Source: Suillus spraguei (lineage: Eukaryota > Basidiomycota > Agaricomycetes > Boletales > Suillaceae). Taken from it: a stretch of DNA of 64,000 bases. This document shows, piece by piece, positions 1 to 64,000 of the stretch. The position numbers and the translations under genes are program-made. Each line of letters opens with the position of its first letter. The stretch's first letter is position 1. Where the stretch lies: assembly GCA_016800925.1 (NCBI GenBank), contig JABCPU010000003.1, positions 646,891-710,890 of the forward strand, read 5' to 3'. A model generated the notes under the pieces. That model was not told the DNA's origin, made no database searches, and saw nothing but the letters and a program-made list of their open reading frames with translations.

Positions 1-938
1 CAACCACCAGAAAAGCCTACACCCTTCATGCATTTGACATCTGCTATCTTGGATACTTTGCTGTGCGTTTTGGTTGATTCTTCTCCAGCGCTACGCGCTT
101 TTGAGGAAGTGAATGGAGTTCAAGCGGTGGTAAAGATACTCAAACGAGCAGGAACACCACGCGAAGTCAGGTGGGTTACCCGTTTCATTTTCCATGCGAA
201 TCACTGACGTAGATCCAGAATGAAATGCCTGGAGTTTCTCTATTCTATTTGATGGATGAGACTCCCACCACTCACATACGGCCTGACGAATCACACTCAC
301 TACCCTCCTCCCCCGTTGCCACCCGACCTAACTCACCTCTTCTACATCCTGAGAACAAGCTATTTGCTCGTCCTGCATCTGGCATCTCGAATATCTCCTT
401 TGCGTGTACCTCGACCAGATCGTCATCGAACTCATCAACCTCATCTTCTTTCTTCTCTGTATCTTCGGCTTCATCGACATCTACAACCTCTAGCTTCGAG
501 AACATCCACACACCTTCGCCTATCAAGAAGTCATATTCCACCTCCGCTTTCACTTCATCGGACCCACGCACACCTCCTAGCTCACCACCTTCGGTATCTA
601 GAAAGATACCGGCACCACTACAATCACGCTCGATGCTCATACTACGCAAGGAAGTGGATTACGAGCCGCTGAGTCCGAAGAAACCCAGAGGGTTCCGACC
701 AGGTCTCGGAGTCTCTGATACATCCCTCCCTTCTACGCCTTCCGTGTCCCGTTTTCGAGAGACGATTAGCAGCAAGACCTTCTCATCAGGCGGTGCTGAG
801 GACACAGAGGCTCGCACAAGTAGGCATGACCGTGTGCGGACCATTGATGAGAAGAAAGAGATACTAGGGAGCATGCTGGGGAATGTGGATGCTCTCGTTG
901 ATGGTGTGAGGAAAGCGGGCATATGGGGGCTTGGCTAA
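1..938 (+). CDS. Cdc14-like septation initiation network protein, 5' truncated
   Basis: This is the 3' part of a gene resembling the fungal Cdc14/SIN component family (Pfam CDC14, not the phosphatase), which partners a Sid1-type kinase in septation. Exon sequence from position 1 reads LDTLLCVLVDSSPALRAFEE and VVKILKRAGTPREVR, typical of the conserved core. An intron fits 171-218 (GTGGGT...CCAG). The next exon opens RMKCLEFLY and then continues as FYLMDE only after a change of frame near 243-246, as if one T were missing from a T run. The downstream frame (from 225) is open to the stop at 936-938. The C-terminal half is a low-complexity Ser/Thr/Pro region followed by a conserved-looking basic tail ending VDALVDGVRKAGIWGLG. 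The start lies outside the window. The family call is from memory of the motif. The frame break may be a sequencing error, because the rest is well preserved. Confidence 0.68.
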
Positions 939-1066
939 TGCTCCCGATGCCTCTCTCATACCAGACGTTGTCTGCCCAAAAAAAACTTGCAGGATACATT
1001 TGGTGTGGTGTTACAATATTGACATAGTTATACATGGACTGATGTGATCATAAGGACGCTAAAATA

Positions 1067-4000
1067 CTAAGAGCGGATTTGCGCAAACTCTGTCAAGAAT
1101 TTCTCTTGCGCGCGGACAACAACTTTGACATGGTCGAGGGAAAGCGGTTCCTTTCTGTGTATTCTCATGAGTAACATGGAAGTAAACACACGGACATTAA
1201 TGCTTACGTAGAGAGTGCTAACGCTTGCGCGGTCCGGACAAGGTTCTTGATGGTGCGTCCTGAAAACTATATTTAATTCTGATAGGCAGGATGACAAGAA
1301 TATGCTGACCATTGAACGGTTTTTGCGCCAATACCTCCAAGTCTGAGAGAGAAACATAACAGCGTGGCTCTTTGCCGTCGACGTTAACGAACTCTTCAGG
1401 CTCTGAGCCCCACAATGGACACCCAGCAAGCTCGAAGAACTTTTGCCAGATCGTAAGTCGGGCCGAAGCATCTAACTCGGGATATTTGATTGCTGAATTT
1501 ATTTCAAACTGATGTGATATAAATAGAGGACGAACCGATAGAGAACCTCGAAAGAAAGGCGTCATCAAACGTTTGGACACGATTTGTCGTCAAGAAGAGC
1601 ACACCGTGGTGGTACTCGAAGACCTTTAAAGCAACAGAAACCATTGCGTTGCGCTGTAGCTACAATAAAATGAGAAACGATCGTGAAATTAATGATAGAT
1701 TGCAAAACCGTACATCATGGAGACTCCTCTGTTCCAAGAACACGTCAGCTTCGTCAATAAGAACTACGGCATCCCATGCGGTAGTCATCTGGTAAAGTAT
1801 CCTTATCGGATCAGCGGCATTTTCCATTTTAACACGTACCTTCAATATCTCCGAAAGCTTAGTTTCCAATCTCGAAGGCTCTGTCGACAATTCGGGAGAG
1901 CTGATGATGTACAGAGGCCTCTTGAGGTGTTCGGCGACAGCTTCAGCCGTAAGCGTCTTTCCGGTTCCAGGAGGCCCGTGAAGTAATGCAATCTTACACA
2001 GAAAAACTCAGGCTGATAGCATCAGGTTGGACAGGAAAACCTACCAAACCTCCACCTTTGCCTGCGATGACGTCCGACATGAGATACTGCGATGTGTTGA
2101 CATTCTTAGTAACGTCGACAAGTCCCTTGATCAGGTTCTGCTTGACCATCAGTAGAAGCCAGGCAATGTACAAAAAGTTATCACTTACTTTAACGTCATC
2201 GTCTATAACCAAGTGGTCCCAGGCTTTCTCGTCAAACTTGATGTCATCAATACGTTCAACGTGACATGAATTCCATTTCTGTGACCCGTCGTGAGTCAGT
2301 CAGCTCAGAACCATGCTAGAAGAGTTCGACTTACTTTGCTCTTAAGCTCAAAGGCATCCACAAAAGCCGGAAGTTGATCATGCTTCCCCTCGGGAATGTC
2401 AGGGATATTCTCTTCTCTGTGACGATATTAGCAATGTACTGGGAGCGAAAGTAATGTTCTCATACGGGTTACGTGTATAGGCCCGTTTCTCTTCGGATGC
2501 ACGTTCATCGATCACAATTCGATTCTGTGTGGTCAAATCGATAAGCTCGTTACCATGCTAGAAAAGAAAGGGAGAGAATTTACCCCTTCGTCTAAACACA
2601 ACTATTAGTCTGATGACAACATAAAATAGGTCAGACATACATGACCTGTAATGGAAACCACCACAAAATGATCCATACAAATTGCCTCGAGCTAAGATGA
2701 TGTTCAGAACTTCTGTACGTCTGACAACAAGCGTAGGGCTTCGTACCAGTTAGCTTGGCGCGTACGTCGTCTGTCATGATTTTGCAAGGCAGCTCTGCCA
2801 GTGTTACCGTTCCCTAAACTATCGTGAGCTCTCATGAACTGCAAGCGCAGTGAATGCAGACATCGTATTTTGGAATCGAGAAGGTCTGTTTCTCGTCGAC
2901 GTATTTGCATCCGTCCCACTTCGTTGTCTGGCCATTCAGGGAAAAACATCTGTGGACAAGTGATGAGAATCCGATCCTTCGTATACAACGTGGCTTACGT
3001 TGACCCATTGAGATAGGATGTGCTAATGAGCGTAAATCCGATCTGCAGGATGATTAGATAAACAGATGCTATCATATATTATTACTCACCAAATCGTCCT
3101 TCTGCTGGGTATAGTACTTAACACCCGGCTCAAAGTAGTATCTGAGCAAGTCGAAAGAAATATGTCCGTAAGAAAGTCGAAGCTCGAGTTCTTGAGCTCT
3201 GTAGCCTCACCGTTAACATACATGCCAGACAGTATATAAATGTACTCACGTCGGTTCAAATTCCTTCTCTATCATACCTAATAGGACATCAAGATGCTCT
3301 GCGACATCTTCGAAGTACTTTCGGGCGTCTTCCTCGGTTTTATGCGCTGTATCGAGGGATGACATTGTCAAAGGAGATATCATACTATGATGGCCAGACA
3401 TACGGCCCAGTGCATCTGTGCAACCCATATCATCCGCTTTTTGCCTGAGGTCTTCACCAGCCAGATTTGAAGCAAGAACATTACGGACGTCCGCAAGGTT
3501 AGTCCGAAGGACATCTATTCTCGTAAAAAAATCCACAAGAAGAAACTTTGAGTTTTTTTTGAAGAAATTGCCTCCAATAGCGTATCTGCCAAGACAACGC
3601 TAAGATTGACCAGGTAAGAGCTGTATCATAATCTTACCGAAGAAAATCAACCAATACTTCGCTGAAGTTAGTCACAACGAATTCAGGGAGTGCTAGATGA
3701 AGTCGTCAAAACAGGGATACAGTAATAATCGTTAAACATAACGCGCACATCGTTCATTTACGAAGCGGACGTCGAGATAGAAGTAGTTGCATAAATCCTT
3801 GCGCTCAGCGACAGGCTTGATGAATGACGGGTCATATGGTGTCCAGATGTCTATGTCAAGATCCCTGTGTTTGCATATAAGCGAATAGTCAGAGCGGTCA
3901 AGCAACTCGGTACAGAATCAGAAAACGCTGCAAGTAGCGATCATGAACTTTCTGCGTTTTGTTGACTTGATTTCCTGAAGCCGTCTAGTTCTTTCAATTA

Positions 4001-4266
4001 GCGAATGTACTCTACAGCGAACACGATGAACACGCGTTACCGACCTTGTTTCCAGTGGCTTGCTCTGCTAGATCCACGCCTTCGGATGGAATGGCATCGT
4101 GAGTGTCCTGAAATGGAGCTTGGTCGTCGTCTGACGTGACCTCAGAGTCTGTAAGGGAGGAAGAACCTGACATGGCCTTAGAGTCTGCAAGGGAAGACAA
4201 TGTGGATGGAATGTGGGCTAGTTTGAGAGGAGAGAGCGATGGAAGATGTTTATAAACCCATTCCAA
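1067..4266 (-). CDS. AAA+ ATPase, large fungal family (DUF7025-type N-terminus), multi-exon
   Basis: This is a spliced minus-strand gene. The Walker A motif GPPGTGKT is encoded around 1952-1977, Walker B VVLIDEADVF around 1734-1770, and the lid region follows, with SAIKYPELDASARLTIWQKF near 1450-1500. The C-terminal exons join across introns with good borders: FNG|RTIKNLVRTAQALALST (donor GTCAGC, acceptor TTTTCAG), then IHRKEPLSLDHVKVVVRA to the stop at 1067. The N-terminal part contains coding blocks such as LALPEFVVTNFSEVLVDFLR and YYFEPGVKYYTQQKDDL separated by small introns. The most upstream ATG is at 4266; an internal ATG in the acidic Ser-rich stretch near 4173 is an alternative start. 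Proteins of this type are common in fungi, cytosolic or nuclear, and of unknown substrate. All key catalytic motifs I looked for are present, so it is probably functional. I did not resolve every exon border. Confidence 0.8.
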
Positions 4267-5532
4267 CGAACGCCACTCATCGATTTAGGAATTCTATCAA
4301 ATCAAAATCAGTGCACGCGTGATGGCACGCTCCGCTTCGAACCTTGATTTGCCACTCGGGGATGGAGACTTCGCGTCAAATAACATAAACAATACGTTTT
4401 TGACACGCAATACACATTTATTTGCTAGAATTGGGGTGGTAGATTAGGATGTTGTGAGTCACATTGCGCCCGAGCTCTTCGAATCTGCAACGTATCGTTC
4501 AAATCACTGTGCGAGCGGATTCGAGTCAACGGAGATAGGGGCAATTGGGTAAGTTCTAGAGACGGTGTAAATCCTCTTCGGAATACAGAATTATCTCACC
4601 TACATGATCAAGTCATCGTCGGGTCAATTGTTACGGCTACACACCAAAGTGATTCGGGTGTATAATACATGCACTAGACAAAGCATGCGGCGCTTAAGCG
4701 CGGATGACATCGCGAAAGAGGTAAAATGTCCGATACCAGTAAGGGAAATCGCCGGCACCCATAATCAGCACCGCAGACAATCAATTATTGCGTCCACCAA
4801 TGATTATCGCAAGGACACTGGTTAAGTCGACAAAGTAAGTAATCGCGGTAACCAGACAACGAGCATCTCACACAGCACGGCAAGCGTGTTCCAAAGTTTG
4901 TTGAAACTTCAATCACAATCAAGTTCCTGACTGCGCACTCATGGCTAACTCGTGGAGGAAGTCGTCAAGTTATCTCGGCTGCTTCCGATGCTTGCTTGAT
5001 GTCCGTCCTGCATAGGAACGAATCAGGCAATGGAACAGAATGAGAACAAGTTGACTCAGCCACAAAATCAAAATCTTTGTGGACATGCTCAGCTCATTTC
5101 TAGAGCCCGGGTCCCACCCTCGGGACTGTCTGACAGAGCGTGCACGCCTATGTTAAAAAAAGGTGATTTGTCCGGTACCGCAGCGTAAAGAGACCTATAA
5201 AAAGAACACAATCCCGACTTGATTACCACTGTAGGCTTAGTCATACACGAGCTAGTGTGCTTTCGTGGACCACAAATGCACAACTTGTGCTTGAACCTTA
5301 ACTTCCGGCCTCCACTAACATTTTATTTTGCTTACAGAGGCTCAGTCTGCCAAATTTCTGACTAGATGGCCCGTTTGTTTGTAACAAGGTCCGTGTTGAC
5401 ATCGCTTGTTCTCTACCAACCCCTCTCCACCACGCTGCACGCCTACAAAAGTTCGGCACGGGCAGCAGATTGATCACCCGCCGTCCTTAACTATCGACTG
5501 TATTTTCCCGTAATTCTTCACCACCGACTGAC
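4267..5532. other. Intergenic region between the AAA+ ATPase and the membrane-protein gene
   Basis: The two neighbours are transcribed divergently from this 1.27-kb spacer, so it should hold both promoters. I see no convincing gene: the open frames here are short and lack recognisable motifs. A pyrimidine-rich stretch lies just upstream of the ATG at 5533 (about 5460-5530), as is usual for fungal promoters. Confidence 0.5.
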
Positions 5533-6568
5533 ATGTTTTTCTATTCTCGTAGGACTACGTCTTTGGCCGTTTCGTTGTTTGGCGCAGTATGCAATTTTGC
5601 CCTTGCAGCGCGACTACTAGGAACTTGGCGGTCGTTCAAATGGGAACCAGAAAGCGAGTGGGAGAGCTCCGAGTACTCGATCAGTAAGGATGGCGTGCGG
5701 CTTGTATGGGCATTACTGTGCGCATACTTTGCTGCGGCATCGGCCATCTGCTTTTTTGGTCTGGCAGGCATTGTCCGAGTGCGTCGAGTTTTATTTTTGT
5801 TTGCTTGCCGAATTCTTAGGTGTTATTCTGTAGGGGAAACCATCGTTCGTGCGCATATATCGTGACTACATTGTCGGGGATTTCGTGTTTGGCACGTTGT
5901 TCGCAGCGATAGGCTCTTACGCTGCCTTTCTACCGACAGTCCGCTCCAATGTTTGCGAGTTGCTATCACGCGAACCAGACATCCTTCAGTACTCCATTGA
6001 CTTGGGGCTTACTTTGGAAAACTGTGAACCATGGTTTGAACAGGGAGTGTTCGCATTCATGGTTATTCTGATTGTCATCACCGTCATTCGCGTGAGTAAC
6101 TTTCTCCTTAATAATGTGTGGCGAGGTCCAAGGCTGAGGGCTTGACTACTGCAGCTTCATTTCGTGTTGGCTTTATCGAGTTATTATTCGATTCTTGTCC
6201 GCCATCAAGGTTTCCATCTGTCATCGTATGCACCTTACCATTCGCATGCCAGTGATGCCGAAGGGAATCTAGAACGGATATATATTCTCCCAGTCTGTCC
6301 CGTAGCAAGGAAAGTGCCTTGCGCGTCCGACCTCGATCTAGAATTTGTAGACGCTCCAATTTACGCCCCGGTGCCGCTTACGAATGTTACTCCGCAAATC
6401 GCGGAGGAGCTGCTTGCGAACGCGACTGAAGCATGGGTTTCTCTATCACACCCAATCCAACCCATTCAATCACGCAGGCTCTCGCTGGCCCGTTATCAGT
6501 CTGCGAAACCCACATTGGGAGTGGGCGAGGCTGCTGACTTGATTTGTTTGGAGGTCGAAAAGGCATAG
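5533..6568 (+). CDS. Predicted multi-pass (about four-helix) membrane protein, three exons
   Basis: The exons are 5533-5778, 5834-6091 and 6155-6568. Introns are GTGCGT...GTAG (55 bp) and GTGAGT...GCAG (63 bp), and both junctions keep frame: GIVR|GKPSFVRIYRDY and VITVIR|LHFVLALSSYYS. The protein is about 305 residues. Hydrophobic segments lie near residues 8-28 (LAVSLFGAVCNFALAARLLG), 57-80 (WALLCAYFAAASAICFFGLA), about 100-120 (GDFVFGTLFAAIGSYAAF) and 145-175 (VFAFMVILIVITVIRLHFVLAL), followed by a hydrophilic C-terminal tail. The short acidic/aromatic loop between helices 3 and 4 (SIDLGLTLENCEPWFEQG) resembles uncharacterised tetraspan proteins common in agaricomycetes. I cannot name a function. 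Its open frame and clean splice sites argue that it is a live gene. Confidence 0.8.
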
Positions 6569-8319
6569 AGTCATGAATGTGATGATAACGACAGGATTAA
6601 CTTGTACCATGCATGAGCTCATGATTGGGATGATAAGGGTGGTTTTAACTTCTAACATAATGTATCTGGTTCTGTATACTCTTAGTTGTATTATTGCGTT
6701 GACGAGTTATCACTTTCTGGAGATATGTACCGTAGTTCTCTTATGTAGTTATTCAGAATCAGATGCAGAAGGCTGTGTCCTCAGATCTATTCCGAACTTG
6801 TGATACCGATGTACTCTATGTTCGTTCCGCTTCACATACGTCTCCCAACGGCAGTTGGAATGATGGATCAACGGCTTGATTGTTGAAACTAAGAATATCT
6901 CCGATTTCACAATGACTCATTAACGCCTCGTCATCGCGGTCATCGCCTACCGCAGTTCGAGTATATATGGAACTCCATCTTCCGCGATTTCTAAGTCATC
7001 GAAGGTTCAATGTCCGACCCAATCCAAATATAGCGCTCCGAGGATAAATTCATGGTTAAAAATATCAGCGCAGAGCATATACCGGCATATGTTTTGAGCC
7101 ATACCGAGCACCAATCTTCTTCTCTGCAGTTGCCCGAGGCACATCAATTTGGGGGTAAGATTTTGAGATTCCGGTGACCGGAACATCATAGTGACGCACG
7201 CAAATCCACTCAAGATTCCTGATGAACTACTTGAGATCACGGGAATCTACATTCGATCGAGCTCGTTATCGTACACGACGAAGTCGCTATTACCACGACA
7301 GGGTAGTTGATATTGAGAGACTACTAGTACTTACGCTGTTGACCACATAAATCTCGCTCGTCTCATTCTGAATCAAAACAGGCGTTTTTTCTTCCAAGAA
7401 TCTTGGTTTCGGGATCTGCTTTTCAGATGGGAATAGCACCATGCTCCACGAACAGAAGGAACGACGCAGCTACAGTATTGTGTGCTATTCATGCGCCGCG
7501 GCGTAAAAGCTGACAAGAAGTTAGTTGAGCAGGGCCTTTCAAACATCAATTAGATCTGAACTCACTTGTTGTCAATGAAATTCTCTTCGGTGGTGGTGCT
7601 GGACGGCAGGGCACCCATCTTGTTTGCACTACTATGCGATCAGAGACCCACTCGCGCCTGCGACATAAAGTGCCAGCGCGCATTGCATAATAGTCACTGG
7701 CTTCATCAATGCTAAAAAGAGCTTCCCATGACGTACAAACGTACAGAACGATTGACTGCGTAGGCCAATACACCATGTCAAGAGATATGTGACAGCAGCC
7801 GAGTATTTCGTAGAAGACTAGGATCCTCCACAATATCGACAGAAACAATGAAGGCAACGTATTCCGCTCGTTTCACGTCCACACCCGACCGTCGAAAATC
7901 AACTCTCCGGGAGGCACTTTGACCGTGCTAAAAATGCCACCAACACTTGACGAGGCAGGACCACTGACAGCTTCGAGAACGCGCAAATTCAGCAGTGATA
8001 GAGCATTGAACAGGTCAGGCAAAGAGCGTTTGGCAGAATAGGATCGGCGACGCGTACTGCATTCTAGTATGCGTGAGTAGCTCCATTAGGGGTTGTCTTT
8101 CTTTGAATGGGACATAATTGGAGGACTAAATCCGGGCAATGTATCGCATTTGTCAACCACATGAGACTGCAACACTTGATAAGTTTGAAGTCGAAAGGCT
8201 GCCTCACGTCAGGGACCTTGAGACCGTGCACATTGGACGACAATTTAATGAGATAGATCGTACAAAAGTTGCGCAGTAGGAATCTAGGATATATCTTATT
8301 CATGAAATATTCTCACGAT
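6569..8319. other. Gene-poor stretch with coding-like debris, unidentified
   Basis: Several minus-strand frames here look coding-like but are broken and I cannot assign them. Examples are a block with LFNALSLLNLRVLEAVSG (about 7940-8020) and frames around 7010-7240 and 7550-7860. They may be remains of the WD40 gene immediately upstream on the minus strand, or of a second decayed gene. No intact gene is supported. Confidence 0.35.
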
Positions 8320-8664
8320 TCCCATCTCAACCTCACTAACTTTGAGCTTCCGATCAGCAGTGACAACCCATCGACCATCCCTTGATACCTCCACTATTCT
8401 TATATGATTCTCGCAAACCTCCCGAGATTTCTCTATCTCCCTACCTCCCGCAGGTCCTATCGCCGAATGGTCTTATCATGTGATCCGTTGAACATTTGCT
8501 TGCTGTCGTGAAATGGACGAAACCCCTTTGTACTCGTGATCGAGCGAGTCATGGTCCATGTCCCCTAGGATCATGACTGGTGTCAGAATCGATTTATTTT
8601 CTGCTGCATCGGGGTGCGTCGAGCTAGAAGTCATAAAGGCTGTATTCGCTAAGCAGGTTAGCAA
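8320..8664 (-). pseudogene. Decayed WD40-repeat protein, N-terminal part
   Basis: The minus-strand frames carry WD40-type text in three pieces. First comes an N-terminus with ENKSILTPVMILGDMDHD. A shifted frame then gives KQMFNGSHDKTIRR*DLREV, in which a TAG stands where the repeat signature expects Trp. A third frame reads ENHIRIVEVSRDGRWVVTAD and KLKVSEVEMGIVRIFHE. This order matches the first repeats of the large WD40 families of ectomycorrhizal agaricomycetes, as I know them. There are at least two frame changes and one nonsense codon in 300 bp, so this is a relic. Further repeats may continue to lower coordinates but are too decayed for me to follow. Confidence 0.6.
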
Positions 8665-9528
8665 GTATGTCGGTTAATGAATGTGTTCGGTGGGTTCTCC
8701 TCGTGCTCTGTAATGCTAGGCTTGATATTGAGTTTCTCAAGTCTAACTCATCAAGTGTCGCACTTTGCCTGCTTAAGCCAGCCGTCAGTTCATCCATGCG
8801 TGATTCTCATATAGGCTTTCATCTTGCCAGGATACTAGTGGGGACAAAGAGCGATGACAGGAATATGAATATGAGCGCGCGTCCCTCCACTATATACCTA
8901 TGCCTTCCAGATGTCTGTGCATCATGGAGCATGCCTTTTTTACTCTTTTACACGATGTAGCATTCTAACCTGCTCCCAAATCTATGTGGCGTGCGCTCGG
9001 ACTCACCTATGGTACGGTAAAACCATGTGTCAACATCAACCCCCGCTGCTATAAACTCCGAGACACTCATCGGGTCATCTTATTTCAGTGGCTTCTTACC
9101 GTTGGCATGAGCAGGAGCATCAACCACTAAGAAGGGGAATGTTCAACAAAAATAGAATTGAGCCAGATTTTCGTGAGTGCCTTCACACGTGTCAAATATC
9201 AAACCAAAAACAAGACTACTATAGTGAAGAACAAAGGTCACAGCTCGATCGACTATGACCTTCAGTCGATGTGAAGACATAAAAGGCTTTCAATGGTCTA
9301 GTGGTGCCGATCGAGTGTGCCGAACTTGGCCATTGAGCGAGATCACCCTTCCATAGTTCCACAGGCGTCCACACAGACCACCTTTGCAACAATGCAAGGC
9401 TCTAGTTGTGGATGGCGGGTAGGCTGGCTATGGAAACTACAATAGCAAGGTGTGTTCGTTGTGGACCTGTGGTTTGCGAGGTATTGTACTTAAATATTGG
9501 GCACTTTACTCACTACTCACTGCTCACT
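8665..9528. other. Intergenic region upstream of SPT3
   Basis: I see no supported gene. A 97-codon open frame starts at 8667 but has no recognisable features and is probably chance. The last 30 bases before the SPT3 start contain repeated CACTACTCACTGCTCACT, a pyrimidine-rich leader typical of fungal housekeeping genes. Confidence 0.5.
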
Positions 9529-10836
9529 ATGGCACCAAGACGAAAAACAGTACCAGCAGCAGCTGCAAAGAATTCCTCAGATGGCACTAGTCGTGACTAC
9601 AAATACACGCGAGAAATTTCTCAGATGGTACGTCCATTGCTATTATGCACACACCACACTTTGGATAAACTTACGATGTTTTGCAGATGTTCGTCTTTGG
9701 CGAAATCCGAGACCCAAATCCAGAGACTGTCAACCTCGTCGAGGATATTGTGCGCAGTCAATTAATCGAACTGGTGAGTCACTTTACTTTAACGATGAAA
9801 TTTACCTGTAATGTGTTATACTACCCTAGATATTGCAAGCCCGCACCCACGCAAATCAGCGTGGTGCGCGCTCCATTACTACAGAGGACCTCCTCTTTCT
9901 CATTCGCCACGACCGCGACAAGCTCAACCGTCTCCGGACATATCTCTCATGGAAGAACGTTCGTAAGCATGCCAAAGACTCGGGTGGTGATGGAAGGGGT
10001 GATGTCGAGGATGAGACTTTCGAGGATGATGCTGACGGTTTGTATTTCTCCAACATTCGTCTATTAGTTTATTGACATCCGCGTAGATAAAGCAATGACC
10101 AAAGCACAAAAGATCACCATCAAACTTCCTTGGGAGATTACGACGATCTACAGCGATGTGCTCCGCCAATCTGGATACCAACCTGACGACGAAGAGGACG
10201 AGGAGGATACTGAGGCCCATGAAGCAAGTATGCAGCGCCTCAAAGAAGCCGATGATGCCACACGACAGATGACAGGGGAAGAGTACCAATATTATTCAGA
10301 TTGTAGACAAGCGTCATTTACGTATCGAAAAGGTAAAGTTGTCTGATGAGCTAGGCAGGATATTACTGACGCGATAACGACTAGCCAAGCGCTTCCGCGA
10401 TTTTCTCAACCTTCCGCCACATCTGGACCTAAAATCCAATGACGATACCGTTGACATCGTCGGGTTTCTCGCGTTCGAAATGGTGCGCTCCCTTACGCTT
10501 GCGGGCCTCAAGATCAAAAAGTCCCTCGAAGAATTATATTTACGAAACGACTACCTTGACATCTCACCTGTCCTTGGAAAGCGCAAGTCGCACCACTCAC
10601 ACAGGCGGGAGGAACAATGGGAGAAACGTGCAAGGAGAGAGGAAGAAGAGGACGAGGAAGCAGCACCACTGCCTACGTGTTTGCTATTTTTGCCCCCTCA
10701 ACCAAGGACTGCACTGCGGCCTGAACACATCCGGGATGCATTTGCGCGGATGCAGGAGGACTGGTCGCATCAACGCAGTGGGGGGATGCGGAATTGGCGT
10801 GGTGGGCTAGTGCGCACGAGAGTCTGTCTTATTTAG
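9529..10836 (+). CDS. spt3: SPT3, SAGA complex subunit (TFIID-18 kDa/histone-fold family)
   Basis: The exons are 9529-9627, 9687-9773, 9830-10037, 10087-10332 and 10385-10836. All four introns are 48-60 bp with GT...AG borders and keep the frame. The N-terminal histone fold reads MFVFGEIRDPNPETVNLVED, then IVRSQLIELILQARTHANQR, then EDLLFLIRHDRDKLNRLRTY, as in fungal Spt3 and TAF13-like proteins. A linker follows, with an acidic cluster DDEEDEEDTEAHEA. The conserved C-terminal half has YRKAKRFRDFLN, FLAFEMVRSLTLAGL and RTALRPEHIRDAFARMQEDW. The protein is about 363 residues, normal for the family. Spt3 links SAGA to TBP at promoters. The start was chosen because it opens the only frame leading into the histone fold. 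No damage is visible. It is the last intact host gene before the transposon-rich region. Confidence 0.95.
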
Positions 10837-11233
10837 ACTTGTTTATGTGGTTTTTATTTTTTTGGTTGGAGGATTTGTATTTGTATTAAATAATTATTTA
10901 ATTATTAGGGGTTCAAAGCTGGATTTCGAGGGGACGCCAAAAAACGTCCAAATCCGATTTCAACTTTGACAACCCTCGATTTCGACCTGATTTCGATGGA
11001 TTTGACACTAACCATTTTCACTTACCCAAGTGCTTGCCGCGTCGGAGTTCAAATTAAACCGTTAGCATAGGATACTTGAATACTGGGTAACTTTCCATAG
11101 GATTTAGAACTCCAGATAAGTTGCTCTAAACCTTAAAATTCGGAGGTTCGGCAAGGAGATATTTATATCTAGAAACTCGTTCCAAACCATAGACACGGTC
11201 AAATAAACCTTATGATCTAACTCTACTTACAAC
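10837..11233. other. Boundary spacer between SPT3 and the Harbinger-like relic
   Basis: Just after the SPT3 stop is an AT-rich patch with a short palindrome (AAATAATTATTTAATTATT, about 10888-10906). It is followed by TTAGGGGTTCAAAGCTGG, which could be a TTA-flanked terminal repeat of the adjacent Harbinger-like element. I did not find its inverted partner, so the boundary is not established. No gene is visible. Confidence 0.35.
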
Positions 11234-12573
11234 ATGGCATACAACATCACTGATGAAACCCTGCTGTCCCTCGCTCTGGCTGATGAAGATCACGAAGATG
11301 ATGAATTGTGGAGGAGGCACATTGGAAGTATTGGCATCCTTGTATTTGTCGGAATGAAACAATCATGCTGTGAACGCTGTGAACAGCGGCAATCAAGAAG
11401 AACATATCTCATTCATAGTAACCTACTTCCTGATCCACATCTGAATATGCCCTGGCAAGCACTTTACTCAGCACAGAACAACCGTGCATTTATCACAACC
11501 ATGGGTGTTGATGTCCCTACATTTCATTACATTCTCTCACACGGCTTCGCAACTCTTTGGGATAACATGCCCATCCCCACAACAATATTTCCATCACTGC
11601 TGTCCCTCGTGCTCATTGACGTTTTCTGGACACTGTCGGTGCATTAGGCCTTGTTCTTCATTGGCTCAACTCAACTATGCGAGATGTCAGCCCTATGCAA
11701 ATTTTTGTGCTTGTCCCGGCAACCGTTTCACGCTATCTACACTTTTCCCTCACCGTACTACTTCACGCATTCAAGAGCATCCCTGAAGCCTACATCCAGT
11801 GGCCTTCTGGTGATGATTTTCAAGTTTTAAATGAACTTGTCATTGCACGCCATCCTTTGTTGACGGGAGGCTTTGGCATGCTTGACGGACTGAATTTACC
11901 TGTGCAAACATCACAGGACCAGGAGATCGAGAACACAACCTATAATGGGTGGTTGCACAATCACTTTGTCAGTTCGGTTATTGCATTTAGTGCTGATGGT
12001 GTGCTGTTGTCTAGATCTTCTGCTGAGTTTTCAGTTCTGATTTCTACTACTTTGCAGGCTTGATAATTCAATGTCATCTCAATGCGCCAGGCAGCTGGCA
12101 TGACTCCTGCGTGGCTCGACCCATCTATGACAAACTCAGCACAAGCACACCAGATGGGTACTACCTTGTTGCTGATATGGCTGTCCCACGAGGTACAGAT
12201 TAGATTGCTGGTCGCATCAAAGCTCCACTCAAGGCAGGACAGCACCTCCCTAATGATCCTGCTGAAAGGCAGAAGTTGCTTTCATTTGACTGGCAGCTGC
12301 TTTCTTTTTGTCAGACAGCAGAGTGGGGCATGTGTGCCCTTCAGGGTTCCTTTGAATGTCTTCACATTCCCCTTGACATTCACTTCAGCAAGCAGCATCA
12401 TGATCTGCTCAAAGTGTGTGTTCAGCTCAATAACGTACATGTTCAGAAGGTAGGAATTAGTCAAATATGAAGTGTATACATGCCAATTTGGAAAGAAGGC
12501 GAGCAGGATAGGATGGTTTGGGCAGAATTTGAAAGTATGATATTTTCAGATCAGCATCACAATGATCGTGTAG
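11234..12573 (+). pseudogene. PIF/Harbinger-like DDE transposase, inactivated
   Basis: The reading begins at the ATG at 11234 and shows blocks of the Harbinger DDE_Tnp_4 family. These include VDVPTFHYILSHGFATLWDN (about 11510-11570), GMLDGLNLPVQTSQDQEIEN and YNGWLHNHFVSSVIAFSADG (11877-12000, carrying the first catalytic Asp), and NAPGSWHDS with PDGYYLVADMAVPRG (about 12087-12200, carrying the second Asp). The final block, WQLLSFCQTAEWGMCALQGS (about 12285-12345), carries the region of the catalytic Glu. Frame changes lie near 11640 and 12060, TAG interrupts PRGTD*IAG near 12200, and TGA follows VGISQI near 12470. The tail is still recognisable as PIWKEGEQDRMVWAEFESM. The element can no longer make a transposase by itself. 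Its usual partner, a Myb-like protein, may be represented by the DUF6818-like gene at 18.2 kb. Confidence 0.85.
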
Positions 12574-12915
12574 CTTGATTCCATTTGTCAAGTACATAGT
12601 AAAATTTTTAGTAGCTGTTCATCACATTCATATCATTCAACACACATACTTAGGCACCACCTAAACCTGAGTCCACTCAGCCTACAACAAGACACTCTGA
12701 CCCATTTTATGGTCATGAGCAGGTTCCCCGTTTATCTGTGCGGTCCATTACCCATCTTTTTCCTTGTCCAGACTCACATTCTCACCTGTCATCATGCCTT
12801 ATGTCTCCCATTCAACTGCAGATTGTATTCCTGTTGTGCAAACCCTTGCACTCACCCATCACCACCACATCTTCTGTTAATTGGCCACTCATCAGCTTGT
12901 TAATTAACTGGTGAG
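12574..12915. repeat. Non-coding repeat shared with 20230-20470 (inverted)
   Basis: From about 12707 this sequence (GAGCAGGTTCCCCGTTTATC..., ...CATTCAACTGCAGATTGTAT) matches the reverse complement of a block near 20240-20370, which itself carries an internal duplication. It is probably the non-coding end of a DNA transposon or an old LTR fragment. I could not define its borders. Confidence 0.5.
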
Positions 12916-13672
12916 TGTCATATACCATACATCTGATCTCAGATCTGATCAGATCCGATTGATCCTACTTCCGTCTGGTCCACAGATCCTGTCCGGACCA
13001 CCCATCTGAAGGTCCCTACTTCTTGCACTCTAACTCCCTTGTGGACATCTGCATCTACCTCCTTTCGGCAATCCTCCTGTCTCCGGTATTCCGGCTGTGT
13101 ATATTTCCTTCCTGCTTATTGATTTGTTACCTGTGTCTCATTTCCAACTCGCACTTACTGATCTGCTGTGCATTAACTAATAGACTTCCATTATACATAG
13201 TACATAGCCCTCGGTCCCAGACTCGTTGATTATCTGTGCTAGTTACTTACAGTATATTAACCACTTGTAAATATCTGTAGAACCTTAGTTCGAATATCAT
13301 CTTAGATTCTGCTCATTCTATTCCTCTGGACTTGAGTTACTTCCAGCTCTAGTCATCTTCTGAGACTTAGGATTGATTCCGATAGTCTATATCTCTGACT
13401 CTACCTTCGGGTAGTCTATCTCTGTTAGTTTCTAGTTAGGAACTCGTTCCGAGACTAGCCTTACTCCTTGTTCCACCTCCACATTCCAGATAACCTTCAG
13501 ACATGTCATACCCGATACCTTTGGACATCCAGATCCGTCACGCGACCACTTTCGGATCTTCGGACGAATACCTATCCTCTGAAATAAGGGGCATTACTCA
13601 GGAAAGGGGCACAGTGCACGAACTGAGGCCAAAGCCCTTCAGATCTTCTACCCTTTGAGTACAGTCTTAACA
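12916..13672 (+). repeat. LTR family A, solo or orphan copy
   Basis: The copy is 757 bp, starts TGTCATATACC and ends AGTCTTAACA, in the orientation used by chromovirus A. It is diverged from the two LTRs of the complete element at 21890-29828 but collinear with them throughout. The 5-bp flanks (GTGAG and ATAGC) do not match, so it may be one LTR left after a rearrangement rather than a clean solo LTR. Confidence 0.85.
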
Positions 13673-14645
13673 ATAGCCAATAGAGAGATGCATGGTCATG
13701 GGTGAGTCAGAGACGTATGAGCTAATGAAAGCATGCATATGTGAAAGGGAGTCATAAGTGCGGAATCAAAAGATAAAGGGTGCAAGCCAATGAGGTAATG
13801 CACAAGTCAAGAAAGATAACAAAGAGAAACAGACAATGCATAGGACAATACCAGTCATAGTCTGAGAGCCAATGAGTCCTGAGTATGAACCAGAGGGTAG
13901 CGCATGTTGAAGCACAGGGGGGCACACATAGTGCGGAGAGTCCACTTATAGCATGGAGGGTATAAGTGAGTGCAAAGTGCATGAAGAGTGCAGAGTGTGC
14001 ATGAAGGATGCGCATCTAGTGGCAATGGAGGAGGCGGGCATAGGCAAGGTATGGCATGATGAGGGCAAGCCAGATAAGATAGCAGAGGACAAGAGTGGGG
14101 GCCTCATTGGGATGAGAGTAGATGGCAGTGCATAGAAGGAAAAATGATAGGAGGGGTGCAAGAAGGTGTTCTTGTAACACAGACTGTTACAGCTGTACAT
14201 GCCCCTATTCATTTTCCTTCCGTTCTTACCTTGTATATCACATGACACAATTCTCAACTCATATGCTCAACCCATCTGTACTATAGTTGCCTTCCTCTTT
14301 AGGATACACACATACATTCTCATGTCTCTCTTGGTCCGTGTGCACATATTGGCTTATTTAAGCATGTTGTATTACACTCATATACTTTATTTTCATCTTA
14401 CTGGGTTTTACCTGGAATATCCTTCGCTTAGGTCTCCAACCTAAGTCGTCTGAATAATCTCTAAGTCTAAGCACTCCTTAGCCTTAGTCTCTATTCTTGA
14501 TTGTCTCTGAGTTGTGACTCTTAGACTAAACCTTCACTCATACATGGAAACCCTCCTTGTACTAGCTGTCCTCATTCTCTTCTGAATGCAGTAGAACTTC
14601 CCAGCAGACCAACTGTGTCTTTTCACTGTCGCTGGTGATGCCACC
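13673..14645. other. Unassigned sequence between two family-A LTRs
   Basis: The flanking family-A LTRs point in opposite directions, so this 970-bp stretch is not the interior of one element. It is purine-rich up to about 14150 and pyrimidine-rich afterwards. Short open frames occur on both strands without recognisable motifs. I can name nothing here. Confidence 0.4.
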
Positions 14646-16365
14646 TGTTAAGACCATACTCAAAGGGTAAGAGATCTGAAGGGCTTTGGCCTCAGTTCAT
14701 ACACTGTGCCCCTTTCCTGAGTAATGCCCCTTATTTCAGAGGAAAGATATATGTCAGAAGGTCTGGAAGTGGTTGCATGATGGATCCGGTGAAACAAAGA
14801 AACTAGCGCTGGCCTAAGTATAAGCACAGCGATAATCCTACTGAAGGTGCGGGTGAGATGTTCGCCCCAAGAGGACTGCAATAGAAGCAATTCCTTCTAA
14901 GTTAGTGCAAAGGAAACAAGGAAGTACTAATAAGGCAATGAGAATTCCAACTTCCGAGGTTAGTGGTGGTAGCGGTATATTGGCAGTACTAGTGCGATGT
15001 CAGCGGTACACGCGCGGTAAGGATAGCTGCAATGGTTAGCTAGCAAGAACAAGAACGAAGTTACTTGAGCGAGACGAATATATTATTACTACTGGCGGTG
15101 CGGTAGCGGTAGCGGCAACTCTGTATGAGTGGGAATGCAGGTGAGAGAGAAAGTGACCCAGCAAGATCACTGGCCGCAGTCCAGTTATGAGTAGCAAGTC
15201 AAAAGTTGCGCGGTACTTCGAGCGGTAAAGTTACTGGCGGTTAAATCTAAGAGCGATGTTCGAACGGAGGAGAGTTCAAAAGCAAATGGATTGCAACTAG
15301 CGAGCGTTTCAGATACTAAGTCCTAGTAAAGGGATGTAATGGGAAGTAAAAGTAATGGTATGTATGTTGAGTCCTTTTTAACATATGTGAGCACGTATGA
15401 GATGATTATGCAAGTCCGGTAGTGAGAAGGAAAATAAACAGGGTATTTAATAAAGAGGTGCACAGCGTGCAGTGGCCCCTTGAGATGTAAGGTAAATCCT
15501 GCCATAGGTTTAGTAACCACAGAAGCGAAGTAACTACGCACCAATGGATTCTAGACGGAATTGGATGGGACATGAGGGCATCGGCGCAAGGATCCGGTAA
15601 GGGTTCATGGGAGAAGAATGGTTCCACCTTAGCGGAGCAAAAAGGCTATTTCCTCACTATAAGGGAAATTCTTCGGTTGCCACCGCAGATGCTAACAAGA
15701 CGCTTGTTGAAAACGGGGTTTTGACGGTCAGTGTGACTTTTCTCGCTACACTGGACATCCGAAGATATCGGATACAACATGTCTGAAGGTTATCCGGAAC
15801 GTAGGGATGGAACAAGGAATAAGCTAGTCTTGAAATGAGTTTCTGACTAGAAACTAACGGAGGTAGACTACCTGAGGGTAGAGTCGGAGATATAGACTAT
15901 AGGAATCAATCCTAAGTCTTGGAAGATGACTAGAGTTGGAAGTAACTCAAGTCCGGAGGAACAGAATGAGCAGAATCTAAGATGATATTTGAACTAAGGT
16001 TCTATGGAGATTTACAAGTGGTTTATATACTGTAAGTAACTGGCAGGGATAATTAACAAGTCCAGGACTGAGGGCTATGTACGATGTATAATGAAAGTCT
16101 ATTAGTAAATGCACAGTGGATCAATAAGCACGAGTCAGAAATGAGACATAAGTAATGGATCAATAAGCAGGACAGAAATATACATAGCTGGAATACTGGA
16201 GACAAGAGGATTGCCAAAAGGAGGTAGACACAGATGTCCACAAGGGAGTTAGGGTGCGAGAAGTGAAAATTTCAGATGGGTGATCCAGATAAGATCTGTG
16301 GACCAGATGGAAGCAGGATTGATCAGATCTGATCAGGCCTGAGATCAGATGTATGGAATATGACA
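14646..16365 (-). repeat. LTR family A solo LTR, split by a family-C LTR
   Basis: The copy starts TGTTAAGACC and ends ATATGACA on the plus strand. It is flanked by a perfect 5-bp duplication, CCACC (14641-14645 and 16366-16370), so it is a true solo LTR. Its left part (14646-14789) and right part (from about 15755) are collinear with other family-A LTRs; the material between is a family-C LTR with its own duplication. Without that insert its length is about 755 bp, as expected for the family. Confidence 0.9.
14790..15750 (-). repeat. LTR family C, nested inside a family-A LTR
   Basis: The unit is 961 bp, starts TGAAACAAAG and ends CTCGCTACA. The reverse complement of the same unit lies at 34675-35626. 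The flanks are CCGG (14786-14789) and CTGG (15751-15754), a 4-bp target duplication that differs by one C-to-T change at the CG. It carries no coding sequence of note. The TG...CA ends and lack of an interior make a solo LTR the most likely identity. Confidence 0.85.
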
Positions 16366-16383
16366 CCACCACAGTTCGTAACA

Positions 16384-16944
16384 CAGACTAGGTAGAGTGC
16401 AAGACTCACATACTAACTTAGGCCGTGGTTTACTACAGCCTAGGTTAGGTTGTATGTTCACACCAAAGATATAGACTATATGTAGGATATAATCCTAAGT
16501 CTTGGAGGTTGACTAGAGTTGGAGGAACTCAAGTTTGGAGGACAGAATGAGGAGAACTAAGATGATATTTGAACTGAGGTGGTACAGAGGTTTACATGTG
16601 GATTATATACTGTAGGTAACCAGAACAGATATTCAAAGAGCTGGGTCCAAAGGCTATGTACAAAGTATAACAAAAGTCTATTAGTAAAGTACAGCAGATC
16701 ATGAAGCACAAGTCAGAAATGAAACATAGGTAATGGATCAATAAGCAAGACAGAAGTATACATAGCTGAAATACCAGAGACAGGAGAATCACCAAAAGGA
16801 GATAGACACAGAAATTCACAGTGGAGTTAGAATGCAAGAAGTAGAAAGGTTTGGATGTGTAGTCAAGATTGGATGTGTGGACCAGACAGAAGCAAGATCA
16901 ATCAGATCAGATCAGATCTGAGATCGGATGTATGGTATATGACA
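16384..16944 (-). repeat. Fragments of LTR family B (about 16384-16463) and family A (about 16467-16944)
   Basis: The first 80 bases match the terminal part of family-B LTRs (GAGTGCAAGACTCACATAC and following). The remainder matches the right-hand 60 percent of a minus-strand family-A LTR and ends TATGACA. The left end of the family-A piece is missing. These are debris of earlier nested insertions. Confidence 0.7.
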
Positions 16945-17037
16945 ACACCAAGCAAAACTTCACTGGTAGTAGGCATCAGGTCAGCACCAGATTCACCAGA
17001 AGAGTCATTGGAGCTTGAATCAGAAGAACCAGAGCTA

Positions 17038-17591
17038 TGGTGCAGTTCACTTAGAGGCCGCTATTTTTGTCCAAATTTTTTCCCACTTTCAAGTTTCATC
17101 TTTTTTAATCCCTCTTGGGAAAATGTTTCTTTTGGTGTATTGAACAAAACCCCAAGAGTGATTTTTAATTGGCTCAAATTTGGGCAAGATATCTATTTGA
17201 GAGCACTTAAAATTGGCGCATTGGTAGGTACAATGCTACCACTGGTAAAAAACCTATGCTACTGTGTCTAGAATATGTCTGTGATATGTGTACCATGCTT
17301 CAGCAGTCCCAAGACCCTTCCTGTAAGCCTTCTGCATGTCCAATGTTCCCACTGCCAGATTATTTGGGGTGACACCAGATGTGCACTTCACCCCCAGAAA
17401 TATTGAATATATTGCATTTTACAGGATAACTTCAATGAAAAAACCCAGTTCCATATCGTCAAAGCAACATTTTTATGAATTTCTGTAGCTGGTTCACAAT
17501 ATTAGGGTTAGGGTTACACTTGTCATCATTGATTTGGTGCTTGGACCAAAGTAGTGGCCTCTAAGTGAACCGCAGTGCAGTTACTGCACCA
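17038..17591. mobile_element. MITE-like element with imperfect terminal inverted repeats, TA-flanked
   Basis: The left end TGGTGCAGTTCACTTAGAGG and the right end (read on the minus strand: TGGTGCAGT, a 12-base insert, then TTCACTTAGAGGCC) form inverted repeats of about 35-45 bases. They continue into CTATTTTTGTCC on the left and CTACTTTGGTCC on the right. Both sides are flanked by TA (17036-17037 and 17592-17593), the target duplication of Tc1/mariner elements. The 554-bp interior has no transposase, so this would be a non-autonomous, Stowaway-like element. Confidence 0.65.
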
Positions 17592-17593
17592 TA

Positions 17594-18200
17594 GAAGAAG
17601 ACATGGGATCAATGAGAATGTGGGACTCTGCCAGAAGAGTTGCAATGTATGACTCGAGCACTAATTCAGCAGCCTGCTGGCACTCAGTTTGAAAGGGCAT
17701 GGTGTTTCTAAAACAGTGGGTGACTTTCCACAGCATCTAGAATTCCAGATACATGATTTAAACATTATATGCCATGAAACATAAGCAACTTCCAACTCTG
17801 CATGTCAAACGCACCCTCCTCTAGATTGGAATTTGGAAGGGGGGGGGTAGCACCCCCCTCCAGATTTAGAACATTGTTGTAAGCGATATTTTAATGTCTG
17901 CAACATCATACTGCATGAACAAAGTTTGCTAAGTCTGCTAGTTCTGTGCTACATCCTGCACCATGCGTGCTCCCATTCATTCATTTTCGATTTTTCTAGG
18001 TGATTACAGCCCATTCTCATGTGATGTGATGAGGATAAGGAAGAACTCAGTCATCCTTACGATGTTTTTTGTATGTCCAAGTCTCTCAGATCTCTCTTTA
18101 ATGCTAATCAGTGATCACACTTCAGGTGTATGCTACATTTTGCACCATGTGCAATGCACTATGCGCTTTGCGATATAAAGTGTACATCTACCTTTAATAT
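17594..18200. other. Non-coding stretch with a G-rich palindrome
   Basis: I see no supported gene. The most visible structure is an imperfect palindrome around 17833-17872, with a run of nine G followed by TAG and a C run inside matching flanks (AATTTGGAAG and CTCCAGATTT). It may be a transposon scar. The region ends at the leader of the DUF6818-like gene. Confidence 0.4.
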
Positions 18201-19765
18201 ATGTATCACTTATCTTTCTCTAACTTCCTACAAAGCCCTGAACTTTTCGTCATGCAGCCCATTGGTCAAATGTTTACATACCCTCCCCCACTTCCACCCA
18301 GCTATGGCATACTGCCACCAAACTCATATGCAACTCCTTTCTTACCTGGTCAGCCCTATGGTACACTGTCGAGGGTGCCATATCAACCTGAACTCTCAGA
18401 CGGTGAGGATGATGATACGATTGAAACTCAGGTCATGTCTCCACCCTTCATGCAGCCTGCATCTACTGTTGCTGCCCACAAAGTTGCTGGTAGCCGCCGT
18501 CCCAGTGCAGTGCCATCCCAAGCCAAAGGGAAGAGGAAGGCAGTCACCACAGCTGAGTTACCAACTAAGAAAAGATTGGGTTGTGGTGGTCATGCTTCGG
18601 GCACGCCAAATTATAATGATGATGATGTCACTGCCTTGCTTGACGCATGCATGAACTGTCTTCCACTTGGTGCAAATGGTTGGCTTGCTGTTGAGGAAGA
18701 GTTTGCTGCATGGGCAGATAGCCATGACCATCCCACTCATCCTGCAAGATCTCTTGAACTTAAGTTTAAACAGGTATGTATCCTTATCTACTGCGAACTC
18801 CGGTGCTGATATTCTGCTTTGAGCTGGTTTGCACTACAAAGCTGACTGGTGATGCTGAGTGCCCTCCTCACATTGAGCGCGCTCACAAAATTGACTTCTG
18901 CATGAATGAGAAGGCTGGCACTCGGGATCTCAATGATGACAAATTTGCCAATGAAGTCATTAATATTGGGAGTAATGAAGAAGAGCCTCAGCAAGCCAGG
19001 ACACCAAAGGTCTCCATCAAGACTGAGATATGGGAGCCCACGCTTGGTTCCCATCATTCTGTTAGCACACCCACTCCTCAACCTCGCTCCTCATGCACAT
19101 CAGGTCTCAATCTTCTAACTTTGATCATGGCTTCGCTTGATCCTCGACTTCAAGCCGCTCGAGATGATGAGTGCGCTGCTTGGACTTTGCAGACCACTCA
19201 ACTTGTATCTACATCAAACCAGTTGCAAGATGTGCACATGACTATTAATTCACTTTGTGATCAGCTCTTGCAGTCTGAACGTGAGCGTGCTAATGCTGAG
19301 CATCGTGCAGACTGTCTAGAGATGCAATTGGAAATGGCTCAACTTGTGTGGAAAGGTCCAGATCACCAACTCATGTCACAAACTCCACAAACTCCCCAAC
19401 CACGATACGTACATTGTGAAATGAAATATACTGACAGAGGAGCATCTACAATCTGGGTCTCACCTGATGATGAAGATGAGGGTTTGAACTTCAATCACGA
19501 CAACCTCCATGATGTAGTCTCTCAGCAGGATTACATTGAAGATCTGAAGACCAGTCATCACACCCTTCGCAGACCCTCCACATCACCTATCCGTCAAACA
19601 CCATATTTGAGTGCACAATTCAATGTGTCATTCACTCCAACATCTTTGCATACCAGCATGAACAACTTATCAGTCGTAATCTCACCAACTCAGCACATTC
19701 ACATTCCACCTACTTTGAGTCATTCAATGACTCAGAGTGTCTTGCCTGCTCATGCAGAAGACTAG
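18201..19765 (+). CDS. DUF6818/Myb-like DNA-binding protein, probably transposon-associated
   Basis: The exons are 18201-18773 and 18824-19765, joined by an intron GTATGT...TTTGAG of 50 bp that keeps the frame (LELKFKQ|LVCTTKLTGDAECPP). The first ATG gives about 504 residues; an ATG at 18252 (MQPIGQMF) is an alternative start. The N-terminal third is Pro/Ser-rich with a basic patch (KGKRKA, KKRLG). A Myb/SANT-like DUF6818 domain follows: NYNDDDVTALLDACMNCLPL, GWLAVEEEFAAWAD, then GDAECPPHIERAHKIDF. After that come a Ser/Thr/Pro linker and a coiled-coil segment (LQDVHMTINSLCDQLLQSER and on). The frame is fully open, unlike its neighbours. In fungi this domain is greatly expanded; a link to Harbinger-type transposition, which needs a Myb-like partner, is inferred here from the dead transposase 5.6 kb upstream. 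Confidence 0.72.
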
Positions 19766-19871
19766 GTTCTCAACAGAACTCAAGCGCTTTCAACAGTGCA
19801 ACTCAAGCGCTTTCAACAGCACAACTCAAGCGCTCTCAACAGTGCAAAACTTGAGCACTCTCAACAGCACA
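19765..19871 (+). repeat. Short tandem repeat, unit about 23 bp, four to five copies
   Basis: The unit AACTCAAGCGCTTTCAACAG plus three bases repeats with small changes (GCGCTTTCAACAGTGC, GCGCTTTCAACAGCAC, GCGCTCTCAACAGTGC, GCACTCTCAACAGCAC). It begins at the stop codon of the DUF6818-like gene and so lies in its 3' untranslated region. Confidence 0.9.
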
Positions 19872-19880
19872 AAGTTCTCT

Positions 19881-20474
19881 TTTCTACTATTTCTTTTCTA
19901 CTATGTGCTATGCTATGTTTACTTGGGAGTTAGAAGATGTTGGGGGGTACTTAAGTATGTATATAGAATGAACTGCATGCATAAATGGGAAACCTGCTTG
20001 TGATCTGGTTGATCTCTCACAATTGGAACATGCCCTGGGCTACAATACTCCAGGATTTGTTGGAGTCAGTATCATCACAGATGACCTTTGACATGAGCAT
20101 GAAAGCCGATACAAAAAGACAGTGACCCAAAGATCCCCGAGTAGTGGGAAAGCGCTCCTTGAGTCACTGGAGAAGAATGAGGGCAGCAAAGGTTACTGAA
20201 GTATGGAGTTTGGTGTGGTGAAGGGCATAAGCGATGAAATGGGGAAGATGATGAAGGGGGATACTCTGGACAGGTGAAAAGATGGGTAATGAACCATGCG
20301 CATAAATGGGAAACCTGCTCACCATGTTTGCACAACAGGAATATAATCTGCAGTTGAATGGGAGGCAGTTTGGTGCGGTGAAGGGCATAAGCGATGAAAT
20401 GGGGAAGCTTTGATTGGGAGTTAGATGACGAAGGGGGATACTCTGGACAGGTAAAAAGATGGGTAATGAACCGC
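19881..20474. repeat. Repeat block with an internal direct duplication
   Basis: A segment of about 90-100 bases containing GGTGAAGGGCATAAGCGATG, GATACTCTGGACAGG and AAAGATGGGTAATGAACC occurs twice, around 20215-20300 and 20375-20473, separated by GGGAAACCTGCTCACCATG. The same sequence is found inverted and diverged at 12700-12860. No gene is supported. Confidence 0.6.
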
Positions 20475-21015
20475 TGTAATGAACATATTGGCACTGGCCT
20501 TAAAACCCTATCTTTTGGTGCATGTCTCATGTCTATAGGAATCTCCACCAGTCCAAAGGCCATCTTACTCCTTTAGCTTTGCCGGCAGCATTCCACACTT
20601 ACTGCACACCGTACCAACTGCTGCACCACGTTCCACGTACCGATGTCCTTCCATGTCCTTGCTGTGTCCGCATAGCTCCATTTGGTGCATAGCTTGTTGT
20701 ATGTTTGTTATCACTGATTCCACGGCAAACCTTATTACATGTTGCCTCGTGCTGCAGCCGCCTTGCGCTACATTTACATACGGCGGTTACTGTACTTGAG
20801 CACTACTGATCTTGCCTAGAGCATTCTGAGTACATACAATTTAGGATATAAGCACCGTGTACCCTGCACGATACAGTACCTGATTTGTACCCCATTGAAT
20901 GTACTATAGGTCAAGATTAGTGTCAAGCTCTGGATCTACCCAGTAGTAGACTTAGTCTTTAAAGTTCTTTACCGCTTGTTAATCAATTTTGCTCATTCAC
21001 CGTTACTGCTGGCAC
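20475..21015 (+). repeat. LTR family B, 3'-truncated copy
   Basis: It starts TGTAATGAACATATTGGCAC, preceded by CCGC, and follows the family-B LTR for about 540 bases (GGATATAAGCACCGTGTACC and CCCAGTAGTAGACTTAG are landmarks). It breaks off after CACACTGCTTGTTAC. The preceding CCGC fits the CG-containing 4-bp target seen for other family-B copies, but the right flank is lost. Confidence 0.8.
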
Positions 21016-21889
21016 ACTGCTTGTTACAACCATGCAAAAATGGGCTACTAAGAAGTCCTGGTCTTACATGGTGTTGTACTGGAGGGTTGGAAAGTCAAAG
21101 GAGCTTGGCCTCAGCTCATGCGCTGTGCCCCTTACCCAAGTATGTGCCCTTAATTTCGGATGAAGTCCAAGGGAGAGTTCTGGTGAAGTTCATATGGAAA
21201 GTCTGGATGAACTCTAAGGCAGGATAGCTCAATAGAGCTCCGATGGACTTCTGGATGAGTGCGGGAATGCGCCAGAACTATTTTTGGATGATAAGGGATA
21301 AAGATAAGACTACTGGAACAAGTCCAAAGTAGAATGGATGGAGGATGGACTGCCAGACAAAGTCCAGGGCAGGATAGGAGCAGAGCTCCAGAGGGAAAGA
21401 TGACCCACAGATGTCAGAGGATAGGATAGGATAAATCTGGAGGTTCAGAGGTCCAGAGGTCCGGAGATTGGAAGAGCAGAAGAGCAGAGGAGCGGAGGAG
21501 CAGATGATTGGACGATCAGATGAGTGTAGCTCTGTGGATCTTTAAGGGAAGTGTTAACTACTAGAGAGGAGTAGGTCTGGATATAGTGTAGAAATAGTAT
21601 GGACTACTCTGGACAAGGTCTGGAGTAGAAACAGACAGGATAAGACTACCAAAGGTAGAGTCAGAGGTGAAACGGATGAGAGACAGGAAACGGACGAAGT
21701 CTGAAAAGGATATAGGACATAGGATCAAAGCTACGGCCTAGGAATGATCCCATAGGTCTGAGTCAGAAGCTTACAAGGGTTGGAGCCCAAGGGCAAGAAC
21801 GGAAATGGAGTTATATAGACATGGCAACAAGATATAGAGTAGTCAGAGGAATATACAGGAGTAGGAACAATGATCAGACTGAGGTCTGC
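21016..21889. repeat. Diverged LTR-like repeat, related to family A at its start, cut by chromovirus A
   Basis: Around 21100 the text GGCCTCAGCTCATGCGCTGT resembles the start of a minus-strand family-A LTR; the rest is purine-rich (repeated CCAGAGGT and GGAGCAGA-like words near 21440-21520) and not collinear with it. The block ends exactly where the chromovirus A LTR begins. It may be an LTR of a related but separate family. Confidence 0.45.
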
Positions 21890-22658
21890 TGTTAAGACTG
21901 TACTCAAGGGTAGAGAGATCCGAAGGGCTTTGGCCTCAGTTCGTACACTGTGCCCCTTTCTCGAGTAATGCCCTTTATTTCAGGGAGGAGTTATTCGTCC
22001 GAAGACCCGGAAGGGGTTGCGTGACGGATCCAGGTGTCCGAAGGTGTCGGATACAATACGTCCGAAGGTAATTCGGAACGTAAGGAGAGGAAAGAGATTA
22101 AGGCTAGTTTCGGAACGAGTTCCTAACTAGAAACTAACGGAGATGGACTATCCAAAGATAGAGTCGGAGGTATGGACTATAGGAGTCAATCCTAAGTCTC
22201 GGAGGGTGACTTAAAGCGGAGAGTGGCTTAAGTCCGGAGGAGGCAGAATGAGTAGAATCTAAGATGATATTCGAACTAAGGTTCTACGGAGATCTACAAG
22301 TGGTTTATATACAGTAAGTATCTAAGACGGATAATCAGCAAGTCCGGGACCGAGGGCTATGTACGAAGTGTAACGGAAGTCTATTAGTTATTGCACAGCG
22401 GATCAGTAAGCATGAATCGGAAATGAACACAGGAAACGGATCAGTAACACAGGACGGAAATATAAACAGCCGGAGTACCGGTAGTAGGAGAAATGACGAA
22501 AGGAGATAGACGCAGATGTTCACCAGGGAGTTAAGGTGCGAGAAGTGAGTACATTCGGATGGGTGGTCCGGACAGGATCTGTGGACCGGACGGATATGGA
22601 AACGATCGGATCTGGATGGATATGATCGGATCTGAGATTGGAAGTATGGTATATGACA
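21890..22658 (-). repeat. 3' LTR of chromovirus A
   Basis: It is 769 bp, with plus-strand start TGTTAAGACTG and end TATGACA. Compared with the 5' LTR it differs at three positions: two in CAGGTGTCCG versus CGGGTGTCTG, and one in TGGATGGA versus TGGACGGA. Confidence 0.95.
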
Positions 22659-22674
22659 GTATCCCCCCCTTAGG
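22659..22674 (-). promoter_or_regulatory. Polypurine tract of chromovirus A
   Basis: On the minus strand the sequence CTAAGGGGGGGATAC lies directly before the 3' LTR. A purine run at this position primes plus-strand DNA synthesis in LTR retrotransposons and confirms the minus-strand orientation. Confidence 0.85.
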
Positions 22675-22853
22675 GCCGAACCCCTGAGGCACAAGAAGCG
22701 TCAATCCGGATCGGACAAGATTAATGCGAGACGATGGGGAAGTTTGATGGTTGTAGTGCTGAGTCTGTAATCCAACAGATATACGGACATCAGACGTCCG
22801 AAATGATTCCTACCCCCACTTCATATCCTTGTTAACAACACTTGTCTCCTAAC

Positions 22854-23867
22854 ATGTCTGGAAAGAAATCCGATGCCCCTAAGTCTGCTGCCGACCTTGT
22901 GGCGGATCTGGAGCAGCAACTGGCGGCTGCTAAGGCTGCAGCGGAAGCCGAGGCGGAACGGAAACGGAAAGAGGCGGAGGAGCGGAAAAGGCAGGAGGAG
23001 TTGAAGCAGATTGAGTTGGTGGAGATCCGGAGGAAATGGAGGAAAAGAGGCGGAGGGCACTGATTGAGGCTCGGGTGAGTGCTGTGGACTCTCCCAGATC
23101 CGGATATTAATGGGTTGGCAAAGGCCAAGGCTGCTCCTGCGTCCGGAGCGAAGGATGGGTACTGCTCTCGTTGCGTCACTAAGGGCCGGATGTGCCAGTG
23201 GGGTGATGCTGAGAAGAATGCCATGGTGAGTCGTCCGAAAAACTTCGGATCCGCTGATTTCGACGTTTCGTAGATTAAGTCCTGTGACGTCTGCCGGAAA
23301 GACAAGGCCACTTGTCCTGGAAGGCCCGGATTCGTTAAGGGGCCTAAGGGCCGGAAGAGGCAGCGTCCTGCTGGTACTCCGTCTCCGAAGGGCAAAGGCA
23401 AGCGCCGTCAGAGGAGTCCTACTCCGGATGTGGCGGACGCGGATGTCTTCTCTAACCCAGTCACTATCGAAGGTACGGATGAGGATTTTGTGGAGTACGA
23501 TGATCAGGCTTGGGTGGCCGCTGCTAATGGCATCATTGCTGAGTTGGCGCGGACCAACGGACTTCTCCAAGATGGTATTGCGGCGGCGGAAGGGAGTCAG
23601 ATTGCCATGGAGCGGATGAGCTCCACCATGGAGGCCTTCCTCCAGCAACAGAGGGAATTCCAGGCCCTGCTCATCGAGGAAATCCGGACCGGATTTAGGC
23701 TTTCCGTTCCTGCCAGATCCGACAAGGATGGCGCTGGTGAGGAGATTGGGGAAGAGGTGGCGGATGAGAATGGAGGGGAGATGGCGGATGGAACTGGGGA
23801 AGAGATGGCGGATGGGACTGGGGAGGAGACTGGGGGTGCCGGAGGTGAAATGGAGACTGGTGCTTAG
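22854..23867 (+). CDS. Antisense accessory gene in chromovirus A: paired-cysteine, coiled-coil protein
   Basis: The gene runs opposite to gag-pol, between pol and the 3' LTR. Proposed exons are 22854-23074, 23124-23225 and 23274-23867. The introns are GTGAGT...AAAG (49 bp) and GTGAGT...GTAG (48 bp), and the second junction gives KNAM|IKSCDVC in frame. The protein, about 305 residues, has an Ala/Glu/Lys coiled coil at the N-terminus (ADLVADLEQQLAAAKAAAEA), then two motifs of C-x2-C-x6-C spacing (CSRCVTKGRMC and CDVCRKDKATC), a Lys/Arg/Pro-rich stretch (KGPKGRKRQRP), a helical region (AAANGIIAELARTNGLLQDG) and a Gly/Glu-rich tail with GEEMADGT repeats. One base appears to be missing near 23021-23030 in exon 1. 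The cysteine pairs suggest zinc binding; function is unknown. A decayed relative follows a family-B LTR at 29973. Confidence 0.68.
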
Positions 23868-23925
23868 TCCAGATCCGGATTTCCGCTACTGCCCTCAATG
23901 TACTTATATTTCGTTATGTACTTTT

Positions 23926-26900
23926 TCAAGCAATGGGACCAGGCTTGTCCGGATATGCAGAATGGAAATCCGCTACGAGATCCGATGCATTTCCGAGTTC
24001 TGTGGCCAGTAACCAGGAAGTTTCTTCGTCCGTTCCTTCGTATCCGGACCAACGGACGAGGTATAGAAGTTGGCAGTGGTGCCTACGACGGTCCAGTTTA
24101 GAGTCCAGGATTTCGGATATCTCGTACTCTGGTTCTCCATCGACTTCGACTGGTGGCGGAGGAGGTTGGATGCGATTGGGAATGGTGTTCGGAACTGCTG
24201 GCTCTAACTGCGAGACATGGAAAACAGGATGTACGGAACGCATAGAATCCGGAAGTCGGATGGCGAAAGAATGAGTACCCGGGCGGGATATAATTTCGAA
24301 TGGTCCCAAATTCTTTTCCGAAAGTTTCTTCGACGGACGAGTGGAACGGAAGTACTTGGCTTTGACGAAGACTTGTTCTCCAATCCGGAAGTCTGGAGCA
24401 GGCTGTCTTTTAGCGTCCGCGGGTCCTTGATAGCGTTTCTGAGCTTCGGACATCTCATCTCGGAGGAACTGGTGAAGTTTGTTAAGATCTAGGGCATATT
24501 CCTGGGCACGGATGGAGGATAGGTCGTGTTCCGGATGGATGGAAATGTTCGGATGATAACCTTTATTGGCGAAGAAAGGTGAAACTCCGGTAGTGGCACT
24601 CGGAGCGTTATTGTATGCAAACTCTGCGAGGGGCAGTAGCTCGGACCAGTTGTCCTGCTGATAGTTGCAGTAGATCCGGAGGTACTGTTCCAGCGTTTGG
24701 TTGGCACGTTCGGTTTGTCCGTCTCCTTCAGGATGATATCCGGATGTGAAGTGTAGGACCATGTCCAATGCCTTTCCTAGGGAACGGAAGAAGTGGGATA
24801 CGAACTCTGTTCCTCGATCCGAGGTTACATGGGATGGGACTCCATGCTTAGAGAAGACATGGAGGAGAAATAGGCGGGCGAGATCAGGGGAAGTAATGGT
24901 ATCGTGGGTCGGGATGAATATGGCTTGCTTGGATAGACGATCTATGATGACGAGGATGGCTGTAAAGCCGGATGAGTCCGGAAGTTGTTCAATGAAATCC
25001 ATAGAGATGGAATTCCATGGTTTTTCTGGGATGGGAAGTTGCTTGAGTAGACCGTAGGGCTTATGTCTCGGAACTTTGGCTCGGGCGCAGGATGTGCAGG
25101 ATCTGACATACTCTTTGACAAAGGCTCGTACTCCGGGCCAGGTATAGTTGCGTCGGATGAGCTCGAGAGTACGATTCTGTCCGAAATGTCCGGATAGGGG
25201 GTGGTCATGGCAATTCCAGAGGATGCGAAGTCGTAGATCATTGGTATCCGGAACGTAGATGCGGTTGTCACAACAAAGGAGTCCACCATCATCTATTGTC
25301 CATCTCGGATCCGAAGGAACCGGAAAATGTGTTTGTGCAACGGGGTCATTAGGGAGTGCTATCAGAATGTCTTTCCGGAGGTGTTCGGTGTCCATAAGAA
25401 CAGCTGCTCTAAGGACCGGAGTTGCTAGAATGGAAGCTCGTAGGGACGAAGCTAATTGTTCCGAAGCAAATATTGGACGGAGGTTGTGAGGGTTAATCTG
25501 AGCGTAGGCCTTATCCCCCTCTTTAGGGTAGACGTCCCATCGTCTAGTGAGGGAATCTGGCTTGACTCCGAGTCTTCCAGGACGGTAACGGATAACGAGG
25601 TTGAACTGATGGAGGAACTCGGACCAGCGGGCCTGACGACGGGATAGCAGTTTGGTGGTAGAGAAATACTCAAGGTTCTTGTGGTCCGTGACAACATCTA
25701 TAGGCTCGGACGAGCCTTCTAGGTAATGGCGCCAGGTTCGGAACGCAGCATAGATGGCTAGTAGTTCCTTATCATGGACATCATAGTTGAGTTCTGCACC
25801 GGACAGCGTCTGGGAGTAAAATGCCACCGGACGAAGTTCCGAGTCTGGGCACACAATGGATAGTATTCCAGCGATAGCATAATCCGAGGCATCAGTTTCC
25901 ACAACTATAGGAACATTCGGAATCCAATGCGTTAGCACCGGAGCGGACGTGAATGCTTTCTTGAGTGTGTTAAATGATTTCCGGCATTCCTCGGAGAAGT
26001 CCCAAGTGATGCCCTTGCGAGTGAGTCGAGTAAGGGGAACCACGATATCCGAGTAGTTGAAGATGAAACGACGATAGAAGTTAGCGAATCCGAGGAAAGA
26101 TTGGATGTCCTTGACTTTCCGAGGTTCTGGCCAGTCTATGATAGACTGGATCTTTTCGGACGACATTGTCAAGCCATCCGGAGATAGGAGGTAACCAAGA
26201 TATTCGACGGAGGATGAGTGAAATTCGCATTTCTTGGGTTTGGCATATAGTCGGTGTTTACAGAGACGTCGCAAAACTTCTCGGACATGTTCCTTATGAC
26301 TTGCAAGGTCTTGGGAATAGATAAGGATGTCATCCAGATATACAACAACACATACGTCCAGCATATCGGAAAATACGCTATTGACAAAGCGCTGGAAAGC
26401 TGCCGGAGCATTCGTGAGGCCTTCCGGCATCACCAACCATTCATAGGAGCCATAGCGCGTACGGAAGGAAGTCTTCCACTCATCTCCTTCTGTTATCCGG
26501 ACGAGGTGATATGCAGATCGGAGATCAATTTTGGTATAAACTTTAGCGTGGCTCGGGGAGTCTAGTAGGTCGGCAATGAGGGGTAACGGATATCGGTCCT
26601 TCTTGGTGATGTGGTTAAGGCCGCGGAAATCCACACAAAGGCGGAGGGATCCATCCTTCTTTTTGACAAATAGGACGGGGGCTCCGTGGGGAGAAGATGA
26701 GGAACGGAGGAGTCCGGACGAGATGTTTTCATCAAGGAACTTCCGGAGGGCCTCAAGCTCTACCGGAGAAAGAGAGTATATGGTTCCGAGGGGCGGACTA
26801 GCCCCTTCTTCCAACTCAATCTTGAGATCGTAGGGTCGATGTGGGGGAAGTTGTCCGGCTTTGCCTTTGTCGAAGACATCCGCGAATTCGTGGTAATCGG

Positions 26901-27660
26901 AAGGGATTCTGGAGAGGTCTGGAGGATCGGATGATACGGATGCGGATCGAAGGTTTACTTCGGAGGGACGGAGGTAGATGCTGAACTGAGTAGATCCTTC
27001 TAACTTGCAGGCACGGCAAAAGGCCACTGCGTTTATCAACGATATGTTAGGGACTGGAGTACCAGTGGAGGGTTCGGATTTGGTCAGAGGCGGAGCCTCT
27101 GCCACGGATGGGGTGCTCTGAGGCGACGGAGATATTGGAGGGGAGGAATCTTCCTTGGGTGGAATACCCGAAGGTAACAGAGGTGTCGGGTTGGATTTTC
27201 CTGCCATGGACGGTGTGTCCGGAGGCAGCGGTGATGCGGATGGGGTTAATGGCTCTCCCTGTTCAGTAGTTCGGAACTCGATGCTGCCCAATACCCAGTC
27301 AATCAACGGATTGTGTCGGGTGAGCCAGCTATATCCGAGAACGATATAACATGAGGAATCCAAAGGGGTGACGTAGAACGTGTCGGAAGTGATTACACCG
27401 GAGGAGAATCGGACGGATAAGTTTATGGCCTCGACAATATTGTTATTGCATGTACCATCAAATAAACGGAGTGGAAGCGGAGGAATCTGATAGGTAGGAA
27501 TTTTATGTTCTCGGACGAAATCAGTGTCTATGAAGCAGTGGGAGGAACCACAGTCTATGAGGGCCGGAAAGTCAGATATATTGGAGAAAGATGGAAGAGA
27601 GACATATGGACACAGAGAGTTCGGATCAGGAAGAGTTACAGCGTTGAGTCGTAGTTCCAT
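23926..27660 (-). CDS. pol: Chromovirus A Pol polyprotein (PR-RT-RNase H-IN-chromodomain)
   Basis: The open frame of 1244 codons reads, in order: a retropepsin-like site with ALIDCGSSHCFID (about residue 36); reverse transcriptase with VVVYLDDILIYS (about residue 440); RNase H with ETDASDYAIAG (about 588); and integrase. The integrase has an H-H-C-C zinc domain (HPLSGHFGQNRTLELI...CTSCARAK, about 815-860), the first Asp in SMDFIEQLPDSSG (about 890), the second in VTSDRGTEFVSHFF, and Glu in GDGQTERANQTLEQYL. The C-terminal chromodomain is EYEISEILDSK...LVRWSGYEGTDEETSW (about 1178-1230). It lies 57 bases downstream of the gag stop and in a different frame, so it may need frameshifting or reinitiation. 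No damage is visible, so it is probably active. Confidence 0.95.
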   Translation of the reverse strand: MELRLNAVTLPDPNSLCPYVSLPSFSNISDFPALIDCGSSHCFIDTDFVREHKIPTYQIPPLPLRLFDGTCNNNIVEAINLSVRFSSGVITSDTFYVTPLDSSCYIVLGYSWLTRHNPLIDWVLGSIEFRTTEQGEPLTPSASPLPPDTPSMAGKSNPTPLLPSGIPPKEDSSPPISPSPQSTPSVAEAPPLTKSEPSTGTPVPNISLINAVAFCRACKLEGSTQFSIYLRPSEVNLRSASVSSDPPDLSRIPSDYHEFADVFDKGKAGQLPPHRPYDLKIELEEGASPPLGTIYSLSPVELEALRKFLDENISSGLLRSSSSPHGAPVLFVKKKDGSLRLCVDFRGLNHITKKDRYPLPLIADLLDSPSHAKVYTKIDLRSAYHLVRITEGDEWKTSFRTRYGSYEWLVMPEGLTNAPAAFQRFVNSVFSDMLDVCVVVYLDDILIYSQDLASHKEHVREVLRRLCKHRLYAKPKKCEFHSSSVEYLGYLLSPDGLTMSSEKIQSIIDWPEPRKVKDIQSFLGFANFYRRFIFNYSDIVVPLTRLTRKGITWDFSEECRKSFNTLKKAFTSAPVLTHWIPNVPIVVETDASDYAIAGILSIVCPDSELRPVAFYSQTLSGAELNYDVHDKELLAIYAAFRTWRHYLEGSSEPIDVVTDHKNLEYFSTTKLLSRRQARWSEFLHQFNLVIRYRPGRLGVKPDSLTRRWDVYPKEGDKAYAQINPHNLRPIFASEQLASSLRASILATPVLRAAVLMDTEHLRKDILIALPNDPVAQTHFPVPSDPRWTIDDGGLLCCDNRIYVPDTNDLRLRILWNCHDHPLSGHFGQNRTLELIRRNYTWPGVRAFVKEYVRSCTSCARAKVPRHKPYGLLKQLPIPEKPWNSISMDFIEQLPDSSGFTAILVIIDRLSKQAIFIPTHDTITSPDLARLFLLHVFSKHGVPSHVTSDRGTEFVSHFFRSLGKALDMVLHFTSGYHPEGDGQTERANQTLEQYLRIYCNYQQDNWSELLPLAEFAYNNAPSATTGVSPFFANKGYHPNISIHPEHDLSSIRAQEYALDLNKLHQFLRDEMSEAQKRYQGPADAKRQPAPDFRIGEQVFVKAKYFRSTRPSKKLSEKNLGPFEIISRPGTHSFAIRLPDSMRSVHPVFHVSQLEPAVPNTIPNRIQPPPPPVEVDGEPEYEISEILDSKLDRRRHHCQLLYLVRWSGYEGTDEETSWLLATELGNASDLVADFHSAYPDKPGPIA

Positions 27661-27716
27661 TGCACGGGTTGGGCCAACGCGACCCTCATCCCGTACGGAG
27701 TCAGGAGGGTCGCGGA

Positions 27717-29009
27717 CTAATTTTTTGCCTCATCCGAGGCTTCCGGTTCCGTTTCCGGAGTGAGCACAGTGGCGCGGCCTTTGGCAGCGCGCGAAGTGGA
27801 TTTGGTGCATTCCCGGGCAGTGTGACCAGGTCTGCCGCAGAACATACAGAGCTTTTTGTCAAAACGTCTCTGACGCTCCTGGGTGGTTAGCTTTCCGTCT
27901 GTACCAACAACACTAGGGAGATCCGAAACTTTCGGGGTAGAGGATGTTGTGGAGTATGTGGGTTTATTGAATCTGGGCATATCGGATCCGGATGAGTTGG
28001 AGTTCGTCCGGTCGGATGTTGACTGCCTGGGAGGATTGGAAGAGGTGGTTCTACTCTCTCGGGTGACTTCGCCCCTCCGTTCCCAGTAACGGGCGTCGAT
28101 GGTCTGGGCGAGAGTCTTGAACTCCGAAAGGGTAGTGGGCTTACCCATGCGACTAATCTCATCTTTGATTCGAGCCGGAAGTCCATTGTAGAATTGGCGT
28201 CGTAGGGCTCCGTCTCCCCATTCACGTACTTGGGAGGCAAGTCGCTGGAATTCTACAACGTACTTGTTGATGTGTTGTCCGTCACGCATGTGGAGTTGTT
28301 CTAACTGCATCTCTGCATCTCCAGAGGGATCATGTGGTCCGAAATTGGTTTGGAGCTCGAGCATGAACTCGGAGTAGTCATCCATCCAGTCCGGACGGTC
28401 GCTATATCCGTCCGAAAGGAGGTCCAGTTCAAACCACTCGAGAGCCATACCCTTAAGGTAGGATTGGGCGAAATTGACTTTAGCGCGTCCGGAACGGAAA
28501 GCGCTAGGTTTGCTCTGGAAGTTGAGCTCACATTGGACGAAGAATGCCCGGAGCTTGCGAGGTTCGGACCCATCGAAGGTATCTGGCTCACGGACTTTGA
28601 CTTTGCTATCATCCGAGGTGGGGGTGCGACGGCTACTGCGAGTGAGGTGGTTAATGGCTACGGACAGTTGGGCTAGGACCCGGTCCTGAGGGTTTAGGTG
28701 GATTTTATCTTCTTCGTCCTCCAGGTCCTCGTTGTCCGGATCATCAACTTCATCATCTGGTAGGTTACTGCGCAGCTCATCATCAAAGCGAATGGTCGGG
28801 CGCGAATTGGAGTCTGGGTTATCCGGGTTCCGAGTTGGTGTTATCGGATCCGGTCTGACTTGACGGGTGGAGATACTTTGACCTATGTCGCTCATGCTTG
28901 CGTGGCGTTGAGAGAAACTGGTAAATGTTTGGACGATGGGTGTGGGATCTCGTTGGATCGGACCAAGTCCGGCTCCTCGGAGTGTGTTCTGAGCTTTACG
29001 GGGAGGCAT
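27717..29009 (-). CDS. gag: Chromovirus A Gag polyprotein
   Basis: The 430-residue open frame starts MPPRKAQNTLRGAGL, 51 bases inside the 5' LTR. It has a retrotransposon-gag region (ALEWFELDLL, INKYVVEFQRLASQVREWGD) and one CCHC zinc knuckle, CMFCGRPGHTARECTK, near residue 390. A Ser/Arg/Asn-rich linker precedes the knuckle. It forms the virus-like particle and packages RNA. The frame is intact. Confidence 0.95.
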   Translation of the reverse strand: MPPRKAQNTLRGAGLGPIQRDPTPIVQTFTSFSQRHASMSDIGQSISTRQVRPDPITPTRNPDNPDSNSRPTIRFDDELRSNLPDDEVDDPDNEDLEDEEDKIHLNPQDRVLAQLSVAINHLTRSSRRTPTSDDSKVKVREPDTFDGSEPRKLRAFFVQCELNFQSKPSAFRSGRAKVNFAQSYLKGMALEWFELDLLSDGYSDRPDWMDDYSEFMLELQTNFGPHDPSGDAEMQLEQLHMRDGQHINKYVVEFQRLASQVREWGDGALRRQFYNGLPARIKDEISRMGKPTTLSEFKTLAQTIDARYWERRGEVTRESRTTSSNPPRQSTSDRTNSNSSGSDMPRFNKPTYSTTSSTPKVSDLPSVVGTDGKLTTQERQRRFDKKLCMFCGRPGHTARECTKSTSRAAKGRATVLTPETEPEASDEAKN

Positions 29010-29059
29010 GATATGGGATGGTTGCTAAGTTACTCGGAAAGGTTTGAGTTCGAATATAC
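29010..29059 (-). promoter_or_regulatory. Leader and presumed primer-binding region of chromovirus A
   Basis: On the minus strand the 5' LTR ends TTAACA and continues GTATATTCGAACTCAAACC before the gag ATG. The usual TGG that pairs with a tRNA CCA end is absent. The TTCGAA core instead resembles a tRNA T-loop. The priming mode is therefore uncertain. Confidence 0.4.
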
Positions 29060-29828
29060 TGTTAAGACTGTACTCAAGGGTAGAGAGATCCGAAGGGCTT
29101 TGGCCTCAGTTCGTACACTGTGCCCCTTTCTCGAGTAATGCCCTTTATTTCAGGGAGGAGTTATTCGTCCGAAGACCCGGAAGGGGTTGCGTGACGGATC
29201 CGGGTGTCTGAAGGTGTCGGATACAATACGTCCGAAGGTAATTCGGAACGTAAGGAGAGGAAAGAGATTAAGGCTAGTTTCGGAACGAGTTCCTAACTAG
29301 AAACTAACGGAGATGGACTATCCAAAGATAGAGTCGGAGGTATGGACTATAGGAGTCAATCCTAAGTCTCGGAGGGTGACTTAAAGCGGAGAGTGGCTTA
29401 AGTCCGGAGGAGGCAGAATGAGTAGAATCTAAGATGATATTCGAACTAAGGTTCTACGGAGATCTACAAGTGGTTTATATACAGTAAGTATCTAAGACGG
29501 ATAATCAGCAAGTCCGGGACCGAGGGCTATGTACGAAGTGTAACGGAAGTCTATTAGTTATTGCACAGCGGATCAGTAAGCATGAATCGGAAATGAACAC
29601 AGGAAACGGATCAGTAACACAGGACGGAAATATAAACAGCCGGAGTACCGGTAGTAGGAGAAATGACGAAAGGAGATAGACGCAGATGTTCACCAGGGAG
29701 TTAAGGTGCGAGAAGTGAGTACATTCGGATGGGTGGTCCGGACAGGATCTGTGGACCGGACGGATATGGAAACGATCGGATCTGGACGGATATGATCGGA
29801 TCTGAGATTGGAAGTATGGTATATGACA
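29060..29828 (-). repeat. 5' LTR of chromovirus A
   Basis: It is 769 bp and nearly identical to the 3' LTR at 21890-22658 (three differences seen). It should hold the promoter for gag-pol. Confidence 0.95.
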
Positions 29829-29905
29829 ACTAGACAGAGTGCAAGACTCACATACTAGCTTAGGAGGTAGTCTATATACAGCCCAGGCTAAGTGGTATCT
29901 TTACA
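29829..29905 (+). repeat. 3' end of a family-B LTR, cut by chromovirus A
   Basis: The last 77 bases of a family-B LTR (AGAGTGCAAGACTCACATAC ... GTATCTTTACA) abut the chromovirus end. The following CCAG could be the right half of a 4-bp target or simply interior sequence. Confidence 0.75.
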
Positions 29906-29972
29906 CCAGTGAGTCTTTCCTTTCCTCTTTACTTATTCATTACTGATGGGAACTTAGCCCAAGGTTAGCCAC

Positions 29973-30571
29973 ATGAGCACTGCTAAGAGTCCCATGCACA
30001 AGGTCAAGTGCAGCAACTGCACCAAGTGAGACCTTGTCTGCACTGGTGAGACTAGCAAAGTCTACATTGCTTGCCACTGGGGAAAGCACAGGTGCTCCCA
30101 CAACACTGGTGAGTTCCTTTCTACTTCTTTCTGACTTATTTTTTGCTAACTCATTTGACTTAGCTCATCGCAAGAGGGCACAGTCTGCAGCCAAGACACC
30201 ACCAATCATCGGTGCCACTGGCACATCCAAGAGTGCTGCCACAACTAGTGCTAAAAAGCCAGATAAAGTGATAGAAGTCACTGATGGTGAGCCAGCAGTA
30301 GTACCATCTCCCCCATCCAGCAAAAAGTGCCAGGAAGGCACAGCCTGAGGCAGCAGTAGAGAAGAAGGAGTCTGAAGAAGATACAGTTGACATAGGGTGG
30401 CGGTTGCAAGAGATGAAAGATGAAGATAACCTGGACTTCTTGATGGTGGCTGAGTTGAATGGTGCTGAAGTGCAGTTTGTGCAGATTGAAGGGATAATGA
30501 AGGAGTTAGCCACAAATATGAGCTTTATCTACGACTGTCTAGACCACACTCAAAAGAGGCACCACCAATAG
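29973..30571 (+). pseudogene. Relic of a paired-cysteine accessory gene next to a family-B LTR end
   Basis: The ATG at 29973 opens MSTAKSPMHKVKCSNCTK*, followed by DLVC and then ACHWGKHRCSHNTG: a C-x2-C-x6-C motif with a nonsense codon inside it, and a second motif lacking one Cys. An intron GTGAGT...TTAG (about 30110-30163) joins to AHRKRAQSAAKTPP. A Lys/Pro/Ser-rich stretch follows, then a one-base frame change near 30330. The tail, AAVEKKESEEDTVDIGWRLQ to NMSFIYDCLDHTQKRHHQ, stops at 30571. The architecture (cysteine pairs, basic linker, helical C-terminus) matches the antisense gene of chromovirus A, though the sequences differ strongly. I infer one accessory gene family carried by at least two LTR families. 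Confidence 0.6.
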
Positions 30572-31461
30572 ATACTTAGTCTTTTTCTTTTCTCCTGTAC
30601 TTGAACCATAGTTTGTACCATACTCTGTAACATTGGTTGTGAAGGTTAAAATATCCCTCACCTAAGATTATAATCAGACATTTATGGTAGTATAAAATAA
30701 ATATTCTAGGAGATAGAATAAGTTTATGTGGCTATTGGCCATGTTTATAGATGCTGTGTGAGTATCAGCATATATAGGCATCATCACTGCTTTTCAATTT
30801 GTTTTCATCTCTTTGAATAACAAAGCTTTGAGCCAACTAAGCAGGGGGTTCCACAATCACCACTTTATCATTCTCATCCATGTTCTCTCATGTCCTGCGT
30901 GAACAATTCCTAGCTGGTATTGCTATGTTCCTGAGTTGCCTCTCCTCTTTTGTTCTTTTATCTCTGGCAGGGGATTCCACAATCACCACCTTATCATCCT
31001 CATCTATGACTCTCTCATTTCCTATATATGCCCTCTTGGTGGGGGGTTCCACAATCTCTACCTCATCATTGTCTTTAGTCCACTGCTTTTCTAAGATGAG
31101 CAGTGCAATTATTCTCTTGTATGACTCATACCACACCTTCAAGATGACCTCATCTTTCAAGCATATTCTTCTGATAGCTTCATCTCCCTCCTCTGCTTCC
31201 TACTCTATCTCTCTACTGGAGTCATTAGTGGGTTGACTGAACTGTGAGACTGCATTTATTATATAGTATTTTTATAAATTGGTTAGGTATAAAACATGGT
31301 TTTGTTACCCCTAAGGCTCTCAAAACAAGTTGATATACATATAGTTAGCAAATTTAACATACAATAAACATAATGAAACAATAATAAATACCATAAATAT
31401 GACATAATAACAATAATAATATACTCAATTATATACTTGGTACACAAACTTTATGCTACGT
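30572..31461. other. AT-rich stretch with one minus-strand acidic repeat frame
   Basis: Minus-strand frames between about 30840 and 31230 encode an acidic/basic protein fragment with a repeated phrase: DEDDKVVIVESPARDKR, DNDEVEIVEPPTKRA and, beyond a stop, DENDKVVIVEPPA. The only clean open piece is 30888-31160 (90 codons). It could be another decayed accessory gene. The rest is AT-rich with no recognisable gene. Confidence 0.35.
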
Positions 31462-32127
31462 TGTAAAGATACAACCTAACCTGGGCTGTAGGTAAACTAC
31501 CTCCTAAGTTAGTATGTGTGGTCTTGCACTCTGTCTAGTCTGCTTCACTTGTCAAACAAGAGCGTTCAACCCTAAAGGGGGATGCCTGTTAGTATAGTCA
31601 AGTTCGAGTCAAACCAATTGTGCGAATATAGTGTCGTAGTCAGTGGTAAGTTGCCATGGTCAGCAATAATGCCGCCGGGACTAGCATCATATGTAGCAGT
31701 GCTACCATGGTAGAGATAATGCTTGTGAACATAGCGTCGAGTGAGCAATAATGAGCGATAAAGTCAGCAGTAGTGGTAAGGTGCGAGTGGTGCAAAGAAA
31801 CAGTAAAGAAGTCTGCTGTACTCTCAGCAGTAGTGTAGCGGTGAGTGTGAAGTTCAGTCAAAATAGGGGTCAAGGATCTAGCAGTGTGCCAGCAGTAACA
31901 GTGAACAAGCGATGTTGATTAATGAGTGGTAAGGAACTTTAAAGACTAAGTCCACTACTGGGTAGATCCAGAGCTAGACACTAATCCTGACCTATAGTAC
32001 ACTGAAAATAAAGTGCTGTATCGTGCGGGGTATGCGGTGCTTATATCCTAAATCATATGTACTTGGAATGCGTTAGGCGAAATCAGTAGCACTCAAGTAC
32101 AGTAACCGCCAGATGTAAACGTAGCGA

Positions 32128-33496
32128 TGTAAAGATACAATCTAGCCTGGGCTGTAGATGAACCACGGCCTAAACTAGTATGCGAGTCTTGTGCTCCGTC
32201 TAGTCTGCTTCACTTGCAAAGCAAGAGCGTTTGACCCTAAAGGGAATGCTAAGTTAATATAGTTCAATAATGCCCAACCTGTAGTGCAAGACTGCCATCA
32301 GAGGTAGCGAGATGCTAGCGGTGACCTCTGCTCTGTGGGAAAGTAGTGGTAGAGCGCAGGAAGATAGCGGTAAAGTAGCGGTAGTGTGAGCGGTAAAACT
32401 GCGGTAGTGCGTGCGGTAAAACTGCGGTAAGGCGTGAGAAACTGGTGTCAAAATATGGGGTTTTAAGCCCAGCACCAATATGTTCATTACAGCGGTTACT
32501 ACACTCCAGCGCTACTGATCTCACCTAGAGTATTCTGAGTACATATGAATTAGGATATAAGCACCACGTACCCCACACGATAAAGCACCTGATTTTACAC
32601 CATTGCACATACTATAGGTCAGGATTATTGTCTAGCTCTGGATCAACCCAGTAGTGGACATAGTCTTTAAAGTTCCCTTATCACTCATTAATACATCACG
32701 CTCGTTCTCCATTACTGCCGGCATACCGCTGGACTTTTGATTGTTACTTTTGACTGAACTTCTCATGCTCCGCTACTTTACCACTGAAAGTACTGCGGAC
32801 TTCTTTACTGTTTCTTTGCACCGCTCGCACCTTACCGCTACCACGGAGACCACTGCTCGACATCGCTCGCTAGATGCAACTGTTACTGACTTTATCTTGA
32901 TGACGGTAGCACCGCAAAGCACGACACTAGTTCCGGTGGTATCATCGCTGACCGTGGCAGCTTACCGCTGACTCGGACGCTCGTTTCACAAATAAGTTGG
33001 ACTCGAACTTGACCATACTAAATAGGCATCCCCCTTTAGGGTCGAACGCTCTTGTTCTTACAAGTGAAGCAGACTAGACGGAGCGCAAGACTAACATACT
33101 AGTTTAGGCAGTGGTTTATCTACAGCCCAGGCTAGGTTGCATCTTTACAACGGCTGGAATACATAGTGAGAATGGTAGCGAGATAGAGATATTTAGCTAA
33201 GAGGCACGCAGCGAGCAAGCGGTGTCATGGAAGGTAAGGTAAGTCTTGCCATAGCTTTAGTAACGGCGAAACAAATATGCTACGCACCACTGGATCTTAG
33301 ACGGAAATGGAATGCACAGGAGGACATCTGTAGTGAGATTCGGTAAGGGGCAAGGATCCACAGAGCGAAAATGGTACTGGTGAAGCGAAAAGGGGTAATG
33401 CTCGCTATAGGGGTTTTCTTGGTAGCTGCTTTAGGCAGTAATGAGACACTTGTCCAAAATGGCACTTTCATGGTCAGCGTGACTGTGTTCACTACA
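32128..33496. repeat. Composite insert of family-B and family-C pieces, flanked by GCGA
   Basis: The insert is bounded by GCGA on both sides (32124-32127 and 33497-33500). It contains a shortened minus-strand family-B unit (32128-32491), the 3' two-thirds of a plus-strand family-B LTR (32492-33149, followed by ACGG), and the end of a diverged minus-strand family-C LTR (33150-33496, ending TTCACTACA). The internal junctions do not look like simple insertions, so recombination has happened here. Confidence 0.6.
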
Positions 33497-33678
33497 GCGA
33501 GGCAGCTGCGGCATGAGGCAACATGTAATAAGGCTTGCTGTGGAATCAGTGATAAATGGTCATGTATAAAATATGCACCAAATGGAGCTATGCAGACATG
33601 GCAAGGACATGGAAGGACGTCGGTATGTGGAACATAGTGCAGCAGTCGGTACAGTGTGCGGTAAGTGTGGGATGCCGC

Positions 33679-34645
33679 TGTAACGAACATATTGGCGCTG
33701 GCCTTAAAACCCTATCTTTTGACACTTGTCTCACATCTATAGGAGTTACCACTTGTCCATGGCTGTCTTACCCCTTTAGCATTACCAGCGGCATCCCATG
33801 CTTACCACACACCATACCGACTGCCGCACCTCATTCCACGTACCAATGTCCTCCCATGTCCTTGCTGCGTCCGCATAGCTCCATGTGGTGCGTCGTTTGT
33901 TTTATGTTCGTTATCACTGATTCCACAGCAAGTCTTATTACATGTGGCCTCGTGCCACAGCGCCTTGCGCTATGTTTACATACAGCGTTACTATACTCGA
34001 GTGCTACTGATCTTGCCTAGAGTATTCCAAATACATATGATTTAGGATATAAGCACCGTGTACCCCGCATGATACAGTACCTGATTTTACCCCATTGCAC
34101 GTACTATAGGTCAGGATTATTGTCTAGCTCTGGATCTACCCAGTAGTAGACATAGTCTTAAAGTTCCTTATTGCTTGTTCATTGATCATGCTTGTTCATT
34201 GATCATGCTTGTTCTCTGTTACCGCTGGCATACCGCTGGACTTTTGATTGTTATTTTGACTGAACTTCTCATGCACCGCTGCTTTACTGCTGAAAGTACC
34301 GCGGCCTTCATTACTCTTTCTTTGCACTGCTCGCAATCTTACCGCTACCGCTGATACCATCGCTCGCTCGACGCCACTGTTACTGACTATATCTCAACCA
34401 CAGTAGCACCACTACATACAACGCTAGTTCCGGCGGCATCATCGCTGACTGTGGCAACTTACTGCTGACTATGATGCTTCATTCGCACAAAAGTTTGACT
34501 TGAACTTGACCCTACTAATAGGCATCCCCCTTTAGGGTTGAACACTCTTGTTTTCACAAGTGAAGCAGACTAGACGGAGCACAAGACTCACATACTAACT
34601 TAGGAGGTAGTTTATCTACAGCCCAGGTTAGGTTGTATCTTTACA
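33679..34645 (+). repeat. LTR family B, full-length solo copy
   Basis: The copy is 967 bp, TGTAACGAACATATTGGCGC to GGTTGTATCTTTACA. The flanks CCGC (33675-33678) and CCAC (34646-34649) are a 4-bp duplication with CG changed to CA on one side. It sits inverted inside the older family-B copy. Confidence 0.9.
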
Positions 34646-34674
34646 CCACTGGCAATGCTAAAGGGGTAAGACGG

Positions 34675-35626
34675 TGTAGTGAGAAAAGTCACGCTGACCG
34701 TCAAAACCCCGTTTTCAACAAGCATCTCATTAACGTCTGCGGCGGCAACTGAAGGATTTCCTTATAGCGACGAAATAGCCTTTTCGCTCCACTAAGGCAG
34801 AACCATCCTTCTCCTGTGAACCCTTACCGGATCCTCGTGCCAATGCCCTCATGTCCCGTCCTATTCCTATTCCATCTAGAATCCATTGGTGCATAGTTAC
34901 CTCGCTTCCGCCGTTACTAAACCTACGGCAGGATTTACCTTACATCTCAAGGGGCCGCTGCACGCTGTGCACCTCATAATTAAGTACCCTGTTTATTTTC
35001 TTTCTCGCTACTGGACTCGCATAGCTATCTCGTATGCGCTCACATATGTTAAAAAGGATTGAACATACATACCATTACTGTTACTTCCCGTTACATCCCT
35101 TCACTAGGACTTAGTATCTGAAACGCTCGCTAGTCACAATCTATTTGCATTTGAACTCTTCTCCGTTCAAACTTCGCTCATTGTTTTAACCGCCGGTAAC
35201 TTTACCACTCGAAGTACTGCCCGAATTTCAAGTTCACTACTCGTAACCAGACTGCGGCCAGTGATCTCGCTGGGTCGTTTTCTCTCTCATCTGCATTCCC
35301 GCTCATACGGAAGTTGCCGCTACCACCACCACACCGCCGGTAGATATAACATTTTTGTCTCGCCCAAGTAAATTTGTTCTTGCTCTCGCTAGCTAACTAT
35401 TGCAGCTATCATTACCGCGCATGTACCGCTGACACCACGCTAGTACCGCCGCTAACCTTGGAAATCGGAATCCTCGTTGCCATATTAGTACTTCATTGTT
35501 TCCTTTGCACTAACTTAGAAGGAATTGCTTCTATTTGCAGTCCTCTTGGGTTGAACATCTCACTCGCACCTTTAGTAGGATTAACGCTGTGCTTATACTT
35601 AGGCCAGCGCTAGTTTCTTTGTTTCA
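34675..35626 (+). repeat. LTR family C, full-length solo copy
   Basis: The copy is 952 bp, TGTAGTGAGAAAAGTCACGC to TTCTTTGTTTCA. It is flanked by a perfect ACGG duplication (34671-34674 and 35627-35630). It is the reverse complement of the copy at 14790-15750. Confidence 0.9.
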
Positions 35627-35715
35627 ACGGCCTTTGGACTGGTGGAGATTCCTATAGACATGAGACATGTGCTAAAAGATGGGGTTTTGAGGCCAGCGCC
35701 GATATGTTCATTACA

Positions 35716-38700
35716 ATGTAGTCTATTTTACTTGACTTAATATAATCACACTGTGAGTATATGTGTTTCAATATAGCATGCATTCACAATAGTTGTAAAA
35801 GTAGCAGTGTCATGTGAAGGCATTATTTTTATAGTGATATATATGATGATAATATATAAAGTATAGTCTAGATATACATACATAATTCTGCCCTTGCAAC
35901 AGATGTAAAAGCATCATAAAATACATATTGTAGCATATAAATCAAAGGGTTCTAATATCAGACCTATCTACAAATTATAAACAAATTTGTTTTTAAGCTT
36001 ATCAGTTAGGCAGACCTTAAGTCTGACATGTGACTTGATCATGTATATTGTAACTAAATTGTGGAAATTGGGTTAATATGCAATGTATTCAGATTATGAA
36101 ACAAATTCTCTATGTTTTTGCTGAAATTACTTTGAATTTAATCAATAGAATTGGATCCTTATGCATATTTGTGACTTTATTTAGAGACTGTTTATCATTT
36201 GCATAATAGACAGCTGAGTTGAAATGTGCATGATTTTTCTCAGGATATGCATTATATTTGTTTATGGGACTTTTCTAGTTGTGTCTCAGTTGTAAGCAGC
36301 TTTAGGAGAATTATGTGCAACTTGAAACATCATCAGAGAAAAGGCGCTGCAACAGGGATTGAGTCTGGCTCACAAATAAAAACATAAATATATGTTAAAG
36401 AATTCATTAGAAGCTACATCTGCAGTTGACTGCAGATGGGACTACAAAGTCAGGCTCAGTGGATGCATATTCTTTTCTTGGTGAATAGTGAAATAAATCA
36501 ACTCATGCATGAAATAAAAACTGACAAATAAGGATGCAATACATTGTAAACATGGAGATATGATTAAATACATACAAGAGGGAAGATAATATCACAATAA
36601 ATAGACCTAAAGATGACAGTCAGCACAGATACCACATATGAATGCTTCTGTTGTCTCCTTCATTTATGGTTCTGGTTTTACTAGTCTGTACAGAAGCAAG
36701 ATGTCCTCTAGGCATAAGACAATGACTTGCTGATCACTGTTATATACAGAAAAGTAAGAGTGAATTACTATAAGACAAAAAAAATCTCTAGTCAACTGCA
36801 GATGGTTATCAAATCTACCAGCAAGGTAAATTTAAATATAAAATACAACACTGTTAAGGACATGGAATATACATACAGCATATTTGTTGCATCTTTGATT
36901 TTTTACTTCTTGAAGTCAGTATAAGGTCCATATGAGAACATGACATGAATAAGCAATAAAGGTATCTGACTGAGGCAGTTAGCAAGAAACATGATATGAT
37001 GCTCATACCATAGTGCATGGATGTGAACCGAGTATGACTGTGCTTCTCACTTAGAAGAAGACTGTTGTTGGCAATGTCTATATTTTCAATGTTGGTAACA
37101 GAACTAAAGTCCAACTATAACTCAGTTAACTGACCATTACCAATGGCCATTATTGAGCCTGTGGGATCAAAACCAAGTTTTCCAAATTTCGGATGGAACT
37201 TACAACATTAAAGATATAAGTTAAGGGTCAAGGAAAAATTATGGTTGGCAAGAGTCTCAGGTAGAAAGGCCTATACTCCATTTTTGCCAGAGATGATAAG
37301 AATGAAATTAAGAAAGTGCTTTGAACCTTGCCATAACAGTATTGGATTATCACTATATAACTTGAGATTTGGATGGAGAATGAGTTTGACATGAAAATAG
37401 AGAAACAGGATGGCAGAGAAGCCATGATTGACATGAAATATTCTCTTGACACTAGAGAGGTTGATAGGGTGCTGACTGGTGTGTGCTCTTAGATAGGATT
37501 ATTGATAGGGGTACATTCCTGGTGTAAGAACAATTCATTAAATATAGCTTCCCAAGGAACAGCATTATCCAGATCAAAGTCATCATCAGATCTGAATGAT
37601 AAGTTAAAAATGAAGACAGGAGCGACACGGAGGAGGAGAAAAACTTACAAAGTATCATTGTATGTATGTTACATTGAGATATACAAATAGAGAGGCAAGG
37701 AAAAGGGACAGAACTAGTGATGTTCTTATGCAATACAATGTACCATATAATACCATCTATTATAAGAAAATACTGGGAATATGGAAGGAGTAGTAATACC
37801 TGGAGTCTTTCCTCATAAACCTACAAGGATGCAATTTATATATTGTCCAAGAGTTTATGAACATGATTAAGGGAGATAGGACAAAGAGTATGGAGCTTAT
37901 AATAAGGGCTTGTAAGACTATTGGAGTTAACAAAGGCTTACCAGTCTATTCCCTAGAAGAGACGGTAGACAGAAAAAAACCCATTGGGTGCATTAGAATA
38001 CTGAATTTTTCATAGGTGTAATCTAATTTATATCCTCTTAGAAACAATAAATATACCCTAAGAAGCAAGGCAAAAAGGTAAGGTAGGAAGTTAGATATCA
38101 GATAGAGAAGGTGATTTTGCAATAGAGGATTTTGCAATGATGCTCATATGAGGGAATCATTAGGTATTGGAAGGAATGGTGCTTGATTAATGAGCCAATG
38201 CCTAATGTGATATTGACATTAAGCAACATTTGTAAAGAGAAGATGGGCTAAGAATCAATCATACAGTGTCTAATGCTTATGTAGAAGGACCTGTGACACT
38301 ATAGCTTGATACAAGAGCTAAAGATATTGAAGGTTATATCTATTACAAAATTATAATGTTGGTAAGTTAAATAATTGTACTCTGATGATGAGCCATGATC
38401 AGGAGAGCATGCTATGAGGAAATGAATTAGTCAAGGGTGGTAATATATTCAAATGGAGACTTATAATAATGCCATTTTGGAGGGTTGTGAGTCTGATGAT
38501 ACATGGACCACTAGTATCCTCCTCAAAATCATAGTAAGCAATGTTGGCAAGTTGAATGATTAGGAGAACATGAGCAACTACAATAAGGGGAAATTGCATA
38601 GTTCCACTGAGACAAACAATAGTCCCTATAGGACTATAGTCCAGGAGAAATTGGTTGATAAGAAGAATGATATGTGTAGAAGGATGATACATGTCAAGTA

Positions 38701-39149
38701 GGTGAGATGAAATTCTAGTATGATGATTTGATATGGAGAAATTTGAAAGTATAATGACTGGTATCAATGGTCTTTTCTTTTCTTTTGGAGAGAGGGATAG
38801 GGTTGGGATTGTAGGAAATTTAATCTCTATATAAGGTGATACTATACATATGCAATATAGACTAGTATTCATTCTATTGTTGCTGTTATACACAAATTCT
38901 AAACATATGGTACTCAAATATGTTAATGGTGAAAAGCCTATAGGAAGACAATCTACTGACTAACCATAAGGCAAAGTAGCTCCTAGATTCTTGAATTCAC
39001 CATCAAAACATTTGAAGAACCATCTTTGTAGCTTATTTATAATAAGATCCAGTTGTAATTTGAGATCAAGATAGTCACCTATATGCAAGTTAGTCTGCAT
39101 AATCAAAGTTAAACTAATGTTATAACCAATCAAAGGCAAATTTTTTGTC
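35716..39149. other. AT-rich tract with decayed coding segments
   Basis: The base composition is clearly more AT-rich than in the host-gene block, and no intact gene is visible. Plus-strand phrases still look protein-coding: ENEFDMKIEKQDGREAMIDM (about 37370-37440), RACKTIGVNKGLPVYSLEET (about 37905-37965) and YRTIVQEKLVDKKNDMCRRM (about 38625-38690). A 172-codon minus-strand frame at 38399-38917 is probably the antisense shadow of such a relic. I do not recognise the families. Confidence 0.45.
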
Positions 39150-39180
39150 ATGAAAATTGATTACGAGTCCACCACCCGTT

Positions 39181-39363
39181 GTGCCTTCGGCACAGGAAGC
39201 AAAGGAGTGCTTCGCACTCCTTTTGCTCCCTGGCCTTGGCTTCATCCTAATAATTCTGTTTGCCTTCCTGGCCTTGGCTTCATCCCAATAATTCACTTTT
39301 GCCGCCAAAAAGAGTGCTTCGCACTCTTTTTGGCTTTCTGGCCTTGGCTTCATCCTAATAATC
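39181..39363 (-). repeat. Helitron 3' region: three stem-loops among three direct repeats
   Basis: The stem-loops are 39181-39193 (GTGCC-TTCG-GGCAC type), 39201-39223 (AAAGGAGTGC/GCACTCCTTT around TTC) and 39307-39331 (AAAAAGAGTGC/GCACTCTTTTT). The phrase CTGGCCTTGGCTTCATCC followed by AATAAT occurs at 39230, 39268 and 39338. A hairpin close to the 3' end is the normal Helitron termination signal; here it is repeated. Confidence 0.7.
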
Positions 39364-39535
39364 ACTACTTCGTGCACCTTAACTTATTCGCAATCATAGT
39401 GGATTTTAAAACAGACATGTACATTTTGAGCAGCATCTCAAGAAAACTACAACTAAAATCTACTGCACCATCTAAAAGTGCACTATACATCACATCACTC
39501 AGTCCTCTATATAAAAGTATATCAATATACATCAA

Positions 39536-42500
39536 TCAATCTTCAACCTCCATATCATTTCTATCTCTAAGTCCTCTCAGCACTTCTGTATACACCACAT
39601 TGGTCGTCTTTGACCCTTCTTCATGCTCCGGAAAGATGGCACGCACTCTCTCTGGGTGAGTGCAGCGAGACAAAGCCACATACAGCTGTCCATGACTGAA
39701 CACGGGAGTCCATAAATCCAGCCCAACCCACTTCACACTTTGACCTTGAGCCTTGTTGATTGTCATAGCAAACGCAAGACGAACGGGGAATTGGCGACAC
39801 TTGAAAGGGATAGGGTTGTCTTCAGATGTGGCATCCAGCGTCATGCGGGGGATTAGGACAGTGTTCTGATCATCTTGATGAGCTTCATCAACTCCATCTC
39901 TAAGAATACGACACCTGAGGACGCGCGTGGTCCAAGACAGGAGGATCATCCTAGTTCCATTATAGAGGCCATTGGTGGGGTCCAAGTTGCGCAACGACAT
40001 GAGAGAAACACCCACTTTGAGTTCCAATTTGTGCAAAGGGAACCCTGATGGTGTGAGAGTATGAAGGTACTCTGGTGGGATATAGTTGTAGTCCTTCTCA
40101 GTGATTGAGTCTGCGCTGGTGAAGACTGCTTTATCTCCAGGGAATGATTCAAGAATGTTGGCATTGATTTCGTCCACATCAGTGTTCTTTGTGGAGTGGA
40201 TGGTACGTTCCAGGAAGAAGGAATCATTCACAGGAGGATGCCCAGGGAGCAGAATAGGAGAGTATAGGGCATTGATGAGAGAGCGGATATCATTGTCAGG
40301 GCAGTGCATATGAATCAGAAGGGCGACCGTTCCATCTGCATGTGTGCCCTTCCCAGCTCCAATCTCAAGAAGCCACTTTGCAAATTCATCAGAGGCGGGG
40401 TCTTGGCCAAGCCGCATATTTGTCTTTAGGTGGAAGATGCGAAGCTTTGGCCAGATGCAAGATCTGCAAAATGTAGCGCCCACTATCTGCTCCCTGGATC
40501 CATGAGGCACCACCGGCAGGGTCTGTCTGAAGTCTCCTCCAAAGAGCATCATCATTCGTCCAAAATCAGCATCGACGTTCAGAAGGTCGCGCAATGAGCG
40601 ATCAAGGCATTCCAGGATGTGACGGTGTAGCATAGGAATTTCATCACAGATGATGAGGGAGGTGGCCTTGAGAAGCTCATGCATGACATCTCCTTTCTTG
40701 ATGTTGCAGGAGCTGTCCTCATTGATGGGAATTGGAATTTTGAATCGAGAATGAGCCGTGCATCCACCTGGCAGGAGGAGAGAAGCGATTCCAGAGGAAG
40801 CCACACATAGGACAATCTTGCCTTCAGCACGGAGCTTTGAAGCAATGAGCTTGCAGAGATATGTCTTTCCACATCCACCTGCACTGTGGACAAAGTATGA
40901 ATGTCCAGGTCTTTGTTCATTACGTTGCATGGCATCATCGACCACTGCATCAAAGACTGTCCTCTGCTCCTGATTAAGAGAAAGCACTCCTGGGTTCACC
41001 ATCTGCTGGAGCTCCTCCTGGTTATATTGGAGCTGCTCGGCAATGAGCTGATTTCCCTGCTGTCATGAATTCCAAATACAAATCATTACTCTTTCCTCAA
41101 TTTCCCTAAAGCGTCTAAACCCAGCGCTAAGACAAACACAAACTCCATTGAAATCCCTATAACTGCTTCTATAACCGAACTTCCTGATGAAGATGAAGAG
41201 ATCTTTTATGATGCTATCGGATAAGATAAGATAAGATAGTGTCACGTGATCTTAGAACCTTCTAGAATATGATGTCATAACAATGTCACAATCATCACAT
41301 CGTACGATCCTCATTTCTATTTTATGATTGGCTAGTAGTTTCAAACTCAGTTTATATCTCAGTTTCAATACGTGTATATAGTTAGCTAGTTTCGCTGTAG
41401 TAGTTCTTTAGTTCAAACCTCTTGTATCTACACTTGTAGCAATCCAAGACGTCCTTGCTCTTCTCTTTCTCTGTGATAACCTTAGTTTGAGTCCTAGTCT
41501 CTGCCCTAGCGTTAATTCGTTTTGTGGGTTGTGACACCTGCATGGCCCCCCATCTTGCTGCCATTTGAGGTACAGGCATCTGAGGGATCACTTGCAAAGA
41601 CTTTCCATTTTGCGGAGCATGCCATCAATGAGATAGAGACCATAGTCATGAACCTCTTCATCTGTAGGGTCGGGGATGCTGAATGGGACGTGTGATAGGC
41701 GGTGGCGCAGATCATCGCAGAGATTCTCCTTGAAGTGGTTCCAAAGATCACTGGGGTCTGTAGGGTTGCAGTGTATGAGGATGATGGCAAAGAGGTTGCA
41801 CATGCCATGTCCAGTGCTCATATGAGAGGCGTCCTGCAAGCACTGGATCCATTCATTATCATCCTCAAGCAGACCCCTGCGCCGACATGCCTCCTTAAAA
41901 GTGTCGCATAAAACACCGTCAACTGTCTGAAGGTTCTCATAGGAGGTGGCCCCTTGAAGACATGGTAAGTTTTATTCATAAAAATTGACGTCAGGACCAT
42001 ACCTTTTACTACAGTCAAAAGCAATCTCATGTAGAAGCGCTCTCCGGAGCTGGGTGCAGCAGAGTACATCCTTCCAATCGCTATTCCGCGTTGGTGTATC
42101 TTCCACGCCGTCTTGTTCCATACGAATCTTGAGGGGAAGTCCTGGTAGAGGTGGTCGTGGGCTCCAGCAGCCACCAAGACATTATTGGAGTTAGCCTTGA
42201 ACCATCCAGTGAGGCAAGTCTCCTTGGTTGCTGCGTGCTCAAGAACATCCTGTGCATTATCCTCAGGATCATAAAACACCATGTGTTCATCTGGGAGGTG
42301 GACCGGCAAGCAATAGACAGAGGGCCATTGAAGGTGCATTCCAAACTCAAAGATGTGCCATGTGGCCTCAGTGGAGCTGATGTATCTGGAGTCAAGATAG
42401 GTTTTGACCTCATCCACCAGTCCTGTCATCTCCAAAGTGGCACGGTCATTTCCCTTGTAGATGTACTTGTGGATGTATTTGACCGACTTGATAGAAGCAC

Positions 42501-45500
42501 AGACTTCGAGATTGATGTGGCAGTTGAATTCTACCAGCAGTTGCGGGGGGTGGGGAACATCATCTTTGTTGGTGAAGATGTCATCATTTTTTTGGATGGT
42601 GCGACCATTGTCTGGCCTGGCATACTCTGGATAGCTGTCCTCCTTTATCAATGTCTAGGGAGTGAAAGACTTTGGATAATGCTTCTTGCACTTTCCATTC
42701 TCCAAGCAACGCTGCATAGTGCAGGGGCCATGGAGCATGTATTTTTGTATGGCCTCATAGAGTTGTGGATGGACATTTCTGTCAGGGATTTGGGCGGAGA
42801 TGAAGGAGTCGATCTGTTCCACAGTGCAAATCTTGTGATCTGGATCTAGGAAGATGAGAAGGTGCATGTGAGGCAGGCCACGCTTCTGATATTCAATGGT
42901 GTACACCAATCCCGCGACCTTGCCGTAGTAGCCATCGCGAACCTTCTTCAAGAGAGCCTTCTGCTTCTGGTAAAATATGCGAGCAACCAAGTCTGGATGG
43001 TCCACAGCACTCTGACCTACATAAGAAAACTTGTCAGGATCATGTCATAATAATGCATCAAAATATGTCTCTTTACCTGGAAGGAGATTCTCCGTAATCT
43101 CAGGCCAGCTTCCATTGGCAGTCATCATCAGGAAAAGATCGGGCTTCTTGCAGGCACAGCAGATGGCCAGAGAGTCCTGCAGCAGCTGCTGCATATACCG
43201 AGGGCTTCCATTATGAGAGGAGGGAAGGATTATGGAACGACCTGTCTCAGCTAAATTGCCCACTCCATCATTGAAAACATTATCTGTCAGCCCTCGGTAG
43301 CAGTCAGCCCTGAGCTTCTTCTGATTGTTTCTTATCCAGTTGAGTCTGCTCTGCTCGATTGATGCCCAAGCATCAACCACATACTGCTGGAACAGCCTTC
43401 CACCACGAAAGATGTTATTGTGATCCAGGCGAGGGGGGCGGGGATGAAGTCGAAAGGCGTAATACAGCAGCTGAGTCACTTTTTTTGCACGTGCATGCCC
43501 ACCCACAGGAACAATCATATCACTGTAGAGGTCCCAGCCATCCTCTCCCTTAGGAAAGAGAGCGACATAATGAAGACAGGCGTATACATGGCTAAGTTGA
43601 CTTATGCGCCGAAGCGGACCGCCTTGATAATATACAATAATGTCACGTGCATGATGCACCTCCTCGGATCTGTCTCCAGGAAGAATTCCAGCAATATCAT
43701 TGGCAGTGGGAAGATTATATCTTCGACCATCTGTGCCTGGCTGGAAATGAATAAGCATAGAAAGGTCTGTCTGCTCCTCTGGAGGCTTCTCTCGCATGAC
43801 TTGATATGCCTGCTTATACACAGCAGCATATGGGTGGTTGTGATGCAACATATCATGCAGATCTCTGAGAATCCGAGGATCGAGGCCTTCATTTCCAGGG
43901 CGGGTGGTGCGTATGTTGGTGGCTTCTTCAGAGTCGTATATATAAAGTTGAGCATATGAAGGCTGGACACCTTCTGGAGGTAAAAGACTGCCCATGAGAT
44001 GGTGAAGAGAACCATGAATATGAAAAGCATTTGGGCCAGATCCTTGAAGAGCACGATCCTCGATATTGACACCAACAGAGGTAAATGCAAGAGCACTGTT
44101 GTACTGGCGAATTTTGGACACAAATGTTCTGTCCGCATAGGCCTGCTCTAGCTCAGGTGGCCATGCTGGAAATGGGGGAAGGCTGACTTGGCCCTGCAAG
44201 CAGCACATACCAAAGCGAGGATTTCGTAAAGAGGAGTTGGACAGTCTTTCGCATGCAAAGTGAAGTGCATGACATTTGGGGCACTCTACGTTAAGAGGAC
44301 CAAGAGTGTGATGGTTTATCGGTTTTGTATATGCTCGGGCTCCATCAGGAACAGGAATGACCTGATTGATATGCTGGTCATCCTCTGCTTCATGCTCTTG
44401 GCGTTGTTCTTCTTGCTGAGTTCTTCTTCTTTCCTCATCTTCTGCATGTTGCCATTCAGATAATGGATTGTTATATTCATGTAGTGCCTCCTCAAGATGC
44501 TCCTGCCGCTCATGAACTCTCTGCTCCTCACGGTTGTGACGTGCTTCTTCCTGTTGACTTGCTCGCTGATGATCCTGAGCTCATCTATTAACACGCTCCT
44601 CTTCCTGTTGTGTTGCTCGTAGATGATCCCGATCCCATCTGGTGTGCTGTTCCTGTTCCTGCTGCTGCTGTTCAAGAGCATGCTGACTCTGTATATTGAC
44701 CTGCCCAGCTTCTTGCCACTGCATTTGCTACTGCATTTGCTGTTGCATCTGCTGCTGCATCTGCTGTTGCCGAACTTGCTACTGCTGTTGGTGAAGAGCC
44801 TCCTCAGCCTCTCTATTGATGATTCTCTCAGCCTCTCTATTGATCCTCCTGGCTTCTTGCTGGTGCAATTGCCATTGGATCTGCTGTCTTTGAAATGCCT
44901 CCTGTGCTGGTACATTATTTCTGGGTGGCATAGGATTAGGCATGTGAGGATCATCAAAGTTCTGAGGGCCTTTGTGCTGTCGATTCATCAATTCAGCTTC
45001 TTGCAGCTGTTCATGTCGAGCATTCTCAGCATGTCTAGCAATTATCTCAGCTATTTGCTGCTGATGCAAAGCATGGTTTTCATTTCCCTGTGCAGCTTGC
45101 TGCTGCATCAAGTGAAAGGCTGCCAGATCATTTTGGGCCTATCTACGGAGATGCTCAGCTTCTTGCTGCTGCAACTGATGCTGAATCTGCTGCTGCTGGT
45201 GAAGAAATTCATTCTGTGCTTGTCTTTCAAGCAAGTCATTTCTAATGCGCTCTGCCTCAAGCTGCTGCCAAAACTGGACATTGAACTGGTCATGATTATT
45301 AGGTTCAGGTGGTGCAGGTACAGGTTGTACAGGATGTGCAAAGTATTGGAGGGGATTATCAAAGTTGTGAGGACCGACTGCACCCTCATAATGAATAAGA
45401 CCATACACAGGAGGCACAGGAGGTGCAGGTTGAATAGGCTGAACAGGTTCGTTAGGAATATGAGGTATATGCGGAGGCTGTATCTGTGCTGCCATGAGCT

Positions 45501-45933
45501 CTGCTTGTGCCTGCTGTCTTATCTCCTGTCTGTCCTGCTGTCGATGAACATTACGCTGACGACGTCTGTTGTTGTGAGCAGCATTTGTCTGGTCATTCAA
45601 ACGTGCATTATAATCAACAGGAGGACGATGAGCATGCAACACATGTTCGATTGCATTTTGAGGCAAGCCAGGATATTGCGCAACTGGCAGCGGTTGATGT
45701 GCAAAGTAAGGAGGCTGCATAACAGGCGCAGCTGGCATGAAATTTGGCTGTACAGGAGCAGCGGATCTGTTCTGATTGGTATGGATAGCATGATGATGAT
45801 TGCGCCTGCTAGGGGAAGTCATCTGAAGTCGATCAAGTCTTTCCAGTTCGCACTGTGATCGACGATCGCGTTCTGGGGTGGTCTGTTCTATATTTCTAAA
45901 TGGTGATGCGCAAACATTAGCATCATGTACCAA
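39536..45933 (-). pseudogene. Helitron Rep/helicase polyprotein, interrupted
   Basis: The N-terminal part (45933 to about 44500) is Gln/His-rich. A cysteine region ECPKCHALHFACERLSN and the Helitron-like N domain follow (44208-43045; ALAFTSVGVNIEDRALQGSG, VFNDGVGNLAETGRS). The Rep HUH motif GLPHMHLLIFLD is near 42870, and the two-Tyr motif VKYIHKYIYKG near 42480. The PIF1-type helicase has Walker A SAGGCGKTYLCKL near 40870, ICDEIPML near 40600, and ends at 39536. Introns fit at 43017-43076 (LLPG|QSAVDHPDLV) and near 41965-42005. Inactivating changes are stop codons in the Gln-rich part, TAG after YPKSFTP (42655), a one-base frame change near 41600 and the solo LTR at 41061-41536. Removing the LTR and one duplication restores the frame MAARWGAMQ|GNQLIAEQLQ. 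Confidence 0.88.
41061..41536 (+). repeat. LTR family D solo LTR inside the Helitron
   Basis: The copy is 476 bp, TGTCATGAATTCC to GGGTTGTGACA, with a perfect 5-bp duplication CCTGC on both sides (41056-41060 and 41537-41541). It is nearly identical to the 5' LTR of the element at 57340 and carries the same regulatory block (GATAA repeats, CACGTG, GAA-n2-TTC-n2-GAA at 41255-41267). Confidence 0.95.
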
Positions 45934-46155
45934 TACATATCAGCAGCAACTCACTGAACAGGTATATTTTGTTCCATTTTATCGTTCAAATGGTTGTTTA
46001 TAGCAAAATTTGAGTTTTCTGAACTCATTCATCAGTCAATTCCTATCATCATCGATAACAAACAAAACCCACAAAAAGTGTATTGCACTTTGTTACAACT
46101 TGGCTGCAGGGGAAGGCAATGTAATTCAAGAATTCTAGTCAAAAGCAGCAGCCAA

Positions 46156-46306
46156 ATTGTGTATAAAAATGTGTTATGATTTGTGTCACTCAATGCAAGC
46201 AAATTGGTGTAATCAAAATGTGTTGTGATTTGTGTCACCAAATGTAAGCAAATGGTGTAATCAAAAAGTGTTATGATTTGTGTAACCAAATGCAAGCAAA
46301 TTGTGT
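46156..46306 (-). repeat. Tandem repeat of about 50 bp, three copies
   Basis: The unit AATGTGTTATGATTTGTGTC followed by ACCAAATGCAAGCAAATTGG and TGTAATC occurs three times with small changes. It lies upstream of the Helitron gene on the minus strand and may be part of the element's 5' region. Confidence 0.8.
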
Positions 46307-46310
46307 AACC

Positions 46311-47753
46311 CAACGCATGACAAACTTTCTGTTATTGCTTTTGCTATTCTCGATGCTCACTCCCCCATGGTAGGAAAACTGCATTGTTTGTCCGTATTGT
46401 GCCCGGAGTGCAGCAGGCATGCGGATTACTGTCCACTATATCGCATTTGGCAGGTGTTTCGAAATTTTTGGACTCCGTAAAATTTTAGCTGTTGAAATTC
46501 TGAAATCGGACGTTTTTTTCACGTGATAACGCAAGTTTTCTTTAGAATTGTCTATTGTCTATTTTAGAGTAGTCTAGCGAGCTAACCGAAACACACGCGA
46601 GCATAAGCGAAAACCACATGGCCCTATGCGACGTACGCGAAAGCCACGCGAGCTAGCGACAACTTTCACACACATTCTCCCTTTCTTCTTAGATGAACAT
46701 GATGTAATGCTTCAATTTTTGAAGATACATGGGAAAGTAGAGTTATTTTTTAAGTTTGATGTGTCTTTTGATGCACTCTAATATTTTATGATAGTATGCA
46801 CTATGGTATGCAGAAGTGATACTATTAGAAAGATGTGTGGAAATAATATTCACATTGTACTGTTTGATTGTTTCCAGCTGTAAGTTAAGATTTGCTATCA
46901 TCATATTGGTCAGAGAGTCTGAAATCCACTTGTCATCAGACAAAAACAGCATCAGAGGCCAAGTTCTTCTGCCTAAGACAGTGGGTGGGCTGTGTAATGG
47001 CTTATTATGAGGTAGCATGAGCAGCTACTTCTCTGCCTTATGGAATATCTGCTTATTAATGTACTTTACAATTCTCTGCTATAACTACTCTCTCACAGCC
47101 ATCTACCCATTCTGTTTTGGATGCAGTGCAACTACTACTATAATTCAATTGTTTATAAAGGACATAGTGAGTTCAGAAAGCATGGATCATGTATAAAACA
47201 CATCTCATCCAAAATCACCTGCTTAATATCTTCATGAAGTTATTGAACATCTAACTTGCAAGGAGGTTCTTTGGGAAAATCTTAGGGTTAGTATTCATTA
47301 ACTGGTGTAATGTAATGCTTAGGGTACTCACAAAATGTAGTTACCATTAACTAGCTTGATGCAGTACTAACTTGGGAAATAGTGACAGTAAAGATACAAA
47401 ATAGGATAGTTTTATTTTATTTTTATATAGAAATGTGTGTGTATGACACATAGTAGAAGAAACAATATGAAGGGCTCATAGTGTCTGGAAGTCTCCCTTG
47501 GTGTCCAGGACATAGTTTCTTTTTTTTCATGCGCATCACCATAAATTTCATTAGAATTGTACAGAGCTATAATATAGAGAACACACGAGGTATCACATCA
47601 TGTTCTGAAAAATAAGCAGTTGCATGTCCCTCTTTCTTTACAACTATACCAAGATCTGTACTAATGGATGTTTCTATCTCTTGCTTGATATTCTTTGCTT
47701 TGATGCCACTGATAGATCATTCATTTATACCATCAATAGACTCAACCCCATCA
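46311..47753. other. Non-coding stretch, AT-rich from about 46700
   Basis: The part up to 46680 is balanced in composition, with repeated GCGAGC/CGAAAACC-like words (GCGAGCATAAGCGAAAACC, GTACGCGAAAGCC); from 46700 it becomes AT-rich. I found no gene, RNA or clear element border. Confidence 0.4.
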
Positions 47754-48750
47754 TTAACAACACATGGCATATAATGCAGAGAGCCAGAGGAGGACATCAG
47801 TTATAATACTTTCAACCTTCCATAGAAACATAGGAGTAAAGTGACCTCGGTATCCATAGGTGAGGGCAACCCACTCAATTTGAGGGATTGAGTTGAGTAA
47901 CACCCATAACTTTATTTCAGCGGATAAGTGAGAGTCATCCACTAGAATGTAGGTATGCCAAGAATTTGCCACCAGCCTGTTGTCAGGCTCTTGAGTGTAC
48001 TCATACTTGTTGTAGTCACCAATGCTTCACAAAGACCTAGAGACCACTGCAGGGTTATTGATATACTCCAAAATGATCTTACTATTGAGAGTTCAAGATA
48101 ACATGCCATTAGACAAGGTCTTATATAGCAGGTTGAGGAGCTCAGCTGAAACCAAATTAAAGTCATACATTGCTGCAGTTGGTAGGGTAGTCAGGGTTGA
48201 GGTTCAACTGTTTTCCATGACCTCATGGTCTTACTAAATGCAGTACAATGATTGGTATATTAATTTGTATAGTGAAAAACCAAATGTAAGGCAGTGTAAT
48301 AATAAAATTAATCAAGGTAGTAAAGCTAAATAAGCATTGGATAGGACCCACTCCAGGCCATTCCTAGTAGTAAATCTAACCAAAGGGTATAGATCCTTGA
48401 CATCTACAAGTTCATCTCAAGATTTGATATGATATTTATCTGAGTAGTCATTAGTATTCAACCTAATATTTCTTAATAAACAGATTTGACCCCATCATTA
48501 ATAGATTTTTTGTGTGTATCCTTTATAGTTCATTAATAAATAACTTATAAAACAGTTTTATAACACTTACCACATTGAGCTCAGATGGATTATCAACCAC
48601 TGGTTGGTATATCAGCAGAAGAGCATGCCATCTACTGCACATACCATGGAATGGCCTATTACCATGAACCTTCCTTAAGCAATCACTCTTGTTGAATATT
48701 TTTTTTAAAAAAAAGTTCAGGAGGATGAACAAAGGAAGACTCACCAATTT
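47754..48750 (-). pseudogene. Relic of a multi-exon gene, unidentified family
   Basis: The minus strand shows coherent coding blocks in order: CLRKVHGNRPFHGMCSRWHA (about 48690-48620), followed by a GTAAGT donor; DELVDVKDLYPLVRFTTRNG (about 48410-48350); AAMYDFNLVSAELLNLLYKT (about 48180-48120); NSKIILEYINNPAVVSRSL and NRLVANSWHTYILVDDSHLS (about 48085-47920); and EIKLWVLLNSIPQIEWVALT through LWLSALYAMCC (stop at 47754). At least two nonsense codons (after NGMLS and after VVSRSL) interrupt it. The blocks are too coherent to be chance, but I do not recognise a named domain. It was probably a host-like or transposon-carried gene. Confidence 0.55.
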
Positions 48751-48847
48751 TTGAACTCATAACACTTGTGCTGTACATTTCTTTATTATTAATAATCTTG
48801 CAGCCTGTGCTCTGATTACTAGAGGCATTTGAAGTATTATTAATAAA

Positions 48848-48945
48848 TGGCTGGATGTGATGGATGTGATGGATGTGATGGATGTGATGGATGTGATGGA
48901 TGTGATGGATGTGATGGATGTGATGGATGTGATGGATGTGATGGA
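48848..48945 (+). repeat. Minisatellite, 9-bp unit (GGATGTGAT), about 10-11 copies
   Basis: An uninterrupted array of GGATGTGAT begins just after ATGGCT at 48848. Because the unit is 9 bp, the plus strand stays open as a Gly-Cys-Asp tripeptide repeat inside an 81-codon frame (48847-49092). No other evidence supports a gene. Confidence 0.95.
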
Positions 48946-49933
48946 TATGTGACAGACAGTGATGAACAAGTGATGGACTTTGTAAATATATATGGTTGTA
49001 TTTGTGACATGTCTATATGTGAAAGATGTTTCTATCAGAAGTGCCACACTAGCATTTTTTTTTCATGTCTTTCCTTTCACAATTTATATTAAACTAACTG
49101 TCTCATCTTGTAGTGTTTGAAATTTTGCATTACCTGTATTAAAATTTGGTTCTAAATAGATATGTCTACATTAACTTAGGCACTCAACCAAAAGACTGTA
49201 TTTCCATACCCTCTATACTTTCTATGAACCTGCACTACTCTTACCATGACCTCTGACAATCTTGGTACCCTGCAGGGTTATTATGTAGATTACCCTACTC
49301 TATATGGTTCTACTAACCTCCTGAACCAAAAATCTCGCTGCCTGGAACTCCCATTCTAGAATTATGACATAAATATTAGGGTTAGTTGAGGTTAGGGATG
49401 AAGAGGGAAAGTAAGTCTGTAATTTATTTCCACAGAATTTCTTAGACTAACAGTTGCTGTTGTGTAGCTGCTAAGCAGCAACGAGGCTGCCAGAGCATGG
49501 AATGGTACCAGTAGATAGGGGTAACACATAGTAAAATGACATGGCAAGGGATGGTAAAGCTGAGAGGTACAGATAATGATGAGTAATACTTCACAATTAT
49601 CACCTATATGAAAACTCCTGCTTGTATTTCATTGCATACTGTAGCATTACTAAGTCTCAAACTAAAATTTAATAACTGAAGAGGACCACTGAGCTTGCTA
49701 AGCATACATCACATAGTTCAATGTCAAGCATTAATATGCAGGTATGATCAATCCCTTCCAAGAACAATGTACACATGGCAAGTTTGTATACTAAGTCCAT
49801 AATGAAGCTGAGCTTATAAAGCACAGAGACAGCATTGTTGTAATCCTAAGGGGTGCCAATATTAGAGGATGCTGTACTTATCATAGCTACAACATACTAT
49901 ATTTGGTAGGTCTGAAGTTGCTAAATGAGGGGC
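48946..49933. other. AT-rich stretch, nothing identified
   Basis: I see no coherent coding blocks, repeats or RNA genes here. Confidence 0.4.
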
Positions 49934-50233
49934 CTAAGTGACAGCAAGATTCGAAAATGTCCTCCTGTGCTTCCTAGAGGGTGGGAGAGAGGTATACTCT
50001 TCCTGTAGCAGAGGCATGTGTTTGAAGTTCTGGATTTCACAGGGGAACCATGGATCTCTCACATCCTTATTAGAATTACCTGTAGGATATTTATAAAGAT
50101 TACCTCTGTCATCAAGATCATCCTTATCGAGATTGATAGATAGGCCTGGACTGTCTGCATGCTTGTGCTTGTGATGCATGTTCAGATCAAGTGGATCTGA
50201 TGAAAACAAGTTGCATGTAGGGTAGTGAAACAA
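49934..50233 (-). pseudogene. Possible C2H2 zinc-finger fragment
   Basis: The 99-codon minus-strand frame begins FHYPTCNLFSSDPLDLNMHH KHKH, which has the spacing of a C2H2 finger except that Tyr stands where the first Cys is expected. A second, weaker copy (WFPCEIQNFKHMPLLQEE) lacks the ligands. It may be a remnant of a finger protein damaged by G-to-A changes. The evidence is modest. Confidence 0.35.
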
Positions 50234-51549
50234 ACCATCTCTAAGCCTGTATGATTTTAAACTGCCTTTCTGAGTTTAGCCTAAAAGTTTGAAGTATGTT
50301 GTAAAGCAACTTACCAATAAAGCCAAAATCTGGATGCATAATATAAATGTGCTTAGTGAGCAGTCACCTATCCTTGCCTACATAGAAACACCCATCAATG
50401 GTGCAGCAAAGCCTAAGGGCATTACAGTTAGATCTGAAACTAATGCATATTGCAGAGACTTACATTGCAGACAAAAAAAAGAGGGGTAAGACAATAATTC
50501 AGTGCAGTGCACATGTTTAATATGTAAGGGCAAGGCATGTCATTCAATTAAGATGATTTTTTGCATTCTTACTAAGCTACATGAGTGGGCCTACTTTGAT
50601 CTGACTGGGGAGAGGTTTATATTGAATTAGACATACATGATAGATGAAAGGGTGAAGTGATAGGGCACTTACAATGTGTTCTGAATAAAGTTTTAGGTTT
50701 ACAAAGCAGAGATCCATTGCCATATCTAATCTAATAATGCTCAGTACTGTGCTTCTTCTGATGTGGGAGGTATTGCTTGAGATATGCTAAAATCAGACTA
50801 GGCAAGATCTACATGTTATAGGTTAATCCAGTTAATTAGCATTCTATGATCTAAGTCAGATGACAATTACCTGACACATTGGTATGATCAAGTTTCTACA
50901 ATACATTGTTGGGTTGAGAGGAAGGTCAAAATGCAATGTCAATTGAGCAAATTGGCAGAATAGAAAATATTATGCCTAAAATAATGTCAGCATCAGCTAT
51001 GAGATCCCAAAGTGAATTGAAATATAACATATAGACATAGGACCTGCCTTGTAATAATAATGGGAGCAGCAAACAGTGATCACCAAAGTGTTCTCTATCA
51101 CTATCTTGATAATGTCATCCATATCCTTTAGTCTGCATTCATGAATCATGCTCTTCAATTTGAAGATGATATCAAATGGCTAGGCACAGTCATTGCATGC
51201 ACCATCATATTGCTAACACCTATTCCTGGAGAAACTATACCAATGCTATTGATGACTGGCATGGTCCTAGATAGGGTTTGGTCAGAGTTGACATCAGTGT
51301 CTGAAGGATTTACAGAGGTAGACAGACACCTATCAGATGGACAGAAAGACAAGAGACTTACTATTTATCTTAGACCACTCAATGGTTTGAGCCAGTCCTT
51401 GACATGATGAAGATCAACATCAGAAATACACATGTAGTGGATGATCATACAGACATTTTGTTCAGTTGCATTGAGTGTGAAACTGGAATATAAACAAATC
51501 AAGCAGTCCAAGCAGTAAGTTACATCCAATGCTCAAAATGACAGAAGAC
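50234..51549. other. AT-rich stretch with weak coding-like frames
   Basis: The clearest frame is on the plus strand, 51141-51407 (LQFEDDIKWLGTVIACTIIL, then VDRHLSDGQKDKRLTIYLRP). It may be an upstream exon of the relic gene that starts near 51550. Nothing else could be identified. Confidence 0.35.
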
Positions 51550-52267
51550 ATATGAGTGAATATTTTGCAGGTGTGGAGGATATTGTGGGACAACCACTAT
51601 GCTACACTTGCACAATCTCATGTCGACTGCCTAGATGCAGCAAATGCTAGTGAAAAAACCAACAGGACAAAGGTAAATTCAAGGAGAGGTGAAACAAAAT
51701 ACCACAGTCACTCACCAACCATCTGTCTAGGCTGTATGAGGACATGAAAAAGTATGTCTGCCAGGGAGTTGTCAGTGGGCCTGGGTTGACAATGTGAAAG
51801 CATAGGATGGTGGCCATGATGGTGACTGGATGACAATGGCAGCATGAAGGGGTGAAAAAACATGGCCCATGGGAGGTAAAGCTATGGATGCAAGCAATTC
51901 TCATAAAGATTGAGTTTGTGAAAAAGTACCAGCTATCACTGTTATATGATGTGTTAGTCTGGAATCTGTGCAGGAGCATTCAAGACGTAATGAATATGCA
52001 CTGAATTTGATCAAAACTGAAGGCCGCCACAGCTGTGTCACTTGCCAAGCCACAGGACTGGATGTATTGGAATGGGCTTGCAGCAGCAAATCCAACAGAG
52101 GATGATGTTGAAGATATTGTGATGGACGATAACACACAGAAAACACATGAAGTTGTGGTCTTGCTAAACTAAGTAGTAAAAGTATGAACCTTCATTCACA
52201 TAGTACCCGCATCCTGAATAGATCTTCCAAGCAGATTGATCTTGATGTTTCAGATTGTGATGACATC

Positions 52268-52994
52268 TGTTAAGACCATACTCAAAGGGTGAAAGATCCG
52301 AAGGGCTTTGGCCTCAGTTTGTGCACTGTGCCCCTTTCCCGAGTAATACCCCTTATTTCAGAGGGTAGGTATACGTCCAAAGATCCAGAAGGAGTTGCGT
52401 GATGGATCCAGACGTCTGAAGGTTATCCGGAGCATAGAGATGGAACAAGAATTAAGGCTAGTCTCGGAATGAGTTCCTAACTAGAAACTAACAGAGGTAG
52501 ACTATCCGAAGATAGAGTCAGAGATATAGACTAAAGGAATCAATCCCAAGTCTCGGAAGATGACTAGAGCAGAAAGTAACTCCAGCCCAGAGGAAAGGAT
52601 AAGCAGAATCTAAGATGATATTCGAACTGAGGTTCTATGGAGATCTACAAGTGGTTTATATACTGTAAGTATCTAGCACGGATAATCAACGGGACTGAGG
52701 GCCATGTACGATGTATAACGGAAGTCTATTAGTTAATGCACAGTGGATCAGTAAGCACAAGTTGGAAATGAAACACAGGTAATGGATCAGTGAAACAGCA
52801 CGGAAATATACACAGCCAGAATACCGGAAACAGGAGGAATGACGAAAGGGGATAGATGCAGACATCCACAAGGGAGTTAGAGTGTGAGAAGTGGGCACTT
52901 TCAGATGGTTGATCTGAACAGGATCTATGGACCAGACAGAAGTAGGATCAATCAGATCTGATCAGATCTGAGATTAGAAGTATGGTATATGACA
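52268..52994 (-). repeat. LTR family A solo LTR
   Basis: The copy is 727 bp, TGTTAAGACC to ATATGACA, with a perfect ACATC duplication (52263-52267 and 52995-52999). It interrupts the relic gene. Confidence 0.93.
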
Positions 52995-53071
52995 ACATCC
53001 AATGAACCTCTCGATGCAGCAATGCAATACAATCAAGATCAACCTGCTTAGAGGATCTGTTCAGGATGCGG

Positions 53072-54041
53072 TGTGATAACCATGTTCATGCTGACCTTGA
53101 AACTCTGACTTTTGACACATGTCTCATTGCCTATAGATGCAGCCATCACATCTCTATGGCCATCTTACCCCTTTTGTACTTCCCAGCGGCATCACATGCT
53201 TACCACATACTGTACCGACTTACCAGTCCACATTCCATGAGCCGATGTCCATCCATGTCCTTGCCTTGTCCATCTAGAGCCATTTAGTGCATAGTTTATA
53301 TATGTTTGCCTATCACTGATCCTACTGCAAGCCTTATTACATGTTGCCTCATGCCATAGCTACCTGCAGTGTTATTACATACTGGTAGTGACCTCACATA
53401 CTTGCTACTGATCTTGTCTAAGTATTCCAGTTACATATGATCTAGGATAAAAAGACTTGACAGCCTGCACATATTCTTTATCTTCGTGTCACTGACCTTA
53501 GTGTCACCATTGAGTATTTATTTTTTGGTTAGGCTTACTATTAGCTCTGGAACCATCTAGCAGTGGAAGTAGTCTCTTGTTATTGCTACTGTTCTTTTAC
53601 TACTACCGCTTGCTTACAGCTGCCATTGTGCAATTGACCTCTATTTAACTTAAATTCTGACTGACCACAACTTTACTGCTGAAAGTACTACAGTTGACTT
53701 TATTGTTTCTTCTTCACCACTTGTACTGGACTGCTATGAGCAATGCTACTGCTCATCACTGCTGACCATCACTACTTACAGGCATTGTTATTATCACTGC
53801 TATTACCACTACTAATTACACTACAACAGGCGGCACCATCGCTGACTGCGGCAACTTACCACTGACTGCAGCACTACCATTGCACTTTGGTTTTGGCATT
53901 AGCTTAACTATACTAACAGGCATCTCCCTTTAGGGTTGAAAGTTCTTACCTTGCAAGTGAAGCAGATTAGGTAGAGTGCAAGACTCACATACTAACTTAG
54001 GTTATGGTTTACTATAGCTCAGATTAGGTTGTGTCTTGACA
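53072..54041 (+). repeat. LTR family B, old diverged solo copy
   Basis: The copy is 970 bp, TGTGATAACCATGTTCATGC to GGTTGTGTCTTGACA. The flanks GCGG (53068-53071) and GTGG (54042-54045) are a 4-bp duplication with one C-to-T change. Its own sequence is strongly decayed toward TG/CA. Confidence 0.85.
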
Positions 54042-54329
54042 GTGGGCACATCAGCCATCTTATCTTAATGGTACAAGCTAACATACATTGTCCCCAGGTG
54101 CTGGCTCTTAAGTGCATATACATGAACTGAGTGGTCTTGACCTACATGAATTCGATCCCAATGTCCATGATGACAGTCTTGGCATTCCTAAAATTAAGGG
54201 TGAGAAGGATATGGATACTATCAAGAGGGTATGTCATCTCCTGAATGGCTGCTCAATGATACCCTTGAAATAACATGTGTTTCACATAGAAAAAATAGCC
54301 ATGGTAGCCAAGTAGGGACTGGATTCATC

Positions 54330-55252
54330 TGACGATGACCAGGAGTTGAAAACAGAACTTGATGATACCCCACCACCTCCTACTCAAACAACATTGAAGG
54401 TGAAGGAAAAGGAAAAGGGTAGAGCAAGAACCATTGCAAAAACTCTAGCAAAGGCGAAGTGAGGCAAATTCGTCAATGAAGCAGAAGATCAAGGTGAGTG
54501 CATTTACTTGCAAGACAATAAAAAACTCGCCTATTGTGTCATGAGATGCATCAGATGGTGACTTAGATAGACTTGACATGGATGATCCAATTGAGAGTAT
54601 TGTGCAAGCAGTGCAAAGTAAGGATAAGGACAAGGGTAAGGGAACTACCATTGCAAAATTTGTGTCACAAACCAAGTGAGGCAAGGTCGTCCATGAAGCA
54701 GATAATCAAGTGAGTGTATTCACATTTAAGGAAATGAAAAACTCACCTGACATGTTATCAGAGTCATCAGATGATGACATTAACATAGATGATCTCATTG
54801 AGAGTATTGTGTGACCAGTGAAGGGTAATGGCAAGGGTAAAGCACCTACTAGTGCAAAACCTGTGCCACAGATCAAGGGAGGCAATGTCTCTGATGAAGC
54901 AGAAGATCAAGGTGAGTATATTCACTTGTAAGGAAATTTTAAACTCACCTGTCATGTCATCAGATTTATCAGATGACATCCAAATAACTAATTCTGTTGA
55001 GAGTATCATACAACCAGCCAAAGGTAAGGGCAAGAGTAAGGCAACTACCATGGCAAAACCCATGCCAAAAACTAAGCCCGGCAAGGTCATCAATGAATCA
55101 GATGGTCAAGGTGAGGGTATTCACATGTAAAGAAATAAAAAAGCCTTACCTATTACATGTCATCAGATGGATGCTCCCATTGAGGATATTGAGCAACCAG
55201 CAAAGTCCAAACCCAAGCCTAAACCTATTCCACACAAGAGAGCAACTTATGG
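54330..55252 (+). repeat. Tandem array of exon-intron units, about 200 bp each, five copies
   Basis: Exons end at 54493, 54709, 54911, 55110 and 55252, each at a GTGAGT/GTGAGG donor after a GAAGATCAAG-like end. Each following intron ends in ATCAG. The period is 216, 202, 199 and 142 bp. The exons encode a shared pattern: an acidic start (SSDDD), PIESIVQP, a KGKGKSKATT-like basic stretch, AKPVPKTK, then NEADDQ. Two copies have TGA where Arg (CGA) is expected in K-R-G-K. This is internal duplication of whole exon-intron modules in the relic gene. Confidence 0.7.
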
Positions 55253-55490
55253 TGAGTGTCTCTAAAACGTGTCATTGAACTTGCCTCATTATAGACTCAG
55301 TTGATGCCAATAATGATCCCACAAGTATGTCACTGTTTATAAATCTGGTGCTAAATATTCCTGCTGATATGCACATTATATGTGAAGAATTGTTCACACC
55401 TCCTGCAAACAATGTATTCACCCATATATCTATTAGATGTTCTTCCTTGTACACTCTTTCTCATGACAATTTTCATATAGAACCCAATCT

Positions 55491-56080
55491 GTCATATACC
55501 ATAAATCTAATCCATATATCTAATCTTAGATCTGATCACTACTGCTTCTATGTCACAACCCTTATAACCAATTAAGGCAGGGGCAGAGACTAGGACTCAA
55601 ACTAAGGTTATCACAAGAGGAAAAGGATAGCAGGGATGTCTGGTTGCTACACTTGGTAGATACAAGAGGTTTGAACTAAAGAACTACCACAGTGAAACTA
55701 GCTAACTATATACACATATTGAAACTGAGATATAAACTGAGTCTGAAACTACTAGCCAATCATAAAATAGAAGTGAGAATTGTACGATGTGATAGTTGTG
55801 ACATAGTTATGACATCATATTCTAGAAGGTTCTAAGATCATGTGATACTATCTTATCTTATCTTATCCAATAGCATCATAGAAGATCTCTTCATCTTCAT
55901 CAGGGAGTTCAGTTATAGAAGCGAATATAGGGATTTCAATGGGGTTAGGGTTTGTCTTAGCGCTGGGTTTAGACACTTTAGGGAAATTGAGGAAAGAATA
56001 ATGATTTGTATTTGGAATTCGTGACATTCTATCTGGTCCACAGATCAGATCTGGACCACTCATCTAAGCCTGCTGCAGAG
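55491..56080 (+). repeat. Family-A LTR fragment with a nested family-D solo LTR
   Basis: TGTCATATACC at 55491 starts a family-A LTR that resumes after the insert as CTGGTCCACAGATCAGATCT and fades by about 56080. The insert at 55551-56026 is described separately. Confidence 0.75.
55551..56026 (-). repeat. LTR family D solo LTR
   Basis: The copy is 476 bp, reversed: TGTCACAACCC to GAATTCGTGACA, with a perfect TTCTA duplication (55546-55550 and 56027-56031). It contains the same GATAA/heat-shock block, inverted. Confidence 0.95.
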
Positions 56081-56672
56081 AGGAAAGCTACATAAGAACT
56101 CAAATAAGTGAGAAGCTATGGTAAGCTGCCCTAAGAACTCAAACAAATGAGGAGCTATCAGTACTGGAACTAAGTAGAATCCTTGGTAGTTGAAGGAAGG
56201 TAAAAGGTAAAGTATTTATGAAATCAGGAAAAGTGCAGACCTAAGGTAAGGGAAGTCTAAGTAAAAGACATCATGCAAAAACCACCCTTTTCAGCCCAGC
56301 CTGAGTTTGTCTGTCATAGTGGCATTAGGTACATATTATCTCATCTAAATAAATAAAATAATTACATGATTGAGTCAGGTGACCTTTGCAGATACCTGAT
56401 GTATTTGAAAACAAGATGAAGCCATCAGGCTGGGTGAGGGAGGAAGGGCAGAGGGTATGTGTAAATCTGAGGAGTAGCAATTCAGATAATGATATAAACC
56501 TTGTTTGCTTTATACAATCATCATCAATCCTACTTTCAATTGCTACAGACATCAAAAATACCCCAAAAAATTAGAAGATCTGAAGGAAAGAAGTCAGGGA
56601 CATCAGTAGTGAGTCAAATTTAAACAAAGATGAGAAGACATACTAAAAATCAAATGTAAAAATGCCTATCAG

Positions 56673-57290
56673 GTGGGACCAGTATCTAATATTCAATTGA
56701 ATACATCACCTGTTACAGCGGAAGTCCCTGAAAACAACATCAAGAAAGAGATGCAAAAATTAGATACCTCAGTTGGCAAATATAAGGTAGGCATCACATG
56801 GTTGAATATTCTAATGTTTTCCCCCAATTTAAATTCAGTGTTTACAATGATTGGCCTGAGAACAAAATAGAGACAGACAAATTAATTGCAGCCTTCAAAA
56901 CAAAATAAATCATTCCCATGAAAGATGTAACTGTGACCCCTATCATCATCTCCAAGAAGTGTATCAAAAACAGCAATGCTCTTGTGAATGACTTCTCAGA
57001 TCTTGACATGGTACTGGAACTTAAGATTATCAACAAAGACTCAATCATTGTCACATCTGGCCAATATCAATTGTTGGCTCTATGAAAGTACCAACAAAGT
57101 CTGCAAGATGAAAGGTATCATTAATGAAGAAGATCAATAAAATCAAAGGATTGAAGAACACTACTGAAGAGCACAAGGTAGAGTATGATAGCTATTGCCA
57201 ACAACTGTCAGCTGTCCTTGGAATCTTGTTGGACTTAGGTAAATGGGGCATTATTGTTTATGACAGTGGTAAGTGTCCAAGTACACACAT
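56673..57290 (+). pseudogene. Relic domain with a ParB-like SGQxxLLAL motif (part of the relic gene)
   Basis: An exon with VTAEVPENNIKKEMQKLDTS ends at a GTAGGC donor near 56786. A 52-base intron ending AATTCAG leads to NDWPENKIETDKLIAAFKTK*, then IIPMKDVTVTPIIISKK, DLDMVLELKIINKDS, and IIVTSGQYQLLAL*KYQQSL, ending YCQQLSAVLGILLDLGKWGI. The segment TSGQYQLLAL resembles the SGxHRxxAL signature of the ParB/sulfiredoxin fold, with His-Arg changed to Tyr-Gln, as C-to-T and G-to-A decay would produce. Several stops show it is dead. The fold assignment rests on this one motif and the preceding beta-strand-like segments. Confidence 0.4.
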
Positions 57291-57339
57291 ACAACTGTTG
57301 TGAATGCATCCTAAAGTCATATACTATTAACAACAGTTG

Positions 57340-57815
57340 TGTCACGAATTCCAAATACAAATCATTACTCTTTCCTCAATTTCCCTAAAGCGTCTAAACC
57401 CAGCGCTAAGACATACACAAACTCCATTGAAATCCCTATAACCGCTTCTATAACCGAACTTCCTGATGAAGACGAAGAGATCTTTTATGATGCTATCGGA
57501 TAAGATAAGATAAGATAGTGTCACGTGATCTTAGAACCTTCTAGAATATGATGTCATAACAATGTCACAATCATCACATCGTACGATTCTCATTTCTATT
57601 TTATGATTGGCTAGTAGTTTCAAACTCAGTTTATATCTCAGTTTCAATATGTGTATATAGTTAGTTAGTTTCGCTGTAGTAGTTCTTTAGTTCAAACCTC
57701 TTGTATCTACACTGGTAGCAATCCAAGACGTCCTTGCTCCTTTCTCTCTTTCTGATAACCTTAGTTTGAGTCCTAGTCTCTGCCCTAGCGTTAATTCGTT
57801 TTGTGGGTTGTGACA
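57340..57815 (+). repeat. 5' LTR of element D
   Basis: It is 476 bp, TGTCACGAATTCC to GGTTGTGACA, and nearly identical to the solo LTR at 41061. The following sequence TTAGGTTTGAACTTTAGGGG is the presumed primer-binding region. Confidence 0.95.
57498..57660 (+). promoter_or_regulatory. Family-D LTR promoter block: GATAA repeats, E-box, heat-shock element, CCAAT, TATA
   Basis: In order: three to four GATAA-type words (57498-57518), CACGTG (57522-57527), a three-unit heat-shock element GAA-CC-TTC-TA-GAA (57534-57546), a CRE-like GATGTCAT, ATTGG (inverted CCAAT, about 57606) and TATATAG (about 57655). The block is present in the LTR copies at 41061, 55551 (inverted) and 63386. Binding is inferred from consensus motifs only. 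Confidence 0.55.
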
Positions 57816-58592
57816 TTAGGTTTGAACTTTAGGGGACTCCGACTCGCATACCGCTGCATATTGTTCTTTTGGATTCCTCTTCAACGATAGTATCGTTGTA
57901 GACGACTCTCAAAAGCCTCTTATCATCTTCTGTACGCGTCTGTAAAGGCACTCGCACTTGCAGGCTAGTACAAAAACGTTTTGTCTTGCCCGACCCTAAA
58001 AAGTCGCGATCTTTCCTCTCCCCTTTGCTCATTTGAGCGCATTTCTACCAATAATCTTTTGTAGTTAGTAGACCTCTACCAGGCCCAGCCTTACATTGCT
58101 GCTGCTAGTAGACGGTGGACGAGCAACATTAGGTGTTCGATCCGTGACCTCAGTGCTGGCCCAAGACCCTGCCTGCTGAGCTCTACGATAGTTTTCTCTT
58201 CTACGATAGTTTTCTCTTCATACGATAGAAGGTCTAGTTTTCTTCGAAGTATTTAGTGGAATTGTCTCGTTGTCCAAGATAGACTGGTCGCTTGTAAGCT
58301 TCGGCTGGAAGAGCACCGTGTCCCTCGAGTTTTTCCCACTTGGAAGATCACAAAAACCTTTTACTATAGTTTTCTTAGTTAGTAAATAGGGAAGCGCCTA
58401 GTTGGGTTGACTAAAGAACCCTTTAGGACCTGAGTACGTGGTAGATCCGATCAGATATCGGGGACCGCTCAGTTTTCCATTTACATACTTCTTTTCCCAT
58501 CTCCTCTTTACCATTCTTCCTTTTCGGGTTGACCGTTACGACTAGTCAACCACAGACATCAGTAAATCGGGTTCCAGAAAACAACTGGTACT

Positions 58593-59629
58593 ATGTCTGC
58601 TCCCGCCACTACCATTCACAACGAACAAGCTTTGGCTGAGTACATCACAAATGCCATCAATGTTGCGATTGCTCCAGTCCAAGAGCAAGTTCAAAGGCTC
58701 AGGAATATGAACGATGTCTTACAAGACCAGAATGAAAAACTTCACGAAGAACTTCGTCAATATAGGGAAAGAATTGATGAACTGGAAGCAAAACCAACAT
58801 CAACAGGAGGAACTCCCAAAATTGCGAAGCCAACAGAGTTCACTGGAGGAAAAGATTCCATCGACGTCGAAACATTCCTGGCACAAGTATCCCTTTACCT
58901 CACACAATATCCCAAACGCAACACAACAACAACATCTCAGCTTAATGTTGTCTTATCTTAAGGGAAATGCCGGAAAATGGGCAGAACCTTACGTTAAGAA
59001 ACAAGCTGCAGGAGAATTGGACTTCAATGAATTTTTAGAGGAGTTCTCACGCATGTTTAAAGATGAGAACAAAGAAGCGAAGGCCATCAGAGAATTAGAG
59101 ACCCTTAGGCAAAGATCTAGTTCTGTTCCAGAATACGTTGCATCCTTCAAGCAAAAGTCGTATTCACAACTTCTCCGACTACGACCTCCGCCTTAAACTC
59201 CGATCTGGTCTACAAACCCGGATCAAAGAACAACTCGCTCATGTTGCGCTCAAAGACAAGAATACTCTTAACAAACTAATTGAAAGAGCAGTAGAAATTG
59301 GGCAAAACTTTGAAGAGTTGGACGCAGAGAAGAAGCGAAACACCTGGTGGACTCCCAAGTCTAACAGTGGAGTTCCTTCTTCATCAAGGGCTGGACCCAG
59401 TAACAGTGACGCTATGGATGTCGACTCCGGAAGGCAAAAGACTGCCCCCAAACCGCAAGGAAAGCCTGGTGCTTTCAAATGTTACAGATGCGGTGGAGAA
59501 GGCCACATGGCTAGGAACTGTAAAGAAGCGCCAAAACCAGCGCAAGTGAAGGCATCGTCTGCCGAAGAAGAAACCGCGCCTAAATGGTTCAAGGACTGGT
59601 TATCCTCCAAAGAAGGCAAGGGTTTTTAG
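58593..59629 (+). pseudogene. gag: Element D Gag, frameshifted
   Basis: It starts MSAPATTIHNEQALAEYITN, followed by a coiled coil. The frame changes near 58950 (into LSYLKGNAGKWAEPYVKKQA) and again near 59155 (into NFSDYDLRLKLRSGLQTRIK). The C-terminal part holds one CCHC zinc knuckle, CYRCGGEGHMARNC, near 59490-59525. The total is about 345 residues if the two breaks are ignored. The sequence is otherwise well conserved, so the breaks may be recent or technical. Confidence 0.88.
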
Positions 59630-59789
59630 AAGGGTTGAAGTCAGAGTCTGCAGACCTAGACCCGAACAATCGATTCTCTATTCTTTCTAGTTTTTCAGAT
59701 GTAACGGAAGTGTATATACGATCCAAATCAGACATTTTTATATTCCGATTACACTGAAAGGAAAGAACAGACAAGCAGACGTAAAAGCA

Positions 59790-62700
59790 CTTGTGGACTG
59801 CGGTGCATCAACATTATTTATAAGTGAAAGATTTGTGAAGAACAATGATGTCCGGTGTCGTAAATTATTGCGTCCCATACCAGTCAAGAACATTGATGGT
59901 TCCTTAAATGCCGCCGGAGCTATGACAAGATTCGCTGAAATAGGATTAAAGATTGGAGATCATGAAGAAGACAAAGCAGCCTTCATGGTTACAGATCTAG
60001 GAAGCGATGATGTTATTATCGGTATAGATTGGCTAAGGTATCATAACCGGAGATTGATTGGAACGCAGGACGATTTGCTCTTACACGATGCCCAATTAAG
60101 TGTGAGACTAAAAAAGAAAAAAGACAAAAAAATAAGAAAAACGAAAAACCCAAAAACAGGGTGACTTGCCAGATCTGATTCCCACGGAAGAGGAAGATGA
60201 TGACGAAGGCATGGCGAAGAAGAGGGCGATGGTTGAGAAATAGAAGATGAAGATAGTCCAAAGAATGAATGGATTAGATATAAAGCTTCTATCGCCACAG
60301 AACAAAAAGTAGCAGAGGAAGCTACTAAGAAGAAAAAGTCTGTAGAAGAAATGGTTCCAGACTGGCTTCATGATTACCTGGGTGTATTCTCAGAAGAGGA
60401 ATCAAAGAGATTTCCTGAAAGAAAGAAATGGGATCATGCGATAGATCTTAAAGATGAGAATGATCTTCCACCGAATGCAAAACCGTATCCTTTATCACCA
60501 AAAGAAATGGACACACTGAAAGATTGGTTAAAAGCCGAAACTGCATTAGGACGTATTAGAGATTCACAATCTCCTGTTGCAGCACCTTTCTTCTTTGTGG
60601 CCAAAAAAGATGGCAAATTACGACCAGTAATGGACTATAGAAAGCTCAATGAGAAAACGGTTAAAAACGCGTACCCTTTACCGAGATCTCAAGATCTAAT
60701 TGATGCTTTAACTGGTGCCACAATGTACTCCAAAATGGACGTACGATGGGGATACAATAATATTCGGATGAAAGAAGGAGACGAGTGGAAGGCAGCCTTC
60801 AAAACGCCTTTTGGTCACCATGAACCAACCGTAATGTATTTCGGGTTGACAAATTCTCCAGCAACTTTCCAGACCATGATGAATGAAATATTTAGAGATC
60901 TTATTGATGGAAAGACGGTCGTTGTCTACATCGATGACATCTTGGTCTTTACAAATGGAAATAAGGAGCAACACCGAAAAGTCGTGCGAGAAGTACTCAA
61001 ACGATTGAAAGATAATGACCTGTTCTTGAAACCAGAAAAATGTAGTTTCGAACAGTCTAAAGTCGAATTCTTAGGGTTGATCGTGGAAAAAGGCAATGTA
61101 TCTATGGACCCTGTGAAAGTAGAAGGAGTATTAAAATGGCCTGTTCCCAAATGCGTAAAAGACATACAAGCATTCATGGGTTTTGCCAACTTCTATCGAA
61201 GATTCATATTGGGGTTCTCAGATATAGCCAGACCAATGAATGATTTGCTAAGAAAAGATGTTCCATGGAATTGGACGGAGAAACAACAAATGCATTTGAT
61301 GAATTGAAGAAACGATTCACAGAAGCTCCGCTCCTAGTAATGCCAGACGTTGAGAAAAAGAAAAGAATAGAGACCGATGCTTCTGATTATGCATCTGGTG
61401 CAGTACTTTCTCAACAAATGGAAGATGGACTATGGCATCCTGTCGCTTATTATTCAAAGTCAATGAATGATGCAGAACGAAATTACGACATTCATGACAA
61501 AGAATTATTAGCAATCATTCGAGCGTTAGAAGAGTGGAGGCACTATGTGCAGGGAGCACCTCACCTGTGGAAATCTGGACCGATCATAAGAATCTCGAGT
61601 ATTTCATGACGAGTCAAAAATTGACACGAAGGCAAGCCAGATGGAGTCTGTTCCTGGCGGAGTACGAATTTACACTCCAACATAAGCCTGGTGTAGTCAA
61701 TGATAAGGCCGATCGTCTGTCTCGGAGATCAGACCACAGAGGGGGGTAGAAAACGACAATTCTGATCGCATTTTGCTTAAACCGGAATTTTTCAAAATCA
61801 ATGCTGCTAAAAGAGGCCAATTCTTATAGAAGGAGAAAAATCTCTTCTTAAAAAGATCAGACAAAGTACAGAACGAGAGCCTGAAGTAATGAAAGCGCTA
61901 GAAACGTTAAAAGCAGCACCGGTGCAATTGCGTAGAGGAGTCGAAGAATGGAATGTTGAAGATGATTGGTGTTATTCCGAGGATTGGTCTATGTTCCAAA
62001 TGATAAAGAAATCCGCCGAGAGATTCTAGAGTTATTCCATGACTCACCACCGGCTGGACATCCTGGACGTGCCAAAACCTTAGAATTGATTTCCAGAAAC
62101 TATTGGTGGCCAATGATGACAAAAAGTGTTCACGACTATGTAGATGGTTGCGATCGTTGCAGACAAACAAAGGTCTATCCTAGTAAACCAACGGGACCTT
62201 TACAGCCAAATGAAGTTCCAGAAGGACCTTGGCAAACGATTACATGTGACCTGATTGTGGACCTACCAAAGAGTGAAGGGTGTGATAGCATTTTTGTTGT
62301 CGTTGATCGATTTACGAAACAAGCACACTTATTCCCACCAATAAAGAAGTAGACTCGAAGGAAATTGCCGAGCTATTTTTGAAAAATGTATGGAAACATC
62401 ATGGAACACCAAAGAAAGTGATTTCAGATAGAGGAACACAGTTCGTATCAAATTTATGGGACAAATGTCAAAAAGATTAGGCACAAAATGGTCTGCTTCG
62501 ACCGCCTATCATCCCATACAGACGGACAAACAGAACGCGTAAATCAAGAAGTGAACAATATTTACGCCTGTTTACCTCTTATAGACAAAATGATTGGGTA
62601 TCTTGGTTCCGATTGCAGAATTCTCGCATAATAACGCAGTCACAGTCACCGCCATAGCCCTTTCAAAGTTCTATATGGATATAATCCAGAATTCACGATA

Positions 62701-63240
62701 TCTCCTAATTCCAACTCCCGTATTCCTGTTGCCGATGAAAGAGTGGATCAAATGAAAGAAGCAAGAGATGATGCGGAAAATACTTTGAAACTAGTCAATG
62801 AACGAATGAAACGTTCTATGACAAAGGAGTAAAAGACGCACCACAGTATAAAAAGGGAGACAAAGTCTGGCTAGACGCGAAAAACATTAAACAACGTCGT
62901 CCAAGTCAAAAACTGTCAGATCGTCGTCTTGGGCCCTTTGAAATACTAGAGAAGATTGGCAGTGAACTAAAATTGAAATTACCGGCAAATTATCAGATCC
63001 ATCCGGTTTTTCACGTTCAATTACTCACCCCATACTATGCATCTCAAATGATCCCTCATTCTCAACCCACCCGACCACCTCCTGACATAGTTGACGATCA
63101 GGAAGAATTTGTTGTAGAAGAAGTATTAGATAGCCGATATTCCGAGGAAAGCTGCAATACCGAGTAAAATGGGAAGGATATCCGATAGAAGAATCACATG
63201 GGAACCAGAAGAAAATGTAAAGAATTCCCGATTCTTATAG
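59790..63240 (+). pseudogene. pol: Element D Pol (PR-RT-RNase H-IN-chromodomain), frameshifted
   Basis: Domains in order are: protease VDCGASTLFISE (59795); reverse transcriptase 60351-61307 with YIDDILVFT near 60930; RNase H ETDASDYASGAVL near 61375 and HKPGVVNDKADRLSRR near 61690; the integrase H-H-C-C zinc domain (SPPAGHPGRAKTLELISRN...CDRCRQTK, 62045-62170) and core (DLIVDLPKSEGCDS, then ISDRGTQFVSN near 62425); and a chromodomain-like end EEFVVEEVLDSRY near 63105. Frame changes occur near 60110, 61300, 61600, 61960, 62350 and many times from 62440 to 63240, mostly as single missing bases. As written it cannot make a polyprotein. Confidence 0.9.
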
Positions 63241-63372
63241 CAGATTTCATAAAAAGAATCCCACGGCGGCTAAAACCAAAGAATTCAAGGTTCTATACTT
63301 AATTCGGAAGATTTCAAGAAATGGAGAACACGTAACATCAGACCTTCATACATTCGCGATGACGCTCATCCT

Positions 63373-63385
63373 AGAGAGGGGGTAA
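63373..63385 (+). promoter_or_regulatory. Polypurine tract of element D
   Basis: AGAGAGGGGGTAA directly precedes the 3' LTR and would prime plus-strand DNA synthesis. Confidence 0.85.
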
Positions 63386-63855
63386 TGTCACGAATTCCAA
63401 ATACAATCATTACTCTTTCCTCAATTTCCCTAAAGCGTCTAAACCCAGCGCTAAGACAAACACAAACTCCATTGAAATCCCTATAACGCTTCTATAACCG
63501 AACTTCCTGATGAGACGAAGAGATCTTTTATGATGCTATCGGGATAAGATAGATAAGATATAGTGTCACGATGATCTTAGAACCTTCTAGAATATGATGT
63601 CATAACAATGTCACAATCATCACATCGTACGATTCTCATTTCTATTTTATGATTGGCTAGTAGTTTCAAACTCAGTTTATATCTCAGTTTCAATATGTGT
63701 ATATAGTTAGCTAGTTTCGCTGTAGTAGTTCTTTAGTTCAAACCTCTTGTATCTACACTGTAGCAATCCAAGACGTCCTTGCTCTTCTCTTCCTCTGTGA
63801 AACCTTTGTTTGAGTCCTAGTTCTGCCTAGCGTTAATTCGTTTGTGGGTTGTGCA
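63386..63855 (+). repeat. 3' LTR of element D, with several one-base differences
   Basis: It is 470 bp, TGTCACGAATTCC to GTTGTGCA. Relative to the 5' LTR it lacks single bases at several sites (for example ATACAATCATT, ATAACGCTTC, GATGAGACGAAG and the terminal GTGCA), while the solo copy at 41061 does not. Confidence 0.92.
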
Positions 63856-64000
63856 TTTTGTCTATCTATGACATGAACTGCATCACGTTGCAAGGTACTA
63901 AATTAGCAGTACCTGATGCACTATCTCGCCGGCCCGACTATGATTCCGGTAAAGACGATAACGAAGACCAGACTCTCCTCCCTGACGCTCTATTCGTTCG
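63856..64000 (+). pseudogene. Fragment of another Gypsy pol (end of RNase H), cut by the window end
   Basis: The reading LQGTKLAVPDALSRRPDYDS continues through DNEDQTLLPDALFVR. DALSRRPD is the conserved end of the Gypsy RNase H/tether region. It starts immediately after the element D LTR and runs off the window. Element D may have inserted into this older element; the 5' counterpart was not found upstream of 57340. Confidence 0.75.

What the first reader, a model, noticed from the sequence alone, without database searches (positions are those of the whole stretch)
31458..35719. LTR families B and C insert at CG: every 4-bp target duplication has the form NCGN
For each copy with two readable borders the flanking 4-mers are: CCGG/CTGG (14790-15750), ACGT/ATGT (31462-35715), GCGA/GCGA (32128-33496), CCGC/CCAC (33679-34645), ACGG/ACGG (34675-35626) and GCGG/GTGG (53072-54041). 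One-sided borders agree (CCGC before 20475, ACGG after 33149). In all cases CG is in the middle, or was before a C-to-T or G-to-A change on one side. Families A and D in the same window give 5-bp duplications without this rule. A CG-centred integration target would be a notable specificity, perhaps linked to CpG methylation or to the integrase itself. The sample is six sites.
Basis: seen in the sequence. Interest (0 to 1): 0.75.

Follow-up and report, generated by a model that had tools for sequence, protein, structure and literature searches.

The report
Jumping elements that insert at CG
A large group of copy-and-paste DNA elements in a mushroom genome inserts almost only where a C is followed by a G, a sharp target rule known before mainly from a related class of cut-and-paste elements.

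Summary
A pattern for B/C-type LTR 5' ends matches 1944 places in this 86-Mb genome. 109 are preceded by RGA, the purine end seen before 3' LTRs. Of the other 1835, the flanking 4-mer is centred on CG in 889, TG in 453, CA in 467, TA in 5 and anything else in 21. Control family A has 0 CG of 52. In 47 copies with both borders the centres are CG/CG 9, one side changed 24, both changed 14, as expected if insertions began as CG/CG and each side decayed independently (with look-alike copies merged 9:20:14). CpG columns inside the LTRs show a similar CG:TG:CA:TA mix. Empty-site relatives carry CG, TG or CA in 446 of 469 alignments. Family C is a Ty3/gypsy element whose relatives end in a chromodomain; B is probably non-autonomous and shares its primer-binding site. 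Best reading: a symmetric integrase complex makes a 4-bp stagger around CpG, and CpG decay later blurs the record. Closest known: Ginger1 DNA transposons (gypsy-like integrase, CCGG/CCGT duplications) and Drosophila ZAM (CGCGCg). New variant of a known kind.

The parts
31458..31461 (.). target duplication ACGT of the outer B copy
31462..35715 (-). outer family B LTR, split by the three nested insertions listed below
   Evidence: blastn segments to B on the minus strand: 35715-35635, 33680-33497, 32126-31462
35716..35719 (.). ATGT, second copy of the duplication, CG changed to TG
32124..32127 (.). target duplication GCGA
32128..33496 (-). third LTR type (my label E): 5' end C-like, 3' end B-like, with B fragments nested inside
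33497..33500 (.). target duplication GCGA
32479..33149 (+). B fragment with a 3' end, followed by ACGG at 33150-33153
33675..33678 (.). target duplication CCGC
33679..34645 (+). family B solo LTR, 967 bp; used as the B query
34646..34649 (.). CCAC, duplication with CG changed to CA
34671..34674 (.). target duplication ACGG
34675..35626 (+). family C solo LTR, 952 bp; used as the C query
35627..35630 (.). target duplication ACGG
14790..15750 (-). family C solo LTR; flanks CCGG (14786-14789) and CTGG (15751-15754)
20475..20999 (+). family B 5' fragment preceded by CCGC (20471-20474)
53072..54041 (+). diverged B-like LTR (about 74% identity); flanks GCGG and GTGG

Best explanation
B, C and related copies are LTRs of Ty3/gypsy-type elements of a basidiomycete. 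Their integrase joins the element ends across a 4-bp stagger whose two central bases must be CG; the outer bases are only biased (C or A first, G last). Because the integrase complex is two-fold symmetric, one G-specific contact per half would give CpG. Each insertion therefore leaves two CpG copies, one on each side. These later decay one by one to TpG or CpA, as methylated CpG does, and then largely stop, since the changed site is no longer a CpG. Shown: the CG-type rule, the 4-bp duplication, a pair table that fits independent decay, and a Ty3/gypsy pol in family C. Inferred: that the integrase itself reads CG, that methylation drives the decay, and that B is moved by C-like enzymes.
For: Genome-wide counts 889 CG, 453 TG, 467 CA, 5 TA, 109 RGA, 21 other, of 1944. 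Control family A 0 CG of 52 (Fisher p 4e-14). Outer bases of the two 4-mers agree in 43 and 44 of 47 pairs; 0 of 47 agree over 5 bp. Pair table 9:24:14 observed, 9.4:23.2:14.4 expected under independence; with look-alike copies merged, 9:20:14 of 43 against 8.4:21.2:13.4. Five pairs are TG on one side and CA on the other, which points to an original CG. CpG columns inside LTRs: CG .51 TG .23 CA .24 TA .001 (C, 43 copies, 87 columns) and .39/.29/.30/.003 (B, 19 copies, 61 columns); targets: CG 43, TG 21, CA 25 of 90 sides (C) and 37, 18, 27 of 83 (B). TG and CA are about equal genome-wide. Empty-site relatives of 28 of 48 insertions show CG, TG or CA in 446 of 469 alignments. Symmetric side preferences: C at -3 or G at +6 in 14 of 173, T at 0 or A at +3 in 33 of 346. 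A C copy at C880 has gag, RT, RNase H and H2C2 matches (the integrase-core match is weak, 18 bits, below the Pfam cut-off) and aligns at 65% to P0003 through its SH3_Tf2-1 and chromodomain region. The genome has DNA cytosine methylase matches.
Against: Decay of the target did not follow decay of the LTR across copies (Spearman -0.05, p 0.59, 108 sides). In the least decayed quarter the target kept CG in 11 of 27 sides against 60% in the LTRs (p 0.05). Doubly changed pairs lean to concordance (9 against 5, p 0.42), so up to 22% of insertions could have started at TG or CA (best estimate 6.5%). The LTR CpG columns were chosen partly on their CG/TG/CA content. One of 28 insertions with empty-site relatives has mostly gaps at the target. 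No methylation data and no test of the enzyme. The two sides of one insertion are not independent counts.
Confidence: 0.83

Rival explanations
1. The rule is only the general liking of 4-bp-stagger integrases for a flexible pyrimidine-purine step at the centre (CG, TG, CA and TA alike).
For: Nearly all centres are YR; retroviruses with 4-bp duplications also prefer YR (PMC4422553, section 6 read).
Against: TA is 5 of 1835 although it is 7.0% of flank dinucleotides; the retroviral effect is a 63% rise over 22%, not near-absolute.
Confidence: 0.03
2. CG, TG and CA are all accepted at insertion (TA is not), so much of the TG/CA is original rather than decay.
For: 9 of 14 doubly changed pairs are concordant; in the least decayed quarter of copies the target keeps CG less often than the LTR does (11 of 27 against 60%).
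Against: The pair table fits independence; 5 of 14 are TG/CA; the fitted share of TG/CA insertions is 6.5%, upper limit 22%; LTR CpG columns show a similar mix.
Confidence: 0.14
3. Specificity comes from the methyl mark or from a host protein on methylated DNA (the chromodomain may bring the complex to silent chromatin), not from base reading by the integrase.
For: C relatives carry a chromodomain; insertions sit in CpG-depleted DNA (flank CpG o/e 0.47 against 0.98 in window 1-12000).
Against: A chromodomain or reader protein would hardly fix the exact base register; the CG lies midway between the two joining points. Family A also has a chromodomain match (23.4 bits, below the 25.1 cut-off) and no CG rule.
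Confidence: 0.2
4. Artefact of nesting: insertions sit in CG-bearing repeats such as CCGC motifs of older LTR copies.
For: 28 of 48 paired insertions have a relative of their target in the held DNA, in part other LTRs.
Against: The other 20 of 48 have none in the held DNA, and 20 of 20 obey the rule on both sides; only 61 of 967 (B) and 87 of 952 (C) LTR columns are CpG type by the rule, so random nesting would give under 10%.
Confidence: 0.02

Closest known systems
Ginger1 DNA transposons (PMC2836005; passages and section 5 read)
   Same: Gypsy-type integrase with H2C2, DDE and GPY/F; TGTNR ends; 4-bp duplications CCGG (75%) or CCGT/ACGG (24%), that is, CG-centred with C or A first.
   Different: DNA transposons with terminal inverted repeats, found in four animal species; OTU or Ulp1 domains. 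Here LTR elements in a mushroom, with broader outer bases: CCGC 34, CCGG 28, ACGG 22 of 119 insertions, strands folded.
ZAM of Drosophila (PMC2527525; abstract and introduction read)
   Same: Retrovirus-like LTR element whose integrase targets a CG-rich sequence, CGCGCg, and binds and nicks it in vitro.
   Different: Longer site; element with env. No CpG-decay signature appears in the parts I read.
Chromoviruses with 4-bp duplications in plants (Galadriel, Phygy, Bryco; PMC6911290, passages read)
   Same: 4-bp duplications are the commonest in these families; pooled 4-bp sites have a GC-rich central dinucleotide and a palindromic logo. That the three are chromoviruses is recalled.
   Different: Described as a base-composition bias over pooled families, not a near-absolute CG rule; 5 bp is the usual length in most families there.
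Retroviruses with 4-bp duplications (PFV, MLV; PMC4422553, passages and section 6 read)
   Same: Symmetric site, YR centre, T at 0 and A at +3 disfavoured; PFV Ala188 contacts bases 3 upstream of the joining points, where a side preference is seen here too.
   Different: Much weaker central preference.

Membership tests
Ty3/gypsy LTR retrotransposon (Metaviridae), family C | LTRs with TG...CA ends, primer-binding site after the 5' LTR, gag, then RT-RNase H-integrase | tested here: met
   (one copy, at C880; frames broken; its 3' LTR was not fetched; integrase-core match weak)
Chromovirus, family C | GPY/F (SH3_Tf2-1) and chromodomain at the integrase C-terminus | tested here: met
   tblastn of P0003 (PF24626, PF00385) residues 44-732 at 65% in L029; no domain scan of that stretch of the copy itself
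Chromovirus, family C | 5-bp target duplication, the usual length in most families | tested here: not met
   4 bp; 0 of 47 pairs agree over 5 bp. 4 bp is commonest in some plant families
Ty3/gypsy, family B | own gag-pol | tested here: inconclusive
   one B copy (L030): 3 of its 5 open frames of 120 aa or more scanned, 0 of 3 with a Pfam match; other B copies not searched
Ginger1 DNA transposon | terminal inverted repeats, no LTRs | tested here: not met
   LTRs flank an internal region with primer-binding site
Ginger1 DNA transposon | CG-centred 4-bp duplication, CCGG or CCGT | tested here: inconclusive
   CG centre met, outer bases broader: CCGC commonest, 34 of 119
Ginger1 DNA transposon | YPYY motif; OTU or Ulp1 domain | not tested
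   no search was made for YPYY; no OTU or Ulp1 (PF02338, PF02902) appears in the Pfam columns
ZAM-like | CGCGCg target | tested here: not met
   bases outside NCGN are nearly unbiased

The most novel reading that the evidence does not exclude
A retrotransposon integrase that requires CpG at the centre of its target, perhaps reading the methylated form, so that each insertion plants a matched pair of CpGs at its borders. The pair then serves as a built-in record of CpG decay, copy by copy, and marks a lineage of gypsy integrases that shares CG reading with Ginger1 transposons.
Probability: 0.3. Interest if true: 0.8.

Novelty: new variant of a known kind. Interest (0 to 1): 0.6.

Why it matters
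Retroviral and retrotransposon integrases mostly have weak local sequence preference; near-absolute rules are rare and help to find what part of the enzyme reads DNA. With more than 1800 sites in one genome and another chromodomain family (A) lacking the rule, the determinant could be mapped by comparison. The matched CpG pair left at each insertion is also a natural experiment on CpG decay in a fungus: same start, same time, same neighbourhood.

Tried and rejected
Age test: decay of LTR CpGs did not predict decay of the target CpG; the quarters of copies keep CG at the target in 11, 15, 12 and 9 of 27 sides against .60.52.45 and .34 in the LTRs. Kept as a null result with little power. TIR element idea: the look of the ends first suggested a DNA transposon; primer-binding site, gag and pol rule it out. 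General YR rule: TA 5 of 1835. Nesting artefact. RIP-like TCG hypermutation as the sole cause of decay (described in Microbotryum, PMC5381629, passages read): changed sites occur after A, C and G as well as T. Structure prediction was not run: without DNA in the model it would not show what reads the central pair.

Rows dropped: one search took 48 pairs of 900-1000 bp and dropped one (L048, shifted by a base). Ends with a 3'-LTR or 5'-LTR inner border were set aside by fixed prefixes (9 and 6). Ends not starting TGTA, TATA or TGTG, not ending CA, or too near a locus end were dropped. L026 and L027 look like one duplicated cluster, and L044 and L048 like one insertion; merging such look-alikes gives 43 pairs. 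Genome-wide counts are not de-duplicated and miss copies with mismatches in the pattern. The 109 RGA places were not checked one by one. The family A control uses exact matches to 21 bases, so mostly younger copies, and its 5-bp duplication has another centre.
Full report
Setting. The window lies in an 86.2-Mb assembly of 1256 contigs. A CDC14-like protein at 225-935 is 83% identical to one of Suillus luteus over 97% of its length, so the host is most likely a boletoid mushroom, an ectomycorrhizal group (lifestyle recalled). CpG observed/expected is 0.98 in window 1-12000, 0.29 at 36000-41000 and 0.47 in the flanks of the insertions, and the genome has six partial DNA cytosine methylase matches on four contigs. 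CpG decay of silenced repeats is therefore expected, but methylation was not measured.

The observation. In 31458-35719 an old family B LTR on the minus strand carries three further insertions, each with its own 4-bp duplication centred on CG or its changed form: a third LTR type (32128-33496), a B LTR (33679-34645) and a C LTR (34675-35626).

What the families are. The sense direction of both queries is the plus strand: the 5' LTR is followed by A(T/C)TGGAGCCCACTG, shared by B and C. A C copy at C880 has a Ty3-type gag, reverse transcriptase, RNase H and H2C2 zinc finger in separate open pieces, with an integrase-core match of 18 bits, below the Pfam cut-off of 32.6. It aligns at 65% over residues 44-732 to P0003, a relative with an SH3_Tf2-1 domain and a chromodomain. 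For P0003, Ty3 is the best match among solved structures. In the one B copy examined, which is interrupted by a C insertion, about 2 kb of internal DNA remain and 0 of 3 open frames scanned have a Pfam match; I infer it is non-autonomous.

Genome-wide test. A pattern covering the B, C and third-type 5' ends matches 1944 places; its reversed control matches none. The second and third bases of the flanking 4-mer are CG in 889, TG in 453 (29), CA in 467 (30) and TA in 5 (31). Another 109 carry RGA, the purine end seen before 3' LTRs (67); 21 remain. Among the 1835 without RGA, 98.6% are CG, TG or CA; counting the RGA places as misses, 93.1% of 1944. Family A's LTR end, as control, has 52 matches and 0 with CG at the same offset.

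Both borders. In 47 copies with both borders the first and last bases of the two 4-mers agree in 43 and 44, which establishes the 4-bp duplication. The centres are CG/CG 9, CG with a changed partner 24, both changed 14. If each side kept CG with the same probability, 9.4, 23.2 and 14.4 are expected. Merging look-alike copies gives 9, 20 and 14 of 43, expected 8.4, 21.2 and 13.4. Of the 14, 9 are concordant and 5 are TG on one side and CA on the other; a model with a share of insertions straight into TG or CA gives 6.5% (0 to 22%). Inside the LTRs, CpG columns show a similar mixture with almost no TA, though these columns were picked by a rule that favours such a mixture. The scarcity of TA is what methyl-CpG deamination predicts, since after one change the site is no longer CpG; it also speaks against a plain flexible-step rule. 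Against the reading, target decay did not follow LTR decay across copies, and the least decayed quarter kept CG in 11 of 27 sides where 60% was expected (p 0.05).

Before insertion. For 28 of 48 paired insertions the joined flanks match other held DNA lacking the insertion; the target reads CG 164, TG 164, CA 118, TA 1, other or gap 22, of 469 alignments. For one of the 28 most alignments have a gap there. The relatives themselves decay, and many alignments repeat the same family, so this is supporting, not independent, evidence. Of the 20 insertions without a relative in the held DNA, 20 obey the rule on both sides.

Site shape. Outside the central pair the preferences are weak and symmetric: C at the first or G at the last position 178 of 346; T or A there 33 of 346; C at -3 or G at +6 14 of 173 (both sides of one insertion counted, so its p-values are overstated). 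Retroviruses with 4-bp duplications also disfavour T at 0 and A at +3, and PFV Ala188 contacts bases three upstream of the joining points (PMC4422553). This looks like an ordinary integrase complex with one added strict requirement at the centre. The residue after the SDRG motif is proline in the C copy and threonine in family A; that this position corresponds to PFV Ala188 is recalled from the motif and was not tested. Proline there is found in 90% or more of 35 relatives, whose targets are unknown, so it need not explain the rule.

Known or new. The papers held contain a strong precedent: Ginger1 DNA transposons, with a gypsy-type integrase, duplicate CCGG or CCGT/ACGG (PMC2836005), and Drosophila ZAM targets CGCGCg (PMC2527525). 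Plant 4-bp duplications have GC-rich centres (PMC6911290, passages). Other Drosophila gypsy families also leave 4 bp but prefer AT-rich sites (PMC3276498, passages and section 12). Cryptococcus TCN3, another basidiomycete gypsy element, gives 5-bp duplications of variable sequence (PMC12810828, passages). Among the titles and abstract openings listed by the ten searches I saw none that announces a CG-centred rule in a fungal LTR element; the lists are capped and most subscription papers are not held. I file it as a new variant of a known kind.

Noticed in passing
window 21890-29828 (-): Family A Ty3/gypsy element with long open gag (430 aa) and pol (1244 aa) frames, LTRs 99.6% identical, CpG not depleted (o/e 0.99): probably recent.
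   Followed up: partly
window 39536-44208 (-): PIF1-like helicase and Helitron N-terminal domains in separate frames, remains of a Helitron; 36000-41000 is strongly CpG-depleted (o/e 0.29).
   Followed up: no
window 32128-33496; many places: A third LTR type with a C-like 5' end and a B-like 3' end follows the same CG rule (7 of 7 held 5' ends CG, TG or CA); it may be a recombinant of B and C LTRs.
   Followed up: partly
window 32330-32440 and other B/C LTR parts: Dense GCGGTA / TACCGC motifs inside the LTRs, perhaps regulatory repeats and themselves a rich source of CG targets.
   Followed up: no
L029 7169-8101: A 933-bp stretch inside the C copy that is its own reverse complement at 84%, with part of it repeated at L029 65-536.
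   Followed up: no
L026 and L027 (C1036, C979): C and B LTRs arranged as large inverted mirror pairs, probably one duplicated nested cluster.
   Followed up: partly
L029 1286-2056 (-): An open frame of about 255 aa downstream of the integrase in the C copy, with no Pfam match.
   Followed up: no
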